This document shows, piece after piece, positions 1 through 45,699 of a stretch of DNA of 45,699 nt. The notes under the pieces are model-generated. The model saw only the letters and a list, made by a program, of their open reading frames with translations, did not search any database and had not been told where the DNA came from. The stretch lies in NCBI GenBank assembly GCA_016208165.1, contig JACQYL010000097.1, positions 1-45,699 of the forward strand, read 5' to 3'. This DNA comes from Deltaproteobacteria bacterium. Its GTDB lineage: Bacteria > Desulfobacterota > Desulfarculia > JACQYL01. Numbering within the stretch: the first letter of the stretch is position 1; each line of letters opens with the position of its first letter. Both the position numbers and the translations under genes were made by a program.

Positions 1-42
1 AAAAGCCACGGTCCTTCAGGTTACCAAGGGAGAGCAGAGCAT

Positions 43-349
43 ATGAACATTCGAGGAATAAAAACAAGAACAGCCAATCGAAGAATCCTTTCCGGCCTCG
101 TCATTCCGGCAGCATGGGTCATCGGGGTGTTTTGCCCCGAGCCTGAAAAATGCGAAGAATACGATGACGGTGGACGGCTACTTCCTGGTCAACGGAAAAC
201 TGAGTTACGATTTCGTGGTGGGAGATAGAGGACTGAACGTCGAAGTATTCCTGGCCGGAGAAAATCTAACCAACACGGACTACGAGTATCTGCCCGGCTA
301 CCCCATGCCCGGCGCCACCGGCTTGGTCGGGGTCGGGTTCAAGTTCTGA
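43..349 (+). pseudogene. TonB-dependent receptor remnant (internal deletion, frameshift)
   Basis: This looks like a collapsed outer-membrane receptor gene. A start codon at 43, preceded by a purine-rich stretch, opens a frame with a basic N-terminus and a hydrophobic segment like a signal peptide, but that frame runs out at 228. From about 131 a different frame (+2) encodes a stretch typical of the last strands of a TonB-dependent barrel: TVDGYFLVNGKLSYDF, then a VFLAGENLTNTDYEYLPGYP motif and a terminal GVGFKF ending in the Phe that such porins use for BAM recognition. The two ends lie about 90 bases apart, whereas an intact receptor is 600-800 residues, so nearly all of the plug and barrel is missing. 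The family call rests on motif recognition. The downstream methyltransferase may once have belonged to the same metal or siderophore locus. Confidence 0.6.
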
Positions 350-366
350 TAGGGAAGAAAACAGAC

Positions 367-966
367 ATGGCATCCCAATCCGCATTCTTCGACAGCCGGG
401 CCCGCGAGTGGGAAAAGAACTGCTATCCGGCGCCGGTCCGCAAGCGTCTTCAGGAGCTCATCCGCGATTTCGGGGTGCTTCCGGGCATGCACGTTCTGGA
501 CATCGGCACCGGCCCCGGCGTCTTGATACCGTACTTGCGGCGGTTGGTGGGAAAAGAGGGCAGGATCTGCGCCTTTGACCTGTCCTTCGAGATGATCCGA
601 CAGGCAACCCGAAAACCTCTCTCCGCGCAGGACCTGGTCCTGCAGGCGGACGTCCACCATATGCCTTTCCGAAATGAACTTTTTGACCAGGTGATCTGCT
701 TTGCGGCCTTCCCGCATTTCAGCGATCCGGCACGAGCCCTTCGGGAAATGAGCCGGGTGGTGCGCCCCGGCGGCAGCGTGATTATTGCCCATCTGCTGAG
801 CCGTCGGGAGTTGTCGGAGCACCACGCAACGCATTCGGCCGTGGCGCGGGACGTTTTACCGGACGACGCGCGGATGGAAAGCCTTTTTGGGGAAGCCGGA
901 CTTTCGCTTTCAGACATCGTGGACATACCCGGGCGCTACCTGGCGAAGGGGAACAAGCAACCATGA
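367..966 (+). CDS. Class I SAM-dependent methyltransferase
   Basis: A 199-residue Methyltransf_11/UbiE-like enzyme. The SAM-binding motif I, VLDIGTGPGVLIPYL, is at about residues 43-57, the acidic end of strand 2 (CAFDLS) at about 70-75, and the post-I region with ADVHHMPF at about 94-101, followed by FDQVICFAAFPHF and a VVRPGGSVII motif. The substrate cannot be read from the sequence. The gene starts 17 bases after the TonB-receptor remnant on the same strand. Such methyltransferases are often found beside receptors for metal chelates, which hints at, but does not prove, a former link to metal uptake. The C-terminus is short but complete. Function as a methyltransferase is confident; the pathway is unknown. 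Confidence 0.85.
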   Translation: MASQSAFFDSRAREWEKNCYPAPVRKRLQELIRDFGVLPGMHVLDIGTGPGVLIPYLRRLVGKEGRICAFDLSFEMIRQATRKPLSAQDLVLQADVHHMPFRNELFDQVICFAAFPHFSDPARALREMSRVVRPGGSVIIAHLLSRRELSEHHATHSAVARDVLPDDARMESLFGEAGLSLSDIVDIPGRYLAKGNKQP

Positions 967-1149
967 TTGCACGGCATTTCCCTGGCGAAGACCCTCGATT
1001 TCAATGGATTTCCAAATCGTAATCAAGTATAAGTAATTCTTAGAGATCTGATGAAACCCGGCGGCGCCTTGGAGTGCACGGCCCTGCCCATCCAAAAGAC
1101 CCGACAAGAGTCGGGCTGCAGATGTAAAAAGATCGTACCGTGAACCGCG

Positions 1150-2511
1150 ATGTCTTTGATTGAAGACCATAAATCCATCCGCCTCGCCATCCTCATTGTG
1201 GACGACGAGGCCAACATCCGAAAGACGCTCTCTTACTGCCTGGCGGCGGACGGACATACGGTCATCGCGGTGAGCAATCCCGCCGACGCCGTCGAGGAGG
1301 CCAGGAGGAGATCGTTCGACCTGGCCTTCGTAGACCTGAAACTGGGCGAAGAAAACGGCATGGATCTGATCCCCCTTCTCTTGTCGGACTCACCCTGGAC
1401 GAAGATCGTAGTCATCACGGCGCATGCCTCCATCGAAAGCGCGGTGGAAGCCATGCGGCGAGGCGCCACCGATTACATCACCAAACCCTTCACCCCCGAT
1501 CAGGTCAGGTTTCTGACCCGACGGATCGGCCGGGTTCGCGAGCTGGAAACCGAGGTGGCCGCGCTTAAAGAAGACATGCACCGGCTGGGTCCGGAAGAGC
1601 GGCTTCAGAGCCTCAATGCCGCCATGCAGCGTGTCATCGAAACAGCGAGAAAGGCCGCTCCTTCGGAGGCGATTGTGTTGCTCCAAGGGGAAAGCGGTAC
1701 GGGGAAGTCGGTGTTCGCCAGGGCTATCCATCATTGGAGCCACAGGTCGGCAAAGCCCTTGGCCGTAGTGGCTTGTCCCGCGGTGCCGCCCGACCTTCTC
1801 GAGAGCGAACTATTCGGACACGCCAAAGGCGCATTTACCGGAGCAGTGAGGGATCATCCCGGACGCATCGCGGCCTGCGAGGGCGGCACGCTCTTCCTGG
1901 ACGAAATCGGAGACATGGCTCCCTCCGTGCAGGCCAAATTGCTGCGGTTCATCCAGGACAAGGAATACGAACGTCTAGGGGAGGCCAAACCCCGCAAGGC
2001 GGACGTGCGTATCCTCGCGGCCACCAACGCCGACCTCCAAAGGCGTGTAGCCGAGGGCCGTTTTCGGGAAGACCTGTTCTACCGGCTCAATGTGATCAGC
2101 CTGATCGTTCCCCCCCTCCGGCAGCGACCGGAAGACATTATGCCGCTCGCTGTGGACTTCCTCGCTTATTTCCGCCGGGCCAACCACAAAACGATCCTGG
2201 GCTTCACGGAAGCCGCCGAGGGAGCCCTGACGAGCTATGCATGGCCCGGAAATGTTCGAGAGCTTCGCAACACCATCGAACGCGCCGTGATCCTGGGCTT
2301 CGGGGAACGCATCGGGAAATCCGATCTTCCCGGCAGTATCACTCCTGCTGTCGGCATCCCCGCCATTGGCGACAGGGCGCCCTTGTCCGCCATTGAAGAG
2401 CTGCACATCAGAAGGGTCATGGCCAACACCTCCTCGCTCCAGGAAGCAGCGGACGTTCTGGGTATCGACCAGGCGACGCTTTGGCGCAGGAGAAAAGCCT
2501 ACGGAATCTAG
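1150..2511 (+). CDS. AlgB-like sigma-54-dependent response regulator
   Basis: A 453-residue NtrC-family activator. The N-terminal receiver domain (about 12-130) has the acidic pair DDE at 18-20, phosphoacceptor Asp62 and the Lys of TKPF. The AAA+ domain (about 155-385) has Walker A GESGTGKS, the sigma-54-contacting GAFTGA loop, Walker B GGTLFLDEIGD and the arginine-finger region REDLFYRLN. A Fis-type helix-turn-helix ends the protein (LQEAADVLGIDQATLWRRRK). Length and partner match the AlgB/KinB pair of Pseudomonas: the next gene encodes a KinB-like kinase. Between them lie a consensus sigma-54 promoter and an upstream palindrome, so this protein probably activates the following potassium-transport operon. 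The spacer between it and the upstream methyltransferase is about 180 bases with no recognised element. Confidence 0.9.
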   Translation: MSLIEDHKSIRLAILIVDDEANIRKTLSYCLAADGHTVIAVSNPADAVEEARRRSFDLAFVDLKLGEENGMDLIPLLLSDSPWTKIVVITAHASIESAVEAMRRGATDYITKPFTPDQVRFLTRRIGRVRELETEVAALKEDMHRLGPEERLQSLNAAMQRVIETARKAAPSEAIVLLQGESGTGKSVFARAIHHWSHRSAKPLAVVACPAVPPDLLESELFGHAKGAFTGAVRDHPGRIAACEGGTLFLDEIGDMAPSVQAKLLRFIQDKEYERLGEAKPRKADVRILAATNADLQRRVAEGRFREDLFYRLNVISLIVPPLRQRPEDIMPLAVDFLAYFRRANHKTILGFTEAAEGALTSYAWPGNVRELRNTIERAVILGFGERIGKSDLPGSITPAVGIPAIGDRAPLSAIEELHIRRVMANTSSLQEAADVLGIDQATLWRRRKAYGI

Positions 2512-2533
2512 TTCCATCTATAGCTCTCATCCT

Positions 2534-2550
2534 CCTTGCATAATGCAAGG
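2534..2550. promoter_or_regulatory. Palindrome, candidate enhancer site for the sigma-54 activator
   Basis: A perfect inverted repeat, CCTTGCAT-A-ATGCAAGG, lies 23 bases after the activator stop codon and 84 bases upstream of the -24 element of the sigma-54 promoter. That spacing suits an upstream activator sequence bound by a dimeric Fis-type HTH. It has no following T-run, so a terminator is less likely. The binding protein is inferred from position only. Confidence 0.5.
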
Positions 2551-2634
2551 CCTCATGCTCCCCGATCTTTCACGCTTCAAGGCCCCTTTCCTTATTCATT
2601 TCCGTAACTCCATGATATTGCTTACGTTGCCGAA

Positions 2635-2650
2635 TGGCACACCTGTTGCT
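2635..2650 (+). promoter_or_regulatory. Sigma-54 (-24/-12) promoter
   Basis: The sequence TGGCAC-ACCTG-TTGCT matches the sigma-54 consensus TGGCAC-N5-TTGC, with exactly ten bases between the invariant GG (2636-2637) and GC (2648-2649). Transcription would start near 2661, leaving a leader of about 37 bases before the kinase start at 2698. It sits directly after a gene for a sigma-54 activator. A second copy with the same hexamer and nearly the same core is at 26845-26860 on the other strand. Confidence 0.8.
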
Positions 2651-2697
2651 TCTGTTCTTATCGATGGTTGTTGTAACCAAATGAAGGACTGCATCCC

Positions 2698-4536
2698 ATG
2701 GCGCTGAAAAAGAAGATATTGATCGGATACGGCTTCGCCTTTGCCCTCATGGCCCTGGTGGTCGCGTGGGCTGTTACGAATCTGGTGTCCCTGGGCAAGG
2801 CGAGCGACGCGATCCTCCGCGAAAACTACCGGAGCATCCTGGCCGCCGAGAACATGGTGGATGCCCTGGAGCGGCAGGATAGCGGCATTCTGCTCCTGTT
2901 CCTGGGCGATGCCGAGAAGGGAATCGCTCAGTTCCGGGAAAGCGAAGCCGTGTTTCTCGAGTGGTTAGCCCGCGCCAAGGACAACGTCACGATTCACGGC
3001 GAGGCGGAACTCGTTCAATCCATCGAGGCCGATTACACGAAGTACCGGCAGCGCTTTTCCACGCTGACGGAGCTGCGGGAGGCGGAAAAACCTCCGATCG
3101 AAGCTTCCTTAGCCACGTATCAGGAATCGGTTCATTCCATTTTCGCCCAGGTGAGGAAGGCTTGTGTCGAACTGCGACAGCTCAATGAGGGGACCATGTA
3201 TGCGGCCAGTGTGCGGGCGGGCCGCGTCGCCGAACGCGCCATCTGGTCCACCGTGTTGGTGGCGGCTTCGGCATTAATGGCGGCGCTGATGTTCAGTCTG
3301 TTCATCACGGAGCGGATCGTCCGACCGATCCGCCGCTTCATGGAGGCGTCCAGAAAGATTTCCGCGGGCGACTATACGGTTCAGGTGCCTGTAGAGGCCG
3401 GAGACGAGCTGGGTCGTCTGGCCCACGAATTCAACCAAATGGCCGATCAGCTCGGCCGGTACCATGAGATGAACATCGAGCAGATCATCTCCGAAAAGAA
3501 CAAGGGTGAGGCGATTCTTTCCAGCATCGAGGACGGCCTGGTGGTCTTCGACAACAACCTCGATGTGACCGGTATCAACCCCGCCGCGCGCCGCATGCTG
3601 GACCTCGAGTTTGCGGAAAAGACCCATTTGGGGTGTGCGAATCTTTTTCCGGACCCCCGAGTTTGCGATCTGATCCGCAAGACCGTTGAGACGGGGGTCC
3701 AACCCGATCTTCCCGATGAGCAACGGATCGTTACTCTCATGGAGGGAGAGCGATCCCGCCACTATCTGTTTTCCATCACGTCCGTTCGAGGAAGGGATCG
3801 CAGCTTGTCCGGCATCGTACTGCTGCTAAGGGACGTTACTCGTTTGAAGGAGGTGGAACGGCTCAAGAGTGAGTTCGTTATGGCGGCATCCCACGAGCTT
3901 CGCACGCCGTTGACCAGCCTGGGAATGAGCGTTGATTTGCTCCTGGAACACGTCGCCCCGAGCCTTGCCGAGAAGGACCGCGATCTCTTGCAGGCGGCCC
4001 ACGAGGAAGTTCACCGGATGAAGGCCCTGGTCAATGATTTGCTTGACTTGTCCAAGATCGAGGCGGGTAGAATCGAAATGGAGTTTGAGAACGTTCCGGT
4101 CCCGACTTTGTTCGATCACGTTAAAGCCGTTTTTAAAAGCCAGATGGACATGAAGGAGGTCGCGCTCACCTCGGAGATTGTCGGTGATCTGCCAAAGGTT
4201 CGAGCGGACGCCAACAAGATCACCTGGGTTCTGACCAATCTGATTTCCAACGCCCTTCGGTATGTGCGCGAAGGCGGGCACATAGAGCTCATGGCGCACA
4301 GGATCGGACCCCAGGTCCATTTGTCCGTGCATGACGATGGACCGGGAATTCCCCCGGAATATCATTCAAAGATTTTCCAGAAATTTGTTCAGGTGAAGGG
4401 GCAGGAGGCCGGTGGAACGGGCCTGGGGCTCGCCATCTGCAAGGAGATCGTGCGCGCGCACGGCGGCGCGATCTGGGTGGAATCATCTCCCGGTCAAGGC
4501 AGCACTTTTACCTTCACACTGCCCGCAGTCCGATAG
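2698..4536 (+). CDS. KinB-like membrane sensor histidine kinase
   Basis: A 612-residue sensor kinase. One transmembrane helix is at about residues 7-30 and a second at about 178-203, enclosing a periplasmic helical sensor of about 150 residues like that of KinB. A HAMP linker follows (about 204-256, starting IVRPIRRF), then a PAS domain (about 265-385), a HisKA domain with SHELRTPL (phosphorylated His399), and a HATPase domain with N-box NLISNALRY, G1 DDGPGIPPE and G2 GGTGLGLAIC. It pairs with the upstream AlgB-like regulator and probably also with the receiver-TPR protein nine bases downstream. Expression probably depends on the sigma-54 promoter at 2635. A GAAGGA-type Shine-Dalgarno stands somewhat far from the ATG. 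The signal sensed is unknown; the trk genes downstream suggest osmotic, ionic or envelope state. Confidence 0.9.
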   Translation: MALKKKILIGYGFAFALMALVVAWAVTNLVSLGKASDAILRENYRSILAAENMVDALERQDSGILLLFLGDAEKGIAQFRESEAVFLEWLARAKDNVTIHGEAELVQSIEADYTKYRQRFSTLTELREAEKPPIEASLATYQESVHSIFAQVRKACVELRQLNEGTMYAASVRAGRVAERAIWSTVLVAASALMAALMFSLFITERIVRPIRRFMEASRKISAGDYTVQVPVEAGDELGRLAHEFNQMADQLGRYHEMNIEQIISEKNKGEAILSSIEDGLVVFDNNLDVTGINPAARRMLDLEFAEKTHLGCANLFPDPRVCDLIRKTVETGVQPDLPDEQRIVTLMEGERSRHYLFSITSVRGRDRSLSGIVLLLRDVTRLKEVERLKSEFVMAASHELRTPLTSLGMSVDLLLEHVAPSLAEKDRDLLQAAHEEVHRMKALVNDLLDLSKIEAGRIEMEFENVPVPTLFDHVKAVFKSQMDMKEVALTSEIVGDLPKVRADANKITWVLTNLISNALRYVREGGHIELMAHRIGPQVHLSVHDDGPGIPPEYHSKIFQKFVQVKGQEAGGTGLGLAICKEIVRAHGGAIWVESSPGQGSTFTFTLPAVR

Positions 4537-4545
4537 GAGGAACCC

Positions 4546-5271
4546 ATGGAAAACAAACCGATTCTGGTCGTGGACGACGAGAAGAACATCCGTCTGACCA
4601 TGTCGCAATCACTTGAACCCCTCGAAATTCCCGTCCAGACGGCCGTAAACGGCGAAGAGGCGCTGCAAAAGCTTCAAAGGGAATCATTCGGGCTGGTGTT
4701 TCTGGACCTGAAGATGCCGGGAATGGACGGAATGGAGGTCCTGCGCCGAATCAAAGACGACTGGCCGAAAACCCGGGTGATCATCATCACGGCCCACGGA
4801 ACCATCGAGTCCGCCGTGGAGGCCATGAAGCTCGGGGCCGTGGACTTCATTCAGAAGCCCTTCAGCCCCGGTGAAATCCGTGAACTTGCGACAACAGTGC
4901 TGGAGCGTGAGGCCCTAGACGAAGAGAACGCGATCGATTACCGGTCGCTGATCGAACTGGCCAAGCGTCACATATCGGACCGAAGCTTCGCCCTAGCCAG
5001 AGAAACGGCCCGTAAGGCCATCGCCGCGGACCCGGCCCAGGCGGAGGCCTATAACCTTCTCGGGGCCTTGCTCGAGATCAAGGGGGACCGGTTGGAGGCC
5101 CAGAAGTTCTATCGCGCGGCGCTGGACATCGATCCGACTTTCAAAGCGGCCTGGGCGAACCTGGATCGGACTACTTCCTGGGACAAGTTCGGCAAGATCG
5201 ATCTCGGTCCGGATTCGAGCGATACCCAGAGCCGGGACGATACCGGCAAAGAGGGGCAACATGAAGAATAG
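4546..5271 (+). CDS. Response regulator with receiver and TPR domains
   Basis: A 241-residue protein. The receiver domain (about 1-120) has acidic residues in VVDDE, phosphoacceptor Asp54 in FLDLKMPGMDG, the Thr of ITAHG and the Lys of QKPF. It has no DNA-binding output domain. The second half (about 128-205) contains two TPR-like helical repeats (AYNLLGALLEIKGDRLEAQKF). Output is therefore likely to be by protein contact. It follows the kinase by nine bases behind an AGGAGG site and overlaps the next gene, trkA-N, by 11 bases, so it is translated as part of the potassium-uptake operon. A reasonable inference is that it couples the kinase to Trk activity or to the paired activator. Domain calls are firm; the role is inferred. 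Confidence 0.85.
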   Translation: MENKPILVVDDEKNIRLTMSQSLEPLEIPVQTAVNGEEALQKLQRESFGLVFLDLKMPGMDGMEVLRRIKDDWPKTRVIIITAHGTIESAVEAMKLGAVDFIQKPFSPGEIRELATTVLEREALDEENAIDYRSLIELAKRHISDRSFALARETARKAIAADPAQAEAYNLLGALLEIKGDRLEAQKFYRAALDIDPTFKAAWANLDRTTSWDKFGKIDLGPDSSDTQSRDDTGKEGQHEE

Positions 5272-5701
5272 CCGCTACATCGTCATCGTCGGGTGCGGGC
5301 GTCTCGGCGCTCATCTGGCCAATCAGCTCAGCCGCGAAGGCCATGCGGTCGTGGCGATCGATACGAATGAGGATGCATTCAATGACCTATCGCCCGATTT
5401 CAGCGGCTTTCGCGTACATGGAGACGCCATCCGGATGACGGTGCTGAAAGAGGCCAAACTCGACAGGGCGGACGTTCTTATCGCCACGACCCATGAGGAT
5501 AACGTCAACCTGATGGTAGCCCAGGTGGCCCGAAGGATCTTCCACGTTCCCCAGGTGCTGGCCAGGGTGTTCGATCCCAAAAGGGAGGAAGTTTACTCTC
5601 AATTGGGCATTGATACCATCTGCCCGATGTCCGTGGCTTCGGACATGTTCGTTCGAGCCGTTGCCGATAGAGCCGCCGGACAGGGAGGAGCACGGTCATG
5701 A
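5261..5701 (+). CDS. TrkA-N (RCK) NAD-binding regulatory subunit, single domain
   Basis: A 146-residue protein made only of the RCK_N Rossmann domain that gates Trk/Ktr potassium channels by binding NAD(H) or nucleotides. The dinucleotide-binding loop VGCGRLGAHLA is at about residues 10-20 and the strand-2 acidic residue in VVAIDTNE. The pattern HGDAIRMTVLKEA, then ADVLIATTHEDNVNLM, is typical of TrkA. The C-terminal RCK_C domain is absent, making it half the length of ordinary single-module TrkA. It overlaps the receiver-TPR gene by 11 bases and the next trkA by the ATGA overlap. The tandem suggests that the two TrkA proteins assemble as a mixed ring under the TrkH encoded next. Confidence 0.88.
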   Translation: MKNSRYIVIVGCGRLGAHLANQLSREGHAVVAIDTNEDAFNDLSPDFSGFRVHGDAIRMTVLKEAKLDRADVLIATTHEDNVNLMVAQVARRIFHVPQVLARVFDPKREEVYSQLGIDTICPMSVASDMFVRAVADRAAGQGGARS

Positions 5702-6360
5702 AGGCGATCATCGTGGGCGGCGGCAAGACGCTCTATTTTCTTTGCCGGAACTTCACCGCCAAAGGATACGAAGTCACCATCATCAACCGCAATAAGGAGG
5801 AATGCGTGCAATTGGCCCGCCAACTTTCCGCGACCGTGGTTTTCGGCGACGGCAGCGACGCCGGGGTTCTCAAGGAAGCCGGCGCAATGGGGGCGGACGC
5901 GGTGCTCGCCATCACCCCGAACGATCAGGACAACCTGGTCATTTGCCAATTGGCGGCCCTCAAATTCGGCGTGCCGAGAACGGTCGCACTGGCCAACGAT
6001 CCTGACAACGCCGAGGTGTTCGACAAGCTGGGCGTCTTCTCGTTTTCGACCACCGATATCGTCAGCAGTCTCATCGAACAACGAGCCTCCCTGGAACAGA
6101 TCACCAATCTCCTACCGGTCGGCGAGGGTCGGGTGAACGTAACGGAAATCATTCTCGATGCCGAATCACCGGTCACGGGAAAAGCATTGAAAGATATTCT
6201 TCTGCCCGAAAACGTCCTGGTCGCGGTCGTGATCCGCGACAACCAGCCCATCGTGCCTCGCGGAGCAAATCGGTTGCTGACGGGCGACCGGCTGGTGCTC
6301 ATTACCCTGCCGGAGAACCATGGCCGAGCTCTGAAAGTATTCACGGGCGAACGGAAATAG
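5698..6360 (+). CDS. trkA: TrkA potassium-uptake regulatory subunit (RCK_N + RCK_C)
   Basis: A 220-residue cytosolic subunit of a Trk potassium transporter. The RCK_N domain (about 1-125) opens with IIVGGGKTLYFLCRN, in which the usual GxGxxG is altered to GGGKTL. The pattern FGDGSDAGVLKEAGAMGADAVLAITPNDQDN is standard for the family. The RCK_C domain (about 135-218) includes SPVTGKALKDILLPENVLVAVVIRDNQPIVPRG and a final GDRLVLIT strand. The loop change may weaken nucleotide binding compared with the preceding single-domain partner. The start overlaps the upstream stop as ATGA, and trkH follows after 12 bases. It is one of four TrkA-like proteins encoded in this window. Confidence 0.9.
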   Translation: MKAIIVGGGKTLYFLCRNFTAKGYEVTIINRNKEECVQLARQLSATVVFGDGSDAGVLKEAGAMGADAVLAITPNDQDNLVICQLAALKFGVPRTVALANDPDNAEVFDKLGVFSFSTTDIVSSLIEQRASLEQITNLLPVGEGRVNVTEIILDAESPVTGKALKDILLPENVLVAVVIRDNQPIVPRGANRLLTGDRLVLITLPENHGRALKVFTGERK

Positions 6361-6372
6361 AGGAACCGAACC

Positions 6373-7845
6373 TTGCGGGAAAAGGAATATCTCAAAGAGC
6401 GTTATGCCGCCATCCTCTCCTCCGTCGGCCTGACTCTCCTGCTTTCCGGCGCGGTGATGCTCACGCCGCTTTTGGTGCTCCTGGCTTTCCCTGATGAAGC
6501 CGAGCATGCCCCGGCGTTCGGCATTCCCGCGGGTTCCCTGGGCCTGGCAGGGTTGGTGTTGTGGCGGCTGTTTCGTTCCAACTCCATTGTTACCCTTTCG
6601 ATCCGGGAGGGCGGCATCATCGTTCTCGTGAGTTGGGTCGTGGTCATCCTCTTTTCGGCATGGCCTTTCGTGTCCGTTTCGGGGCTCCCCTTTTCCAGGG
6701 CCGTTTTCGAGTCGACGAGCGGCTGGACCACCACCGGCCTCTCCGTTGTGGACGTGGCCAACACCGGTCCGATGATTCTATTCTGGCGCAGCGTCATGCA
6801 ACTGGCCGGAGGAGCGGGGCTGGCCATCATCATGATGTCGGCCATCGTCGGCCCCACGGGAGTCGGCATATCGAGCGCCGAAGGGCGCAGCGATCAACTC
6901 GTTCCGCAGGTTCGGCAGTCGTCCCGTCTGGTACTGATCATCTATACCTGTTATGCGTGCGCGGGAACGGTAGCTTACTCGTTGGCGGGCATGTCCTTCT
7001 TCGATGCCGTCAACCATGCCTTCGCCGCCGTGTCCACGGGGGGATTTTCCACGCGTGTCGAGAGCATCGGTTATTGGGATTCCACGGCCATCGAGGCGGT
7101 TACACTGCCGCTCATGCTGCTCGGTAACCTGAGCTTCGTTACCGCCTGGTTCCTGTGGCGCGGCAAGCTCCGTCTTGTTGCGCGTAATGGGGAGGTCCGC
7201 CTTCTGGTTGTACTTATCCCCTTGTCCGCAGCCGCCCTCTTCTTTCTGACCTGCCGGGCGCTCTATCCGAACCTCGGGAAATCATTGCGCGTCGCGGTTT
7301 TCGAGACCATAACGGCAATAACCACCACAGGGTTTTCCACCGTCGGTTACAGCAATTGGAATTCCTTTGGGGTGCTCTTGTTGATCGTGTTGATGCTGAT
7401 CGGCGGCGGAACGTGTTCCACGGCCGGCGGAATCAAACAGTTTCGCGTTTACTTGTTGTGGAAGCTGCTCTTCTGGGAAATCAGGCGTTCCCTCATGCCG
7501 CGGTCCGCCATTCTGGAACGTCCCATCTGGGAGGGCGATCGCCGTACATTTTTGGATGACGCCCGGGTGCGGCAGGTCGGGGTTTTTGTCTTCCTGTACC
7601 TGGTGACCTACCTGTTGGGGGTCCTGCTCTTGTGCGCCTGCGGCTACAGCCTTGGCGACTCGCTATTTGAATTCGCCTCCGCCATCGGAACCGTCGGGCT
7701 CTCGGTGGGAGTGACTTCCGGCCAAATGCCGGACATCGCCCTGTGGGCGGAGACGCTCGCCATGTTCCTCGGACGGCTGGAATTCATCGTGGTCATCGTC
7801 AGCCTGATCAAGATCGGCAGGGACGGCCGACGGACGATGGCGTGA
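6373..7845 (+). CDS. trkH: TrkH-family potassium uptake channel subunit
   Basis: A 490-residue polytopic membrane protein with about ten transmembrane segments, the translocating subunit of the Trk system. Four pore-like repeats are visible through motifs such as STSGWTTTGLS, AAVSTGGFSTR, TAITTTGFSTVGY and SAIGTVGLSVG, whose glycines line the selectivity filter. The start is a TTG at 6373, placed 12 bases after trkA and following an AGAGGAAC purine stretch; no ATG fits the beginning of the family as well. Its cytosolic face should bind the TrkA proteins encoded immediately upstream. A second TrkH is encoded at 19335-20720. Confidence 0.92.
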   Translation: MREKEYLKERYAAILSSVGLTLLLSGAVMLTPLLVLLAFPDEAEHAPAFGIPAGSLGLAGLVLWRLFRSNSIVTLSIREGGIIVLVSWVVVILFSAWPFVSVSGLPFSRAVFESTSGWTTTGLSVVDVANTGPMILFWRSVMQLAGGAGLAIIMMSAIVGPTGVGISSAEGRSDQLVPQVRQSSRLVLIIYTCYACAGTVAYSLAGMSFFDAVNHAFAAVSTGGFSTRVESIGYWDSTAIEAVTLPLMLLGNLSFVTAWFLWRGKLRLVARNGEVRLLVVLIPLSAAALFFLTCRALYPNLGKSLRVAVFETITAITTTGFSTVGYSNWNSFGVLLLIVLMLIGGGTCSTAGGIKQFRVYLLWKLLFWEIRRSLMPRSAILERPIWEGDRRTFLDDARVRQVGVFVFLYLVTYLLGVLLLCACGYSLGDSLFEFASAIGTVGLSVGVTSGQMPDIALWAETLAMFLGRLEFIVVIVSLIKIGRDGRRTMA

Positions 7846-7852
7846 GGAATGA

Positions 7853-8464
7853 ATGGAAGCGGTTGTGACAAAGGAAAAAACAAGATCCAGGAATAGGCGT
7901 CCGGCCCGAAACCTTCGTTACTTGCTGTGCGACCCCACCGGGGAAGCCGGTGAGCCTTCATCTTCGGATGTGGACCGGGTCTTCAGCCCGATTCGATGCC
8001 TCGACAAAGCCGTGGACGAAAATCCCCGGATGATCTTGGTTCGTTTCGGGCGGATGCCGATCCGGGAGCGAGAAACCATGGTAGAGCTGTGCTTCGCGCT
8101 GAAGCGAAACACCCACACCAGAGATTGTCCGGTGCTCGTGCTCCTCTCCTCCATGCACCGCGGGCTGATGGAAGATCTGAATCGGTCGGGAGTGGATTTC
8201 GTCAAGTGTATCGGGGGGGCCGCGTTGAATTCAAGTCAGTTGCGGGAAATCGTCGGCGGACTCGGACCGGATGATTGCCCGGAACGACAATTGTCGGCTC
8301 TATGTGATTTTCTTCATTACACTCCGATCGATGGCCAACGCGAAATAACCGTGTGCGGGGCCTACCTGGAAAGGCTCGTGCTGGGAGGAAGATGGCTGCA
8401 CGAGGTCTGCGAGACCGAAAACCATCTTCAATGCGAGTACTACATGAATCCAAGGGTCAAGTGA
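7853..8464 (+). CDS. Uncharacterised protein: degenerate receiver fold with Cys-rich C-terminus
   Basis: A 203-residue protein of no function known to me. Residues about 20-122 resemble a receiver domain in outline (RYLLCDP, then RMILVRFG, CPVLVLLSS and GVDFVKCIGG), but the acidic pocket and phosphoacceptor are not conserved. The C-terminus (150-203) has regularly placed cysteines at 151, 168, 186 and 194 with nearby histidines 155, 183 and 191: LCDFLHY, TVCGAY, LHEVCETE, LQCEYYMNPR. This arrangement looks like a metal or iron-sulfur site. The gene begins 7 bases after trkH, so it is translated with the potassium-uptake operon. It may be a redox- or metal-responsive partner of the receiver-TPR protein or of TrkA. 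That is inference. Confidence 0.7.
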   Translation: MEAVVTKEKTRSRNRRPARNLRYLLCDPTGEAGEPSSSDVDRVFSPIRCLDKAVDENPRMILVRFGRMPIRERETMVELCFALKRNTHTRDCPVLVLLSSMHRGLMEDLNRSGVDFVKCIGGAALNSSQLREIVGGLGPDDCPERQLSALCDFLHYTPIDGQREITVCGAYLERLVLGGRWLHEVCETENHLQCEYYMNPRVK

Positions 8465-8551
8465 AGGTCCTTTGCAGCCAAACGTCAGAGTCCGTGGCCG
8501 GAGAGTCCATCACCGCGAACAGAACCTGATGGTCCGACCAACGGGCGGAGC

Positions 8552-9214
8552 ATGAACATGAAACGATTTGCAGTCATAGGTCTTGGCAATTTCGGGTTTC
8601 ACAGCGCCAAGACATTGTTCGAAGACGGTAACGAGGTTATCGCCATAGACACGGACAAGGCCCGGGTCCAGGCGGTGGACCCTCATTGCACGCAGGCTGT
8701 AGTGCTGGATGCGACGGATAAGGAAGCCCTTAAATCTCTCGGACTGGAAAATACGGACGCGGTCATTGTTTCCACTGGGACCAAGATCAGCAACAGCATC
8801 CTGATATGCCTTTACCTGCAGGAAATGGGAGTGAAAAAGATCCTGGCCAAAGCGCTGGATGAGGATCACGGGAAGATCCTCAAACGAGTCGGAGCCACCG
8901 AGATTATTCATCCGGAAAGGGACATGGCTGTGCGTGTCGCACGAGGGCTATCCCGTCCCAACGTGATCGATTTCCTCCCTCTCGCGGAAGAGTTCGACCT
9001 TATCCAAGTCGGCCCGCCAAGCCAGTTCGTGGGTAAGAGCCTCAAGGATCTGAATCTGCGGGCCAAATACAACGTGCATATCATCGGCATCAAGGAAACC
9101 GCGCCGGAGAACTTCCTCTTGGTCCCCCCTGCGAGCTTTGTGATAAAGGATACCGACATCCTGATCATGCTGGGCAAGTCGGACGATATTCGGAGAATCA
9201 GGGCGTTGAAGTAA
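8552..9214 (+). CDS. trkA: TrkA potassium-uptake regulatory subunit (RCK_N + RCK_C)
   Basis: A complete 220-residue TrkA. The nucleotide loop VIGLGNFGFHSAK is at about residues 7-19, the acidic end of strand 2 in VIAIDTDKARV, and the RCK_N body includes LDATDKEALKSLGLENTDA. The RCK_C domain (about 140-218) carries QFVGKSLKDLNLRAKYNVHIIGIK and a final DTDILIMLG strand. Unlike the trkA at 5698, the glycine loop is intact. It lies 87 bases beyond the Cys-rich gene, so it may be in the same transcript. It aligns without gaps to the TrkA at 20733 and is far closer to it than to the TrkA genes next door. The start could also be the ATG two codons downstream. Confidence 0.9.
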   Translation: MNMKRFAVIGLGNFGFHSAKTLFEDGNEVIAIDTDKARVQAVDPHCTQAVVLDATDKEALKSLGLENTDAVIVSTGTKISNSILICLYLQEMGVKKILAKALDEDHGKILKRVGATEIIHPERDMAVRVARGLSRPNVIDFLPLAEEFDLIQVGPPSQFVGKSLKDLNLRAKYNVHIIGIKETAPENFLLVPPASFVIKDTDILIMLGKSDDIRRIRALK

Positions 9215-9232
9215 CCATACCGACGCCCGGCG

Positions 9233-9352
9233 CGGAAACGCCTCCCGCCGACGTCCTTGCCCTACCCCAAACATCCTGTTCTAGTACCTGTTCGCAGGGT
9301 CATAAGAAGCGGTTGTTTGTGGGGGGTTGCCATAAACAGAGAGGCGTTTCCG
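9233..9352. repeat. 12-bp inverted repeat pair
   Basis: CGGAAACGCCTC at 9233-9244 is matched by its exact reverse complement at 9341-9352, bracketing a 96-base interval. It may be the ends of a small non-autonomous element or part of a large hairpin following the trkA gene. No target-site duplication was made out. Confidence 0.4.
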
Positions 9353-9396
9353 GTCCGCCTCACTCGTCGCTACAGTAGGGATCGATCATGATGGAT

Positions 9397-9540
9397 GGGT
9401 GGCCCGGACAACTTGTTGTTCTTAAGATACAAGGACACGAGGTGGCTGTACGTCTTAAATCGTAGGGTTGCGTGATTTTATACTCTGGGTGGGGCCTCTT
9501 GTTGCTGCGCAACGCGGACAACAAGTTGTCCGCGCCACCC
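9397..9540. repeat. Inverted copies of a REP-like repeat
   Basis: A 25-base unit beginning GGGTGGC and containing CGGACAACTTGTTGT occurs on the plus strand at 9397-9421 and, with two differences, on the minus strand at 9516-9540. The second copy also forms a hairpin by itself: ten-base arms CGCGGACAAC and GTTGTCCGCG around a two-base centre. This is typical of dispersed palindromic repeats. Confidence 0.55.
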
Positions 9541-9968
9541 CGCCCAAGATACCGCCGTATGACACAATTATAGGGAGATTCCAAAAGGTCTCATCCGATA
9601 CCCCGTGAACGGATACCTGTTTCCCGCCCCAAGCCCCTTCTCCGGCCGTCGAGAATTCACCTTCCTCCCGGTCGACCCGTTCGGCCCCCCTGCCGGATTG
9701 CGGTGATTCCTGGAATCCCAAAGGCATGCGCACCGGCCACCTGACCGAAGAGACTTGTGGATAGGGTCATTATAGGGGTTGGTCCAACGTACAATCTCCA
9801 GCCGTTTGGCCCGGGAAATCCGCCCATCTTAAAATCAATGTTCAATTAGTAATCAAGTAATAGAGATACTCGCCGATGAAGGTTAGAGGGTCGTTACGCA
9901 AATGCGGCGATCTGATTCGACGTCCGGAAAGGAACCGGATACCATTTTCATCCAGAAGGAGAGAGTAC

Positions 9969-10451
9969 ATGAGAAAATCGATGTTCCTGGCCCTAATTAC
10001 CATGCTGTTTTCAGGACTGCTCGTGGCGACAGCCTCGGCTCAAACCATGGCGTGCTGGCAGCTGCAGCACGAACTCCTGGGCATACAGCCTATCCTGGTC
10101 AAGGTTTCCGTGCTGGATATGGGTAACGGGAATTACGCTATGGTGGGTTCCACCTACACGACCACAGTGACGGAGACGCCCCAGATCAACAGAAGGGTGG
10201 TTACCGGGGGAGCGGTGATGATGGAGCCGGACAAAATTGAGGTGTCATTGAGCAGCTCGGACATCAGCGATCGACCCGCCACCACCGATGTGGAGGGTCT
10301 GGCCCTGGCCGACTACCATCTGCTGCTGGACGCCACGTTGAACGGCAGTTATCAGGGGAAAAATGTGCACTTTCCGGTTTCCTCCGATACTGAATCCAGT
10401 ACAATCACCGATTCGATAGCAGGCAACGCCGTGCTGGTGGACTGCAACTAG
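9969..10451 (+). CDS. Small secreted protein of unknown function
   Basis: A 160-residue protein whose best start is the ATG at 9969, preceded by AAGGAGAG at good spacing; an in-frame ATG at 9876 would put 31 extra residues ahead of the signal peptide. Residues 1-24 form a classical signal peptide (MRKS, a hydrophobic core, then ATASAQ as the cleavage site). The mature part is rich in Thr, Ser and Val and has two cysteines, one near the mature N-terminus (TMACWQLQ) and one next to the C-terminus (VLVDCN), which could form a disulfide closing the domain. The spacing of short hydrophobic strands suggests an all-beta fold. I recognise no family. It is flanked by a likely terminator, so it is probably monocistronic. 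Confidence 0.75.
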   Translation: MRKSMFLALITMLFSGLLVATASAQTMACWQLQHELLGIQPILVKVSVLDMGNGNYAMVGSTYTTTVTETPQINRRVVTGGAVMMEPDKIEVSLSSSDISDRPATTDVEGLALADYHLLLDATLNGSYQGKNVHFPVSSDTESSTITDSIAGNAVLVDCN

Positions 10452-10472
10452 TCCGCAACGGTCGTGATCCTT

Positions 10473-10519
10473 CATGGGGAGGAAGCTTATTAAAGTTCCC
10501 CCCATGCCCGTCCTTTTTT
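10473..10519 (+). terminator. Candidate rho-independent terminator
   Basis: A hairpin with arms CATGGGG(A)GGAA at 10473-10484 and TTCCCCCCATG at 10496-10506, with one bulged A and an 11-base loop, is followed by a run of six Ts at 10514-10519. It lies 21 bases after the stop of the small secreted protein. The T-run starts seven bases after the stem, slightly far for a strong terminator. Confidence 0.5.
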
Positions 10520-10877
10520 CAACGAGCTCAGTCCGGCGCCGGTTTGGAGGAGACGCCCCCGATTCGGAAGTTCCGGCAAGTGTTCCCCAAGTATCTGCGA
10601 GCGGACTCGACCAAACAGCCCGTTCCACCGTTTCGATATCGTTTCGGAACCATGCCCGTGTGTGGAATAGTTCCGGGAGCCGATTCTCGAGGGAAGGACT
10701 CCCAACAAAACACGAAACTCCCTCTTGACCATTCGGCGCCGGCTGCGGTACTACCGCCAAGAGTGGTCTTTCTCCGGCGGATTTCCATTGGATGCATCGT
10801 CAACGCGTCCGGATAACGGGCCGACCCGCCTCATCGACGCCTATCGAATACACAGGCCACGGATACGGAGCGGACAC
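10520..10877. other. Leader region before the M24 peptidase
   Basis: About 358 bases with overlapping open frames in several phases and none with recognisable domains. The peptidase frame stays open upstream to 10725, but that extension does not look like part of the M24 family. No clear promoter was identified. Confidence 0.4.
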
Positions 10878-12107
10878 ATGCCGTTTGACCAACGAATACG
10901 CCATTTGCAGGAATCCTTGATCGAACTCGGTGTCGAAGGAGCCGTTCTGTTTCATTCGAGAGATGTGTATTATTACACGGGGACCGCGCAACCGGCCTTC
11001 TTGATCGTTCGGCCGGACGATTATTTCCTGTTCGTGATCAACGGCATCGAGTTTGCCCATAGGGACAGCCCTTTGCCGCCCGAAAAGATCATTTCCGAGC
11101 GGAGTTTGGAGAAGATGTCGGGCCGCATGTTCCCGGGGCAAGGATCGGGAGCAACCGTGGCCACGGAGCTGGATCTGCTTACCGTCGGACGGTTTCGTGA
11201 ATTGCAAAAGGTGTTGGGCCGGCGGGAGATCGTGGATGTGTCGGAAGAGATCCTGCGACAGCGAATGACCAAGGACGAAGTCGAGATCGATGCGATCCGG
11301 CGAGCCTGCGCAGCCGTCCATGCGGGACACGAGGCGGCGATGGATTGCTTGCGTCCCGGCGTAACGGAACTCGAGCTTTCCGCCGCGGTCGAATACGCCC
11401 AACGATTGGCCGGACACGACGGAATGTTGTTCATGAGGCAACCGGACGCGCTCATCGGCCGGGGTCCTTTTGCCTCGGGAGACAACCTCCAGCACATGAG
11501 CGGAGGGGCCTTTTGCCTCACGGGTACGGGACTCGATCCGGCGGTGCCCGTCGGGGCCTCTCGACGCGAAATCCAGCGGAACGACCTGGTCGTTATCGAC
11601 GTGCCGGCCTGCGTGAACGGCTACCACTCGGACCAGTCGCGCACCTATTGTCCGGGGCATCCGCCCGGCGACGCGGTAACCCTGTACAAGGCGGTACTGC
11701 AAGTCATGGATCACCTGATCGAGCAGCTTCGGCCCGGCATGCGCATAGGGGATGCGTTCTCGATTGGGCTCGACAAGGCCCGGGAGCTGGGCATACAGGA
11801 CTCGTACCTGCGTTTTCCATCCGGGGCCACGGCCCATTTTATCGGACACGGGGTCGGGCTCGATGTTAACGAGCCCCCGGTGCTGAAAAAAGGCAGTGAA
11901 GTCGTCTTGCAGGCGGGCATGACGCTGGCGTTGGAAATCACGGCCACGACAACGAACGGACATCCCGTGAAGATCGAGGATGTGGTTCTCGTGTCACCGG
12001 ACCGGTGTCGGATATTGACCACCACTCCCCGGGATCAAATCCAGGTTCCCGCCTTTACTACTTCTCCAACAGATTCCCGAACATGCCCCACAAAAAAGCC
12101 GGCTTGA
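10878..12107 (+). CDS. M24-family metallopeptidase (Xaa-Pro aminopeptidase-like)
   Basis: A 409-residue cytosolic peptidase of the creatinase/prolidase fold. The N-terminal domain (about 1-125) is the creatinase-type non-catalytic domain. The C-terminal pita-bread domain (about 135-385) carries all five expected ligands for a dinuclear metal site: Asp241 (VVIDVP), Asp252 (YHSDQSR), His324 (FIGHGVG), Glu353 (LALEITA) and Glu367 (VKIEDVV). Such enzymes remove N-terminal residues before proline or split dipeptides. The start at 10878 begins the recognisable domain (MPFDQRIRHLQ); a longer in-frame start at 10725 is less likely. The last 50 bases overlap the 3' end of the convergent C25 peptidase gene, so the final 16 or so residues are coded antisense to it. 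Confidence 0.85.
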   Translation: MPFDQRIRHLQESLIELGVEGAVLFHSRDVYYYTGTAQPAFLIVRPDDYFLFVINGIEFAHRDSPLPPEKIISERSLEKMSGRMFPGQGSGATVATELDLLTVGRFRELQKVLGRREIVDVSEEILRQRMTKDEVEIDAIRRACAAVHAGHEAAMDCLRPGVTELELSAAVEYAQRLAGHDGMLFMRQPDALIGRGPFASGDNLQHMSGGAFCLTGTGLDPAVPVGASRREIQRNDLVVIDVPACVNGYHSDQSRTYCPGHPPGDAVTLYKAVLQVMDHLIEQLRPGMRIGDAFSIGLDKARELGIQDSYLRFPSGATAHFIGHGVGLDVNEPPVLKKGSEVVLQAGMTLALEITATTTNGHPVKIEDVVLVSPDRCRILTTTPRDQIQVPAFTTSPTDSRTCPTKKPA

Positions 12108-14514
12108 ATTCCGACGACTGGAACGTGCCGATGTAAGGCACGGCATTGGGAAACACGGCCGTGACGGTATACTCGCCGAGTTGGCTGGTGACGAGATCCG
12201 CAAACACCACGTCGCCGTTCAGGTCCGTCCAACCCACGCGCTGATCCAGAGGAGCCCCGGAACGGGAGACGGTCACCCTCGCCAACCACACGGGGAACCC
12301 GTTGAGCCACTGCACGTGTACTTTGAAATCGTGGGGCTTGTTTTGCCAGGGCCACTGGGCCGGATGTTTGGCGTCAAGATATCCGGGAGACGCGTTTCGG
12401 ATCTCCATGGACGGGTCGCCGAACCAGTGATACATCTCGAAATGGGCTTGCACCCAACCCGAGGTATCACCGGCAAACTTCGTGGCCATATAGGCCTTGC
12501 CGGAATTCAGCACGTCCCCCATTCGAAAAATCCACAGGGGCCATCCTTCGGTGGGAATGAAGGTGGGCCAGATCGCGTCGGTCCATCCCCACACGAGACG
12601 AGCGTTATACATGGTGTCGGTCACGCGCGTGGCCGCGATAATGCCCACCGGACCGCCGAAGGAGCAGTAGCTTTCCAGGAACTCCGCGAAGGATTCCTCG
12701 TGCAACCCGGTGTAATCCGTTTCATACATAAACGAGTAATCCGTCTCGTTGTCGAACCACCCGGTTTTGCAGTTGACGCTCCAGACCACCGGCGATTCGC
12801 CGAAGCGGATCTGGAGGCTGCCAATATGATACGAATGGAAATAGGGTTGCACCCAATACTGGCGGCCGCCGTGGTCCCGGTGAGTGATGAGGAAAGAGCC
12901 GTTTTCAAACGCGCCCTTGATGTCCAGGTAGTCCCCGTCCCAGGCGAACCCGGGTCTCTTGAGATAGGCGGGAATGGGGTCCCCCGGATTACCGGCCGGT
13001 CCGCCTCCGAAGTTGCCCGTTCCCCACAATTGCCCGTCGTTCCAGTAGGCCGGGTTCACGATGGGCCGGGCGTAATAGATCCTGGTGACGGTTTTATTGA
13101 TGCCGTACGCGGCCTCCGATAGAAACAGGGCCAGGTCTTCGGACGTCTGCGTATACCTGGCGTCCTCTATGCCGTCCGGGTTGATCGGGGTGCCTTCGAC
13201 CCCGTCCTGGAAATAGGCGCATATGGCGACGTCGTCGTAAAACGTGGTCAGCACGGGCGGGTCCTTCTCATACTCGATAATGCGATCCACGTGATTCAGG
13301 GCATGCGTCGCGCTGCCCACGGATAGTCTGCCTATGGCGAGGTCCGGCGTGTAATCATTCCCGTCTATGGCGGCATAGTACAGGTCCGTTCCAATGTGGC
13401 CCTGCTTAGCGTCGCCCGTGACTCCGGGATAGCTGTCCCAGGGATGCTCGGTCCAGTAGTCACAAGGAACGAATTCCGCATCTCCGATGAGCAACACATA
13501 GGAGGGAGCTATGTCCAGCGTATCGTAACACCATTTGATGAGGTTCCGGATATCCGCGGCCGTGGGCGAAGGCGTTGGGACGGTAAGCACCTTGAACCCG
13601 ATCTGTTCTTTCCAGGCCGCGAGTTTGTACGCAGCCTCCGAAAAATTACTGTGGGCGATGATGATGTAGTCCCAACCGATCCCCCCGGCCGCTCTGAACA
13701 ACAGCTCGGGCTCCACGGATGGTTTTCGGATCCCTTTCTTTTCGCTTTCCCCGAGGGCGAGCACCGCATCCGCATTGGGCGCCATTCCGCGCATGAGCTT
13801 GTCAAAGGATTCCGTTCTGAGACGTTGTTCGATAGGCGACGGGGTTCCATCGAACCGCACGGTGACGACAAGGTCCCGGTAGACGGAGAGCGTTTTTCGC
13901 ACCGGATTGTACTGGAACGGGTTGAGCCGGAGAATGGCGCACTCCTGGCCCCGCATGACGCTCGTGGCCTCCAACCGGGCGTAGGTCCCCGGATAATCCG
14001 CGTCAGAGGCATATAGCGCTTCGTTCCTGGAAAACGGGGGGAGGGGAGCGTCTTCCACATCCGGGGAAGGTGGCTGGATCGGCGGCAAGTCGACCTGGTC
14101 GAACACGAGCGGTTGCCCCGGCTCGGTCTCCACCGTGGCCCGGGTTCCGTTGGGAATCAGAATCCATGTCCCGTATACGGGAACGTCGGGTCCGCCCACC
14201 TCGTGCATTCCGGAGCCGGGAGCCGTGACCACGGTGTACGTGTTTCCATCTTTCATCGCGGTATCGCGCACCAGCATGCCCGGCAGTTCGACCTTCAACT
14301 GCAGGCGTTCGACCGTAGATTCCGTTGCAGTAAAGCGGCTTCCACGATCCATAGCTCGGGCGGCGTTTGCGGGCGTTCCGTCCAAGCTGTTCCAACCGGG
14401 ATGCAAGACGCTTGTTTCGGTCGAACAATGGCCTGAATTCGGAGGGAATCCTGGAATTCCGAACAGTAGCAAAAGCGTTACGACCGGAACGATGGTGGAA
14501 AGGGTTCTTGACAC
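12058..14514 (-). CDS. Secreted C25 (gingipain-like) cysteine peptidase
   Basis: An 818-residue exported protein. I chose the GTG start at 14514 because GGGAGG lies seven bases upstream and the next residues form a signal peptide (SRTLSTIVPVVTLLLLFGIP). The first third resembles the gingipain propeptide (LQLKVELPGMLV, VPVYGTWILIPNG). The central caspase-like domain has YVLLIGDAEFVPC, then the catalytic His548 in THRDHGG and Cys582 in WSVNCKTG, the dyad of family C25. A beta-sandwich of Ig type follows at the C-terminus (VTVSRSGAPL, WTDLNGDVVFADL). No T9SS sorting domain is visible at the end, so it is probably periplasmic or secreted by another route. Its 3' end overlaps the M24 gene by 50 bases. 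Confidence 0.85.
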   Translation of the reverse strand: MSRTLSTIVPVVTLLLLFGIPGFPPNSGHCSTETSVLHPGWNSLDGTPANAARAMDRGSRFTATESTVERLQLKVELPGMLVRDTAMKDGNTYTVVTAPGSGMHEVGGPDVPVYGTWILIPNGTRATVETEPGQPLVFDQVDLPPIQPPSPDVEDAPLPPFSRNEALYASDADYPGTYARLEATSVMRGQECAILRLNPFQYNPVRKTLSVYRDLVVTVRFDGTPSPIEQRLRTESFDKLMRGMAPNADAVLALGESEKKGIRKPSVEPELLFRAAGGIGWDYIIIAHSNFSEAAYKLAAWKEQIGFKVLTVPTPSPTAADIRNLIKWCYDTLDIAPSYVLLIGDAEFVPCDYWTEHPWDSYPGVTGDAKQGHIGTDLYYAAIDGNDYTPDLAIGRLSVGSATHALNHVDRIIEYEKDPPVLTTFYDDVAICAYFQDGVEGTPINPDGIEDARYTQTSEDLALFLSEAAYGINKTVTRIYYARPIVNPAYWNDGQLWGTGNFGGGPAGNPGDPIPAYLKRPGFAWDGDYLDIKGAFENGSFLITHRDHGGRQYWVQPYFHSYHIGSLQIRFGESPVVWSVNCKTGWFDNETDYSFMYETDYTGLHEESFAEFLESYCSFGGPVGIIAATRVTDTMYNARLVWGWTDAIWPTFIPTEGWPLWIFRMGDVLNSGKAYMATKFAGDTSGWVQAHFEMYHWFGDPSMEIRNASPGYLDAKHPAQWPWQNKPHDFKVHVQWLNGFPVWLARVTVSRSGAPLDQRVGWTDLNGDVVFADLVTSQLGEYTVTAVFPNAVPYIGTFQSSEFKPAFLWGMFGNLLEK

Positions 14515-15063
14515 GGCGGGACCTCCCTTGCTTGAAACCGGATGGGCGGCACGGACCTCGTTCGGGTCCCCGGAGTCTCGGCGGGAATGATTCACCGAGA
14601 GAAGGCATTCTGCGGCGGCGGCCAAAAGGAGCTGAAACATACCCTATGTCCAACGGACGACACGCGGGCGCTCGATCGCACCCTACACGCCCATCAGAAA
14701 GCGGGACACACGCTCATTGATATCCATCGTATCTTCCACAAGCCGTTTCCCGGCTTCCGGACGAATCGAACCTAAAGAAATCGTATGAGCTTCATTTAAA
14801 TCATGTTACTCTGCATTTAACGTCCATAGCAAGGGATTTCGATGTCCCGTACCTATATGGAGGCAATGACCGTGATCCCGCAGGAGGAAATAGTATGAGT
14901 GACCGGAGACCATGATATGAAGGAAGCCCTCATGTGCGCGTGCAGAAGCAAGGCGGTTTGGGAGGCAACGCCGGGAGCATTGGCATGGCTTGCGGTCGAG
15001 GTGGGGAAATCCGGCCCGAAGAAGGATTATTGAATAGTACCTTAACGACAGGAGCCTTGAAAA
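14515..15063. other. Gene-free stretch upstream of the C25 peptidase
   Basis: No supported gene in about 550 bases. It should hold the divergent promoters of the C25 peptidase (minus) and of the following pseudogene (plus). A 38-codon frame with ATG at 14917 lacks any family resemblance. A CAGGAG site at 15049-15054 precedes the pseudogene start. Confidence 0.45.
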
Positions 15064-15623
15064 ATGGAGACCCGCGACGGTTTCATCGATCCCCATGGCG
15101 GATACAGGAATCTCAAATCGTACCAGATGGCGGAGATCGTCTATGACGCCACAGTGGCATTCTGTAACCGCCGGCTCGACCGTCGCTCGCGCACTCACGA
15201 TCAGATGGTGCAAGCCGCTCGGAGCGGCAAACAGAACATCGCCGAGGGCAGCATGGCTTCCGCACCTCCAAAAAGACCGAACTCAATCTGGTCGGCGTGG
15301 CCAGGGCGACCTTGGAGGAGCTGTTGCTCGACTATGAAGATTTCTTGCGACAGCACGAGCTTCCGCTCTGGGCAAAGGACCACCCGAAGGCGAAATCCGT
15401 TCGAAGGCTCGCCTATGTGACCGATAGGTCTTATTCGACTTATAAGGCCTTTATCGAAAAAGCTCCCGCCGAAGTCGCGGCAAATACCATGATGTGACTC
15501 ATTAACCAAACCAACTTTCTCCCGGATCGGCAGCTCAGGCAAGTGGAAAGACAGTTTCCGGATCAAGGCGGTTTTGCCGAAAAGCTCTACCATGCGCGGC
15601 TCCGATCGAGAAGCAAGCCATGA
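15064..15623 (+). pseudogene. Four-helix-bundle (23S IVS-like) protein, frameshift plus in-frame TGA
   Basis: Three adjacent segments together encode one protein of the four-helix-bundle family related to proteins encoded in 23S rRNA intervening sequences. Segment one, from ATG 15064, has the family opening DGFIDPHGGYRNLKSYQ and AARSGKQNIAEGSMAS. Near 15262 one base seems to be missing, and the sequence continues in another frame with TSKKTELNLVGVARATLEE and LLLDYEDFL. At 15495-15497 an in-frame TGA interrupts it after AANTMM. The same frame then continues as LINQTNFLPDRQLRQVERQF to a TGA at 15621. The TGA stands where relatives, as I recall them, have Cys. A single TGA might suggest selenocysteine, but the frameshift makes decay the simpler reading. 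Confidence 0.75.
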
Positions 15624-16152
15624 AGACCGCCGCGAGCTGCGTCTTGGGGCAAACCACAGAGTCCAGGGCCGGCATTGATCCTGAAAGGGAAATGGTCAGC
15701 GTCATGTCTCTTTGATGACGGCGAACCCTTTGACAACCTTTCTCCGACCGTCGTATGATGATGTTGTGTGAGGTTACTGGTATCTCGGGGATTCGGGAGA
15801 GATTCCCCGAGGTAGCGTTTCCGACTGTATCGGTCTCGGGCACGTGGTTCACTTTGCTCACACGAGCTGTTCTTATCCCAGCAGCCGGATTTTCGACGCC
15901 AGTTCCTGCTGTCCCGGCGGTGGACCGCTCCGCCGCCGGAATTCTCCCCTTGGATCGCCGCTCCATGTTGGACTCACTGTCCCGTTTCCTGTGGCTTAAA
16001 CGGCTTCGGGAACCATCGTCGAATGGTAAGGTCCATGAAACCAACCCCGATTCGTGAAGATTTCGCCACTTCTTGAGGCTCTTCGGTCGGACTCGTTACC
16101 TGCTTTGGGCTCTCCAAAGGCTGTATACCAAAACACCCGAAAGGAGCCGGCA
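15624..16152. other. Gene-free stretch before the GAF protein
   Basis: About 530 bases with open frames of about 100 codons or more on both strands, none with recognisable domains. The only clear element is the AAGGAG ribosome-binding site at 16141-16146 serving the GAF gene. Confidence 0.4.
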
Positions 16153-16785
16153 ATGAAGAAACAGATCATGAGCTATGAAACTCTGTTGAACATCACCAGT
16201 GGCATCGCCGAATCCAGAGATCCCGAGGAAGTCGCCCTGCTCACAGTGGCGAGTGTGAAAAGCGCCCTTGAAGCCAAAGGATGCGCGCTTTTTCTGTTCA
16301 ACCGAAAAAGCAACGAACTCGAGGTGGCCGCGTCGAGCGGCTTGAGTGACGAGTATCTGAACAAAGGCCCGATCAGCTCGATCCGTTCCATCGCTCGATC
16401 GTTGAGCGAAGGTCCGGTGGCTGTGTACGACGTCGCCGACGATCCGAGGATTCAGTACCCCGAGGAGGCGAAGAAGGAGGGAATCGCCTCGATCCTTTCC
16501 ATACCCATCATGGTTCGGAAGAATCCCATAGGCGCTTTACGCGTGTATACCGCTGCCCCCTGGGAGGTTACGCTGGAGGATGTGAACTTCGTCCAGGCTG
16601 TGGCGCAAATCACCGGCATGGCCCTGGAAATGGCCCGAATGCACAAAGGTCTGAAAGACAGCATCGAGATCCTGAAGACAAGACGCGATCCAAAGACGCT
16701 GAAGTCCGCCAAATGGACTCCCTACGAAGGCGTTCCCATGAGCGTGCCGAAGGGCGAGCGAAGCCCGGCTCCGGACGCTTCATAA
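16153..16785 (+). CDS. GAF-domain protein
   Basis: A 210-residue soluble protein. The ATG at 16153 is preceded by AAGGAG at optimal spacing; an in-frame ATG at 16054 lacks one. Residues about 8-170 are a single GAF domain, a small-ligand or redox sensor: YETLLNITSGIAESRDPEEV, CALFLFNRKSNELEVAASSG, SILSIPIMVRKNPIGALRVY and VNFVQAVAQITGMALEMAR are in the usual order. The remaining 40 residues are polar and look disordered. There is no output domain, so it must act through a partner not evident here. Stand-alone GAF proteins of this shape are common beside signalling or transport genes. The gene appears to be monocistronic. Confidence 0.8.
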   Translation: MKKQIMSYETLLNITSGIAESRDPEEVALLTVASVKSALEAKGCALFLFNRKSNELEVAASSGLSDEYLNKGPISSIRSIARSLSEGPVAVYDVADDPRIQYPEEAKKEGIASILSIPIMVRKNPIGALRVYTAAPWEVTLEDVNFVQAVAQITGMALEMARMHKGLKDSIEILKTRRDPKTLKSAKWTPYEGVPMSVPKGERSPAPDAS

Positions 16786-17151
16786 CCGGGAATCCTCTTA
16801 TCCCGGAATCCGGATGATGCCGCCGGCCGGCAACATGATTTCGGGACAGGAGATGCTTCCTGCCCTCGGACCTGCTGAACTACTTCCTCCGGGTCGGGTC
16901 GGATGCGATCTTGATCCGACTCGGAACGTTCCGAGGTATGTTCCGTCCGCTGCGTCCCGCACCGCCGACCGAACGGCAGTCACCCGACCCAATGTCGCGC
17001 CGCAATGCCGCATTCCTACCACCCCACTGTTCAAGTTCCCTATCGGGAAGTGGGACCTCTTCCATTCAGGTCTTCCTTGTTTTTCCCTTTTCGAGTATGT
17101 ACTCTTTCCAGACGGATAGGCGCATGTGAGGCGGGGATCAACTCGCCCGGA
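16786..17151. other. Gene-free stretch
   Basis: About 365 bases with overlapping short open frames rich in proline, arginine and serine, as expected of non-coding GC-rich DNA. No family or regulatory element was recognised. Confidence 0.4.
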
Positions 17152-17304
17152 ACTGAAACAGCCTATATCCGGGAAAAGCACCGCGAGATTTCGCCGGCGG
17201 TATTCACACGAAAGGCGGTGGGCTCGCTTTCCAATTGCGTGGCCTGCCACAGGTCGGCCGAAAAGGGGATGTATGACGACGACGATGTTGTCATCCCCCG
17301 GTAG
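17152..17304 (+). pseudogene. C-terminal fragment of a diheme cytochrome c (DHC family)
   Basis: The frame ending at 17304 carries a c-type heme site, NCVACHRSAEKG, within a context typical of the C-terminus of the small diheme cytochrome c family: TAYIREKHREISPAVFTRK before it, and MYDDDDVVIPR before the stop. Upstream in the same frame the sequence stops resembling the family and has no signal peptide or first CxxCH. I therefore read it as a gene remnant of about 50 codons. The family call is from recalled motif similarity. Confidence 0.55.
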
Positions 17305-17499
17305 CCCGGGCTCCTGAATCTACGGCCATCGCATGCCGGTAATGCACATGGTTGTTCCGGGTGTGGCGATCCAATTTCGAGTAGGGCCCGTGTTCGCGCG
17401 AACCTCCGTTTTCAGAATGCGCACTCAACCGATCGTGTTCGGCGTCATCGTCGCGGTATGGATCGCCGGGCGCGCGGTTATGGACCGAGGAACGTCGTC

Positions 17500-17802
17500 G
17501 TGTCGGACTGGATATGGATTGCCGTTATCTGTCTTGCGGCGTATGAGGTTATAGAACACCTGGTGTTCCCTCTCATCTTTGCCCTTGTGAACCGCAAGAA
17601 ACCGTCACCTTCAGGTCCTCAAGGGATGGTGGGCAAAACATGCGTGGTCAAGGAATGGGGAGCAGACAGCGGCAAGGTTCTCTTTAACAGCGAGTTGTGG
17701 AACGCGGTGGGCGAAGAACCGCTCTCGCCGAATCGGAAAGCGGTCATACGACGGGTGGAAGGACTGACACTCGTTGTGGAACCCCTCGACGAACGGGTCT
17801 GA
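17500..17802 (+). CDS. Small NfeD-domain membrane protein
   Basis: A protein of about 100 residues. The GTG at 17500 (VSDWIWIAVICLA) gives a membrane helix at once, at about residues 3-26 (WIWIAVICLAAYEVIEHLVFPLIFALV). A short linker follows, then an OB-fold like the C-terminal domain of NfeD: GMVGKTCVVKEWG, SGKVLFNSELWNAV, then IRRVEGLTLVVEPL. NfeD domains accompany stomatin/SPFH proteins or ClpP-class proteases in membrane quality control, but neither partner is encoded nearby. A start at 17458 is possible but adds only a basic tail. It is followed 100 bases later by a methyltransferase. Confidence 0.7.
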   Translation: MSDWIWIAVICLAAYEVIEHLVFPLIFALVNRKKPSPSGPQGMVGKTCVVKEWGADSGKVLFNSELWNAVGEEPLSPNRKAVIRRVEGLTLVVEPLDERV

Positions 17803-17902
17803 CGCAGGTGTTCCCGGAATCGACACGTACCCGTGGCATCTTCATCAGGAATAGGCCGTTCCGATCTCCGGCCGCCGGACCGGTGCGGTTACAGGAGAGG
17901 GA

Positions 17903-18655
17903 GTGTATGACTTTATGAACAAAAGCGCGCTTTTCCAATTGTTCCACGGACTCGAACGCAAGGGACCCGGTACCGAAGCGGCGACCCTTGCGGCTTTGAA
18001 ACGTTGCTCTCCCCTGCCTCCGGAGCCGGTGGTGGTCGATTTCGGTTGCGGCGCCGGAGCGGCCACGCTTACACTGGCAAGAGCATTGAATACGAAGGTT
18101 ATCGGGGTGGATGTGTACGCCCCTTTTCTGGAAGAACTGCAAGCCCGCGCAGCCGCGGCAGGTCTCACCCACAAGGTGGAAACGCTATTGGCGGATTTTG
18201 CGAATCCGGCTAGGGCCCCCCGATCCATAGATCTCCTCTGGTCCGAGGGAGCCATCTTTGTTCTGGGGTGGCGGCAGGGTCTGCGGCTATGGGCGCCGCT
18301 GGTCCGGCCCGGCGGCTTCCTGGCGCTCACCGAGATGACGTGGCTCACCGATAGTCCCCTCGAGGAAGCCCGACAAGCGTGGTCTCAATGGTATCCGTCC
18401 ATGGGCGCCCTCGAATCCAACTGCCGGGCCGCCCTCGATCTCGGGCTACACATCGTGGACCGTTTCGTCCTGCCCGCGGAGGCGTGGCAGGCCTTTTCCG
18501 GGCCTCTCAACAGGCGATGCGAGGAACTGCTGCGGAATCCGGAAACCGACGCCGGACTGATCGAGGAAATCAGGGAAACCGAGAAGGAAATGGCGCTTTA
18601 CGAGCGGCACGGGACCTGCTACGGATATGTTTTTTATATTTTGCGAGCGGAATAA
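17903..18655 (+). CDS. Class I SAM-dependent methyltransferase
   Basis: A 250-residue methyltransferase. AGGAG at 17892-17896 sits six bases before the GTG at 17903; the ATG at 17915 is too far from it, so GTG is preferred. Motif I is VVVDFGCGAGAATLTLAR, motif II VIGVDVYAPF, then LLADFANPA, a catalytic-region WSEGAIFVLGW and the VRPGGFLALTEM strand. The C-terminal region (about 160-250) is helical and ends with YGYVFYILRAE, a common end for small-molecule methyltransferases of this group. The substrate is unknown. It is followed by REP-associated transposase debris, and no operon partner is evident. Confidence 0.85.
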   Translation: MYDFMNKSALFQLFHGLERKGPGTEAATLAALKRCSPLPPEPVVVDFGCGAGAATLTLARALNTKVIGVDVYAPFLEELQARAAAAGLTHKVETLLADFANPARAPRSIDLLWSEGAIFVLGWRQGLRLWAPLVRPGGFLALTEMTWLTDSPLEEARQAWSQWYPSMGALESNCRAALDLGLHIVDRFVLPAEAWQAFSGPLNRRCEELLRNPETDAGLIEEIRETEKEMALYERHGTCYGYVFYILRAE

Positions 18656-18744
18656 AGGCAGGCTTTTCTCGTGTCCGGGTTTAATCGACCTCGCAAATAG
18701 AATGACTTTTTTCGTACCATTTCCCTGAAGGTTTGGATGATTGG

Positions 18745-18861
18745 ATGATGATCTCTCATTATCTCCATGGTATCATCGTGTTCTATGACGACATGATCGT
18801 AGGGGCGGGTTTCAAACCCGCCCTAATCATGAGAATAACGGACGAGATGACCGAATGGTAA
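18745..18861 (+). pseudogene. Fragment of a REP-associated transposase with embedded REP
   Basis: This short frame reads HGIIVFYDDMIVGAGFKPA and closely parallels the stretch HGIVVLHHDDVVGAGLKPAP in the neighbouring transposase, including the REP palindrome within the reading frame. It keeps only the end of the HUH-motif segment. It therefore appears to be debris of a second copy, ending 4 bases into the next start codon. Confidence 0.5.
18799..18825. repeat. REP palindrome, GTTT type
   Basis: Ten-base arms GGGCGGGTTT (18803-18812) and AAACCCGCCC (18814-18823) flank one base, with a weakly paired outer edge. It is the same family as the longer palindrome at 19115-19151. Confidence 0.75.
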
Positions 18862-19202
18862 ACACCCGCCGATCCATACGTCTGCGAGGTTACGACTATT
18901 CCACCAACGGTGCGTATTTTGTAACTATCTGCGCCCATAATCGGATCTGCCTGTTCGGCGATGTAGTAAACGCGGAAATAACGTTGAATGATTATGGAAA
19001 AATCATCGGCCAGGTGTGGTGCGATTTGCCCAATCACTATCCCGAGGTTGAATTGGATGCGTCTGTGATTATGCCCAATCATATTCATGGTATTGTTGTG
19101 TTGCACCATGACGACGTCGTAGGGGCGGGTTTAAAACCCGCCCCTACGACGGCCGATGACCGGCGCCGATGGTCCGAGGTCGTGCGTGTTTTGAAGGTAT
19201 AA
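18855..19202 (+). mobile_element. REP-associated tyrosine transposase (RAYT, Y1/IS200-like), C-terminally truncated
   Basis: A 115-residue frame matching the N-terminal two-thirds of RAYT proteins, single-strand transposases that mobilise REP palindromes. It opens with RRSIRLRGYDYSTNGAYFVT, continues with ICAHNRICLFGDV, and has the HUH metal motif in VIMPNHIHGIVV. The catalytic Tyr and the usual end with VWQRNYYEH are missing. After HIHG the frame runs through a REP palindrome that codes VGAGLKPAPT and stops soon after at 19202. A degenerate continuation in another frame may extend to about 19310, but the match is weak. It is probably inactive. Confidence 0.75.
19115..19151. repeat. Long perfect REP palindrome inside the transposase frame
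   Basis: Eighteen-base arms, CGTCGTAGGGGCGGGTTT at 19115-19132 and its exact reverse complement at 19134-19151, surround a single A. It lies in frame within the RAYT gene, coding for the peptide VVGAGLKPAPTT. It would form a very stable hairpin. Confidence 0.85.
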
Positions 19203-19334
19203 ACCCGAAAACAAATAGCGGGGCAATACACGCAGAATGTGCCGGCATCGCAAAGGGAGCCGCAGAGGCGTGGTACAATTCGCTCCCGCATACAACGAAA
19301 TCTTCACTGGACCACAACATCCGACGAGGGGCAG

Positions 19335-20720
19335 ATGACACCGAACGGACGGCGGCCATGGCGAAAATTGATGCGGATGCACCCCGCCATGTTGCTGGTG
19401 TCCAGTTTTCTGGCCGTCATCGTTTTGGGCGCCCTGCTGCTCCTGTTGCCCGCCGCCAGCACGTCCGGAAGCATATCCGTTATAAACGCCCTGTTTACGG
19501 CAACTTCAGCGGTGTGTGTGACGGGGCTCGTAGTGGTGGATACGGGGGCCTATTTCACCGCATTCGGCCAATGTGTCATTCTGTTCCTCATCCAGATCGG
19601 CGGTCTGGGTGTTATGACCATATCCGTGATGCTGTTTCGATTGGTGGGTCGGAACGTTTCGTTCAGACAACGGATGGTGCTTCAGGACGTTTTCGCTCAT
19701 ACGCCTAGGAGTGATATCTTTCAGATCCTGGGAACCATTTTCGCGTTCACGGCCATCGTCGAGCTTTCAGGTGTAGCCCTGCTTTTCATTCACTGGCACG
19801 GAGAGTATCCGGCCGGAAAAGCACTGTACATGGCCGTCTTCCATTCGATCTCCGCTTTTTGCAACGCCGGGTTCGCTCTCTTCGAGAACAGCATGATGAA
19901 CTACAGCGGCGACGTTCTGTTAAACCTGTCCATGTGCTCGTTGATCGTACTGGGCGGTATCGGATTTCCCGTGGTCTACGACATCTACTGCAACGTCCGA
20001 GACAGGAACGCCAGGAGATTCAGATTGGCGGTGCAGACAAAAACCGTGCTCGTAATCACCGCCGTACTGATTCTGGTGGGAGCCGGTGTGTTCGGCGTAC
20101 TGGAAGAGTCCCGGACCCTCTCCGGGAAATCCGCGATGGAATCGGCATTGGATGCGCTCTTCCAGTCCGTCACCTGCCGAACCGCCGGATTCAACACGGT
20201 AGACATTGCCGGTTTGAGCGACGCCACATTGGTCCTGATGATGTTCCTCATGTTTTTCGGAGCCTCGCCGGGCTCTTGCGGAGGAGGCGTCAAGACGACC
20301 ACCCTGGCCCTCCTTGCCGCGTTCAGTTGGAGCCGGATCCGCGGCGCAAGGCGTGTAAATATGTTCAAGAGGAGCGTTCCGCCTGAAACCGTGACCAGGA
20401 GCATGTCGTTGATTCTGGTATCGGTCGGGCTGATCGGTTTGGTCCTATTCATGGTTCTCCTCGATGATGCCTCCGGCCGTCCCGACAATGTTACGGCCTC
20501 CAATCACTTCCTCGCCCGCCTTTTTGAGGTTGTATCCGCTTTCGGCACGGTGGGCCTCTCCATGGGCGCCACGGCCGCGCTTTCCGCATGGGACAAGAGC
20601 TGGATCATCTTATTGATGTTCGTCGGCCGAGTCGGAGTATTGACGTTCTCGTACATCATAGCCGGAGGCCGGGCTGGAAACGGACTGGAATTCGCAGAGG
20701 AAAACGTTATGATCGGATAG
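19335..20720 (+). CDS. trkH: TrkH/KtrB-family potassium uptake channel subunit
   Basis: A 461-residue polytopic membrane protein. The ATG at 19335 follows GAGGGGC and opens MTPNGRRPWRKLMRMHPAML before the first helix; the frame is open further upstream without family resemblance. Pore-like repeats are visible as TSAVCVTGLVVVD, ISAFCNAGFALFE, TCRTAGFNTVDI and SAFGTVGLSMGAT. This pattern, with short N-terminus and VCVTGL, fits the KtrB-like branch of the superfamily better than the TrkH at 6373. A trkA follows after 12 bases, making a two-gene potassium-uptake operon. Upstream lies the transposase debris, so its promoter lies within about 130 bases of degenerate sequence. Confidence 0.9.
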   Translation: MTPNGRRPWRKLMRMHPAMLLVSSFLAVIVLGALLLLLPAASTSGSISVINALFTATSAVCVTGLVVVDTGAYFTAFGQCVILFLIQIGGLGVMTISVMLFRLVGRNVSFRQRMVLQDVFAHTPRSDIFQILGTIFAFTAIVELSGVALLFIHWHGEYPAGKALYMAVFHSISAFCNAGFALFENSMMNYSGDVLLNLSMCSLIVLGGIGFPVVYDIYCNVRDRNARRFRLAVQTKTVLVITAVLILVGAGVFGVLEESRTLSGKSAMESALDALFQSVTCRTAGFNTVDIAGLSDATLVLMMFLMFFGASPGSCGGGVKTTTLALLAAFSWSRIRGARRVNMFKRSVPPETVTRSMSLILVSVGLIGLVLFMVLLDDASGRPDNVTASNHFLARLFEVVSAFGTVGLSMGATAALSAWDKSWIILLMFVGRVGVLTFSYIIAGGRAGNGLEFAEENVMIG

Positions 20721-20732
20721 AGAGGGTGAATC

Positions 20733-21386
20733 ATGAAGAAGTTCGCCGTCATTGGTCTGGGTAAGTTCGGGTTTCATGTGGCCCGGGCTCTGTACGAAGA
20801 TGGGAACGAAGTCGTGGCCATCGATCTCGATCGGGCAAGGGTTCAGGCCGTGACCCCCTACTGCAGCGAAGCCATCCTACTCGACGCGAGCAACAGGGAA
20901 GAACTGAATGCCCTGGGCCTGGAAACGATGGACGGCGTCATAGTTTCCACCGGTCAAAGGATCAGCACGAGCATTCTCATCTGTCTGTATCTGAACGAAA
21001 TCGGTGTTCGGAACATCCTTGCCAAAGCATTGGATGAAGATCACGAAAAAATCCTGAAAAAAGTGGGGGCTGCGGAAGTCGTTCACCCGGAGAAAGACAT
21101 GGCGAATCGGGTCGCACGGGGATTGTCGCATCCGAATGTCATCGACTTCATCCCACTGGCGGAGGGATATGAACTCGTGGAAGTGGCAGCGCCTTCGAAG
21201 TTCGTGGGGAAGAGTCTGAAGGAAATCAATCTCAGGGCCAAACACAATGTGCACGTGATCGCAGTCAAAGAACTGGCGCCGGAGAACTTCGTCTTGGCGC
21301 CTCACGCGGACTTCGTAATCAAGGCCGGCGACATTCTGGTCATTCTGGGGCTTTCCCAGGACATCGGTAAAATCAAGCAGCCCTGA
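20733..21386 (+). CDS. trkA: TrkA/KtrA potassium-uptake regulatory subunit
   Basis: A 217-residue cytosolic gating ring subunit. RCK_N has the nucleotide loop VIGLGKFGFHVAR and the acidic VVAIDLDRARV; RCK_C (about 140-215) has KFVGKSLKEINLRAKHNVHVIAVK and AGDILVILG. It lies 12 bases after the second trkH with GAGGGTG as ribosome-binding site. It aligns gap-free to the TrkA at 8552 along its full length with most positions identical or conservatively replaced. That indicates duplication of one RCK protein serving two channels. It converges with the MinD-like gene whose stop is 15 bases away. Confidence 0.92.
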   Translation: MKKFAVIGLGKFGFHVARALYEDGNEVVAIDLDRARVQAVTPYCSEAILLDASNREELNALGLETMDGVIVSTGQRISTSILICLYLNEIGVRNILAKALDEDHEKILKKVGAAEVVHPEKDMANRVARGLSHPNVIDFIPLAEGYELVEVAAPSKFVGKSLKEINLRAKHNVHVIAVKELAPENFVLAPHADFVIKAGDILVILGLSQDIGKIKQP

Positions 21387-21401
21387 ATTCGAACCGGCCC
21401 C

Positions 21402-22280
21402 CTAGCGGGACGGCAGCGAGGCGAGCCGGTTGTGCACTTCCTCCCAGATTTCAATTACCTTGCGAGCGCTTTCATCATTGGGGTCCAGTTCAGGCACCGT
21501 CTTACCTTGCACCACGGCCTGAGTGAACGTTTTGCTGAAGGGGATGCTCCCCACAAACACGGCGCCCAGTTCACGGATCTTCCTCTCGATCACTCCCGCC
21601 ATGTCCGGGTTGAGATCCGATTTATTGATGAGCACCATGGCCGGCACGCGGAAATGCTTGACCAGTTGAAGGACCCGTTCCAGATCGTGCTCGCCGGATA
21701 CGGTGGGCTCGGTCACCACCAGGACAGCGCTTGCGCCCCCTATGGAAGCGATGACCGGACAACCGATCCCGGGAGGGCCGTCCGTTATGATGAGGTCCAG
21801 CCCCCGAGCTTCCGCCAGGTTGCGGGCCTCTTTTCGCACCAGAGTCACCAGCTTGCCCGAATTTTCTTCCGCAATGCCCAGCCCCGCATGCACCATGGGA
21901 CCAAAACGCGTTTCCGAAACGTACCACTCTCCGCACGTCTGACGGGGAAAATCCACGGCGTCTTCCGGACAAAAGTGAACGCACACGCCACACCCTTCGC
22001 ACGCGATGGGGTCCACCACAAAGTCGTCGCTGATGGCGTTCCACTGGCAAAGCTCGATGCAGAGGCCGCAACCGGTGCACCTGTTCACATCGATGACGGC
22101 GAGTCCGCCGCCTTGGAACGACTCGCGTCTTCTGATTTCCGGCTGAAGCAGCAGATGCAGGTCCGCGGCGTCCACGTCCGCATCACACAGCACTTTGTTG
22201 CGCGCCAAGGCGGAGAATGCCCCTACCAGGCTGGTTTTTCCCGTGCCGCCTTTCCCGCTGATCACCACCATCTCTCTCAT
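21402..22280 (-). CDS. MinD-superfamily ATPase with inserted 2[4Fe-4S] ferredoxin domain
   Basis: A 292-residue P-loop protein of the Mrp/MinD class. The deviant Walker A ISGKGGTGKTSL is at about residues 6-17. A ferredoxin insert (about 58-115) carries CTGCGLCIELC and CEGCGVCVHFCPEDAV, each completing one cubane site. The second half resumes the MinD fold with IITDGPPGIGCPVIASI and VVTEPTVSGEHDLERV. The ATG at 22280 was chosen because the frame upstream shows no family match, and it overlaps the preceding gene as ATGA. Such ATPases occur as tandem pairs in anaerobes and are thought to help assemble or transfer metal clusters. They often sit beside NifX/NifB-like proteins, which are absent here. 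Confidence 0.85.
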   Translation of the reverse strand: MREMVVISGKGGTGKTSLVGAFSALARNKVLCDADVDAADLHLLLQPEIRRRESFQGGGLAVIDVNRCTGCGLCIELCQWNAISDDFVVDPIACEGCGVCVHFCPEDAVDFPRQTCGEWYVSETRFGPMVHAGLGIAEENSGKLVTLVRKEARNLAEARGLDLIITDGPPGIGCPVIASIGGASAVLVVTEPTVSGEHDLERVLQLVKHFRVPAMVLINKSDLNPDMAGVIERKIRELGAVFVGSIPFSKTFTQAVVQGKTVPELDPNDESARKVIEIWEEVHNRLASLPSR

Positions 22281-23140
22281 TGCTCCGACTCCCTTCCCCG
22301 GCTCTTCTCCGCTTGTTGGACAATGTTTTCCCAGAGGGACCGGAACCGGCTTTTCCACTCGGGCAGGGCTTCCACGATAAGGTCGCCCCGGGCATAGACT
22401 TCGGCGATAGCCCGCTGAAAGGGAATTTCCATCAATATGGGTATGTGCTCCTTTTCCGCGTATTTCCAAACCTGGTCGTTACCCACATCGCACCGGTTGA
22501 TGATCAGTCCGTGGGGAAGGTTCAGTACGCGAACGGCCTCGATCGCCAGTTGGAGATCGTACAGGCCGAACGGTGTGGGTTCAGTGACCATCACCACGTA
22601 GTCGGTATCCTTCACCGCGGCTATGACCGGACACGAAGTACCCGGAGGCGCGTCGATAAGCACATGACGGTCCTTGCGCGCCTGCTCTCGCACTTTTCGT
22701 ATGAGCGGCGGCGCCATCGCTTCGCCTATGCGAAGACGTCCGTGCACAAGTTCGATCCCGTTTCGAACTCCGCGTTCCAGAATTCCCAGTTCCCGTTCAC
22801 CGGGTTTTACGGCGTCTGCCGGACACACCCTGAGACATCCCAAGCAGCCATGGCACAACTCGGCAAACGTCAGAGTGGTGTCTTTCAGAATTACCAATGC
22901 ATTGAACCGGCAGAGCTTGGCGCATTCGCCGCAGAACGTGCACTTGTTTTCGTCGATTTTCGGAACGAACGTGGTGACCGTTTCTCTAACGGTCCATTCG
23001 GGCTTGATAAACAGGTGCGCATTCGGCTCTTCCACGTCACAGTCCAACAGTTGCACATTATCCGCCAGGGCGGCGGCGAGGTTAGTAGTCACCATGGTTT
23101 TTCCGGTGCCTCCCTTGCCGCTGGCCACGCTAACGATCAT
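22277..23140 (-). CDS. MinD-superfamily ATPase with inserted 2[4Fe-4S] ferredoxin domain
   Basis: A 287-residue partner of the next gene with the same layout: Walker A VASGKGGTGKTMV at about residues 5-17, ferredoxin insert (about 58-110) with CTFCGECAKLC and CHGCLGCLRVCPADAV, and MinD fold motifs VLIDAPPGTSCPVIAAV and VMVTEPTPFGLYDLQLA. The start at 23140 has GGAGGAAACC directly upstream. It is the first gene of a two-gene operon and the pair should form a heterodimer, each subunit supplying an ATP site and two clusters. Function in iron-sulfur or molybdenum-cofactor handling is known only by analogy. No substrate enzyme lies nearby. Confidence 0.85.
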   Translation of the reverse strand: MIVSVASGKGGTGKTMVTTNLAAALADNVQLLDCDVEEPNAHLFIKPEWTVRETVTTFVPKIDENKCTFCGECAKLCRFNALVILKDTTLTFAELCHGCLGCLRVCPADAVKPGERELGILERGVRNGIELVHGRLRIGEAMAPPLIRKVREQARKDRHVLIDAPPGTSCPVIAAVKDTDYVVMVTEPTPFGLYDLQLAIEAVRVLNLPHGLIINRCDVGNDQVWKYAEKEHIPILMEIPFQRAIAEVYARGDLIVEALPEWKSRFRSLWENIVQQAEKSRGRESEQ

Positions 23141-23690
23141 GGTTTCCTCCGAACAACCTGTTCCATCTATTGAAGCAACGCGAGAGATCGAGTTCAAGAA
23201 TACGGTTTATCCGTGCGGTATCGTAATCCGCTTTGACGAATTCACCCTTGGGCCGGCCCAATGCGCCCGAAAACCGCGTTATAGGGACTCCTTGCGCACG
23301 GGTCTCGCTTCGTTCTGCCGCCTTGCCGGCAGCCGGTCCGATTTGGTGAATCTTCCGGGACGCATTATGGCAACATACATGCCATAGACGCAGGCGGTCC
23401 TCGGATACGTTGGCAACTATCTTATTTTACTATATTTTTTATGGTATGGCGAGTGGCGTGGTACAGCCGGCTTGGCAAAATATCCATTCCGCATCAGGTG
23501 AATTGCACCTGACCTAGCTGCATCGGATGCAATTTGCAACGTGTTGTTTACTCGACAAGTAACCTGCAAGCCGATGGGCTGAAATACCAAAATCGGGACG
23601 CGATCGAAACACGGTCGGGTCCTTTGCAGCCGGGACGCGTCCGAAGCCCCAAGCCTTCCGGCCGTCCTTCTTTCCCGGGTGGGACCACTA
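23141..23690. other. Gene-free stretch
   Basis: About 550 bases without a supported gene, including an AT-rich patch near 23420-23450 that could serve a promoter. A 13-base hairpin (CCACTA-T-TAGTGG, 23685-23697) spans the end of the HDOD-GGDEF gene but lacks a T-run. Nothing else was recognised. Confidence 0.4.
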
Positions 23691-25337
23691 TTAGTGGCGG
23701 GTGGATTGAATCGTTCGACCTGCCCCGGCAGACGTCATGAACATCTCTGCGTATCCGTCCTTACCCGACTGGCCCCTCTGTCCGACCACGGGTACGGGCA
23801 TTCTGCCGGCCACTGCACGAAAAGTCTCTTCCATTTCGCTATTTTTCGATTGAACAGCCAGCACACATCGATTCCTTCCGTGGGCCTTCGCCAGGTAGAG
23901 GGCCTTGTCGGCCCTTTGGAGCAGATCGGTTTTCGATCGGTCGAGGCCCTGTTCCATGTAAGCCGCTCCGGCGCTGACCGTCACTCCGATATAGGTTCCT
24001 TCGTAGTCGATCAAGAGCGTCTGAATCCTTTTTCGAATACGTTCCGCTACTCTGAATGCATCGTCCGGACGCGTCTCAGGCAACAGGACGGCGAATTCCT
24101 CGCCCCCATATCTTGCCGCGATGTCGCATTTACGGACGGTTTCGTCCAACAAACGCCCCACGGCGTTGAGCACATGGTCTCCCGCGAGATGCCCGTAAAC
24201 GTCATTCGTTTGTTTGAAATGATCGATATCCAACAGTATGACGGACAGATCCAGGTCGTACCTTTGGGTTCTGTGAAATTCCCGTTCCAAAGCATCTTGA
24301 AACGCCTGATGATTGTAAAGCCCGGTTAGGTGGTCACGGAGCGCCTTCTCCCTCAGCGTTTCCATTTGCCGGGATTGCTCGATAAATCGTTCCATGAGAT
24401 CCTCGGACACGTGCACAAGCTCCTTCCGAGCCTCTTCCATGATCCGGATATAGCTCTCTTCCGATCCGATCTCGATCTCGAACAAGGGAAACATGTCCGC
24501 CGTATGTTTTTGGGTCTCCTCGGTGATTTCCGGAATACAACCTATGTCAAAGAAGCCGTACTTCTCCACATGATACTCGAGAACGCCCAGATGCACGTTC
24601 TTTCCGGAACACGTGAAGACATCGGCGAACAGGGATGACAAATGCAGAACTTTGGCGAGGTCCCGCAACTCCGACTGTATTCCTTCAGGGCCCTCGGGAC
24701 AGTGATGATATCGTACGGGAATGGAAAACCGTTCGGGAAGTCCCCAGCTTCGGATCAGATACTCCCCCACGTCCATATGGTTGAATCCGAAAGCCGTTTG
24801 CTCCGCATCGTGACAATACCGCTGAGTAGCCCGCATTTCCTCCAGAACTAGGGCATACTGATCCGGACAGCCGTTCTGCAGCGCCAGCGTGCCGATGTTG
24901 TGAAGAAGGCCCAACACAAAGGCATCCTCCGCCGTCTCAGGGCGTATTTTTTTCATCATGAGTTTCGATGTAACGGCGCTGATGATGGATGTCTTCCAGA
25001 ACAGGGCATAGTCGAATCCGCTGTCCGCCCCTCCGCTCTTGTGGTTCGTTTGCACGATGGAGAAGCTCAATGCCAGATTCTTGACGACGTTGGTCCCCAA
25101 AAGCGTCACGGCGTGATGGACCGACGTGACAGGTCTGACCAGGCAGTACAAAGGGGAATTTACGGCCTTGAGTATCTTGGCGCTCAGAGGAGGATCCACG
25201 GATAAAATATCCGATATCTCCTTCAGCGTCGAGTTGTCCTTCCGAACCGCCTCCATGATCCTGATAGCAATGCCGGGCAAAGTCGGCAGGTTCCTCACAC
25301 TTTCCATCATTTCGTCGACGGTCAACGGGTGTTTCAT
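23691..25337 (-). CDS. HDOD-GGDEF diguanylate cyclase
   Basis: A 548-residue cytosolic signalling protein. Residues about 10-205 form an HDOD domain (LPTLPGIAIRIMEAVRKD, DPPLSAKILKAVNSPLY, VTLLGTNVVKNLALSF), a catalytically dead relative of HD phosphodiesterases. A linker with coiled-coil character (about 300-340) leads to a GGDEF domain with DHLTGLYNHQAF, ILLDIDHFKQTND and the signature GGEEF. The residues RKCD stand five positions ahead of GGEEF and form the inhibitory I-site, so it should make cyclic di-GMP under product control. It is downstream of the REC-kinase gene (spacing 183 bases) in a signalling island and may share its sigma-54 promoter. Confidence 0.9.
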   Translation of the reverse strand: MKHPLTVDEMMESVRNLPTLPGIAIRIMEAVRKDNSTLKEISDILSVDPPLSAKILKAVNSPLYCLVRPVTSVHHAVTLLGTNVVKNLALSFSIVQTNHKSGGADSGFDYALFWKTSIISAVTSKLMMKKIRPETAEDAFVLGLLHNIGTLALQNGCPDQYALVLEEMRATQRYCHDAEQTAFGFNHMDVGEYLIRSWGLPERFSIPVRYHHCPEGPEGIQSELRDLAKVLHLSSLFADVFTCSGKNVHLGVLEYHVEKYGFFDIGCIPEITEETQKHTADMFPLFEIEIGSEESYIRIMEEARKELVHVSEDLMERFIEQSRQMETLREKALRDHLTGLYNHQAFQDALEREFHRTQRYDLDLSVILLDIDHFKQTNDVYGHLAGDHVLNAVGRLLDETVRKCDIAARYGGEEFAVLLPETRPDDAFRVAERIRKRIQTLLIDYEGTYIGVTVSAGAAYMEQGLDRSKTDLLQRADKALYLAKAHGRNRCVLAVQSKNSEMEETFRAVAGRMPVPVVGQRGQSGKDGYAEMFMTSAGAGRTIQSTRH

Positions 25338-25520
25338 CGGCAGATGCCCTCATTCTAAGGTTCAACGGATATTGGCAAATACTGTATCATGTCAATGCGC
25401 AGTAAGAAAACCCCCTCGGGCATCCATTCTGCTCGTTTTCGAGCCTTTTTCCCGCCTTCAAGCCGTCCTGTAGGCGACTTCACTTCTGAGTTCTCCACCG
25501 GTAAACGGTGGAAACTTCCA

Positions 25521-26579
25521 TCACATATTGGCCCTCCCTCCTGTCGGAAGCGTTATTCGAAACAGAGTGCCTTTCCCCGGCTGACTTTCCACATCGATTC
25601 TTCCGTCGTGTTTTTCCACCACGTTTTTCGCCACCGCCAATCCGAGGCCCGTCCCTTTGTCCTTGGTTGTAACATAAGGCGAAAAGATCGTTTCGATGGC
25701 ATTTTCAGGGATCCCGCAGCCCGTGTCTTCAATGCACGCGCTTATGAACGAACGGTTTTTGTCTATTGAGGTCGTTACTCGCAAGGTCTTTCCTACTTTA
25801 CCCTCCATCGCGTCAATGGCGTTTAGCAGTATGTTGTTAAAGAGCTGCTGGAGGCCGAATTTGTCCGCAAATAGGTTCACCTCGCCTAGAGTCAGTTCTT
25901 TCTTCAGTTCAATTCCCTTGAGTATCATTAACCCATTGAACATGCTTAAACATTCTTCTAACAAACCATTAATATCTACAAGTGTCGATTTGTCGATATC
26001 CTTTCTGCCCAGCTTAAGGATTTCTTCATTTATTTTACTGATCCTATCCGTGGACTCGAGTATCCGATGGATGTTCTTCTTGATCACTTCGGAATCGTCT
26101 ATATGACAACTCGCCAGTTCGGCGCTTCCTATGATACACACCAACGGATTGTTAATTTGATGTACGAGTTTTTGGACACGTTCGCACAATTCCTGATGAG
26201 TCTCCTCCTGCCCGGAGATGACCACCGTCCGCTGGATCTCATCCAGCAGTTGTTCCAGGGTGAAAGGCTTTTCGATATACCCCTGACAGCCGCTTCGTAG
26301 TGCATTAATAACGATCTGTTTATCCCCATAGGCTGTCATCAGTATAAAAGGCAATGTCTTACGGACGGAACGTACGCGGTTGAGGAGTTCGATGCCGTTC
26401 ATGTCCGGCATGGCGTAATCCGTGATCACCATTCCGACACCTTCGCCGGCAACGCTTTTCAACACATCCAGGGCCTCCTGTCCGCTTTTGGCTCCAACGA
26501 AGTCATACCCCTTGCTCCGCAACCCTCTTCTCAGACTTTCCAACTGGACCGCTTCATCGTCGACTACCAACAAGACCAT
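25521..26579 (-). CDS. Receiver-histidine kinase hybrid, soluble
   Basis: A 352-residue protein with an N-terminal receiver domain (about 1-118; acidic pair at 7-8, phosphoacceptor Asp54 in ITDYAMPD, Lys of IEKPF) joined to a kinase core. The HisKA-like helix has the phospho-His140 in LVHQINNPLV, and the HATPase domain has N-box FNNILLNAIDAM, G1 EDTGCGIPENA and G2 KGTGLGLAVA. No membrane helix is present. The receiver may gate the attached kinase. The ATG at 26579 follows GGGGA at good spacing; a start 12 codons earlier is possible. A sigma-54 promoter about 265 bases upstream of the start, right after the sigma-54 activator gene, should control it. Confidence 0.88.
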   Translation of the reverse strand: MVLLVVDDEAVQLESLRRGLRSKGYDFVGAKSGQEALDVLKSVAGEGVGMVITDYAMPDMNGIELLNRVRSVRKTLPFILMTAYGDKQIVINALRSGCQGYIEKPFTLEQLLDEIQRTVVISGQEETHQELCERVQKLVHQINNPLVCIIGSAELASCHIDDSEVIKKNIHRILESTDRISKINEEILKLGRKDIDKSTLVDINGLLEECLSMFNGLMILKGIELKKELTLGEVNLFADKFGLQQLFNNILLNAIDAMEGKVGKTLRVTTSIDKNRSFISACIEDTGCGIPENAIETIFSPYVTTKDKGTGLGLAVAKNVVEKHDGRIDVESQPGKGTLFRITLPTGGRANM

Positions 26580-27084
26580 CGGCGTTCCCCTTTCTGTGAT
26601 GTAAGAAATATCCATGCGTGACGGGCCGATGCCAATTTCAGTGGAAACAGATCAATTATCCATCCTATTGCTCGTTCCCCAATCGCATCCGTCTTCATTT
26701 CACTCACATATGGCTCCATTCAATATTTGAAACCGGACATATAGTGCGAAACAGTCGCGCTCATCCCTATCTCTTTTGAGGGGTCCGCGTGTGTATCCGC
26801 GAGTACGGTGATTCACGGCCCAGGCCGGGCGTTCCATGGAGGAAAGCAACTAGTGTGCCACGAAAACCAAACCTGCGCTTTGTCTTAAATAGCTGAAGGA
26901 TTTTAATGACTTAATGAATAGAGAGGGGTCGATGATGCGTCGCCGGGCATTTCCATTATGCCGGACCGCAGGCGCCAAATTGGGGCATGTCTATAAATAA
27001 GGTGCTCTTGTCAACGGGTTAGACGGAATCGCGCCATTTTGGAGTAGTTCATTTTGGTCATATCCCCGTTGCTTCCGGCATCGG
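26580..27084. other. Regulatory interval between activator and REC-kinase genes
   Basis: About 505 bases without a gene. It contains the minus-strand sigma-54 promoter described separately, implying a leader of about 255 bases before the REC-kinase start. An imperfect palindrome CCGGGCAT..ATGCCGG (about 26943-26965) upstream of the promoter could be an activator site, but its arms differ by one base. Confidence 0.5.
26845..26860 (-). promoter_or_regulatory. Sigma-54 (-24/-12) promoter
   Basis: Read on the minus strand the site is TGGCAC-ACTAG-TTGCT, with exact sigma-54 spacing between GG and GC. It differs from the promoter at 2635 only within the five-base spacer. It lies downstream of the sigma-54 activator gene (ending at 27085) and points to the REC-kinase and HDOD-GGDEF genes. 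Start of transcription is expected near 26834. Confidence 0.78.
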
Positions 27085-28452
27085 TCATTCGCCATACGAC
27101 TCCAGCTTTCTTCGAAGCGTATTGAGTCCGATACCCAACAGCTTGGCCGTCCGGCTCTTGTTCCTGCCCGCCACCTGATAAGCCCTCAGAATATGATCTC
27201 TTTCCACATCCGCCAATGGCTTCATCCGCGGGGAACCGTCCTGAAAGCTGTCTTTCGCCTGAACCTTCCGCTTTCGCACGTTCTCGGGAAGTAAGCCGGG
27301 TCTGATCGAACCTCCTTGCGCCAGGTTCAACGCCGAGTGAAGAATGGATCTGAGTTCTCTGATATTACCGGGATAGTCGTAGGTCATGAGCATAGACATG
27401 GCATCGTCCTCGACGTGAACCTTTTCCGGATCGCCGGCCAGTTCACCAAGGAACGCGTCGACCAACAGGGGAATGTCCTCTTTACGCTCTCTGAGCGGAG
27501 GCAGGTGGAGCCATGCACCCTTGAGGCGATAGTACAGGTCCTTACGAAATCGGCCGGCCGCCATCAATTGCTCCAAATCCTCGTTGGTGGCGGCGACAAA
27601 GCGGATGTCCGCCTTTCTGGGCTGGCTGCTTCCCAACTTGAGATATTCCCCTTCCTGCAGCACCCGATGGAGCTTCCCCTGCATTTCGGGAGGCAATACT
27701 CCGATCTCGTCGAGAAACAGTGTCCCATTGTTGGTTTGCTCGATGTACCCCGAACGCTCCCGGTCCGCCCCGGTGAACGAGCCTCTGGTATGTCCGAAGA
27801 ATTCGGCCTCAAATAGGGTGCCTGTCAGAGACGCCATGTTTACGGCGGTGAACACGCGGCTTGCTCGTGGGCTCGCCAAATGAATGGCTCTGGCCAACAG
27901 TTCCTTGCCCGTGCCGCTTTCCCCCGTGATCAATACGGGCACGTTGCTTGGAGCATGCAGTTCCGCTTCCTTCAGCACCCGGATCAATTTCTTGGACTGT
28001 GTGATGATGGGAAGAAACGCCTCTTTATGTTCCAGACCCGGAGGAACGTTCCGCTTTGAAAGGTGGAGAATGTCCAGGAACCGCTTCCGTTCCAACGCTC
28101 GATCAACCGCCTGGATCAGGTCATCTCTGGACACCGGCTTGACCAGATATTCGTAAGCCCCTTTCCTGATGCTTTCCACGGCCATTCGAGCTTCATTGAG
28201 CGCCGTGACCATGATGCATTCGGTATGCGGGCTCTGAGCACGGATAAATTCGAGCAGTTCGATGCCGCTCATCCCCGGCATGGTGATATCGATCAGAGCC
28301 AGGTCAAACCGATCTTCCCCCCGAAACAGCTCAGCCGCCCGTATCGGATCGCTTTCGATCCGAACGCCTTTGAAGCCGGCGGTAATCAGCCCTCTCCGAA
28401 CGCTTTCGAGGAAGTCCCGTTCGTCGTCTATGACAAGTATGTTGTTGCTCAT
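27085..28452 (-). CDS. NtrC-family sigma-54-dependent response regulator
   Basis: A 455-residue activator. Receiver domain (about 1-122) with VIDDE, phosphoacceptor Asp55 in LIDITMPG and the Lys of VKPV. AAA+ domain (about 150-380) with Walker A GESGTGKE, a GSFTGA version of the sigma-54 contact loop, Walker B GTLFLDEIG and RKDLYYRLKG. The C-terminal Fis-type HTH reads AGRNKSRTAKLLGIGLNTLRRKLE. The frame is open upstream of the ATG at 28452 but only TTG could extend it, so 28452 is preferred although its Shine-Dalgarno is weak. It stands between a REC-PAS-kinase gene, its likely phosphodonor, and a sigma-54 promoter, its likely target. Confidence 0.9.
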   Translation of the reverse strand: MSNNILVIDDERDFLESVRRGLITAGFKGVRIESDPIRAAELFRGEDRFDLALIDITMPGMSGIELLEFIRAQSPHTECIMVTALNEARMAVESIRKGAYEYLVKPVSRDDLIQAVDRALERKRFLDILHLSKRNVPPGLEHKEAFLPIITQSKKLIRVLKEAELHAPSNVPVLITGESGTGKELLARAIHLASPRASRVFTAVNMASLTGTLFEAEFFGHTRGSFTGADRERSGYIEQTNNGTLFLDEIGVLPPEMQGKLHRVLQEGEYLKLGSSQPRKADIRFVAATNEDLEQLMAAGRFRKDLYYRLKGAWLHLPPLRERKEDIPLLVDAFLGELAGDPEKVHVEDDAMSMLMTYDYPGNIRELRSILHSALNLAQGGSIRPGLLPENVRKRKVQAKDSFQDGSPRMKPLADVERDHILRAYQVAGRNKSRTAKLLGIGLNTLRRKLESYGE

Positions 28453-28581
28453 TCGGAATGAACCCGACTTGAAAGAGGAAGCGAAAGTCCTCTTGGTCAA
28501 AAAAGAGGCGGGCGCGCCCTACAGGGACGTTCCCTAGGGAGCACGGCGGACACGTATCCACACTTCAAGGCGCTGCGCTTT

Positions 28582-28706
28582 ACAGGCTGTTGAAAAACGC
28601 GATCTGCGGCGTTCCGCTTCAACCCTCGTCACTGCGACGTACTCTATGTACGACTCATTCCTCGGGATTTGCGCGCCTTGCATCTCATCGTTTTTCGACG
28701 GCCTGT
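28582..28706. mobile_element. MITE-like element with 18-bp terminal inverted repeats
   Basis: A 125-base unit bounded by ACAGGCTGTTGAAAAACG at 28582-28599 and an inverted copy at 28689-28706 differing at two positions. Its interior has a CGTAC/GTACG hairpin and no coding sequence. The wording of the element (CTCGTCACTGCGACGTAC, then CATTCCTCGGGATTTGCG) resembles a dispersed repeat I recall from Desulfobacterota genomes. It lies between the sigma-54 activator and the REC-PAS-kinase genes. Confidence 0.55.
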
Positions 28707-28732
28707 AACAACCCCGCTATTTCAACGGGCTG

Positions 28733-30373
28733 TTAAACAGCCATGCGGGGTTCTTCATGCACTGCTACGGGGTCTGTTCTGAGGTCACAAAACGCACTGA
28801 GATGTTCATTCTTCCAAAGATGTTTGGTGGTCCTGGGCAGCACCAGCCTGAACTTGCTCCCAATGCCGGCCTGGCTTTCCACCTCGATGCGCCATCCCTC
28901 CCGCTCGACAATACTGTGGCATACGTAAAGGCCGAGGCCCGTTCCTACACCGGCGCCCTTGGTAGTGTAAAACGGATCGAAGATCTTCCGTATATGACCC
29001 TCTTCGATCCCGCATCCATTGTCGCTCACTTCGATGATCAATTCATCCTGTGCGGTTTCCCGATCTCGAATGGAAAGTTTCACCCACGACCCATCCTTGT
29101 CCATGGCCTGAGCCGCATTGATCAATAGATTGATCAATATTTGTTCCAAAGCCTCCGGGTTGGTGTATACCGGAGACAGGCCTTCCTGGACATCCAATTC
29201 AAACGACTTGACCCTTTTCTTAATCTCTCCCCGGCAAATAGCGACACCTTTATCGATCACGTGACGCAAGTCGATCCATTGACCTTTGTCCTGCGAGCTT
29301 TCCCTGGCAAACTCGTTCAGGCTGGAAATGGTGGCGCTGATGCGGTTGGAGCCATGTTCGAGATTATCCAGAAGCCGGAAAAGGTCTCGCCTGAATTCCG
29401 GATACGACATGCCGAACAATTGGTAATTCGGGCGTTTCTCCGCATGCTTGTCCATAATGGGGAGGAGTTCTTTCAAGTAATCGCGAAGAATGGGAATATT
29501 AAAGCTGATGAAGTTGTTGGGATTATTGATTTCGTGAGCAATTCCGGACATGAGCAGCCCCAGAGAAGCCAGTTTTTCACTGGTGGCCAACTGCCTCTGC
29601 AACAGTTTTGCTTCAGTGATGTCTTCAATAACGTAAATAAAACCGGAAACGGTTCCGTCTTTCCCGAACGTCGGAAACGCATGAACCTTCAAATCGGATC
29701 GGCTGCCGTCCTTCTTGATGATTTCACGTTCCATCTCCGCAGGCAAGCCGGCGGCCATGGCGCGAACGCCGGGACACTCGCTGCAAACGGCATCGCGTCT
29801 TCTGAATTCCCGGTAACACTTGTTCCCGACCAGGGCGGAAGGCGAATTCTCGAACATGCGACCTTGAGCCGAATTGGTCATGATGATGGTATGACGCGCA
29901 TCCATCAGCGTGATGCCGATATCGATGTTTTCAACAAGGGTCCGATAGCGCTCTTCACTCTCCCGGAGCGCGTCTTCAGCCCGCTTTCGTTCGCTTTCCA
30001 GTCGCTTGTGGTTCGTCGCATTCTCGATTACTTTGAGCAGTTCTTCCAGTTCAAAAGGTTTCTTCAGGTAATCGTAGGCGCCTCTGCGCAAGACCTCCAA
30101 CACCGATTCCACAGACACGTATCCCGTGATGGTAACCACCAGCGTCTGGGGGCTGTGACGCTGTATATAATCCATCACGCCGTAACCACTGATGTCCGGT
30201 ATGACGATATCCAACAGCGCCAAATCGAACGAGACGCGGCTGATAAGCTCCAACGCCTCGCGCCCGCTCGTACAGGCCGTCACCTCGTACCCCTGTCGCG
30301 TCAGGAGTTCTTTTAGACTGCCACACATCAACGGGTCATCGTCTACGACAAGAATCTTAGGCACAAAAAACAT
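28733..30373 (-). CDS. Receiver-PAS-histidine kinase hybrid, soluble
   Basis: A 546-residue cytosolic protein. Receiver domain (about 4-120; DDD at 11-13, phosphoacceptor Asp55, Lys of LKKPF), a coiled-coil linker (about 120-145), a PAS domain (about 146-255) and a kinase core with phospho-His280 in SGIAHEINNPNN, N-box NLLINAAQAM, G1 SDNGCGIEEG and G2 GVGTGLGLYVC. The PAS domain contains three cysteines (186, 197, 200: NKCYREF, then AVCSECPG), which may bind a metal or iron-sulfur cluster or act as redox switch. The start at 30373 has GGAGGAAAC upstream. It is the first gene of the minus-strand signalling island. A 15-base palindrome (28728-28742) overlaps its stop codon. Confidence 0.9.
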   Translation of the reverse strand: MFFVPKILVVDDDPLMCGSLKELLTRQGYEVTACTSGREALELISRVSFDLALLDIVIPDISGYGVMDYIQRHSPQTLVVTITGYVSVESVLEVLRRGAYDYLKKPFELEELLKVIENATNHKRLESERKRAEDALRESEERYRTLVENIDIGITLMDARHTIIMTNSAQGRMFENSPSALVGNKCYREFRRRDAVCSECPGVRAMAAGLPAEMEREIIKKDGSRSDLKVHAFPTFGKDGTVSGFIYVIEDITEAKLLQRQLATSEKLASLGLLMSGIAHEINNPNNFISFNIPILRDYLKELLPIMDKHAEKRPNYQLFGMSYPEFRRDLFRLLDNLEHGSNRISATISSLNEFARESSQDKGQWIDLRHVIDKGVAICRGEIKKRVKSFELDVQEGLSPVYTNPEALEQILINLLINAAQAMDKDGSWVKLSIRDRETAQDELIIEVSDNGCGIEEGHIRKIFDPFYTTKGAGVGTGLGLYVCHSIVEREGWRIEVESQAGIGSKFRLVLPRTTKHLWKNEHLSAFCDLRTDPVAVHEEPRMAV

Positions 30374-31497
30374 GTTTCCTCCGAAACCGAATGCACCGGA
30401 CGTCTTGAACGGGATCGCGATTCAACTAAAAAGCCTCTCTTTAACTATCTAACCATTTAAATTTGTTACGCTTGTTACTAAACTTCGACATTTCTACGAA
30501 CGTATCGGCGTTCCTTGGCCGGTGTGGGATTCGAACTGTCTTCAGAATCGTTTATGGCCTTGAAGTACTCCTGATTCTTCCTTTTGGTACAAGAAGACTT
30601 TCCGCTGCCTCTGTGATATACTGGTTTGTCTCTAATATCGGATGCGGCATGGAATATCTTTAGTTATGGAATCCTCGTCTTAGTATTGGCGAATAGAAAG
30701 AAAGGCGAAACGATTTCTTAACCCCTATTCCCTGATCATCAAAAACTGTCGCTTATCATTATAAAAACGGCCAAAGGTGTCAAGAACATAAATTCAGATA
30801 GATGACGGAAGTACAGTATTGAAGCTGAGGACAAGTTCCCGGCAAATGCTCCGTTGATGCTTGCTCTTCATGAATACGCCACGCGGGATGGATGTTTTCC
30901 ACGAACAGGCGAGCATGTTCAGATAGATCAGCTCGGGATGAAGAAGCCTTCATTTCTGCGGTCGAATACAATAACCTGGACATGCGAGGGACCCTCTTCA
31001 TATAGTTAAGATATCATATACTCAGTACATCAAACATCCATGTAATACCGTGGATAAACGCACATCCTATTCCGCCGTCACCTATGCACCCGGCCGATGT
31101 CGGCTGATCCTTCAAAGGCGCCTGCTTGGAACAGCCCTTGACCCGATCGTTTCAGACCGGAGCCGCCCCTCGGGACGGCTCGAATCCGGAAGTCACGGGA
31201 AATTCCCCGGAAGCTTCTCCGTTAGGGTATCCAAGGTGGGGGCGGCTCCGCGCCTGCCCACTGAAAAGAGGTTGCCTTGAGGCCCCCCCGTAGATAAACT
31301 GATCGCACGTTCAGGACCGTCTATACATACTTCACTTGGATGCCAATGAAGTCCGGAAGGACCTGGTTCCCTCTCGGACCTGACATACAAGCGAGCCGGA
31401 TATCAAAACAACCGGCGCCTATCCCAAAGAGAACAAGGACAAGGCCGCGGAAGCACCCGCCGTTGCCTACTCGACGGATGCCGCGGATGCCTACTAT
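30374..31497. other. Long gene-free interval between divergent operons
   Basis: About 1,120 bases separate the REC-PAS-kinase (minus) from the 2-oxoacid oxidoreductase operon (plus). The part from 30430 to about 31030 is clearly richer in A and T than the surroundings, and its open frames (for example 30780-31001 minus) show no family. From about 31321 the plus strand reads as protein-like sequence in the frame of the following gene, but is interrupted by a TGA at 31381-31383. Promoters for both operons should lie here; none was identified with confidence. Confidence 0.45.
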
Positions 31498-33192
31498 ATG
31501 GACGTCAATGTTCCGTGCCAGGCCGGATGCCCGGCGGCCACCAATATACCGGCGTACATCCGATGCCTGTTCGAGCATCGCTACGACGAGAGTTACCAAA
31601 TCAACCGGACGGCCAACCTATTACCGGGGGTTCTGGGACGCATCTGTTCACGTCCGTGCGAAGACCGATGCCGCCACGGAGAGCCCGAACTGGGCAAGCC
31701 GGTGAACATCTGCCACATCAAACGGGCTGCCGCGGACTTTCGTTCCGCGCCTGCGGGTCTCGAGCGCGTATCTCCGTCCATGGAGAAGACGATCGCCATC
31801 GTGGGAGCGGGTCCGGCGGGACTGGCCGCGGCTCATGACCTGGCCGCCATCGGCATGAAGGTGACCCTCCTGGAGGCTTTCGACGAGCCCGGAGGCATGC
31901 TGAAATACGGCATACCTCGATTTCGACTTCCCCGGGACGTCCTGAAGGCCGAGATTGAGGCCATTCTTGAACTGGGAATCACGCTGAAAACCGGGTGCCG
32001 GGTGGGAAGCGATATCTCGCTTCGGGAGCTTCTCGATCGGTATGACGCCGTTCTACTCGCTGCCGGATGTTATGTTCCAGGAGGGTTGGGTGTTCCGGGC
32101 GAGGAGCTGCCGGGCGTGCTGACGGGCCTGGACATGATGATGGACCTCGAGGCCCTCCGTTTACCCGAATTGGGAAGACGGGTGCTGGTCCTGGGGGCAG
32201 GGTTTACCGCCTTCGACTGCGCCCGAACGGCTCTACGCTCAGGGGCGGAAGACGTGGCCATCTGCATCCGGAGAACGGAAGAGGACTTTACCGTCACCGA
32301 AGACGAGATTTTTCAAGCCAAGAAGGAGGGGATCCGTATTCTGACGCTGATGACATCGAGCCGCATCCTCGGCCGGGATCGGGTGGAAGGGGTGGAGTTT
32401 CTCCGAACCCGACCCGCAGGCTTCGGACCGGACGGACGGCGCCGGATCGAGGCCATCGAGGGGAGCGGGTTCGTCCTGCCGGCGGATACCGTTGTCGTGG
32501 CTGTGGGGCAAAAGCCCGCACCCTTCCCTTTTCCCGGCGACGGGAATCGCGACGGCCGACTCGAGGTGTCCACCGATCAGGTTCGAACCTCCGTTTCCGG
32601 CCTATACGTGGCCGGTGATTACAAGACGGGACCTTCGACGGTGATCCAGGCCATTGCCGGCGGTCGGGAAGCGGCTGAACGCATCGCCGAAGACTTGACG
32701 GGAAGGGTCTTTCGTCGGACATGCGTTCGCCAGGAAGACACGAACGCCACGGACCGGCAACGGAGTTGGGACTATCTGCCCAGACAGGAGATGCCCACCG
32801 TGGAACCCGTGGGTGCGCGTCTCGAGGGCGGCTCCATGGAAGTGGAAACGGGCTTTTCCGGGGAACAGGCTTCCGAGGAGGCGAAACGTTGCTACCTGTG
32901 CTACCTGCACTACGAAATAGATATGAACCGATGCATTTACTGCCGGTACTGCATTGACGTAGCTCCCAGGGATTGCATTAAGCTCGTCAGCCGGATCCAG
33001 CTCAATGACGACGGAGCCGTGATCGGCCTTGAAGAAACCGCCGACTGGCGTGAAGTCAATGCCGTGGTCATCGACAACTCCCGCTGCATACGGTGTGGCG
33101 AGTGCGTTCGTGTGTGTCCGGTGGATTGTATATCCGTGACGCGAGTGGAACGGGTGGAACGAATCCATGAAGAAGGTGCGAACCATGCATGA
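31498..33192 (+). CDS. GltD-like NAD(P)H/FAD oxidoreductase with C-terminal 2[4Fe-4S] domain
   Basis: A flavoprotein of at least 564 residues. The N-terminal GltD-type iron-sulfur domain has NVPCQAGCPAATNIPAY and ICSRPCEDRCRHGE. The FAD site follows (IAIVGAGPAGLAAAHDLA, about residues 97-114), then the NADPH site (VLVLGAGFTAFDCARTAL), the second FAD motif (GLYVAGDYKTGPST) and a ferredoxin domain with CIYCRYCIDVAPRDC and CIRCGECVRVCPVDC. It probably passes electrons between the 2-oxoacid oxidoreductase encoded downstream and NAD(P). The annotated ATG falls inside the conserved first motif, and relatives begin earlier. The same frame upstream is protein-like back to about 31303 but broken by TGA at 31381, so the true N-terminus is uncertain. 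The 3' end overlaps the next gene by 8 bases. Confidence 0.85.
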   Translation: MDVNVPCQAGCPAATNIPAYIRCLFEHRYDESYQINRTANLLPGVLGRICSRPCEDRCRHGEPELGKPVNICHIKRAAADFRSAPAGLERVSPSMEKTIAIVGAGPAGLAAAHDLAAIGMKVTLLEAFDEPGGMLKYGIPRFRLPRDVLKAEIEAILELGITLKTGCRVGSDISLRELLDRYDAVLLAAGCYVPGGLGVPGEELPGVLTGLDMMMDLEALRLPELGRRVLVLGAGFTAFDCARTALRSGAEDVAICIRRTEEDFTVTEDEIFQAKKEGIRILTLMTSSRILGRDRVEGVEFLRTRPAGFGPDGRRRIEAIEGSGFVLPADTVVVAVGQKPAPFPFPGDGNRDGRLEVSTDQVRTSVSGLYVAGDYKTGPSTVIQAIAGGREAAERIAEDLTGRVFRRTCVRQEDTNATDRQRSWDYLPRQEMPTVEPVGARLEGGSMEVETGFSGEQASEEAKRCYLCYLHYEIDMNRCIYCRYCIDVAPRDCIKLVSRIQLNDDGAVIGLEETADWREVNAVVIDNSRCIRCGECVRVCPVDCISVTRVERVERIHEEGANHA

Positions 33193-34198
33193 CGAGCATT
33201 TCGTCATTATCGGAAACGGACCGGCCGGGAACCAGGCCGCATTGACATTGAGGCAAAAGGTTCCGGAAGCCCGAATCACCATAATCAGCGCCGAACACGA
33301 GCGCTTCTATCGGCCCCACCTCCTGCCCGACTTTGTTGCCGGGACTCTTCCGGAAGACGAGGTGTACGCGGCGTCTCTCGATCATTACCGGACCCACCGG
33401 ATCAAACTTCGCCTGGGACAGCGGGTTGTAGCCGTGGATTTCTCGAAGCGAAACGTCCTGCTCGATCACAAGGAAACGGTCCGTTTCAGCGGTTTGATTC
33501 TGGCGGTAGGCGGCAAACCGAGAATCCCCGAGCCGTTGCTCGTGTTCAGGGACCTGCTGCTGACCTTCAAAACCTTCTCGGACGCCCGCACATGGATCGA
33601 TCGCCTGCGCCGTGCGGATTCGGTATTGATCATAGGCGGAGATCTGACTTCCCTGGCCGTTACAAAGACATTGCTCCGGCTGGGAAAAGAAGTGCGCTTC
33701 GTGTTGAACGAGGACGCTTTCTGGCCGGTCCGCTGCAAGCCGGAAGTGTTCCAGGAGGCGGCCCACCGATTGAGTCTCCAGGGAGTGAAGGTTCTCGAGG
33801 GGCGAAAGCTCCGAAGCGTGACCCGCGTCAACGAGGAACTATTCGAAGTGACGCTCGACCGCGAACGATTCCACGTGGGTCTGGTGGGTGCGTTTTTCGG
33901 CCTCGTGCCCCATGTTCGCTTTTTGGCCCGCTCGGGTCTAACCATCGAACGCGGCGTGCTGGTCGACGAAACGTTGAACGCCGGCCTTGAAGGCGTATAC
34001 GCGGCAGGCGACTGCGCCCAGGTCTACCATGCGCACATCCGGGACTACTGGGTGAGTATCGGGCATGACAACGCGGTGAACCTAGGCCGCATCGCCGCCT
34101 TGAATCTATTGGGCGAGAAGATGAAAGCCGAATCAAAAGGCGAGAGCATCGTGTGCGACGATGTCCGAGTGAACACGTCCTGGTGGAGGGATTTCTGA
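33185..34198 (+). CDS. FAD-dependent pyridine-nucleotide oxidoreductase
   Basis: A 337-residue protein of the glutathione-reductase-like two-Rossmann family. The FAD motif FVIIGNGPAGNQAALTLR is at about residues 5-22, followed by YRPHLLPDFVAG. The second Rossmann motif is VLIIGGDLTSLAVTKTLLRLG at about 149-169, where the usual GxGxxG reads GGDLTS, so NAD(P) binding may be altered. The closing FAD motif GVYAAGDCAQ is at about 272-281. There is no redox-active CxxC. ATG 33185 follows GAAGG; ATG 33167 is an alternative. It overlaps the GltD-like gene by 8 bases and precedes the oxidoreductase subunit by one base, so it is a translationally coupled member of the operon. Confidence 0.85.
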   Translation: MHDEHFVIIGNGPAGNQAALTLRQKVPEARITIISAEHERFYRPHLLPDFVAGTLPEDEVYAASLDHYRTHRIKLRLGQRVVAVDFSKRNVLLDHKETVRFSGLILAVGGKPRIPEPLLVFRDLLLTFKTFSDARTWIDRLRRADSVLIIGGDLTSLAVTKTLLRLGKEVRFVLNEDAFWPVRCKPEVFQEAAHRLSLQGVKVLEGRKLRSVTRVNEELFEVTLDRERFHVGLVGAFFGLVPHVRFLARSGLTIERGVLVDETLNAGLEGVYAAGDCAQVYHAHIRDYWVSIGHDNAVNLGRIAALNLLGEKMKAESKGESIVCDDVRVNTSWWRDF

Positions 34199-34199
34199 T

Positions 34200-35975
34200 A
34201 TGTCCAAACTGGACATCACGGTGGAAGTGTGCGGCATGGCCGGAGACGGCACTATCGCAGCGGGCGGATTGATCAACGAGGGTATGTCCCGGGGCGGCCT
34301 TTCCGTTCTGGCCTTCGATTCCTATCCGGCCGAAATAAGAGGCTTCGGCCGATGCGTTACACGGTCCCGCATTGGACACGAGCGCCGAACGGCCCTCGAG
34401 GAACATACCCACGTGCTCATCTCTCTGAATGACGAGCAGTCCCTGTCCAGAGTACCGTTCCTTACAGACCTTTCGGCGGTGTTTTTCGACAATCGCCCCC
34501 CGGCTCCGGTGCCGGAGGAATCGTCCCTCGCGGCCCATGTCGAGCCCACCACGGCTCTGTTCGGCATGCCGTTCTCCGACCTGGCCGCTCAAGCCGCCGG
34601 AAGCGACCGGGGCAGAAACCTAGTGGCGTTGGGCGGATTCGCGGCCGTGTTCCAGGTCCCTTCGGAACTCTTCCAGCAGGCCATCGTCAAAAAGTTCAAA
34701 TCCAAAGGTCAAAAGGTCGTGGAGTCCAACGTTCGCTGCTTCCAGGCCGGATATGCCTATGCGCAGGAACGGTTCTCCGAACGTCTCCGGGATCCCATTT
34801 CGTTTCCTCCCCGGAAAGAAGGACCGGATATCGTCATGTTGTCGGGAAACACGGCCATTGCCGAGGGAGCATTGGACGCGGGTTTACATCTGTATTTCGG
34901 GTATCCCATCACTCCGGCCACGCCCATTATGGAGTATCTGGCCAAGAAGCTTCCGGAAAGAGGTGGAAGGCTGATGCAGATGGAAGATGAAATCGCTTCC
35001 ATCGGGGCTGTACTGGGCGGGTTTTTCGCGGGAAAACGTTCCATGACCGCCACCTCCGGTCCCGGATTCGCCCTCATGACCGAATTGATCACCCACGGGG
35101 TGATGTCTGAAACGCCGGCCGTGATCGTCGACGCTCAGCGAGGCGGTCCGGCCACCGGACTCCCCACCAAAACCGAACAATCGGATCTCCATGCCGCCGT
35201 GTTCGGCGGCCCCGGCGATTCGGCCCGCATTGTCATCGCTCCTACGGACGTTCTGGAATGCTACCACCTGACGATGAAAAGCTTTCAATTGGCGGAAAAA
35301 TACCAGATTCCCGTCATCGTGCTTACGGATTTCTTCCTGGACAACCGGGTGGAAAGCGTTCCGCCGCCGGTTGCGGGCGACGGCGATGGGAAGGACATGA
35401 CCGTGTACCCCGATCCCGACGCAAAAGAGCCGTACCGCCGTTTCAAGATCACGGAATCCGGCGTATCGCCGAGGGCGCTCCCCGGCATGGAAGGGTATAT
35501 ATTCACGGCCACGGGCCTGGAACACACCGAAAAAGGCCTGCCGGACTACACCCCCGAGAATCATTCGAAGATGACCGAAAAACGGTATCGAAAGCTCCGT
35601 TCGGCCCTCGAGGATCTTCCATCGCCCGTCGAGCAGGCGCCCGTCGGCCGGATGGATCTCGGGGTCGTGGGTTGGGGAAGCAATTTCGGATCCGTGCACG
35701 AGGCGGTAAACCGGGCCTGTGAACGGGGTCTCAAGGTGGGCGCGTTGAAGCTCACTTCGATCTATCCCTATCATGAAGATGCGATCCGAGACTTCATGTC
35801 CCGCTGCGACGAGGTACTCATCGCCGAACTGAATTTCGAGGGTCAGTTGGCCAATCTTATCGGTCATCTTCACAGGAAAGAAGTGATTCGATTGAACAGG
35901 GTCACGGGATTGCCCATGCCGCCGTCCGTTATATACAAGAAGATTCTCGAAATTTTGGGAGAAACCGATTCATGA
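34200..35975 (+). CDS. korA: 2-oxoacid:acceptor oxidoreductase, fused gamma-alpha subunit
   Basis: A 591-residue subunit of the KorA type. Residues about 1-190 are the gamma domain (VCGMAGDGTIAAGGLINEG, then FDSYPAEIRGFGRC). The alpha domain (about 205-590) begins DIVMLSGNTAIAEGALDAG and has the pyruvate:ferredoxin-oxidoreductase motifs YFGYPITPATPIMEYLA, QMEDEIASIGAVLGG, TATSGPGFALMTE and the GLPTKTEQSDL loop. With the TPP subunit next door it oxidises a 2-oxoacid to an acyl-CoA and CO2. No ferredoxin domain is present in either subunit; the clusters of the GltD-like protein may take that role. Substrate (2-oxoglutarate or another oxoacid) cannot be fixed from sequence. The gene overlaps korB as ATGA. 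Confidence 0.88.
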   Translation: MSKLDITVEVCGMAGDGTIAAGGLINEGMSRGGLSVLAFDSYPAEIRGFGRCVTRSRIGHERRTALEEHTHVLISLNDEQSLSRVPFLTDLSAVFFDNRPPAPVPEESSLAAHVEPTTALFGMPFSDLAAQAAGSDRGRNLVALGGFAAVFQVPSELFQQAIVKKFKSKGQKVVESNVRCFQAGYAYAQERFSERLRDPISFPPRKEGPDIVMLSGNTAIAEGALDAGLHLYFGYPITPATPIMEYLAKKLPERGGRLMQMEDEIASIGAVLGGFFAGKRSMTATSGPGFALMTELITHGVMSETPAVIVDAQRGGPATGLPTKTEQSDLHAAVFGGPGDSARIVIAPTDVLECYHLTMKSFQLAEKYQIPVIVLTDFFLDNRVESVPPPVAGDGDGKDMTVYPDPDAKEPYRRFKITESGVSPRALPGMEGYIFTATGLEHTEKGLPDYTPENHSKMTEKRYRKLRSALEDLPSPVEQAPVGRMDLGVVGWGSNFGSVHEAVNRACERGLKVGALKLTSIYPYHEDAIRDFMSRCDEVLIAELNFEGQLANLIGHLHRKEVIRLNRVTGLPMPPSVIYKKILEILGETDS

Positions 35976-36778
35976 AAACACCGGGTCCAGTGCTTGCCGA
36001 GCAAATTAGACGCATCGAAGATTCGAAGCTCTTCTCCTTTCGCTCCGGCCAGCTTCCCACGTGGTGCCCCGGATGCGGCTATTTCGGGATTCATGCGGGC
36101 ATCAACGCGGCGCTTTGGCAATTGGGCATTCCGCACCATAAGGTGGTCGTGGTTTCGGGCATCGGGTGCGCCGGACGCTATCCGTTCTTCTCGAACACGT
36201 ACGGACTCCACACGACTCATGGAAGATCCCTTCCCGTGGCCACGGGAGTCAAACTGGCGAATCCGGAGCTTACCGTGCTGGCTGTTGGAGGGGATGGCGA
36301 TGGACTGGGCATCGGAGGCGGGCACTTGCCGCATGCGTCCCGAAAGGACGTCAATATCAGCTATGTGTTGTTCGACAACTCCATTTACGGCCTTACCAAA
36401 GGGCAACCGTCGCCCAGTTCGCCGACCGGGTTCAAAACCAAGGTGTCTCCCTCCGGCACCACGGAACGCCCCCTGAACGCGACGCTGATGGCTCTGTCCT
36501 ACGGCGCCTCCTTCGTGGCCCGCCTGTTCGCGGGCGAACCCGGGCGGATCGGTGAAATCATGGCGCAGGGCATCCGGCACCCGGGTTTCTCCTTTTTGCA
36601 CGTGTACACGTCCTGCGTCACTTTCGATAAGGAATACAAGACCTGGGATCATCTGAAAGAATGGGTCCACCCCATTCCGGAAGGGCACGATCCCTCGAAT
36701 TTCCGCGCGGCTATGAATCTGGTGCTCGATGATGATTTCGCTACGGGGCTGGTTTATCAACGAGGGGGAAACGGTTGA
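35972..36778 (+). CDS. korB: 2-oxoacid:acceptor oxidoreductase, beta (TPP-binding) subunit
   Basis: A 268-residue thiamine-diphosphate subunit. It opens with SGQLPTWCPGCGYFGIHAGI, the iron-sulfur and TPP entry motif, then VSGIGCAGRYPFFSNTYGLH and HGRSLPVATGVKLANPEL. The TPP-magnesium motif GGDGDGLGIGGGHLPHASR ends in the usual NISYVLFDNSIYGLTKGQ. Length and order match KorB. It is the last gene of the four-gene operon beginning at 31498. In Azoarcus evansii a KorABC complex with a flavoprotein third subunit was described as a 2-oxoglutarate:NADP oxidoreductase, and this gene set has the same logic. Immediately downstream are dispersed repeats. Confidence 0.9.
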   Translation: MKTPGPVLAEQIRRIEDSKLFSFRSGQLPTWCPGCGYFGIHAGINAALWQLGIPHHKVVVVSGIGCAGRYPFFSNTYGLHTTHGRSLPVATGVKLANPELTVLAVGGDGDGLGIGGGHLPHASRKDVNISYVLFDNSIYGLTKGQPSPSSPTGFKTKVSPSGTTERPLNATLMALSYGASFVARLFAGEPGRIGEIMAQGIRHPGFSFLHVYTSCVTFDKEYKTWDHLKEWVHPIPEGHDPSNFRAAMNLVLDDDFATGLVYQRGGNG

Positions 36779-36782
36779 GGGA

Positions 36783-37112
36783 CATGTTGGGTTGCGCTCG
36801 CTTGGCTCGCCCATCAACATAGAACCCCAGGGGGTCTTAATTTATGTTGGGTTACTCGCTTCGCTCGCTAACCCAACCTACGGATGGCGGGCCGGTAGGT
36901 TGGGTTGAGCACAGCGAAACCCAACAATTCAAGCCACATAGGCAACCCCATCACGCTTGGCGCCGCCTATTTGCTTTGCGATGGTATCGGATGTGCCCGG
37001 GCTTCAACATTGAGATATTGGACATGTTGGGTTACGCTCGTTTCGCTCGCTAACCCAACCCACGGATGCTGGGCCGGTTGGGTTGAGCAACGCGAAATCC
37101 AACAATTCAAGG
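36783..37112. repeat. Direct repeats of a GTTGGGTT palindromic element
   Basis: Two nearly identical units of about 90 bases lie at 36844-36933 and 37024-37112, each starting ATGTTGGGTTA, passing CGCTCGCTAACCCAACC and ending AACAATTCAAG. Each contains inverted GTTGGGTT/AACCCAAC arms. A shorter, partial unit precedes them at about 36783-36825. The copies fill the 338-base gap between korB and the ferredoxin:thioredoxin reductase gene. They look like REP-type sequence rather than a CRISPR array, since units and spacing are irregular. Confidence 0.75.
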
Positions 37113-37116
37113 CACT

Positions 37117-37455
37117 CTAAAATCGAAACTTCTCCGCGGGCCGTCGTTCGGGTACGTATTCGCGGGGAATTTTGCCCTCGTTCCATTCCTTGGACACGTA
37201 CAGATTGCAGTAGCAGCTTCCGTATTCCTTCACGTCCTGAACCCGATAGACACAGGGACAGATGATGTCTTTGTCCCATTCCCGATCTCCGGAGGAGAGC
37301 AGGCAGGGACAGCACATATACCCGTATCGTTCCTTGTTCGTAAGCAAGGCTTCCAACAGGTCGAAGGTCCGTTCCCTGTCCTCGTTGAAGTAGTAGCCCT
37401 TCGCTTCTTGAGTCTTTTTGAGCATTTCGTAGAGCTGCTCCACCTGGGTCGTCAT
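37117..37455 (-). CDS. ftrB: Ferredoxin:thioredoxin reductase catalytic subunit
   Basis: A 112-residue protein of the FTR beta family, which reduces a thioredoxin or glutaredoxin disulfide using a [4Fe-4S] cluster and reduced ferredoxin. The conserved cysteine pairs are MCCPCLLSSG, IICPCVYRVQD and GSCYCNLYVS, in the order and spacing of the family. The His that usually follows the first CPC is replaced by Leu. Length is normal for the stand-alone bacterial form without a variable subunit. The ATG overlaps the upstream glutaredoxin stop as ATGA. The stop lies about 5 bases from the REP-type repeats. Confidence 0.88.
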   Translation of the reverse strand: MTTQVEQLYEMLKKTQEAKGYYFNEDRERTFDLLEALLTNKERYGYMCCPCLLSSGDREWDKDIICPCVYRVQDVKEYGSCYCNLYVSKEWNEGKIPREYVPERRPAEKFRF

Positions 37456-37712
37456 AATCCGAGCGCCTCCTTGATCTGGTCTTCTTTGTATCCGACAATC
37501 ACCTTATCCCCGATGATGATCGTGGGAAACGTACACTTGGGATTGAACTTCTTGACGTCCTCAAGGATCGCGTTTCGCTCGTCTCCATCCAGCAGATCCA
37601 CATCGACAAATTCGTACTGGACCTCACAATCTCCCAACAGCTTCTTGGTGCTCTTACAGTGACTGCACGTACTGAGCGTATACACTTTTACCGGAACTTT
37701 CTGGTTGCTCAT
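37452..37712 (-). CDS. Glutaredoxin-like thiol redox protein
   Basis: An 86-residue thioredoxin-fold protein. The active-site motif CSHC is at about residues 16-19 (YTLSTCSHCKSTKK), the cis-proline is in CTFPTIIIGD and the GG-like glutathione loop is reduced to VIVGYKEDQ. AAGGAG precedes the ATG at 37712, which is preferred over an in-frame codon at 37730. The gene overlaps the FTR catalytic subunit by four bases. The pair therefore makes a ferredoxin-driven disulfide-reducing system in which this protein replaces thioredoxin as the substrate. Confidence 0.88.
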   Translation of the reverse strand: MSNQKVPVKVYTLSTCSHCKSTKKLLGDCEVQYEFVDVDLLDGDERNAILEDVKKFNPKCTFPTIIIGDKVIVGYKEDQIKEALGL

Positions 37713-37915
37713 GCAAGGGCTCCTTTCCACAGGCTCGCATGCGAATCAAGGAGATGGATCGCGCCCACCGAAATGAACCGCATACAAAATTCAATGAATA
37801 ACCGCAATCGCTCGTACAAAAACCGGAACCTTCCTTTTCGCCCGGCCAACCGAGGGATCGGCCGAACGCGGGACCGTGTTCCATCCTCGATCGAATCCCC
37901 GGGACGGGAGACCAT

Positions 37916-38845
37916 TCAGGGCTTAACCGTTGTGAACAGGGCGCCGCCTTCCCGGCGAAGCACTCCCCTGTGCGTCAACCCGTTCATGGTCTCATGATAC
38001 GTTGTTTCATAGTCGCCGTCAAAATATAGATCCACGGTTTCCCTGAACCAGACCGTTTTCATCAACGTGGAAAAGAACGTGCTTTCTTCAGCTTCGCCTC
38101 GCATAAGCAGTGTATAAACGGTAATCTTCTTGAGCACGTCCCACCCCATGCGCCTGCGATCGGAGATTCGGTCTCCGACCCGCTTCATGGCCCTGTCCAC
38201 GGCGCTTTGGAAATGCATAAACGGCTTTCCGTGCCCGGGGTAGACCCTTTCCACGTCCAGCTCACGAATACGATCGAGCGATTCCATCATGCGAAAAGGC
38301 GCAGTGGAACCCTCCACCCGCTCGGTCAACACGGCCGTGTCTTTTTCCCACAGCGTATCCGAGGATAGGAGCACCTTCTCATTGGGTTCGTACAGCACAA
38401 TGCCGTCCGAAGCGTGGCCGGGCGTATAATACACCTGGAACCAGTGAGGCCCCACCGCCAGTTCATCGCCATCATCCAGCGCTCCGGTGCAGTCGAAAAA
38501 GTCAGCTTCCTGGTGGAAGTAGTTCCACCACGTTGCCCAGGCATTCCGCGAATCGATGAAGCTTTTCCCGATTCGATGCAGCGCCACGCGGCATCCGGAG
38601 CGTTCCTGTATAAACCGGTTGCCCCCTATGTGATCGCAATGGGAGTGGGTGTTTACAATCAGGCGAACGGCGGCCGGATCCACGCCCAACTCACGGATCC
38701 GGCGTTCCGTTTCGGGGAACCCGCCCTTGTAAGCCGTGTCGATGAGCACCGGCTCCTCGCCCCGGTACACGAAATGGTTTCCATTGAGGTAGCCCCTTTC
38801 GATAAAGAACAGGTCTTCCAGGATTTCACTTACAGGTAAAGGCAT
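37916..38845 (-). CDS. Metallo-beta-lactamase-fold hydrolase
   Basis: A 309-residue protein of the MBL superfamily. The metal-binding motif THSHCDHIGG (HxHxDH) is at about residues 73-82, followed by a His in YYTPGHASDG, an Asp in LLSSDTLW and a His in VYPGHGKPF, giving a full dinuclear zinc or iron site. The C-terminal 80 residues (RRMGWDVLKKITVYTLLMRG to the end) look like the winged-helix tail of the LACTB2/RNase-like group. ATG 38845 follows AAGGA at good spacing; an in-frame ATG at 38866 is an alternative. Substrate unknown; thioester hydrolysis or RNA processing are options. It is monocistronic. Confidence 0.85.
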   Translation of the reverse strand: MPLPVSEILEDLFFIERGYLNGNHFVYRGEEPVLIDTAYKGGFPETERRIRELGVDPAAVRLIVNTHSHCDHIGGNRFIQERSGCRVALHRIGKSFIDSRNAWATWWNYFHQEADFFDCTGALDDGDELAVGPHWFQVYYTPGHASDGIVLYEPNEKVLLSSDTLWEKDTAVLTERVEGSTAPFRMMESLDRIRELDVERVYPGHGKPFMHFQSAVDRAMKRVGDRISDRRRMGWDVLKKITVYTLLMRGEAEESTFFSTLMKTVWFRETVDLYFDGDYETTYHETMNGLTHRGVLRREGGALFTTVKP

Positions 38846-39106
38846 TCTCGAGATCCTTATCGGCATGGTTTTTAAGTTCTACTTTATTCATTCGGACGTC
38901 CTTTGCAAGCCTCCTTTTGAAAGAACGATTGCAGAAGGATTGAAGCCGGAATCCGAACCATGAGGAATCGCCCGGCTACAAAAAAGGCTGTTCATCGAAC
39001 GCGAAGCCTTGAAACATAGGGAGCGGCCGGATAAAATCAGATGCTACTAAAAGGCGTTCAGGGATTCCTCTCGCGAGGAATTCCGCGCACATTAAAGGAT
39101 TACCGT

Positions 39107-40390
39107 ATGCTTTCCGTCGGAGTTTTGGTCGATCTCAAGTGGGGCCCCGAGGCCGGAGGCCAGGTGAAATGCTGGGAACGGTTCGCGGAAGCCGCCGAAG
39201 CTTTTCGGAACGAAATCGATCTTACCGTCCATTTTCAGGGCGACGGGCCCAAGGCCTACATGCTCTCCGAAAATGTGCGCTTTGTGGTCCTCCCGCCTGC
39301 TCTGAGCACGTCCCGATTCCGGTCCATGGACGGGGTTGCGGATCATACGGACCTGGCGCCTTTCCATCCGAGGTTGCTTCCGTACTTGAAACAGTATGAC
39401 GTCATCCATACGACCGACGCGTTTTTCGCCATGGCCAAGACGGCTCTTATCGCGCGCCGTCTGCACGGCATCCCTCTGGTCACTTCCATACACACGGACA
39501 CCCCGAAATACACCAAAATATATTCGGCTCATATCATACGCAACATCACACAAAACGGGGCCCTCGGTCGCCTGCTGCTGGACCGGTTTCACCTGGACGA
39601 TGTTTTTTCGTCCTTTATGAGCCGGAAGTTGGAACGGTTCGCCAAGCGCTGCCGTTGGATCTTCGTGTCCAAGGACGAAGACCTGAGACACATGGCCCGG
39701 CTCTTTCCGGGCAAGGGCGTTTCCTTCCTTCGCAGGGGCATTGACACCAAACGGTTCCACCCCCGTCTCCGTGACAGGCATCGGTTGCAGGAGGCCTTTG
39801 GTATCGCGGAAGACCGTTTTGTCGTGATTTTCGCGGGGAGGGTGGACCAGGGTAAAAACGTCATGACCCTGGCCCGAGCGGCGCGCCTGCTCCTGGATCA
39901 GGACGAACACATACACGTCCTGTTCGTGGGCGAAGGCGCTCAGAAAAGCGCGATCGGACGCTTACTCGGCGACTCGGTCACCCTGCCCGGCGTGGTGCAC
40001 CATTCAACCCTCGGGTGGCTCTACGCCAGCTCGGACGCCCTGGCGTTTCCGTCGCGCATCGAGGTGTGTCCCAACGTGGTTCTGGAAGCCAGGGCATCCG
40101 GCCTGCCGGTGCTGGTCCCTGCCGAAGGAGGCGCGGCGCAGCTCGTGAAAAACAATGGACAGGACGGCGTGTTGGTTCCCTTGGACCTTCCCCAAACCTG
40201 GGCCGCGGAAATCCGGAACCTGATCCACGATCGGGACCGTAGCAAACGCATGGGTGAAGCGGCGCGCAAGATCATGAAGTCGCAGTGGCCGACCTGGAAA
40301 GAGGTTTTCGAAAAGGATCTGGCGCCGGTCTGGCGAAGAGTGGCTAGCTTCTTCGGCAAGCCGCCCCGGGGTTATGGAAGGCGGCCATAA
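39107..40390 (+). CDS. GT4-family glycosyltransferase
   Basis: A 427-residue GT-B glycosyltransferase. ATG 39107 follows AAAGGA and opens the first beta strand (MLSVGVLVDLKW); a start at 39041 adds an unlikely tail. The N-terminal Rossmann half includes GGQVKCWERFAEAA and VTSIHTDTPKYTK. The C-terminal nucleotide-sugar half has RRGIDTKRFHP, VIFAGRVDQGKNV, HVLFVGEG and the GT4 acceptor motif EVCPNVVLEARASGLPVL. No membrane helix is obvious. It is followed by a PIG-L deacetylase and a radical SAM gene, suggesting a shared pathway on a glycosylated small molecule or lipid. Confidence 0.87.
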   Translation: MLSVGVLVDLKWGPEAGGQVKCWERFAEAAEAFRNEIDLTVHFQGDGPKAYMLSENVRFVVLPPALSTSRFRSMDGVADHTDLAPFHPRLLPYLKQYDVIHTTDAFFAMAKTALIARRLHGIPLVTSIHTDTPKYTKIYSAHIIRNITQNGALGRLLLDRFHLDDVFSSFMSRKLERFAKRCRWIFVSKDEDLRHMARLFPGKGVSFLRRGIDTKRFHPRLRDRHRLQEAFGIAEDRFVVIFAGRVDQGKNVMTLARAARLLLDQDEHIHVLFVGEGAQKSAIGRLLGDSVTLPGVVHHSTLGWLYASSDALAFPSRIEVCPNVVLEARASGLPVLVPAEGGAAQLVKNNGQDGVLVPLDLPQTWAAEIRNLIHDRDRSKRMGEAARKIMKSQWPTWKEVFEKDLAPVWRRVASFFGKPPRGYGRRP

Positions 40391-40609
40391 CGCATCCCGT
40401 TTTTTTCGCGCCCACCCTGTGAAACAGCATGTAATGCTTCCAAGAAACGACGTTTTCAGCTAAGCTCAGCCGCGGTCATATATCGACGCAGGGTGTTATC
40501 CTATGCCTTTCGAGTCGGAGACGGATTCCTCCGACCAGGCGGAAGCAACGCACCTCATCCTATTCCGAGCCTGGGAGCGCCGGGCTTGCCAAGTCGTAGC
40601 TCTGCGAAG

Positions 40610-40637
40610 CCTGGCCCCAGCTCGGCTCTGGGCCAGG
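40610..40637. repeat. GC-rich hairpin ahead of the PIG-L gene
   Basis: CCTGGCCC at 40610-40617 pairs with GGGCCAGG at 40630-40637 across a 12-base loop. The surrounding bases (CCTGGGAGCGCC at about 40571, then CCAAGTCGTAGCTCTGCG) resemble a dispersed repeat. It lies in the leader of the deacetylase gene and could affect read-through from the glycosyltransferase. Confidence 0.45.
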
Positions 40638-40676
40638 AAGGCTGAAGGGGCGCACTCTCACCATAACTTGCGCCGG

Positions 40677-41453
40677 ATGGAGCATCCCTTGGTTGGAAAA
40701 CGCATTCTGATCCTGATTCCCCATCCGGACGACGAAGTGGTGGGATGCTGCGCGGCGGTCGGCCGGGCGCACGCCGGAGGCGCCAAACTGTTCGGAGCGT
40801 ATCTGACCACCGGCGTACCCGCGCGGGAATGCTTGTGGATATGGCAGCGGGCCCATTACGACCGGAAGGTGCGGCAGAGGAAGGATGAAGCCTTGTCCGC
40901 CGCCAAGCTCTTGGACATCGAACCCGCTTTTTTCCGGGACGTCCCCACGCGCACGTTGAAAACGTGGCTGAAGGACACCCGGGAAGCGTTGATTCAGGCC
41001 ATTCAAAAATACGAGATCGATGTCCTCTGGGCTCCGGCCTACGAAGGCGGCCATCAGGACCACGACACGGCCAACTTTCTGGCAAGCACGCTCCTGGGAT
41101 TCGCCGAAGTCCGGGAATTCAGCGAATATCATTTTTTCAACGGTAAGGTGACGAGCCAGCAATTTCTGTCTCCCAATGGGACAGAAGACAGCATCATGCT
41201 CGAAGGCCGTGAACGCGAGCTCAAGCGACGAGCGCTGGCCTGCTACCGGTCCGAGCGGGGAAACCTGCGTCACATCCGCACCAAGCAGGAAGCGTTTCGT
41301 CCTCTGGCCCCATACGACTACACGCGGCCGCCCCACGGAGGGAAGCTGTTTTACCAGCGTTTTCAATGGGTTCCCGGACACCCGAGAATCGATTATGTCC
41401 GGCCGGAAGAGGTTTGCAACGCGTTTTCGGAGTTTTCGGCCGGGCGGAAATGA
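40677..41453 (+). CDS. PIG-L (LmbE) family N-deacetylase
   Basis: A 258-residue zinc hydrolase that removes acetyl groups from GlcNAc-type substrates. The signature HPDDE lies in ILIPHPDDEVVGCC at about residues 13-26, and the third ligand His in APAYEGGHQDHDTANFL at about 121-137. The ATG at 40677 begins the family domain; the frame is open back to 40503 through a repeat-like leader and has no good ribosome-binding site, so the start is not certain. It lies 286 bases after the glycosyltransferase and 72 bases before the radical SAM gene, all on one strand. Confidence 0.85.
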   Translation: MEHPLVGKRILILIPHPDDEVVGCCAAVGRAHAGGAKLFGAYLTTGVPARECLWIWQRAHYDRKVRQRKDEALSAAKLLDIEPAFFRDVPTRTLKTWLKDTREALIQAIQKYEIDVLWAPAYEGGHQDHDTANFLASTLLGFAEVREFSEYHFFNGKVTSQQFLSPNGTEDSIMLEGRERELKRRALACYRSERGNLRHIRTKQEAFRPLAPYDYTRPPHGGKLFYQRFQWVPGHPRIDYVRPEEVCNAFSEFSAGRK

Positions 41454-41525
41454 TGTCCGGACAAAGCCGGACCGGTCGGCCCGATGCGGGTTTCCTAACC
41501 CTGGCGGAGTTGACGGGACGTAAGC

Positions 41526-42683
41526 ATGCACGGGGGGAACACTTTTGAACACCTTGGGTCAATGAGCAAACCCATGCGACCACGCGCACGTAACCGGTTT
41601 CGCAACACCGCGACCATGGTGGCCCATGGAGGCCCGGCCATCTGCAACATCGCCGTAACGAATCGGTGCAACGCGAGGTGCGACTTCTGCAGCTACGCCG
41701 TGGACAAGAAACGCGTGCGGCAGGGCCAGCTCATGGGGTATGACGACTACCGTCATGCCATCGATATATTGCATGGGAGGGGCGTTCGTTACATCACCCT
41801 TTCCGGAGGAGAACCGTTTCTTCACCCGCGACTTTACGACATGGTGGCGTACGCGGTGGGAATAGGCATTCGGCCTTCCGTGTGCACCAACGGATCGAGG
41901 CTAGGCCCGGAAGCGGTGGAAGCTCTCCGGAAAAGCGGGCTCAAGACCTTGATCGTGTCCATGGACGCCTCGTCCGAGGAAGCGCACGAAAAGAATCGGG
42001 GGTTGCCCGGCGTGTGCGGGCGCATCCGTGAATCCACCCGGCTCTTGAACCAACTATCCATCGAGTGCGTGGCGTCGGTTACCATCAGCAGGCTGGTCGA
42101 CGATTACGACCGGTTGGCCTCCTTCCTCGAGGATTTGGGTTTCCGGACCGTCACCTTTTCCTACCCCAAACGAAGCATCGGATCCTCGTCGCTGGTATTT
42201 TCGGATACTTCTTCCTTGCTGCACCGGACGCCCGCGGAACTCGCCGGCGCGTTTCACGACATTCTCCGCCTGAAATCCCGTTTCCGGGTGCTCAATCCTT
42301 CGGAATCGCTCAAGGATATGCTCCGCCTGCAACGGGGCGAACGTCAGGTCTTTCCCTGTTTTGGAGGCTACAAGTATTTCTTCCTGGATTGGAATCTGGA
42401 TGTATGGCGATGCGACATGTGGCCGTCCAAAATGGGCTCCATCCATGACTTCGAGCACGTTCCGTTCATTCGGGACCATTGCACGATGTGCATGAGCGAC
42501 TGCTATCGCGATTCCAGCGTGCTGCTGAATTTCGTGGTATCGTTGGCGGACGGCCTGACCCTCTTGAAGCGCGGAAAACCTGTAAAGGCTCTCGAAACCG
42601 TGTTCACAAGGAGCGCGTTACGGTCCGTCAAGGCCCTGCTGGAAGAATGGGGAACGCTCCGAAATCTTTCTAAAACGCCCTAA
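41526..42683 (+). CDS. Radical SAM enzyme with C-terminal Cys-rich (SPASM-like) region
   Basis: A 385-residue enzyme. The radical SAM cluster motif CNARCDFC (Cys 48, 52, 55) follows ICNIAVTNR, and YITLSGGEPFLHP is the glycine-rich SAM motif. The barrel continues with VSMDASSEEAHEKNRG. Extra cysteines occur in VFPCFGGYKYFF, VWRCDMWPSKMG and HCTMCMSDCYRDS, in the pattern of auxiliary clusters of SPASM/twitch or HpnH-like proteins. The start could also be the ATG at 41562. It is the third gene of the glycosyltransferase-deacetylase set and may modify the same sugar-linked product, but the reaction cannot be predicted. Confidence 0.85.
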   Translation: MHGGNTFEHLGSMSKPMRPRARNRFRNTATMVAHGGPAICNIAVTNRCNARCDFCSYAVDKKRVRQGQLMGYDDYRHAIDILHGRGVRYITLSGGEPFLHPRLYDMVAYAVGIGIRPSVCTNGSRLGPEAVEALRKSGLKTLIVSMDASSEEAHEKNRGLPGVCGRIRESTRLLNQLSIECVASVTISRLVDDYDRLASFLEDLGFRTVTFSYPKRSIGSSSLVFSDTSSLLHRTPAELAGAFHDILRLKSRFRVLNPSESLKDMLRLQRGERQVFPCFGGYKYFFLDWNLDVWRCDMWPSKMGSIHDFEHVPFIRDHCTMCMSDCYRDSSVLLNFVVSLADGLTLLKRGKPVKALETVFTRSALRSVKALLEEWGTLRNLSKTP

Positions 42684-42698
42684 CATGGAGGTTTGGTT

Positions 42699-43394
42699 AT
42701 GGAATTGCTGGAAGCCATTCGAGTCCGAAAGTCCGTTCGAGCCTATAAACCCGATCCGGTTTCCCTGGACACGCTCATGGACTTGTTGAACGCAGCCGTC
42801 CGAGCGCCTTCGTCCGTGAATTCCCAACCCTGGGAGTTCTTCCTGGTCATGGGAGAAGCCCTCGACGCCCTACGAAAGGCCTACGTGGAACAGGTTCGGT
42901 CGGGAATTCCTCCTCACCCTGAAGTGGCCATACCCGAACAGAAAGGCACGGCGCCCGGACTCGGAGGCGTGTATCGTGACCGCCAGGTAGCTTTGGCCAA
43001 GCAAATGTTTCGACTTCTGGGGATCGGCAAGGGCGAAAAAGACAAGATACAGGCCTGGACCGAATCCATGTACCGGTTTTACGATGCGCCCGCGGCCGTC
43101 GTCCTGGTCACGGACAAGTCGCTCATCAGCGGTTGGCCCCTGGTGGATACCGGCATCATGGCCGGGACCTTGGCCTACGCCGCCTTGGAATTCGGGCTGG
43201 GGACCTGTATCATACGCTCCATCGTGGACTATCCGGAGCAACTTCGAGCCGTTGTCGGGATCCCGGATTCCAAACAGATCGTCGTGGGTATGGCCATCGG
43301 CTATCCGGACTGGAACGCGCCGGTCAATGAACTGAATACGGAACGCGAGGCCCTCAAGAACCTGGTCACTCTGGTCGATCGACCGAAATCCTGA
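42699..43394 (+). CDS. Nitroreductase-family flavoprotein
   Basis: A 231-residue FMN enzyme. The N-terminal FMN-phosphate motif RVRKSVRAYKPDPV and AAVRAPSSVNSQPWEFFLV are typical. The second flavin region is DAPAAVVLVTD with ALEFGLGTCIIRSIVDYPE, and the closing VVGMAIGYPDW is standard. ATG 42699 follows GGAGG at seven bases. Members reduce nitro groups, quinones or enones with NAD(P)H; the true substrate is unknown. The gap to the radical SAM gene is 15 bases, so it is likely co-transcribed with it. Confidence 0.88.
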   Translation: MELLEAIRVRKSVRAYKPDPVSLDTLMDLLNAAVRAPSSVNSQPWEFFLVMGEALDALRKAYVEQVRSGIPPHPEVAIPEQKGTAPGLGGVYRDRQVALAKQMFRLLGIGKGEKDKIQAWTESMYRFYDAPAAVVLVTDKSLISGWPLVDTGIMAGTLAYAALEFGLGTCIIRSIVDYPEQLRAVVGIPDSKQIVVGMAIGYPDWNAPVNELNTEREALKNLVTLVDRPKS

Positions 43395-43433
43395 TCCGGG
43401 TGTTAATTGGATGATTGCAAAGAAGGAGCACAC

Positions 43434-44876
43434 ATGACCGATTTGGCGGAAGCATTCGGCAGTTACGATGCGTTAGGTTTGGCGGACCTGGTGCGAAGCA
43501 GGGAGGTGACGCCCGGCGAGCTGGTGGAAATCGTCGTCGAGCGCATCGAACGGGTCAATCCGGCGCTCAACTGCGTTGTCCTCAAGACCTACGATCTGGC
43601 CAGGCAACTGGCCCGGGGGCCTCTTCCGGAAGGCCCGTTCACAGGCGTGCCGTTTCTCATGAAGGACCTGCTCACCATGTACGAGGGAATTCCGACCACG
43701 GGGGCATGCCGGTTTCTCAAAGATTACGTCGCCACCGAAGACAGCGTGGTGGTCCAACGCATGAAGCGGGCCGGCCTGATACTGGTCGGAAAGACGAACA
43801 CGCCGGAGCTGGGTTCCAGCGGGTCCACGGAACCGGTCTTGTTTGGACCCACGCGCAACCCCTGGAACGTGGAGCATATCCCCGGCGGGTCGAGCGGCGG
43901 TTCCGCCGCGGCGGTGGCGGCTCGCATCGTTCCGCTGGCCGACGGGAGCGACGGGGGCGGCTCGATTCGCATGCCTGCGTCCTGCAACGGACTGGTTGGA
44001 CTCAAGCCCAGCCGCGGGCGGGTTCCCCTGGGTCCCCACTATGGGGATGGCTGGTACGGCATGGTGGTCCTCAACGGTCTGACCCGCACGGTGCGCGATA
44101 CGGCCGCCTTTTTGGACGTGATCTCGGGCCCCGTGCCCGGCGATCCGTATCAGCCCGCGGCCCCGCGACCTCCCTTTCTCGAAGCCCTGTCTTCGGACCC
44201 GGGGCGGCTTAAGATCGGATTCACGACCAAGTGCATGTCCGGGGACGCCGTTCATGCGGAATGCATTCGGGCGGTGATGGATACGGCCAAGACCTGCGAG
44301 GATCTCGGCCACGACGTGGTGGAGATGACATTCGACTTTGATTTCAACCTGGCTCTCAAGACCTTCAACCGGGCGGCCCGGGTCCTATCCACCATGGACC
44401 TCGATCGTTTCGAGGGGCTCGTGGGAAGACCGGCCACGGCGGAAGAGTTCGAGACCATCTCATGGCTCTTGATACAACTGGGGAAAAAGGAAAGCGGCGT
44501 TCAACACGCCAAGGACATCGAAACTCTGCGATTCATCGGACGACGGATTGCGGCCGATTGCGAACCGTTCGACGCGGTCCTCACACCCACGGTGTATCAA
44601 CCGCCGGCGAAGCTGGGCGTGTACGACATGAACTGCGCTCCGGAAAAGGCCGCGGAATTCGGCAAACTCATGCGGGCCGGCATTGCGTTCACCATTCCGT
44701 ACAACATCAGCGGCCAGCCGGCCGTCTCCTTGCCCATGCACTGGACCGGTGACGGACTGCCCGTGGGCGTGCAATTCGCCGGCCGGTACGCGGACGAGGC
44801 CACGCTGCTGCGCCTGGCCCGGCAGCTCGAGGAGGCGCGACCCTGGATCCAGAGGAAGCCGCCGGTGTGCGCGTAA
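43434..44876 (+). CDS. Amidase-signature hydrolase
   Basis: A 480-residue enzyme of the amidase signature family, cleaving C-N bonds of amides. The catalytic triad is visible: Lys77 in GVPFLMKDLL, cis-Ser153 in PGGSSGGSAAA and nucleophile Ser177 in DGGGSIRMPA. AAGGAG lies five bases before the ATG at 43434. The sequence around IPYNISGQPAVSLP and GLPVGVQFAGRYADEATLLRLA at the C-terminus is typical of linear-amide and cyclic-dimer hydrolases such as NylA. It is not evidently GatA, since no gatB or gatC is nearby. It follows the nitroreductase by 39 bases. Confidence 0.9.
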   Translation: MTDLAEAFGSYDALGLADLVRSREVTPGELVEIVVERIERVNPALNCVVLKTYDLARQLARGPLPEGPFTGVPFLMKDLLTMYEGIPTTGACRFLKDYVATEDSVVVQRMKRAGLILVGKTNTPELGSSGSTEPVLFGPTRNPWNVEHIPGGSSGGSAAAVAARIVPLADGSDGGGSIRMPASCNGLVGLKPSRGRVPLGPHYGDGWYGMVVLNGLTRTVRDTAAFLDVISGPVPGDPYQPAAPRPPFLEALSSDPGRLKIGFTTKCMSGDAVHAECIRAVMDTAKTCEDLGHDVVEMTFDFDFNLALKTFNRAARVLSTMDLDRFEGLVGRPATAEEFETISWLLIQLGKKESGVQHAKDIETLRFIGRRIAADCEPFDAVLTPTVYQPPAKLGVYDMNCAPEKAAEFGKLMRAGIAFTIPYNISGQPAVSLPMHWTGDGLPVGVQFAGRYADEATLLRLARQLEEARPWIQRKPPVCA

Positions 44877-45517
44877 CCCAAGCCTTGCTCCGGAGGGGCC
44901 CCTCGTGAGTTTGTCGAAAGACCGCCCCTCCGGATGCGATTACTTGAAGCGGCGGAAAGGTCGGGACAGTTCGGGGTGAACGGGTCGAAATGAGCAGAAG
45001 TTTTCCCCACCGACGCTGTGTACGTATATGGCAAGCTATGGTGAACTCGGCGGGAGATCCCGAGCTATACTATATATTGTATCGGACCCGAATCTCGTAT
45101 CGTTTCCTTCTCCACCCCGAACATCCGGGCATATACTTCGTTCTCAGGTCGAAGGTCCGCTTTAGGAGGAGAGACGGGGTGAGTACGACTTGCTCAACTA
45201 TTCAGCAACATGCGGTTTCGATTGCTCAATTTCTGTGCAATATCCAGGTATCCGCGACGGACCTGGATGGGAGAATTCCTGTAAAATAGATCTGTTATTG
45301 CATCTGGCACATAAACTGCAAATAATTTGTAATACAGATATGCGCAGCATTCCGCTCCAGTGCAGTTAGCATATTTTTTTGGATGGGGAGCGAGACAAAG
45401 TAACACGGGGCTATGTGCAGCCGTTTCCGACAATAGTGAAGAAGATGTTTGCCAACAGTCAAGGGACGGACTTGACCCATTCGGGCAGGGAAGAACGAAA
45501 TGAACAACGGGCGGTCC
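44877..45517. other. Gene-free stretch
   Basis: About 640 bases after the amidase with only short frames and no recognised domain. The part from about 45290 to 45440 is richer in A and T. No clear terminator or promoter was found. Confidence 0.4.
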
Positions 45518-45545
45518 GTAGGGGCGGTTCGCGAACCGCCCCTAC
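45518..45545. repeat. Perfect 28-base REP palindrome
   Basis: Fourteen-base arms GTAGGGGCGGTTCG and CGAACCGCCCCTAC meet without a loop. The outer GTAGGGGCGG part is shared with the palindromes at 18799 and 19115, but the centre differs (TTCGCGAA instead of GTTTNAAAC). Confidence 0.8.
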
Positions 45546-45687
45546 AGAAAAGCGTAAACCCATCGGCCGTTTGGTCGGCGCATTCAAAACAGTGTCCACA
45601 AAGCGCTTCATCCGGAATGGTTCGTATATTATGGCAGGGCCGCCGAGCATACTACCGGAGGACTTCATCCTTCCAGCAGGAGAGCGT

Positions 45688-45699
45688 ATGCATCCCGAG
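45688..45699 (+). CDS. Possible start of a gene cut by the window end
   Basis: AGGAGAG at 45678-45684 stands a good distance before an ATG at 45688 (codons for MHPE follow to the end of the window). Nothing can be said of its product. Confidence 0.3.

Follow-up and report, generated by a model that had tools for sequence, protein, structure and literature searches.

A radical SAM enzyme family linked to composite hopanoid headgroup genes, and a glycosyltransferase, PIG-L deacetylase and radical SAM locus in a Desulfobacterota genome

Hopanoids, the bacterial relatives of cholesterol, are much used as biomarkers of bacteria in the rock record. Several steps in the making of their side chains and headgroups are without a known gene. 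According to the part of PMC12583986 drawn on here, the composite headgroup pathway comprises a glycosyltransferase (HpnI), a deacetylase (HpnK) and a radical SAM enzyme (HpnJ), and hpnJ and hpnK belong to the pathway leading to the cyclitol-ether headgroup. Hopanoid synthesis involves a further radical SAM enzyme, the adenosylhopane synthase HpnH. Among other radical SAM enzymes relevant to the present case, BtrN displays a four-Cys auxiliary-cluster pattern. In NeoN, the hydrogen donor is a cysteine, Cys249 (PMC10991966, as excerpted), while BlsE, which serves a nucleoside sugar pathway, decarboxylates a glucuronoside (PMC3715490, as excerpted).

This analysis revealed a family of radical SAM enzymes without an NCBIfam name, which adjoins HpnJ in many genomes and is fused to it in one. 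In this position, a conserved enzyme that has no name offers a concrete candidate for a headgroup step not yet recognised, and the family probably represents an overlooked step in hopanoid lipid synthesis. The member from which the analysis started very probably takes part in making composite hopanoid headgroups, as an enzyme so far without a name. The fuller explanation, in which the glycosyltransferase and the deacetylase encoded beside it replace HpnI and HpnK in this genome, we consider about evenly balanced between right and wrong.

The locus and its radical SAM protein

The window is the whole stretch of 45,699 nucleotides that was analysed, contig JACQYL010000097.1 of a Deltaproteobacteria bacterium (GCA_016208165.1). 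Its positions 37117-44876 include the following features.

39009..39037, + strand: sigma-70-like promoter match (TTGAAA-17-TAAAAT, 10/12), preceding the likely start of the GT4 gene at 39107
39107..40390, + strand: GT4 glycosyltransferase (ORF opens at 39041), Pfam Glycos_transf_1, EX7E motif at 40061-40087
40677..41453, + strand: PIG-L/LmbE-type de-N-acetylase, from an ORF opening at 40503, with the core starting at Met59 (40677)
41526..42683, + strand: radical SAM enzyme with a C-terminal auxiliary-cluster domain, Pfam radical SAM 5.9e-21
41667..41690, + strand: CxxxCxxC sequence motif (C48, C52, C55) of the SAM-binding cluster
42357..42503, + strand: five invariant cysteines, C278-x17-C296 ... 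C319-x2-C322-x3-C326, auxiliary cluster and one extra Cys
42693..43394, + strand: nitroreductase-family flavoprotein, 9 bp downstream of the radical SAM gene
43407..44876, + strand: amidase-signature protein, 12 bp after the nitroreductase-family gene

The first three genes stand in tandem on one strand with their catalytic motifs intact, and Pfam and motif evidence confirmed the preliminary description of a transferase followed by a deacetylase and a radical SAM enzyme. The glycosyltransferase belongs to GT4, with 95 bits against a gathering score of 26.4 for Glycos_transf_1 (4.7e-27) in addition to its EX7E motif. Met23, at 39107, is its likelier start because the promoter-like site ends at 39037; the promoter call itself is a pure consensus match, of which four were found in the region against 2.1 expected. 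The deacetylase scores 77.2 bits against a gathering score of 28.2 for PF02585 (2.1e-21) and retains both metal motifs, HPDDE at 40722-40736 and HxxH at 41052-41063. The gap between the GT4 and PIG-L genes is 112 bp, or 289 bp if the PIG-L core start is used, and that between the PIG-L and radical SAM genes is 72 bp. The nitroreductase-family and amidase genes, described beforehand as a flavoprotein and an amidase following on the same strand, are indeed there and are possibly co-transcribed with the radical SAM gene. A conserved partnership was not borne out: in the best 80 of 239 relatives' loci, the surroundings of the radical SAM gene out to 3 kb contain neither of the two, and they are not conserved partners of it. 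On the opposite strand, 1.4 kb upstream, there are genes for a glutaredoxin and for the catalytic chain of a ferredoxin-thioredoxin reductase.

The extra cysteines ascribed to the radical SAM enzyme at the outset are real and number five (278, 296, 319, 322 and 326), conserved in 52/52 aligned relatives. The three of the CxxxCxxC cluster are found in 51/52, the remaining sequence having a gap in a short stretch. These eight cysteines, all present in the window protein, serve as the criterion for what we call the hopanoid-headgroup-associated radical SAM family, a grouping defined in this analysis. BtrN is among the sequence relatives (1.2e-8), and the family has one cysteine beyond what a four-Cys auxiliary cluster needs. 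The AlphaFold model (pLDDT 87.6) finds its best fold match, among the matches listed, in BlsE, which aligns with residues 35-382 of the window protein (Z 25.2, 290 residues, rmsd 3.3, 20% identity; next match 21.4). BtrN and NeoN do not appear among the 50 fold matches listed, which excludes nothing.

Despite this closest fold, and although BlsE also gives the second-best NCBIfam score, the protein, at 72.9 bits, stays far below the cut-off of 400 for cytosylglucuronate decarboxylase (TIGR04466). It likewise stays below the cut-off for prokaryotic viperin (NF038283, 67.2 bits against 180). HpnH is rejected because the score is 26.5 bits where the cut-off is 225.05 (TIGR03470, match at 41640-42146), and the genome carries a separate HpnH. 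HpnJ belongs to another family; the HpnJ part of the fusion described below has a B12-binding domain that the window protein does not have.

Linkage of the family to hopanoid genes

Within the phylum, orthologues of the radical SAM enzyme (E<=1e-25) were found in 19/395 genomes, the window's genome included. In 17/18 of the other carriers the gene lies between HpnJ and HpnK homologues on one strand. HpnK is over cut-off (TIGR03473) in all 18 of them, compared with 42/395 phylum genomes overall (hypergeometric P about 1e-18, uncorrected for relatedness), and HpnJ (TIGR03471, cut-off 577.6), HpnI (TIGR03472, cut-off 310) and HpnK are all over cut-off in each of the 11 carriers tested of these 18. 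The radical SAM gene is absent from 24/42 HpnK-positive phylum genomes and is therefore not required for the known pathway.

Members of the family occur in six or more bacterial phyla. A scan across named contigs, which required exact peptide patterns, found 239 relatives, of which the best 80 were retained. Of these best 80 loci, 66 have a hopanoid gene no more than 3 kb from the radical SAM gene (HpnJ 30, HpnL 25, HpnK 20, HpnI 11, HpnH 7, HpnN 3), and the other 14 have none within that distance. One locus, L095, encodes HpnJ and the radical SAM enzyme as a single ORF of 835 aa, the HpnJ part of which scores 725.5 bits against the cut-off of 577.6. Among 43 carrier genomes tested, HpnJ is over cut-off in 39, HpnH in 38 and HpnK in 31, the last rising to 40 at E<=1e-20; in two carrier genomes from the rumen, none of HpnH, HpnJ and HpnK was matched within the limits applied. 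In a Syntrophaceae locus (L152) the radical SAM domain is fused to a CDP-alcohol phosphotransferase. A plasmid search gave no match.

Conservation of the neighbourhood, which the preliminary description had named as a check, thus holds for the radical SAM gene with hopanoid genes. It does not hold for the triplet, which has no second case among the best 80 of 239 loci, where the search for GT4 or PIG-L genes close to the radical SAM gene found none. A new glycolipid was the better of the two products proposed in the preliminary description, and it gains support in a form not anticipated there; the expectation of a wholly unknown class of metabolite was not upheld. That reading also depended on the radical SAM gene not falling into an unrelated known pathway. 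The pathway to which it points is a known one, but it is related, because the composite headgroup likewise runs through a glycosyltransferase, HpnI, a deacetylase, HpnK, and a radical SAM enzyme, HpnJ.

An exceptional genome and the possible reactions

The window's genome is an exception among carriers: unlike nearly all others, it has no HpnJ over cut-off (best about 192.5-192.8 bits). HpnI reaches about 39 bits at best and HpnK gives no match, so that HpnJ together with HpnK is found neither in the neighbourhood nor in the genome. HpnA (474.5 bits against 367.65) and HpnH (about 429-429.8 bits) are well over cut-off, and these hopanoid genes lie on a different contig (C54) from the radical SAM set. 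The single squalene-hopene cyclase of this genome is interrupted in the assembly, its two parts lying in different frames with about 71 residues missing between them, and the organism may therefore no longer make hopanoids. The best HpnJ-like protein of this genome has no obvious hopanoid gene in its neighbourhood, as judged by eye from the translations.

Compared with the HpnI-HpnK-HpnJ branch, the window encodes a glycosyltransferase, a de-N-acetylase and a radical SAM enzyme in a matching order of chemistry, whereas its GT4 protein is not HpnI and its PIG-L protein is not HpnK. GT4 may accordingly substitute for HpnI, and PIG-L for HpnK, a replacement drawn from one genome because the best 80 of 239 loci hold no other such neighbours. 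In this genome GT4 would supply GlcNAc transfer and PIG-L de-N-acetylation, and the radical SAM enzyme would then act on the resulting glucosaminyl lipid. Cleavage of SAM at the CxxxCxxC cluster would be followed by abstraction of a hydrogen atom from an amino-sugar or aminocyclitol headgroup. If the hydrogen were returned, with the invariant C326 as a candidate donor, the outcome would be epimerisation; if an electron passed to the auxiliary cluster instead, it would be oxidation. We tentatively suggest, as a proposal with well under an even chance, that the enzyme is a missing composite-hopanoid enzyme which works with HpnJ to make an epimeric or oxidised aminocyclitol headgroup, and that the window lineage rebuilt the branch without HpnJ and with GT4 and PIG-L, enzymes unrelated to the HpnI and HpnK that they replace.

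If hopanoid synthesis is decaying here, a member of a hopanoid-headgroup enzyme family could have been recruited in this organism, along with GT4 and PIG-L, to work on some other glucosaminyl lipid or on a polyol. The broken cyclase, the lack of HpnI, HpnJ and HpnK over cut-off, the separate contigs and the long branch of the window protein in the tree (0.81) all point this way, and the L152 fusion hints at lipid headgroups beyond HpnI products. We regard recruitment as rather unlikely, as HpnA and HpnH are intact, a fault of assembly could account for the broken cyclase and the radical SAM protein retains every one of its catalytic cysteines. It is also unlikely, and somewhat more so, that GT4 and PIG-L serve ordinary surface-glycan or glycolipid synthesis and simply adjoin a hopanoid radical SAM gene. 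The singular occurrence of the triplet would fit this, as would the PIG-L relatives in the phylum, which are rare (four further genomes among 395 at E<=1e-15) and have no probe gene within 1.5 kb on either side; the tight same-strand order argues against it, and glycosyltransfer and deacetylation are the two activities missing from the genome's own hopanoid set. A bacillithiol- or mycothiol-type low-mass thiol cofactor, the other product first proposed, is very improbable. It would share the order of chemistry, and the redox genes upstream speak for it, but the GT4 protein reaches 46.5 bits against 273.7 for BshA (TIGR03999) and 81.5 against 462.5 for MshA (TIGR03449), the PIG-L protein reaches 33.4 against 182.5 for BshB1 (TIGR04001), and it is hopanoid genes that accompany the radical SAM family. 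No BshC- or MshC-like ligase is found among the eight proteins encoded at 37117-44876.

The preferred assignment to the headgroup must also be weighed against action on the hopanoid side chain, either as an epimerase forming a BHT stereoisomer or in a step such as ribosylhopane to BHT or BHpentol formation; according to the cited part of PMC12583986, these steps have no known gene. A role as the BHT-34R epimerase was considered because the gene is carried by Scalindua (L150, L160), from which a BHT stereoisomer comes according to the portion of PMC8102298 used. This role is weakened, as the same portion places BHT isomers in Methylocella palustris too, a genus listed without hpnJ and hpnK in the cited part of PMC12583986; that argument goes by hpnJ and hpnK. 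The role is weakened further by the fusion with HpnJ and by the distribution of the gene, which tracks HpnJ and HpnK rather than HpnH alone. Our literature search returned nothing on Scalindua with BHT-34R, on BHT-x or on hopanoids with SPASM. The four named cultured Alphaproteobacteria that produce later-eluting BHT-CE isomers, Roseiarcus, Rhodoplanes, Nitrospirillum and Novosphingobium, are all outside the best 80 of 239 loci, and no match of genotype to phenotype is therefore seen for these isomers. A role in making BHpentols is weakened by Chelatococcus reniformis: it carries the gene (L127), yet in the survey results cited from PMC12583986 no BHpentols turned up in Hyphomicrobiales. Taken with the HpnJ linkage, this makes a side-chain role distinctly improbable. 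Because Chelatococcus reniformis is a cultured carrier of the gene that has already been grown in a lipid-analysis survey, the question of an unrecognised headgroup step is directly testable.

The gene set and its radical SAM enzyme

As the preliminary description had proposed, GT4, deacetylase and radical SAM genes lie on one strand at 39107-42683. Open reading frame and domain calls, together with motifs, confirmed all three:

39107-40390, + strand: GT4 glycosyltransferase, with an EX7E motif
40677-41453, + strand: PIG-L de-N-acetylase, with both HPDDE and HxxH
41526-42683, + strand: radical SAM protein, with CxxxCxxC, GGEP and five further cysteines

The extra cysteines that had been pointed out are these five beyond CxxxCxxC, and the flavoprotein and amidase noted downstream were found as a nitroreductase-family protein after 9 bp followed by an amidase after 12 bp. 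Terminator-like sites were not above chance (5 found, 6.7 expected). The source genome (G000; 5.69 Mb, 142 contigs, 95.5% complete) contributes the window as one entire contig.

No NCBIfam model covers the radical SAM family; the window protein reaches at best 73.2 bits against a cut-off of 500. All 52 members of the family alignment match a common, scattered assortment of generic radical SAM families, with a best E-value of 8.6e-28 among the 25 commonest of the 74 families matched. With regard to the literature, no mention of this enzyme was found in extracts from open-access papers that name both hpnJ and radical SAM, and nothing linking hopanoid, radical SAM and SPASM was found in open-access literature.

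The good-quality AlphaFold model of the window protein (pLDDT 87.6, pTM 0.86) is closest in fold, by Foldseek and VIA-align 2, to BlsE (7vob; Z 25.2, with 290 residues aligned at rmsd 3.3 and 20% identity), followed by SkfB (Z 21.4) and viperins (about 21). The substrate of BlsE is a sugar, according to an extract of PMC3715490. The modelled fold would suit a sugar or cyclitol substrate, a common fold being no proof of function. All 52 aligned members share the auxiliary pattern C-x17-C ... C-x2-C-x3-C without variation. From this pattern we infer that four of these cysteines would hold one cluster and that the fifth may serve as hydrogen donor, comparable to Cys249, which an extract of PMC10991966 describes as the hydrogen donor of NeoN.

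Association of the radical SAM family with hopanoid genes

The window radical SAM protein had a single strong match (42% identity, E 5.8e-81) in an initial set of 98 related genomes, encoded in G068 between HpnJ and HpnK homologues. Across 395 genomes of the phylum the gene was present in 19 (E<=1e-25), including the source genome, and 17 of the 18 other carriers exhibit the same-strand order HpnJ, radical SAM, HpnK. The exception, G436, has the radical SAM gene alone, with hpnJ, hpnK and hpnI together on a different contig. HpnK exceeded its cut-off in 42 of the 395 genomes, among them all 18 other carriers; the chance probability of this overlap is about 1e-18, the carriers falling into three families and not being independent. 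The radical SAM gene is missing from 24 of the 42 HpnK-positive genomes, so the known cyclitol-ether route cannot depend on it.

A profile search of genome contigs with an 18-sequence alignment gave 239 relatives, of which the best 80 were analysed; several contigs are common to this set and the phylum set, judging by identical lengths (63,610, 96,419, 130,710 and 61,736 bases, for instance). The 80 loci belong to Acetobacteraceae, Roseomonadaceae, Azospirillum, Chelatococcus, Nostocales, Acidobacteriota, Verrucomicrobiota, Planctomycetota (including Scalindua) and Desulfobaccales. In these best 80 of 239, we identified HpnJ (30 loci), HpnL-like (25), HpnK (20), HpnI (11), HpnH (7) and HpnN-like (3) neighbours at most 3 kb from the radical SAM gene, with at least one of them in 66 loci and none in 14. 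The one HpnL neighbour checked was above its cut-off (L109; 221.3 versus 195.65 bits), and the one HpnN-like neighbour checked was below (L167; 499.1 versus 751.85 bits). Two loci carry fusions:

L095: single 835-residue reading frame, HpnJ (725.5 bits) plus the radical SAM domain
L152:2446-4848 (Syntrophaceae bog genome): radical SAM domain, long unassigned middle part and CDP-alcohol phosphotransferase (PF01066, inositol-phosphate-synthase-like)

The L152 fusion gene adjoins, on the opposite strand, a weakly matching nitroreductase-like frame (L152:4881-5540, 21 bits); the immediate downstream neighbour of the radical SAM gene in the window is a nitroreductase gene.

Whole-genome searches of 43 carrier genomes drawn from the 80 loci found HpnH over its cut-off in 38, HpnJ in 39 and HpnK in 31 (40 at E<=1e-20). 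HpnJ fragments occur in two of the four carriers with no HpnJ over the cut-off, at a contig end in G453 (530 bits) and at the locus end in L098. Its carriers thus nest within those of HpnJ, making the radical SAM gene an accessory one. At the limits applied, HpnH, HpnJ and HpnK had no match in two rumen carriers (L167, L173); in both, the radical SAM gene is directly upstream of an HpnN-like transporter gene (L167:3-3834). Taken as a whole, the family very probably consists of hopanoid enzymes.

The window protein has a long branch (0.81) in the tree and clusters (100/99) with the Syntrophaceae L152 sequence, a verrucomicrobial sequence, Acidobacteriota and Pseudomonadota, not with its fellow phylum members from Desulfobaccales. 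On this topology, horizontal transfer of the window gene is possible.

Proposed replacement of HpnI and HpnK, and the hopanoid genes of the source genome

In the known route, as outlined in an extract of PMC12583986, HpnI transfers GlcNAc, HpnK removes the N-acetyl group and HpnJ carries out a radical rearrangement. The three chemistries of the window are alike, but its first and second enzymes are unrelated to HpnI and HpnK, and its radical SAM enzyme is elsewhere a companion of HpnJ. In the simplest account, the GT4 enzyme would replace HpnI and the PIG-L enzyme HpnK. We regard this replacement as tentative, at an even chance or somewhat less. Conservation of the triplet, proposed as a check, was not observed: no second genome shows the replacement arrangement. 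Among the best 80 of 239 loci, no PIG-L gene neighbours the radical SAM gene, and the only GT4 matches are three very weak ones (18-22 bits), all more than 6 kb away. PIG-L relatives in four other genomes of the 395 have no probe genes within 1.5 kb on either side.

In the source genome, no HpnI (best 39.1 bits), HpnK (no match) or HpnJ (best 192.5 bits in the whole-genome search) exceeded its cut-off. Its contig C54 carries intact HpnA (474.5 bits) and HpnH (429.2 bits), a phosphorylase whose HpnG score (85.6 bits) is under the cut-off, and, beside HpnA and HpnH, the only squalene-hopene cyclase of the genome, which is broken in the assembly:

L034:11683-13472 (contig C54): squalene-hopene cyclase in two frames, about 71 residues missing

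Its two frames match residues 4-182 and 254-624, respectively, of the G068 protein; the middle is absent and there are no Ns. Gene decay or an assembly fault may account for the break, and nothing else argues as strongly against present-day hopanoid synthesis by the organism. The genome of L152 (G478) has a cluster of HpnJ, HpnK, cyclase-like, HpnA-like, HpnH, HpnG-like and HpnI genes, the cyclase-like and HpnA-like genes being judged by eye. Its HpnI (304.4 of 310 bits) and HpnK (220.3 of 232.6 bits) are slightly below their cut-offs; scores that narrowly miss a cut-off thus do arise in this lineage.

The best, weak HpnJ match of the source genome is a B12-binding radical SAM protein on contig C78 (L183:3806-5317; 192.8 of 577.6 bits), with ketosynthase-like and further radical SAM genes close by.

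Other genes on the window contig

Further genes were identified in the window:

6373-7845 and 19239-20720, + strand: two separate TrkH potassium transporter genes
12058-14640, - strand: large family C25 (gingipain-type) peptidase, including a propeptide domain
31498-36778, + strand: glutamate-synthase-like flavoprotein with ferredoxin clusters, second flavoprotein, and 2-oxoacid:acceptor oxidoreductase alpha (above its subfamily cut-off) and beta subunits
37117-37730, - strand: ferredoxin-thioredoxin reductase catalytic chain adjoining a glutaredoxin

The best NCBIfam match of the glutaredoxin is the YruB family, and related models include selenoprotein (UXX-star) families.
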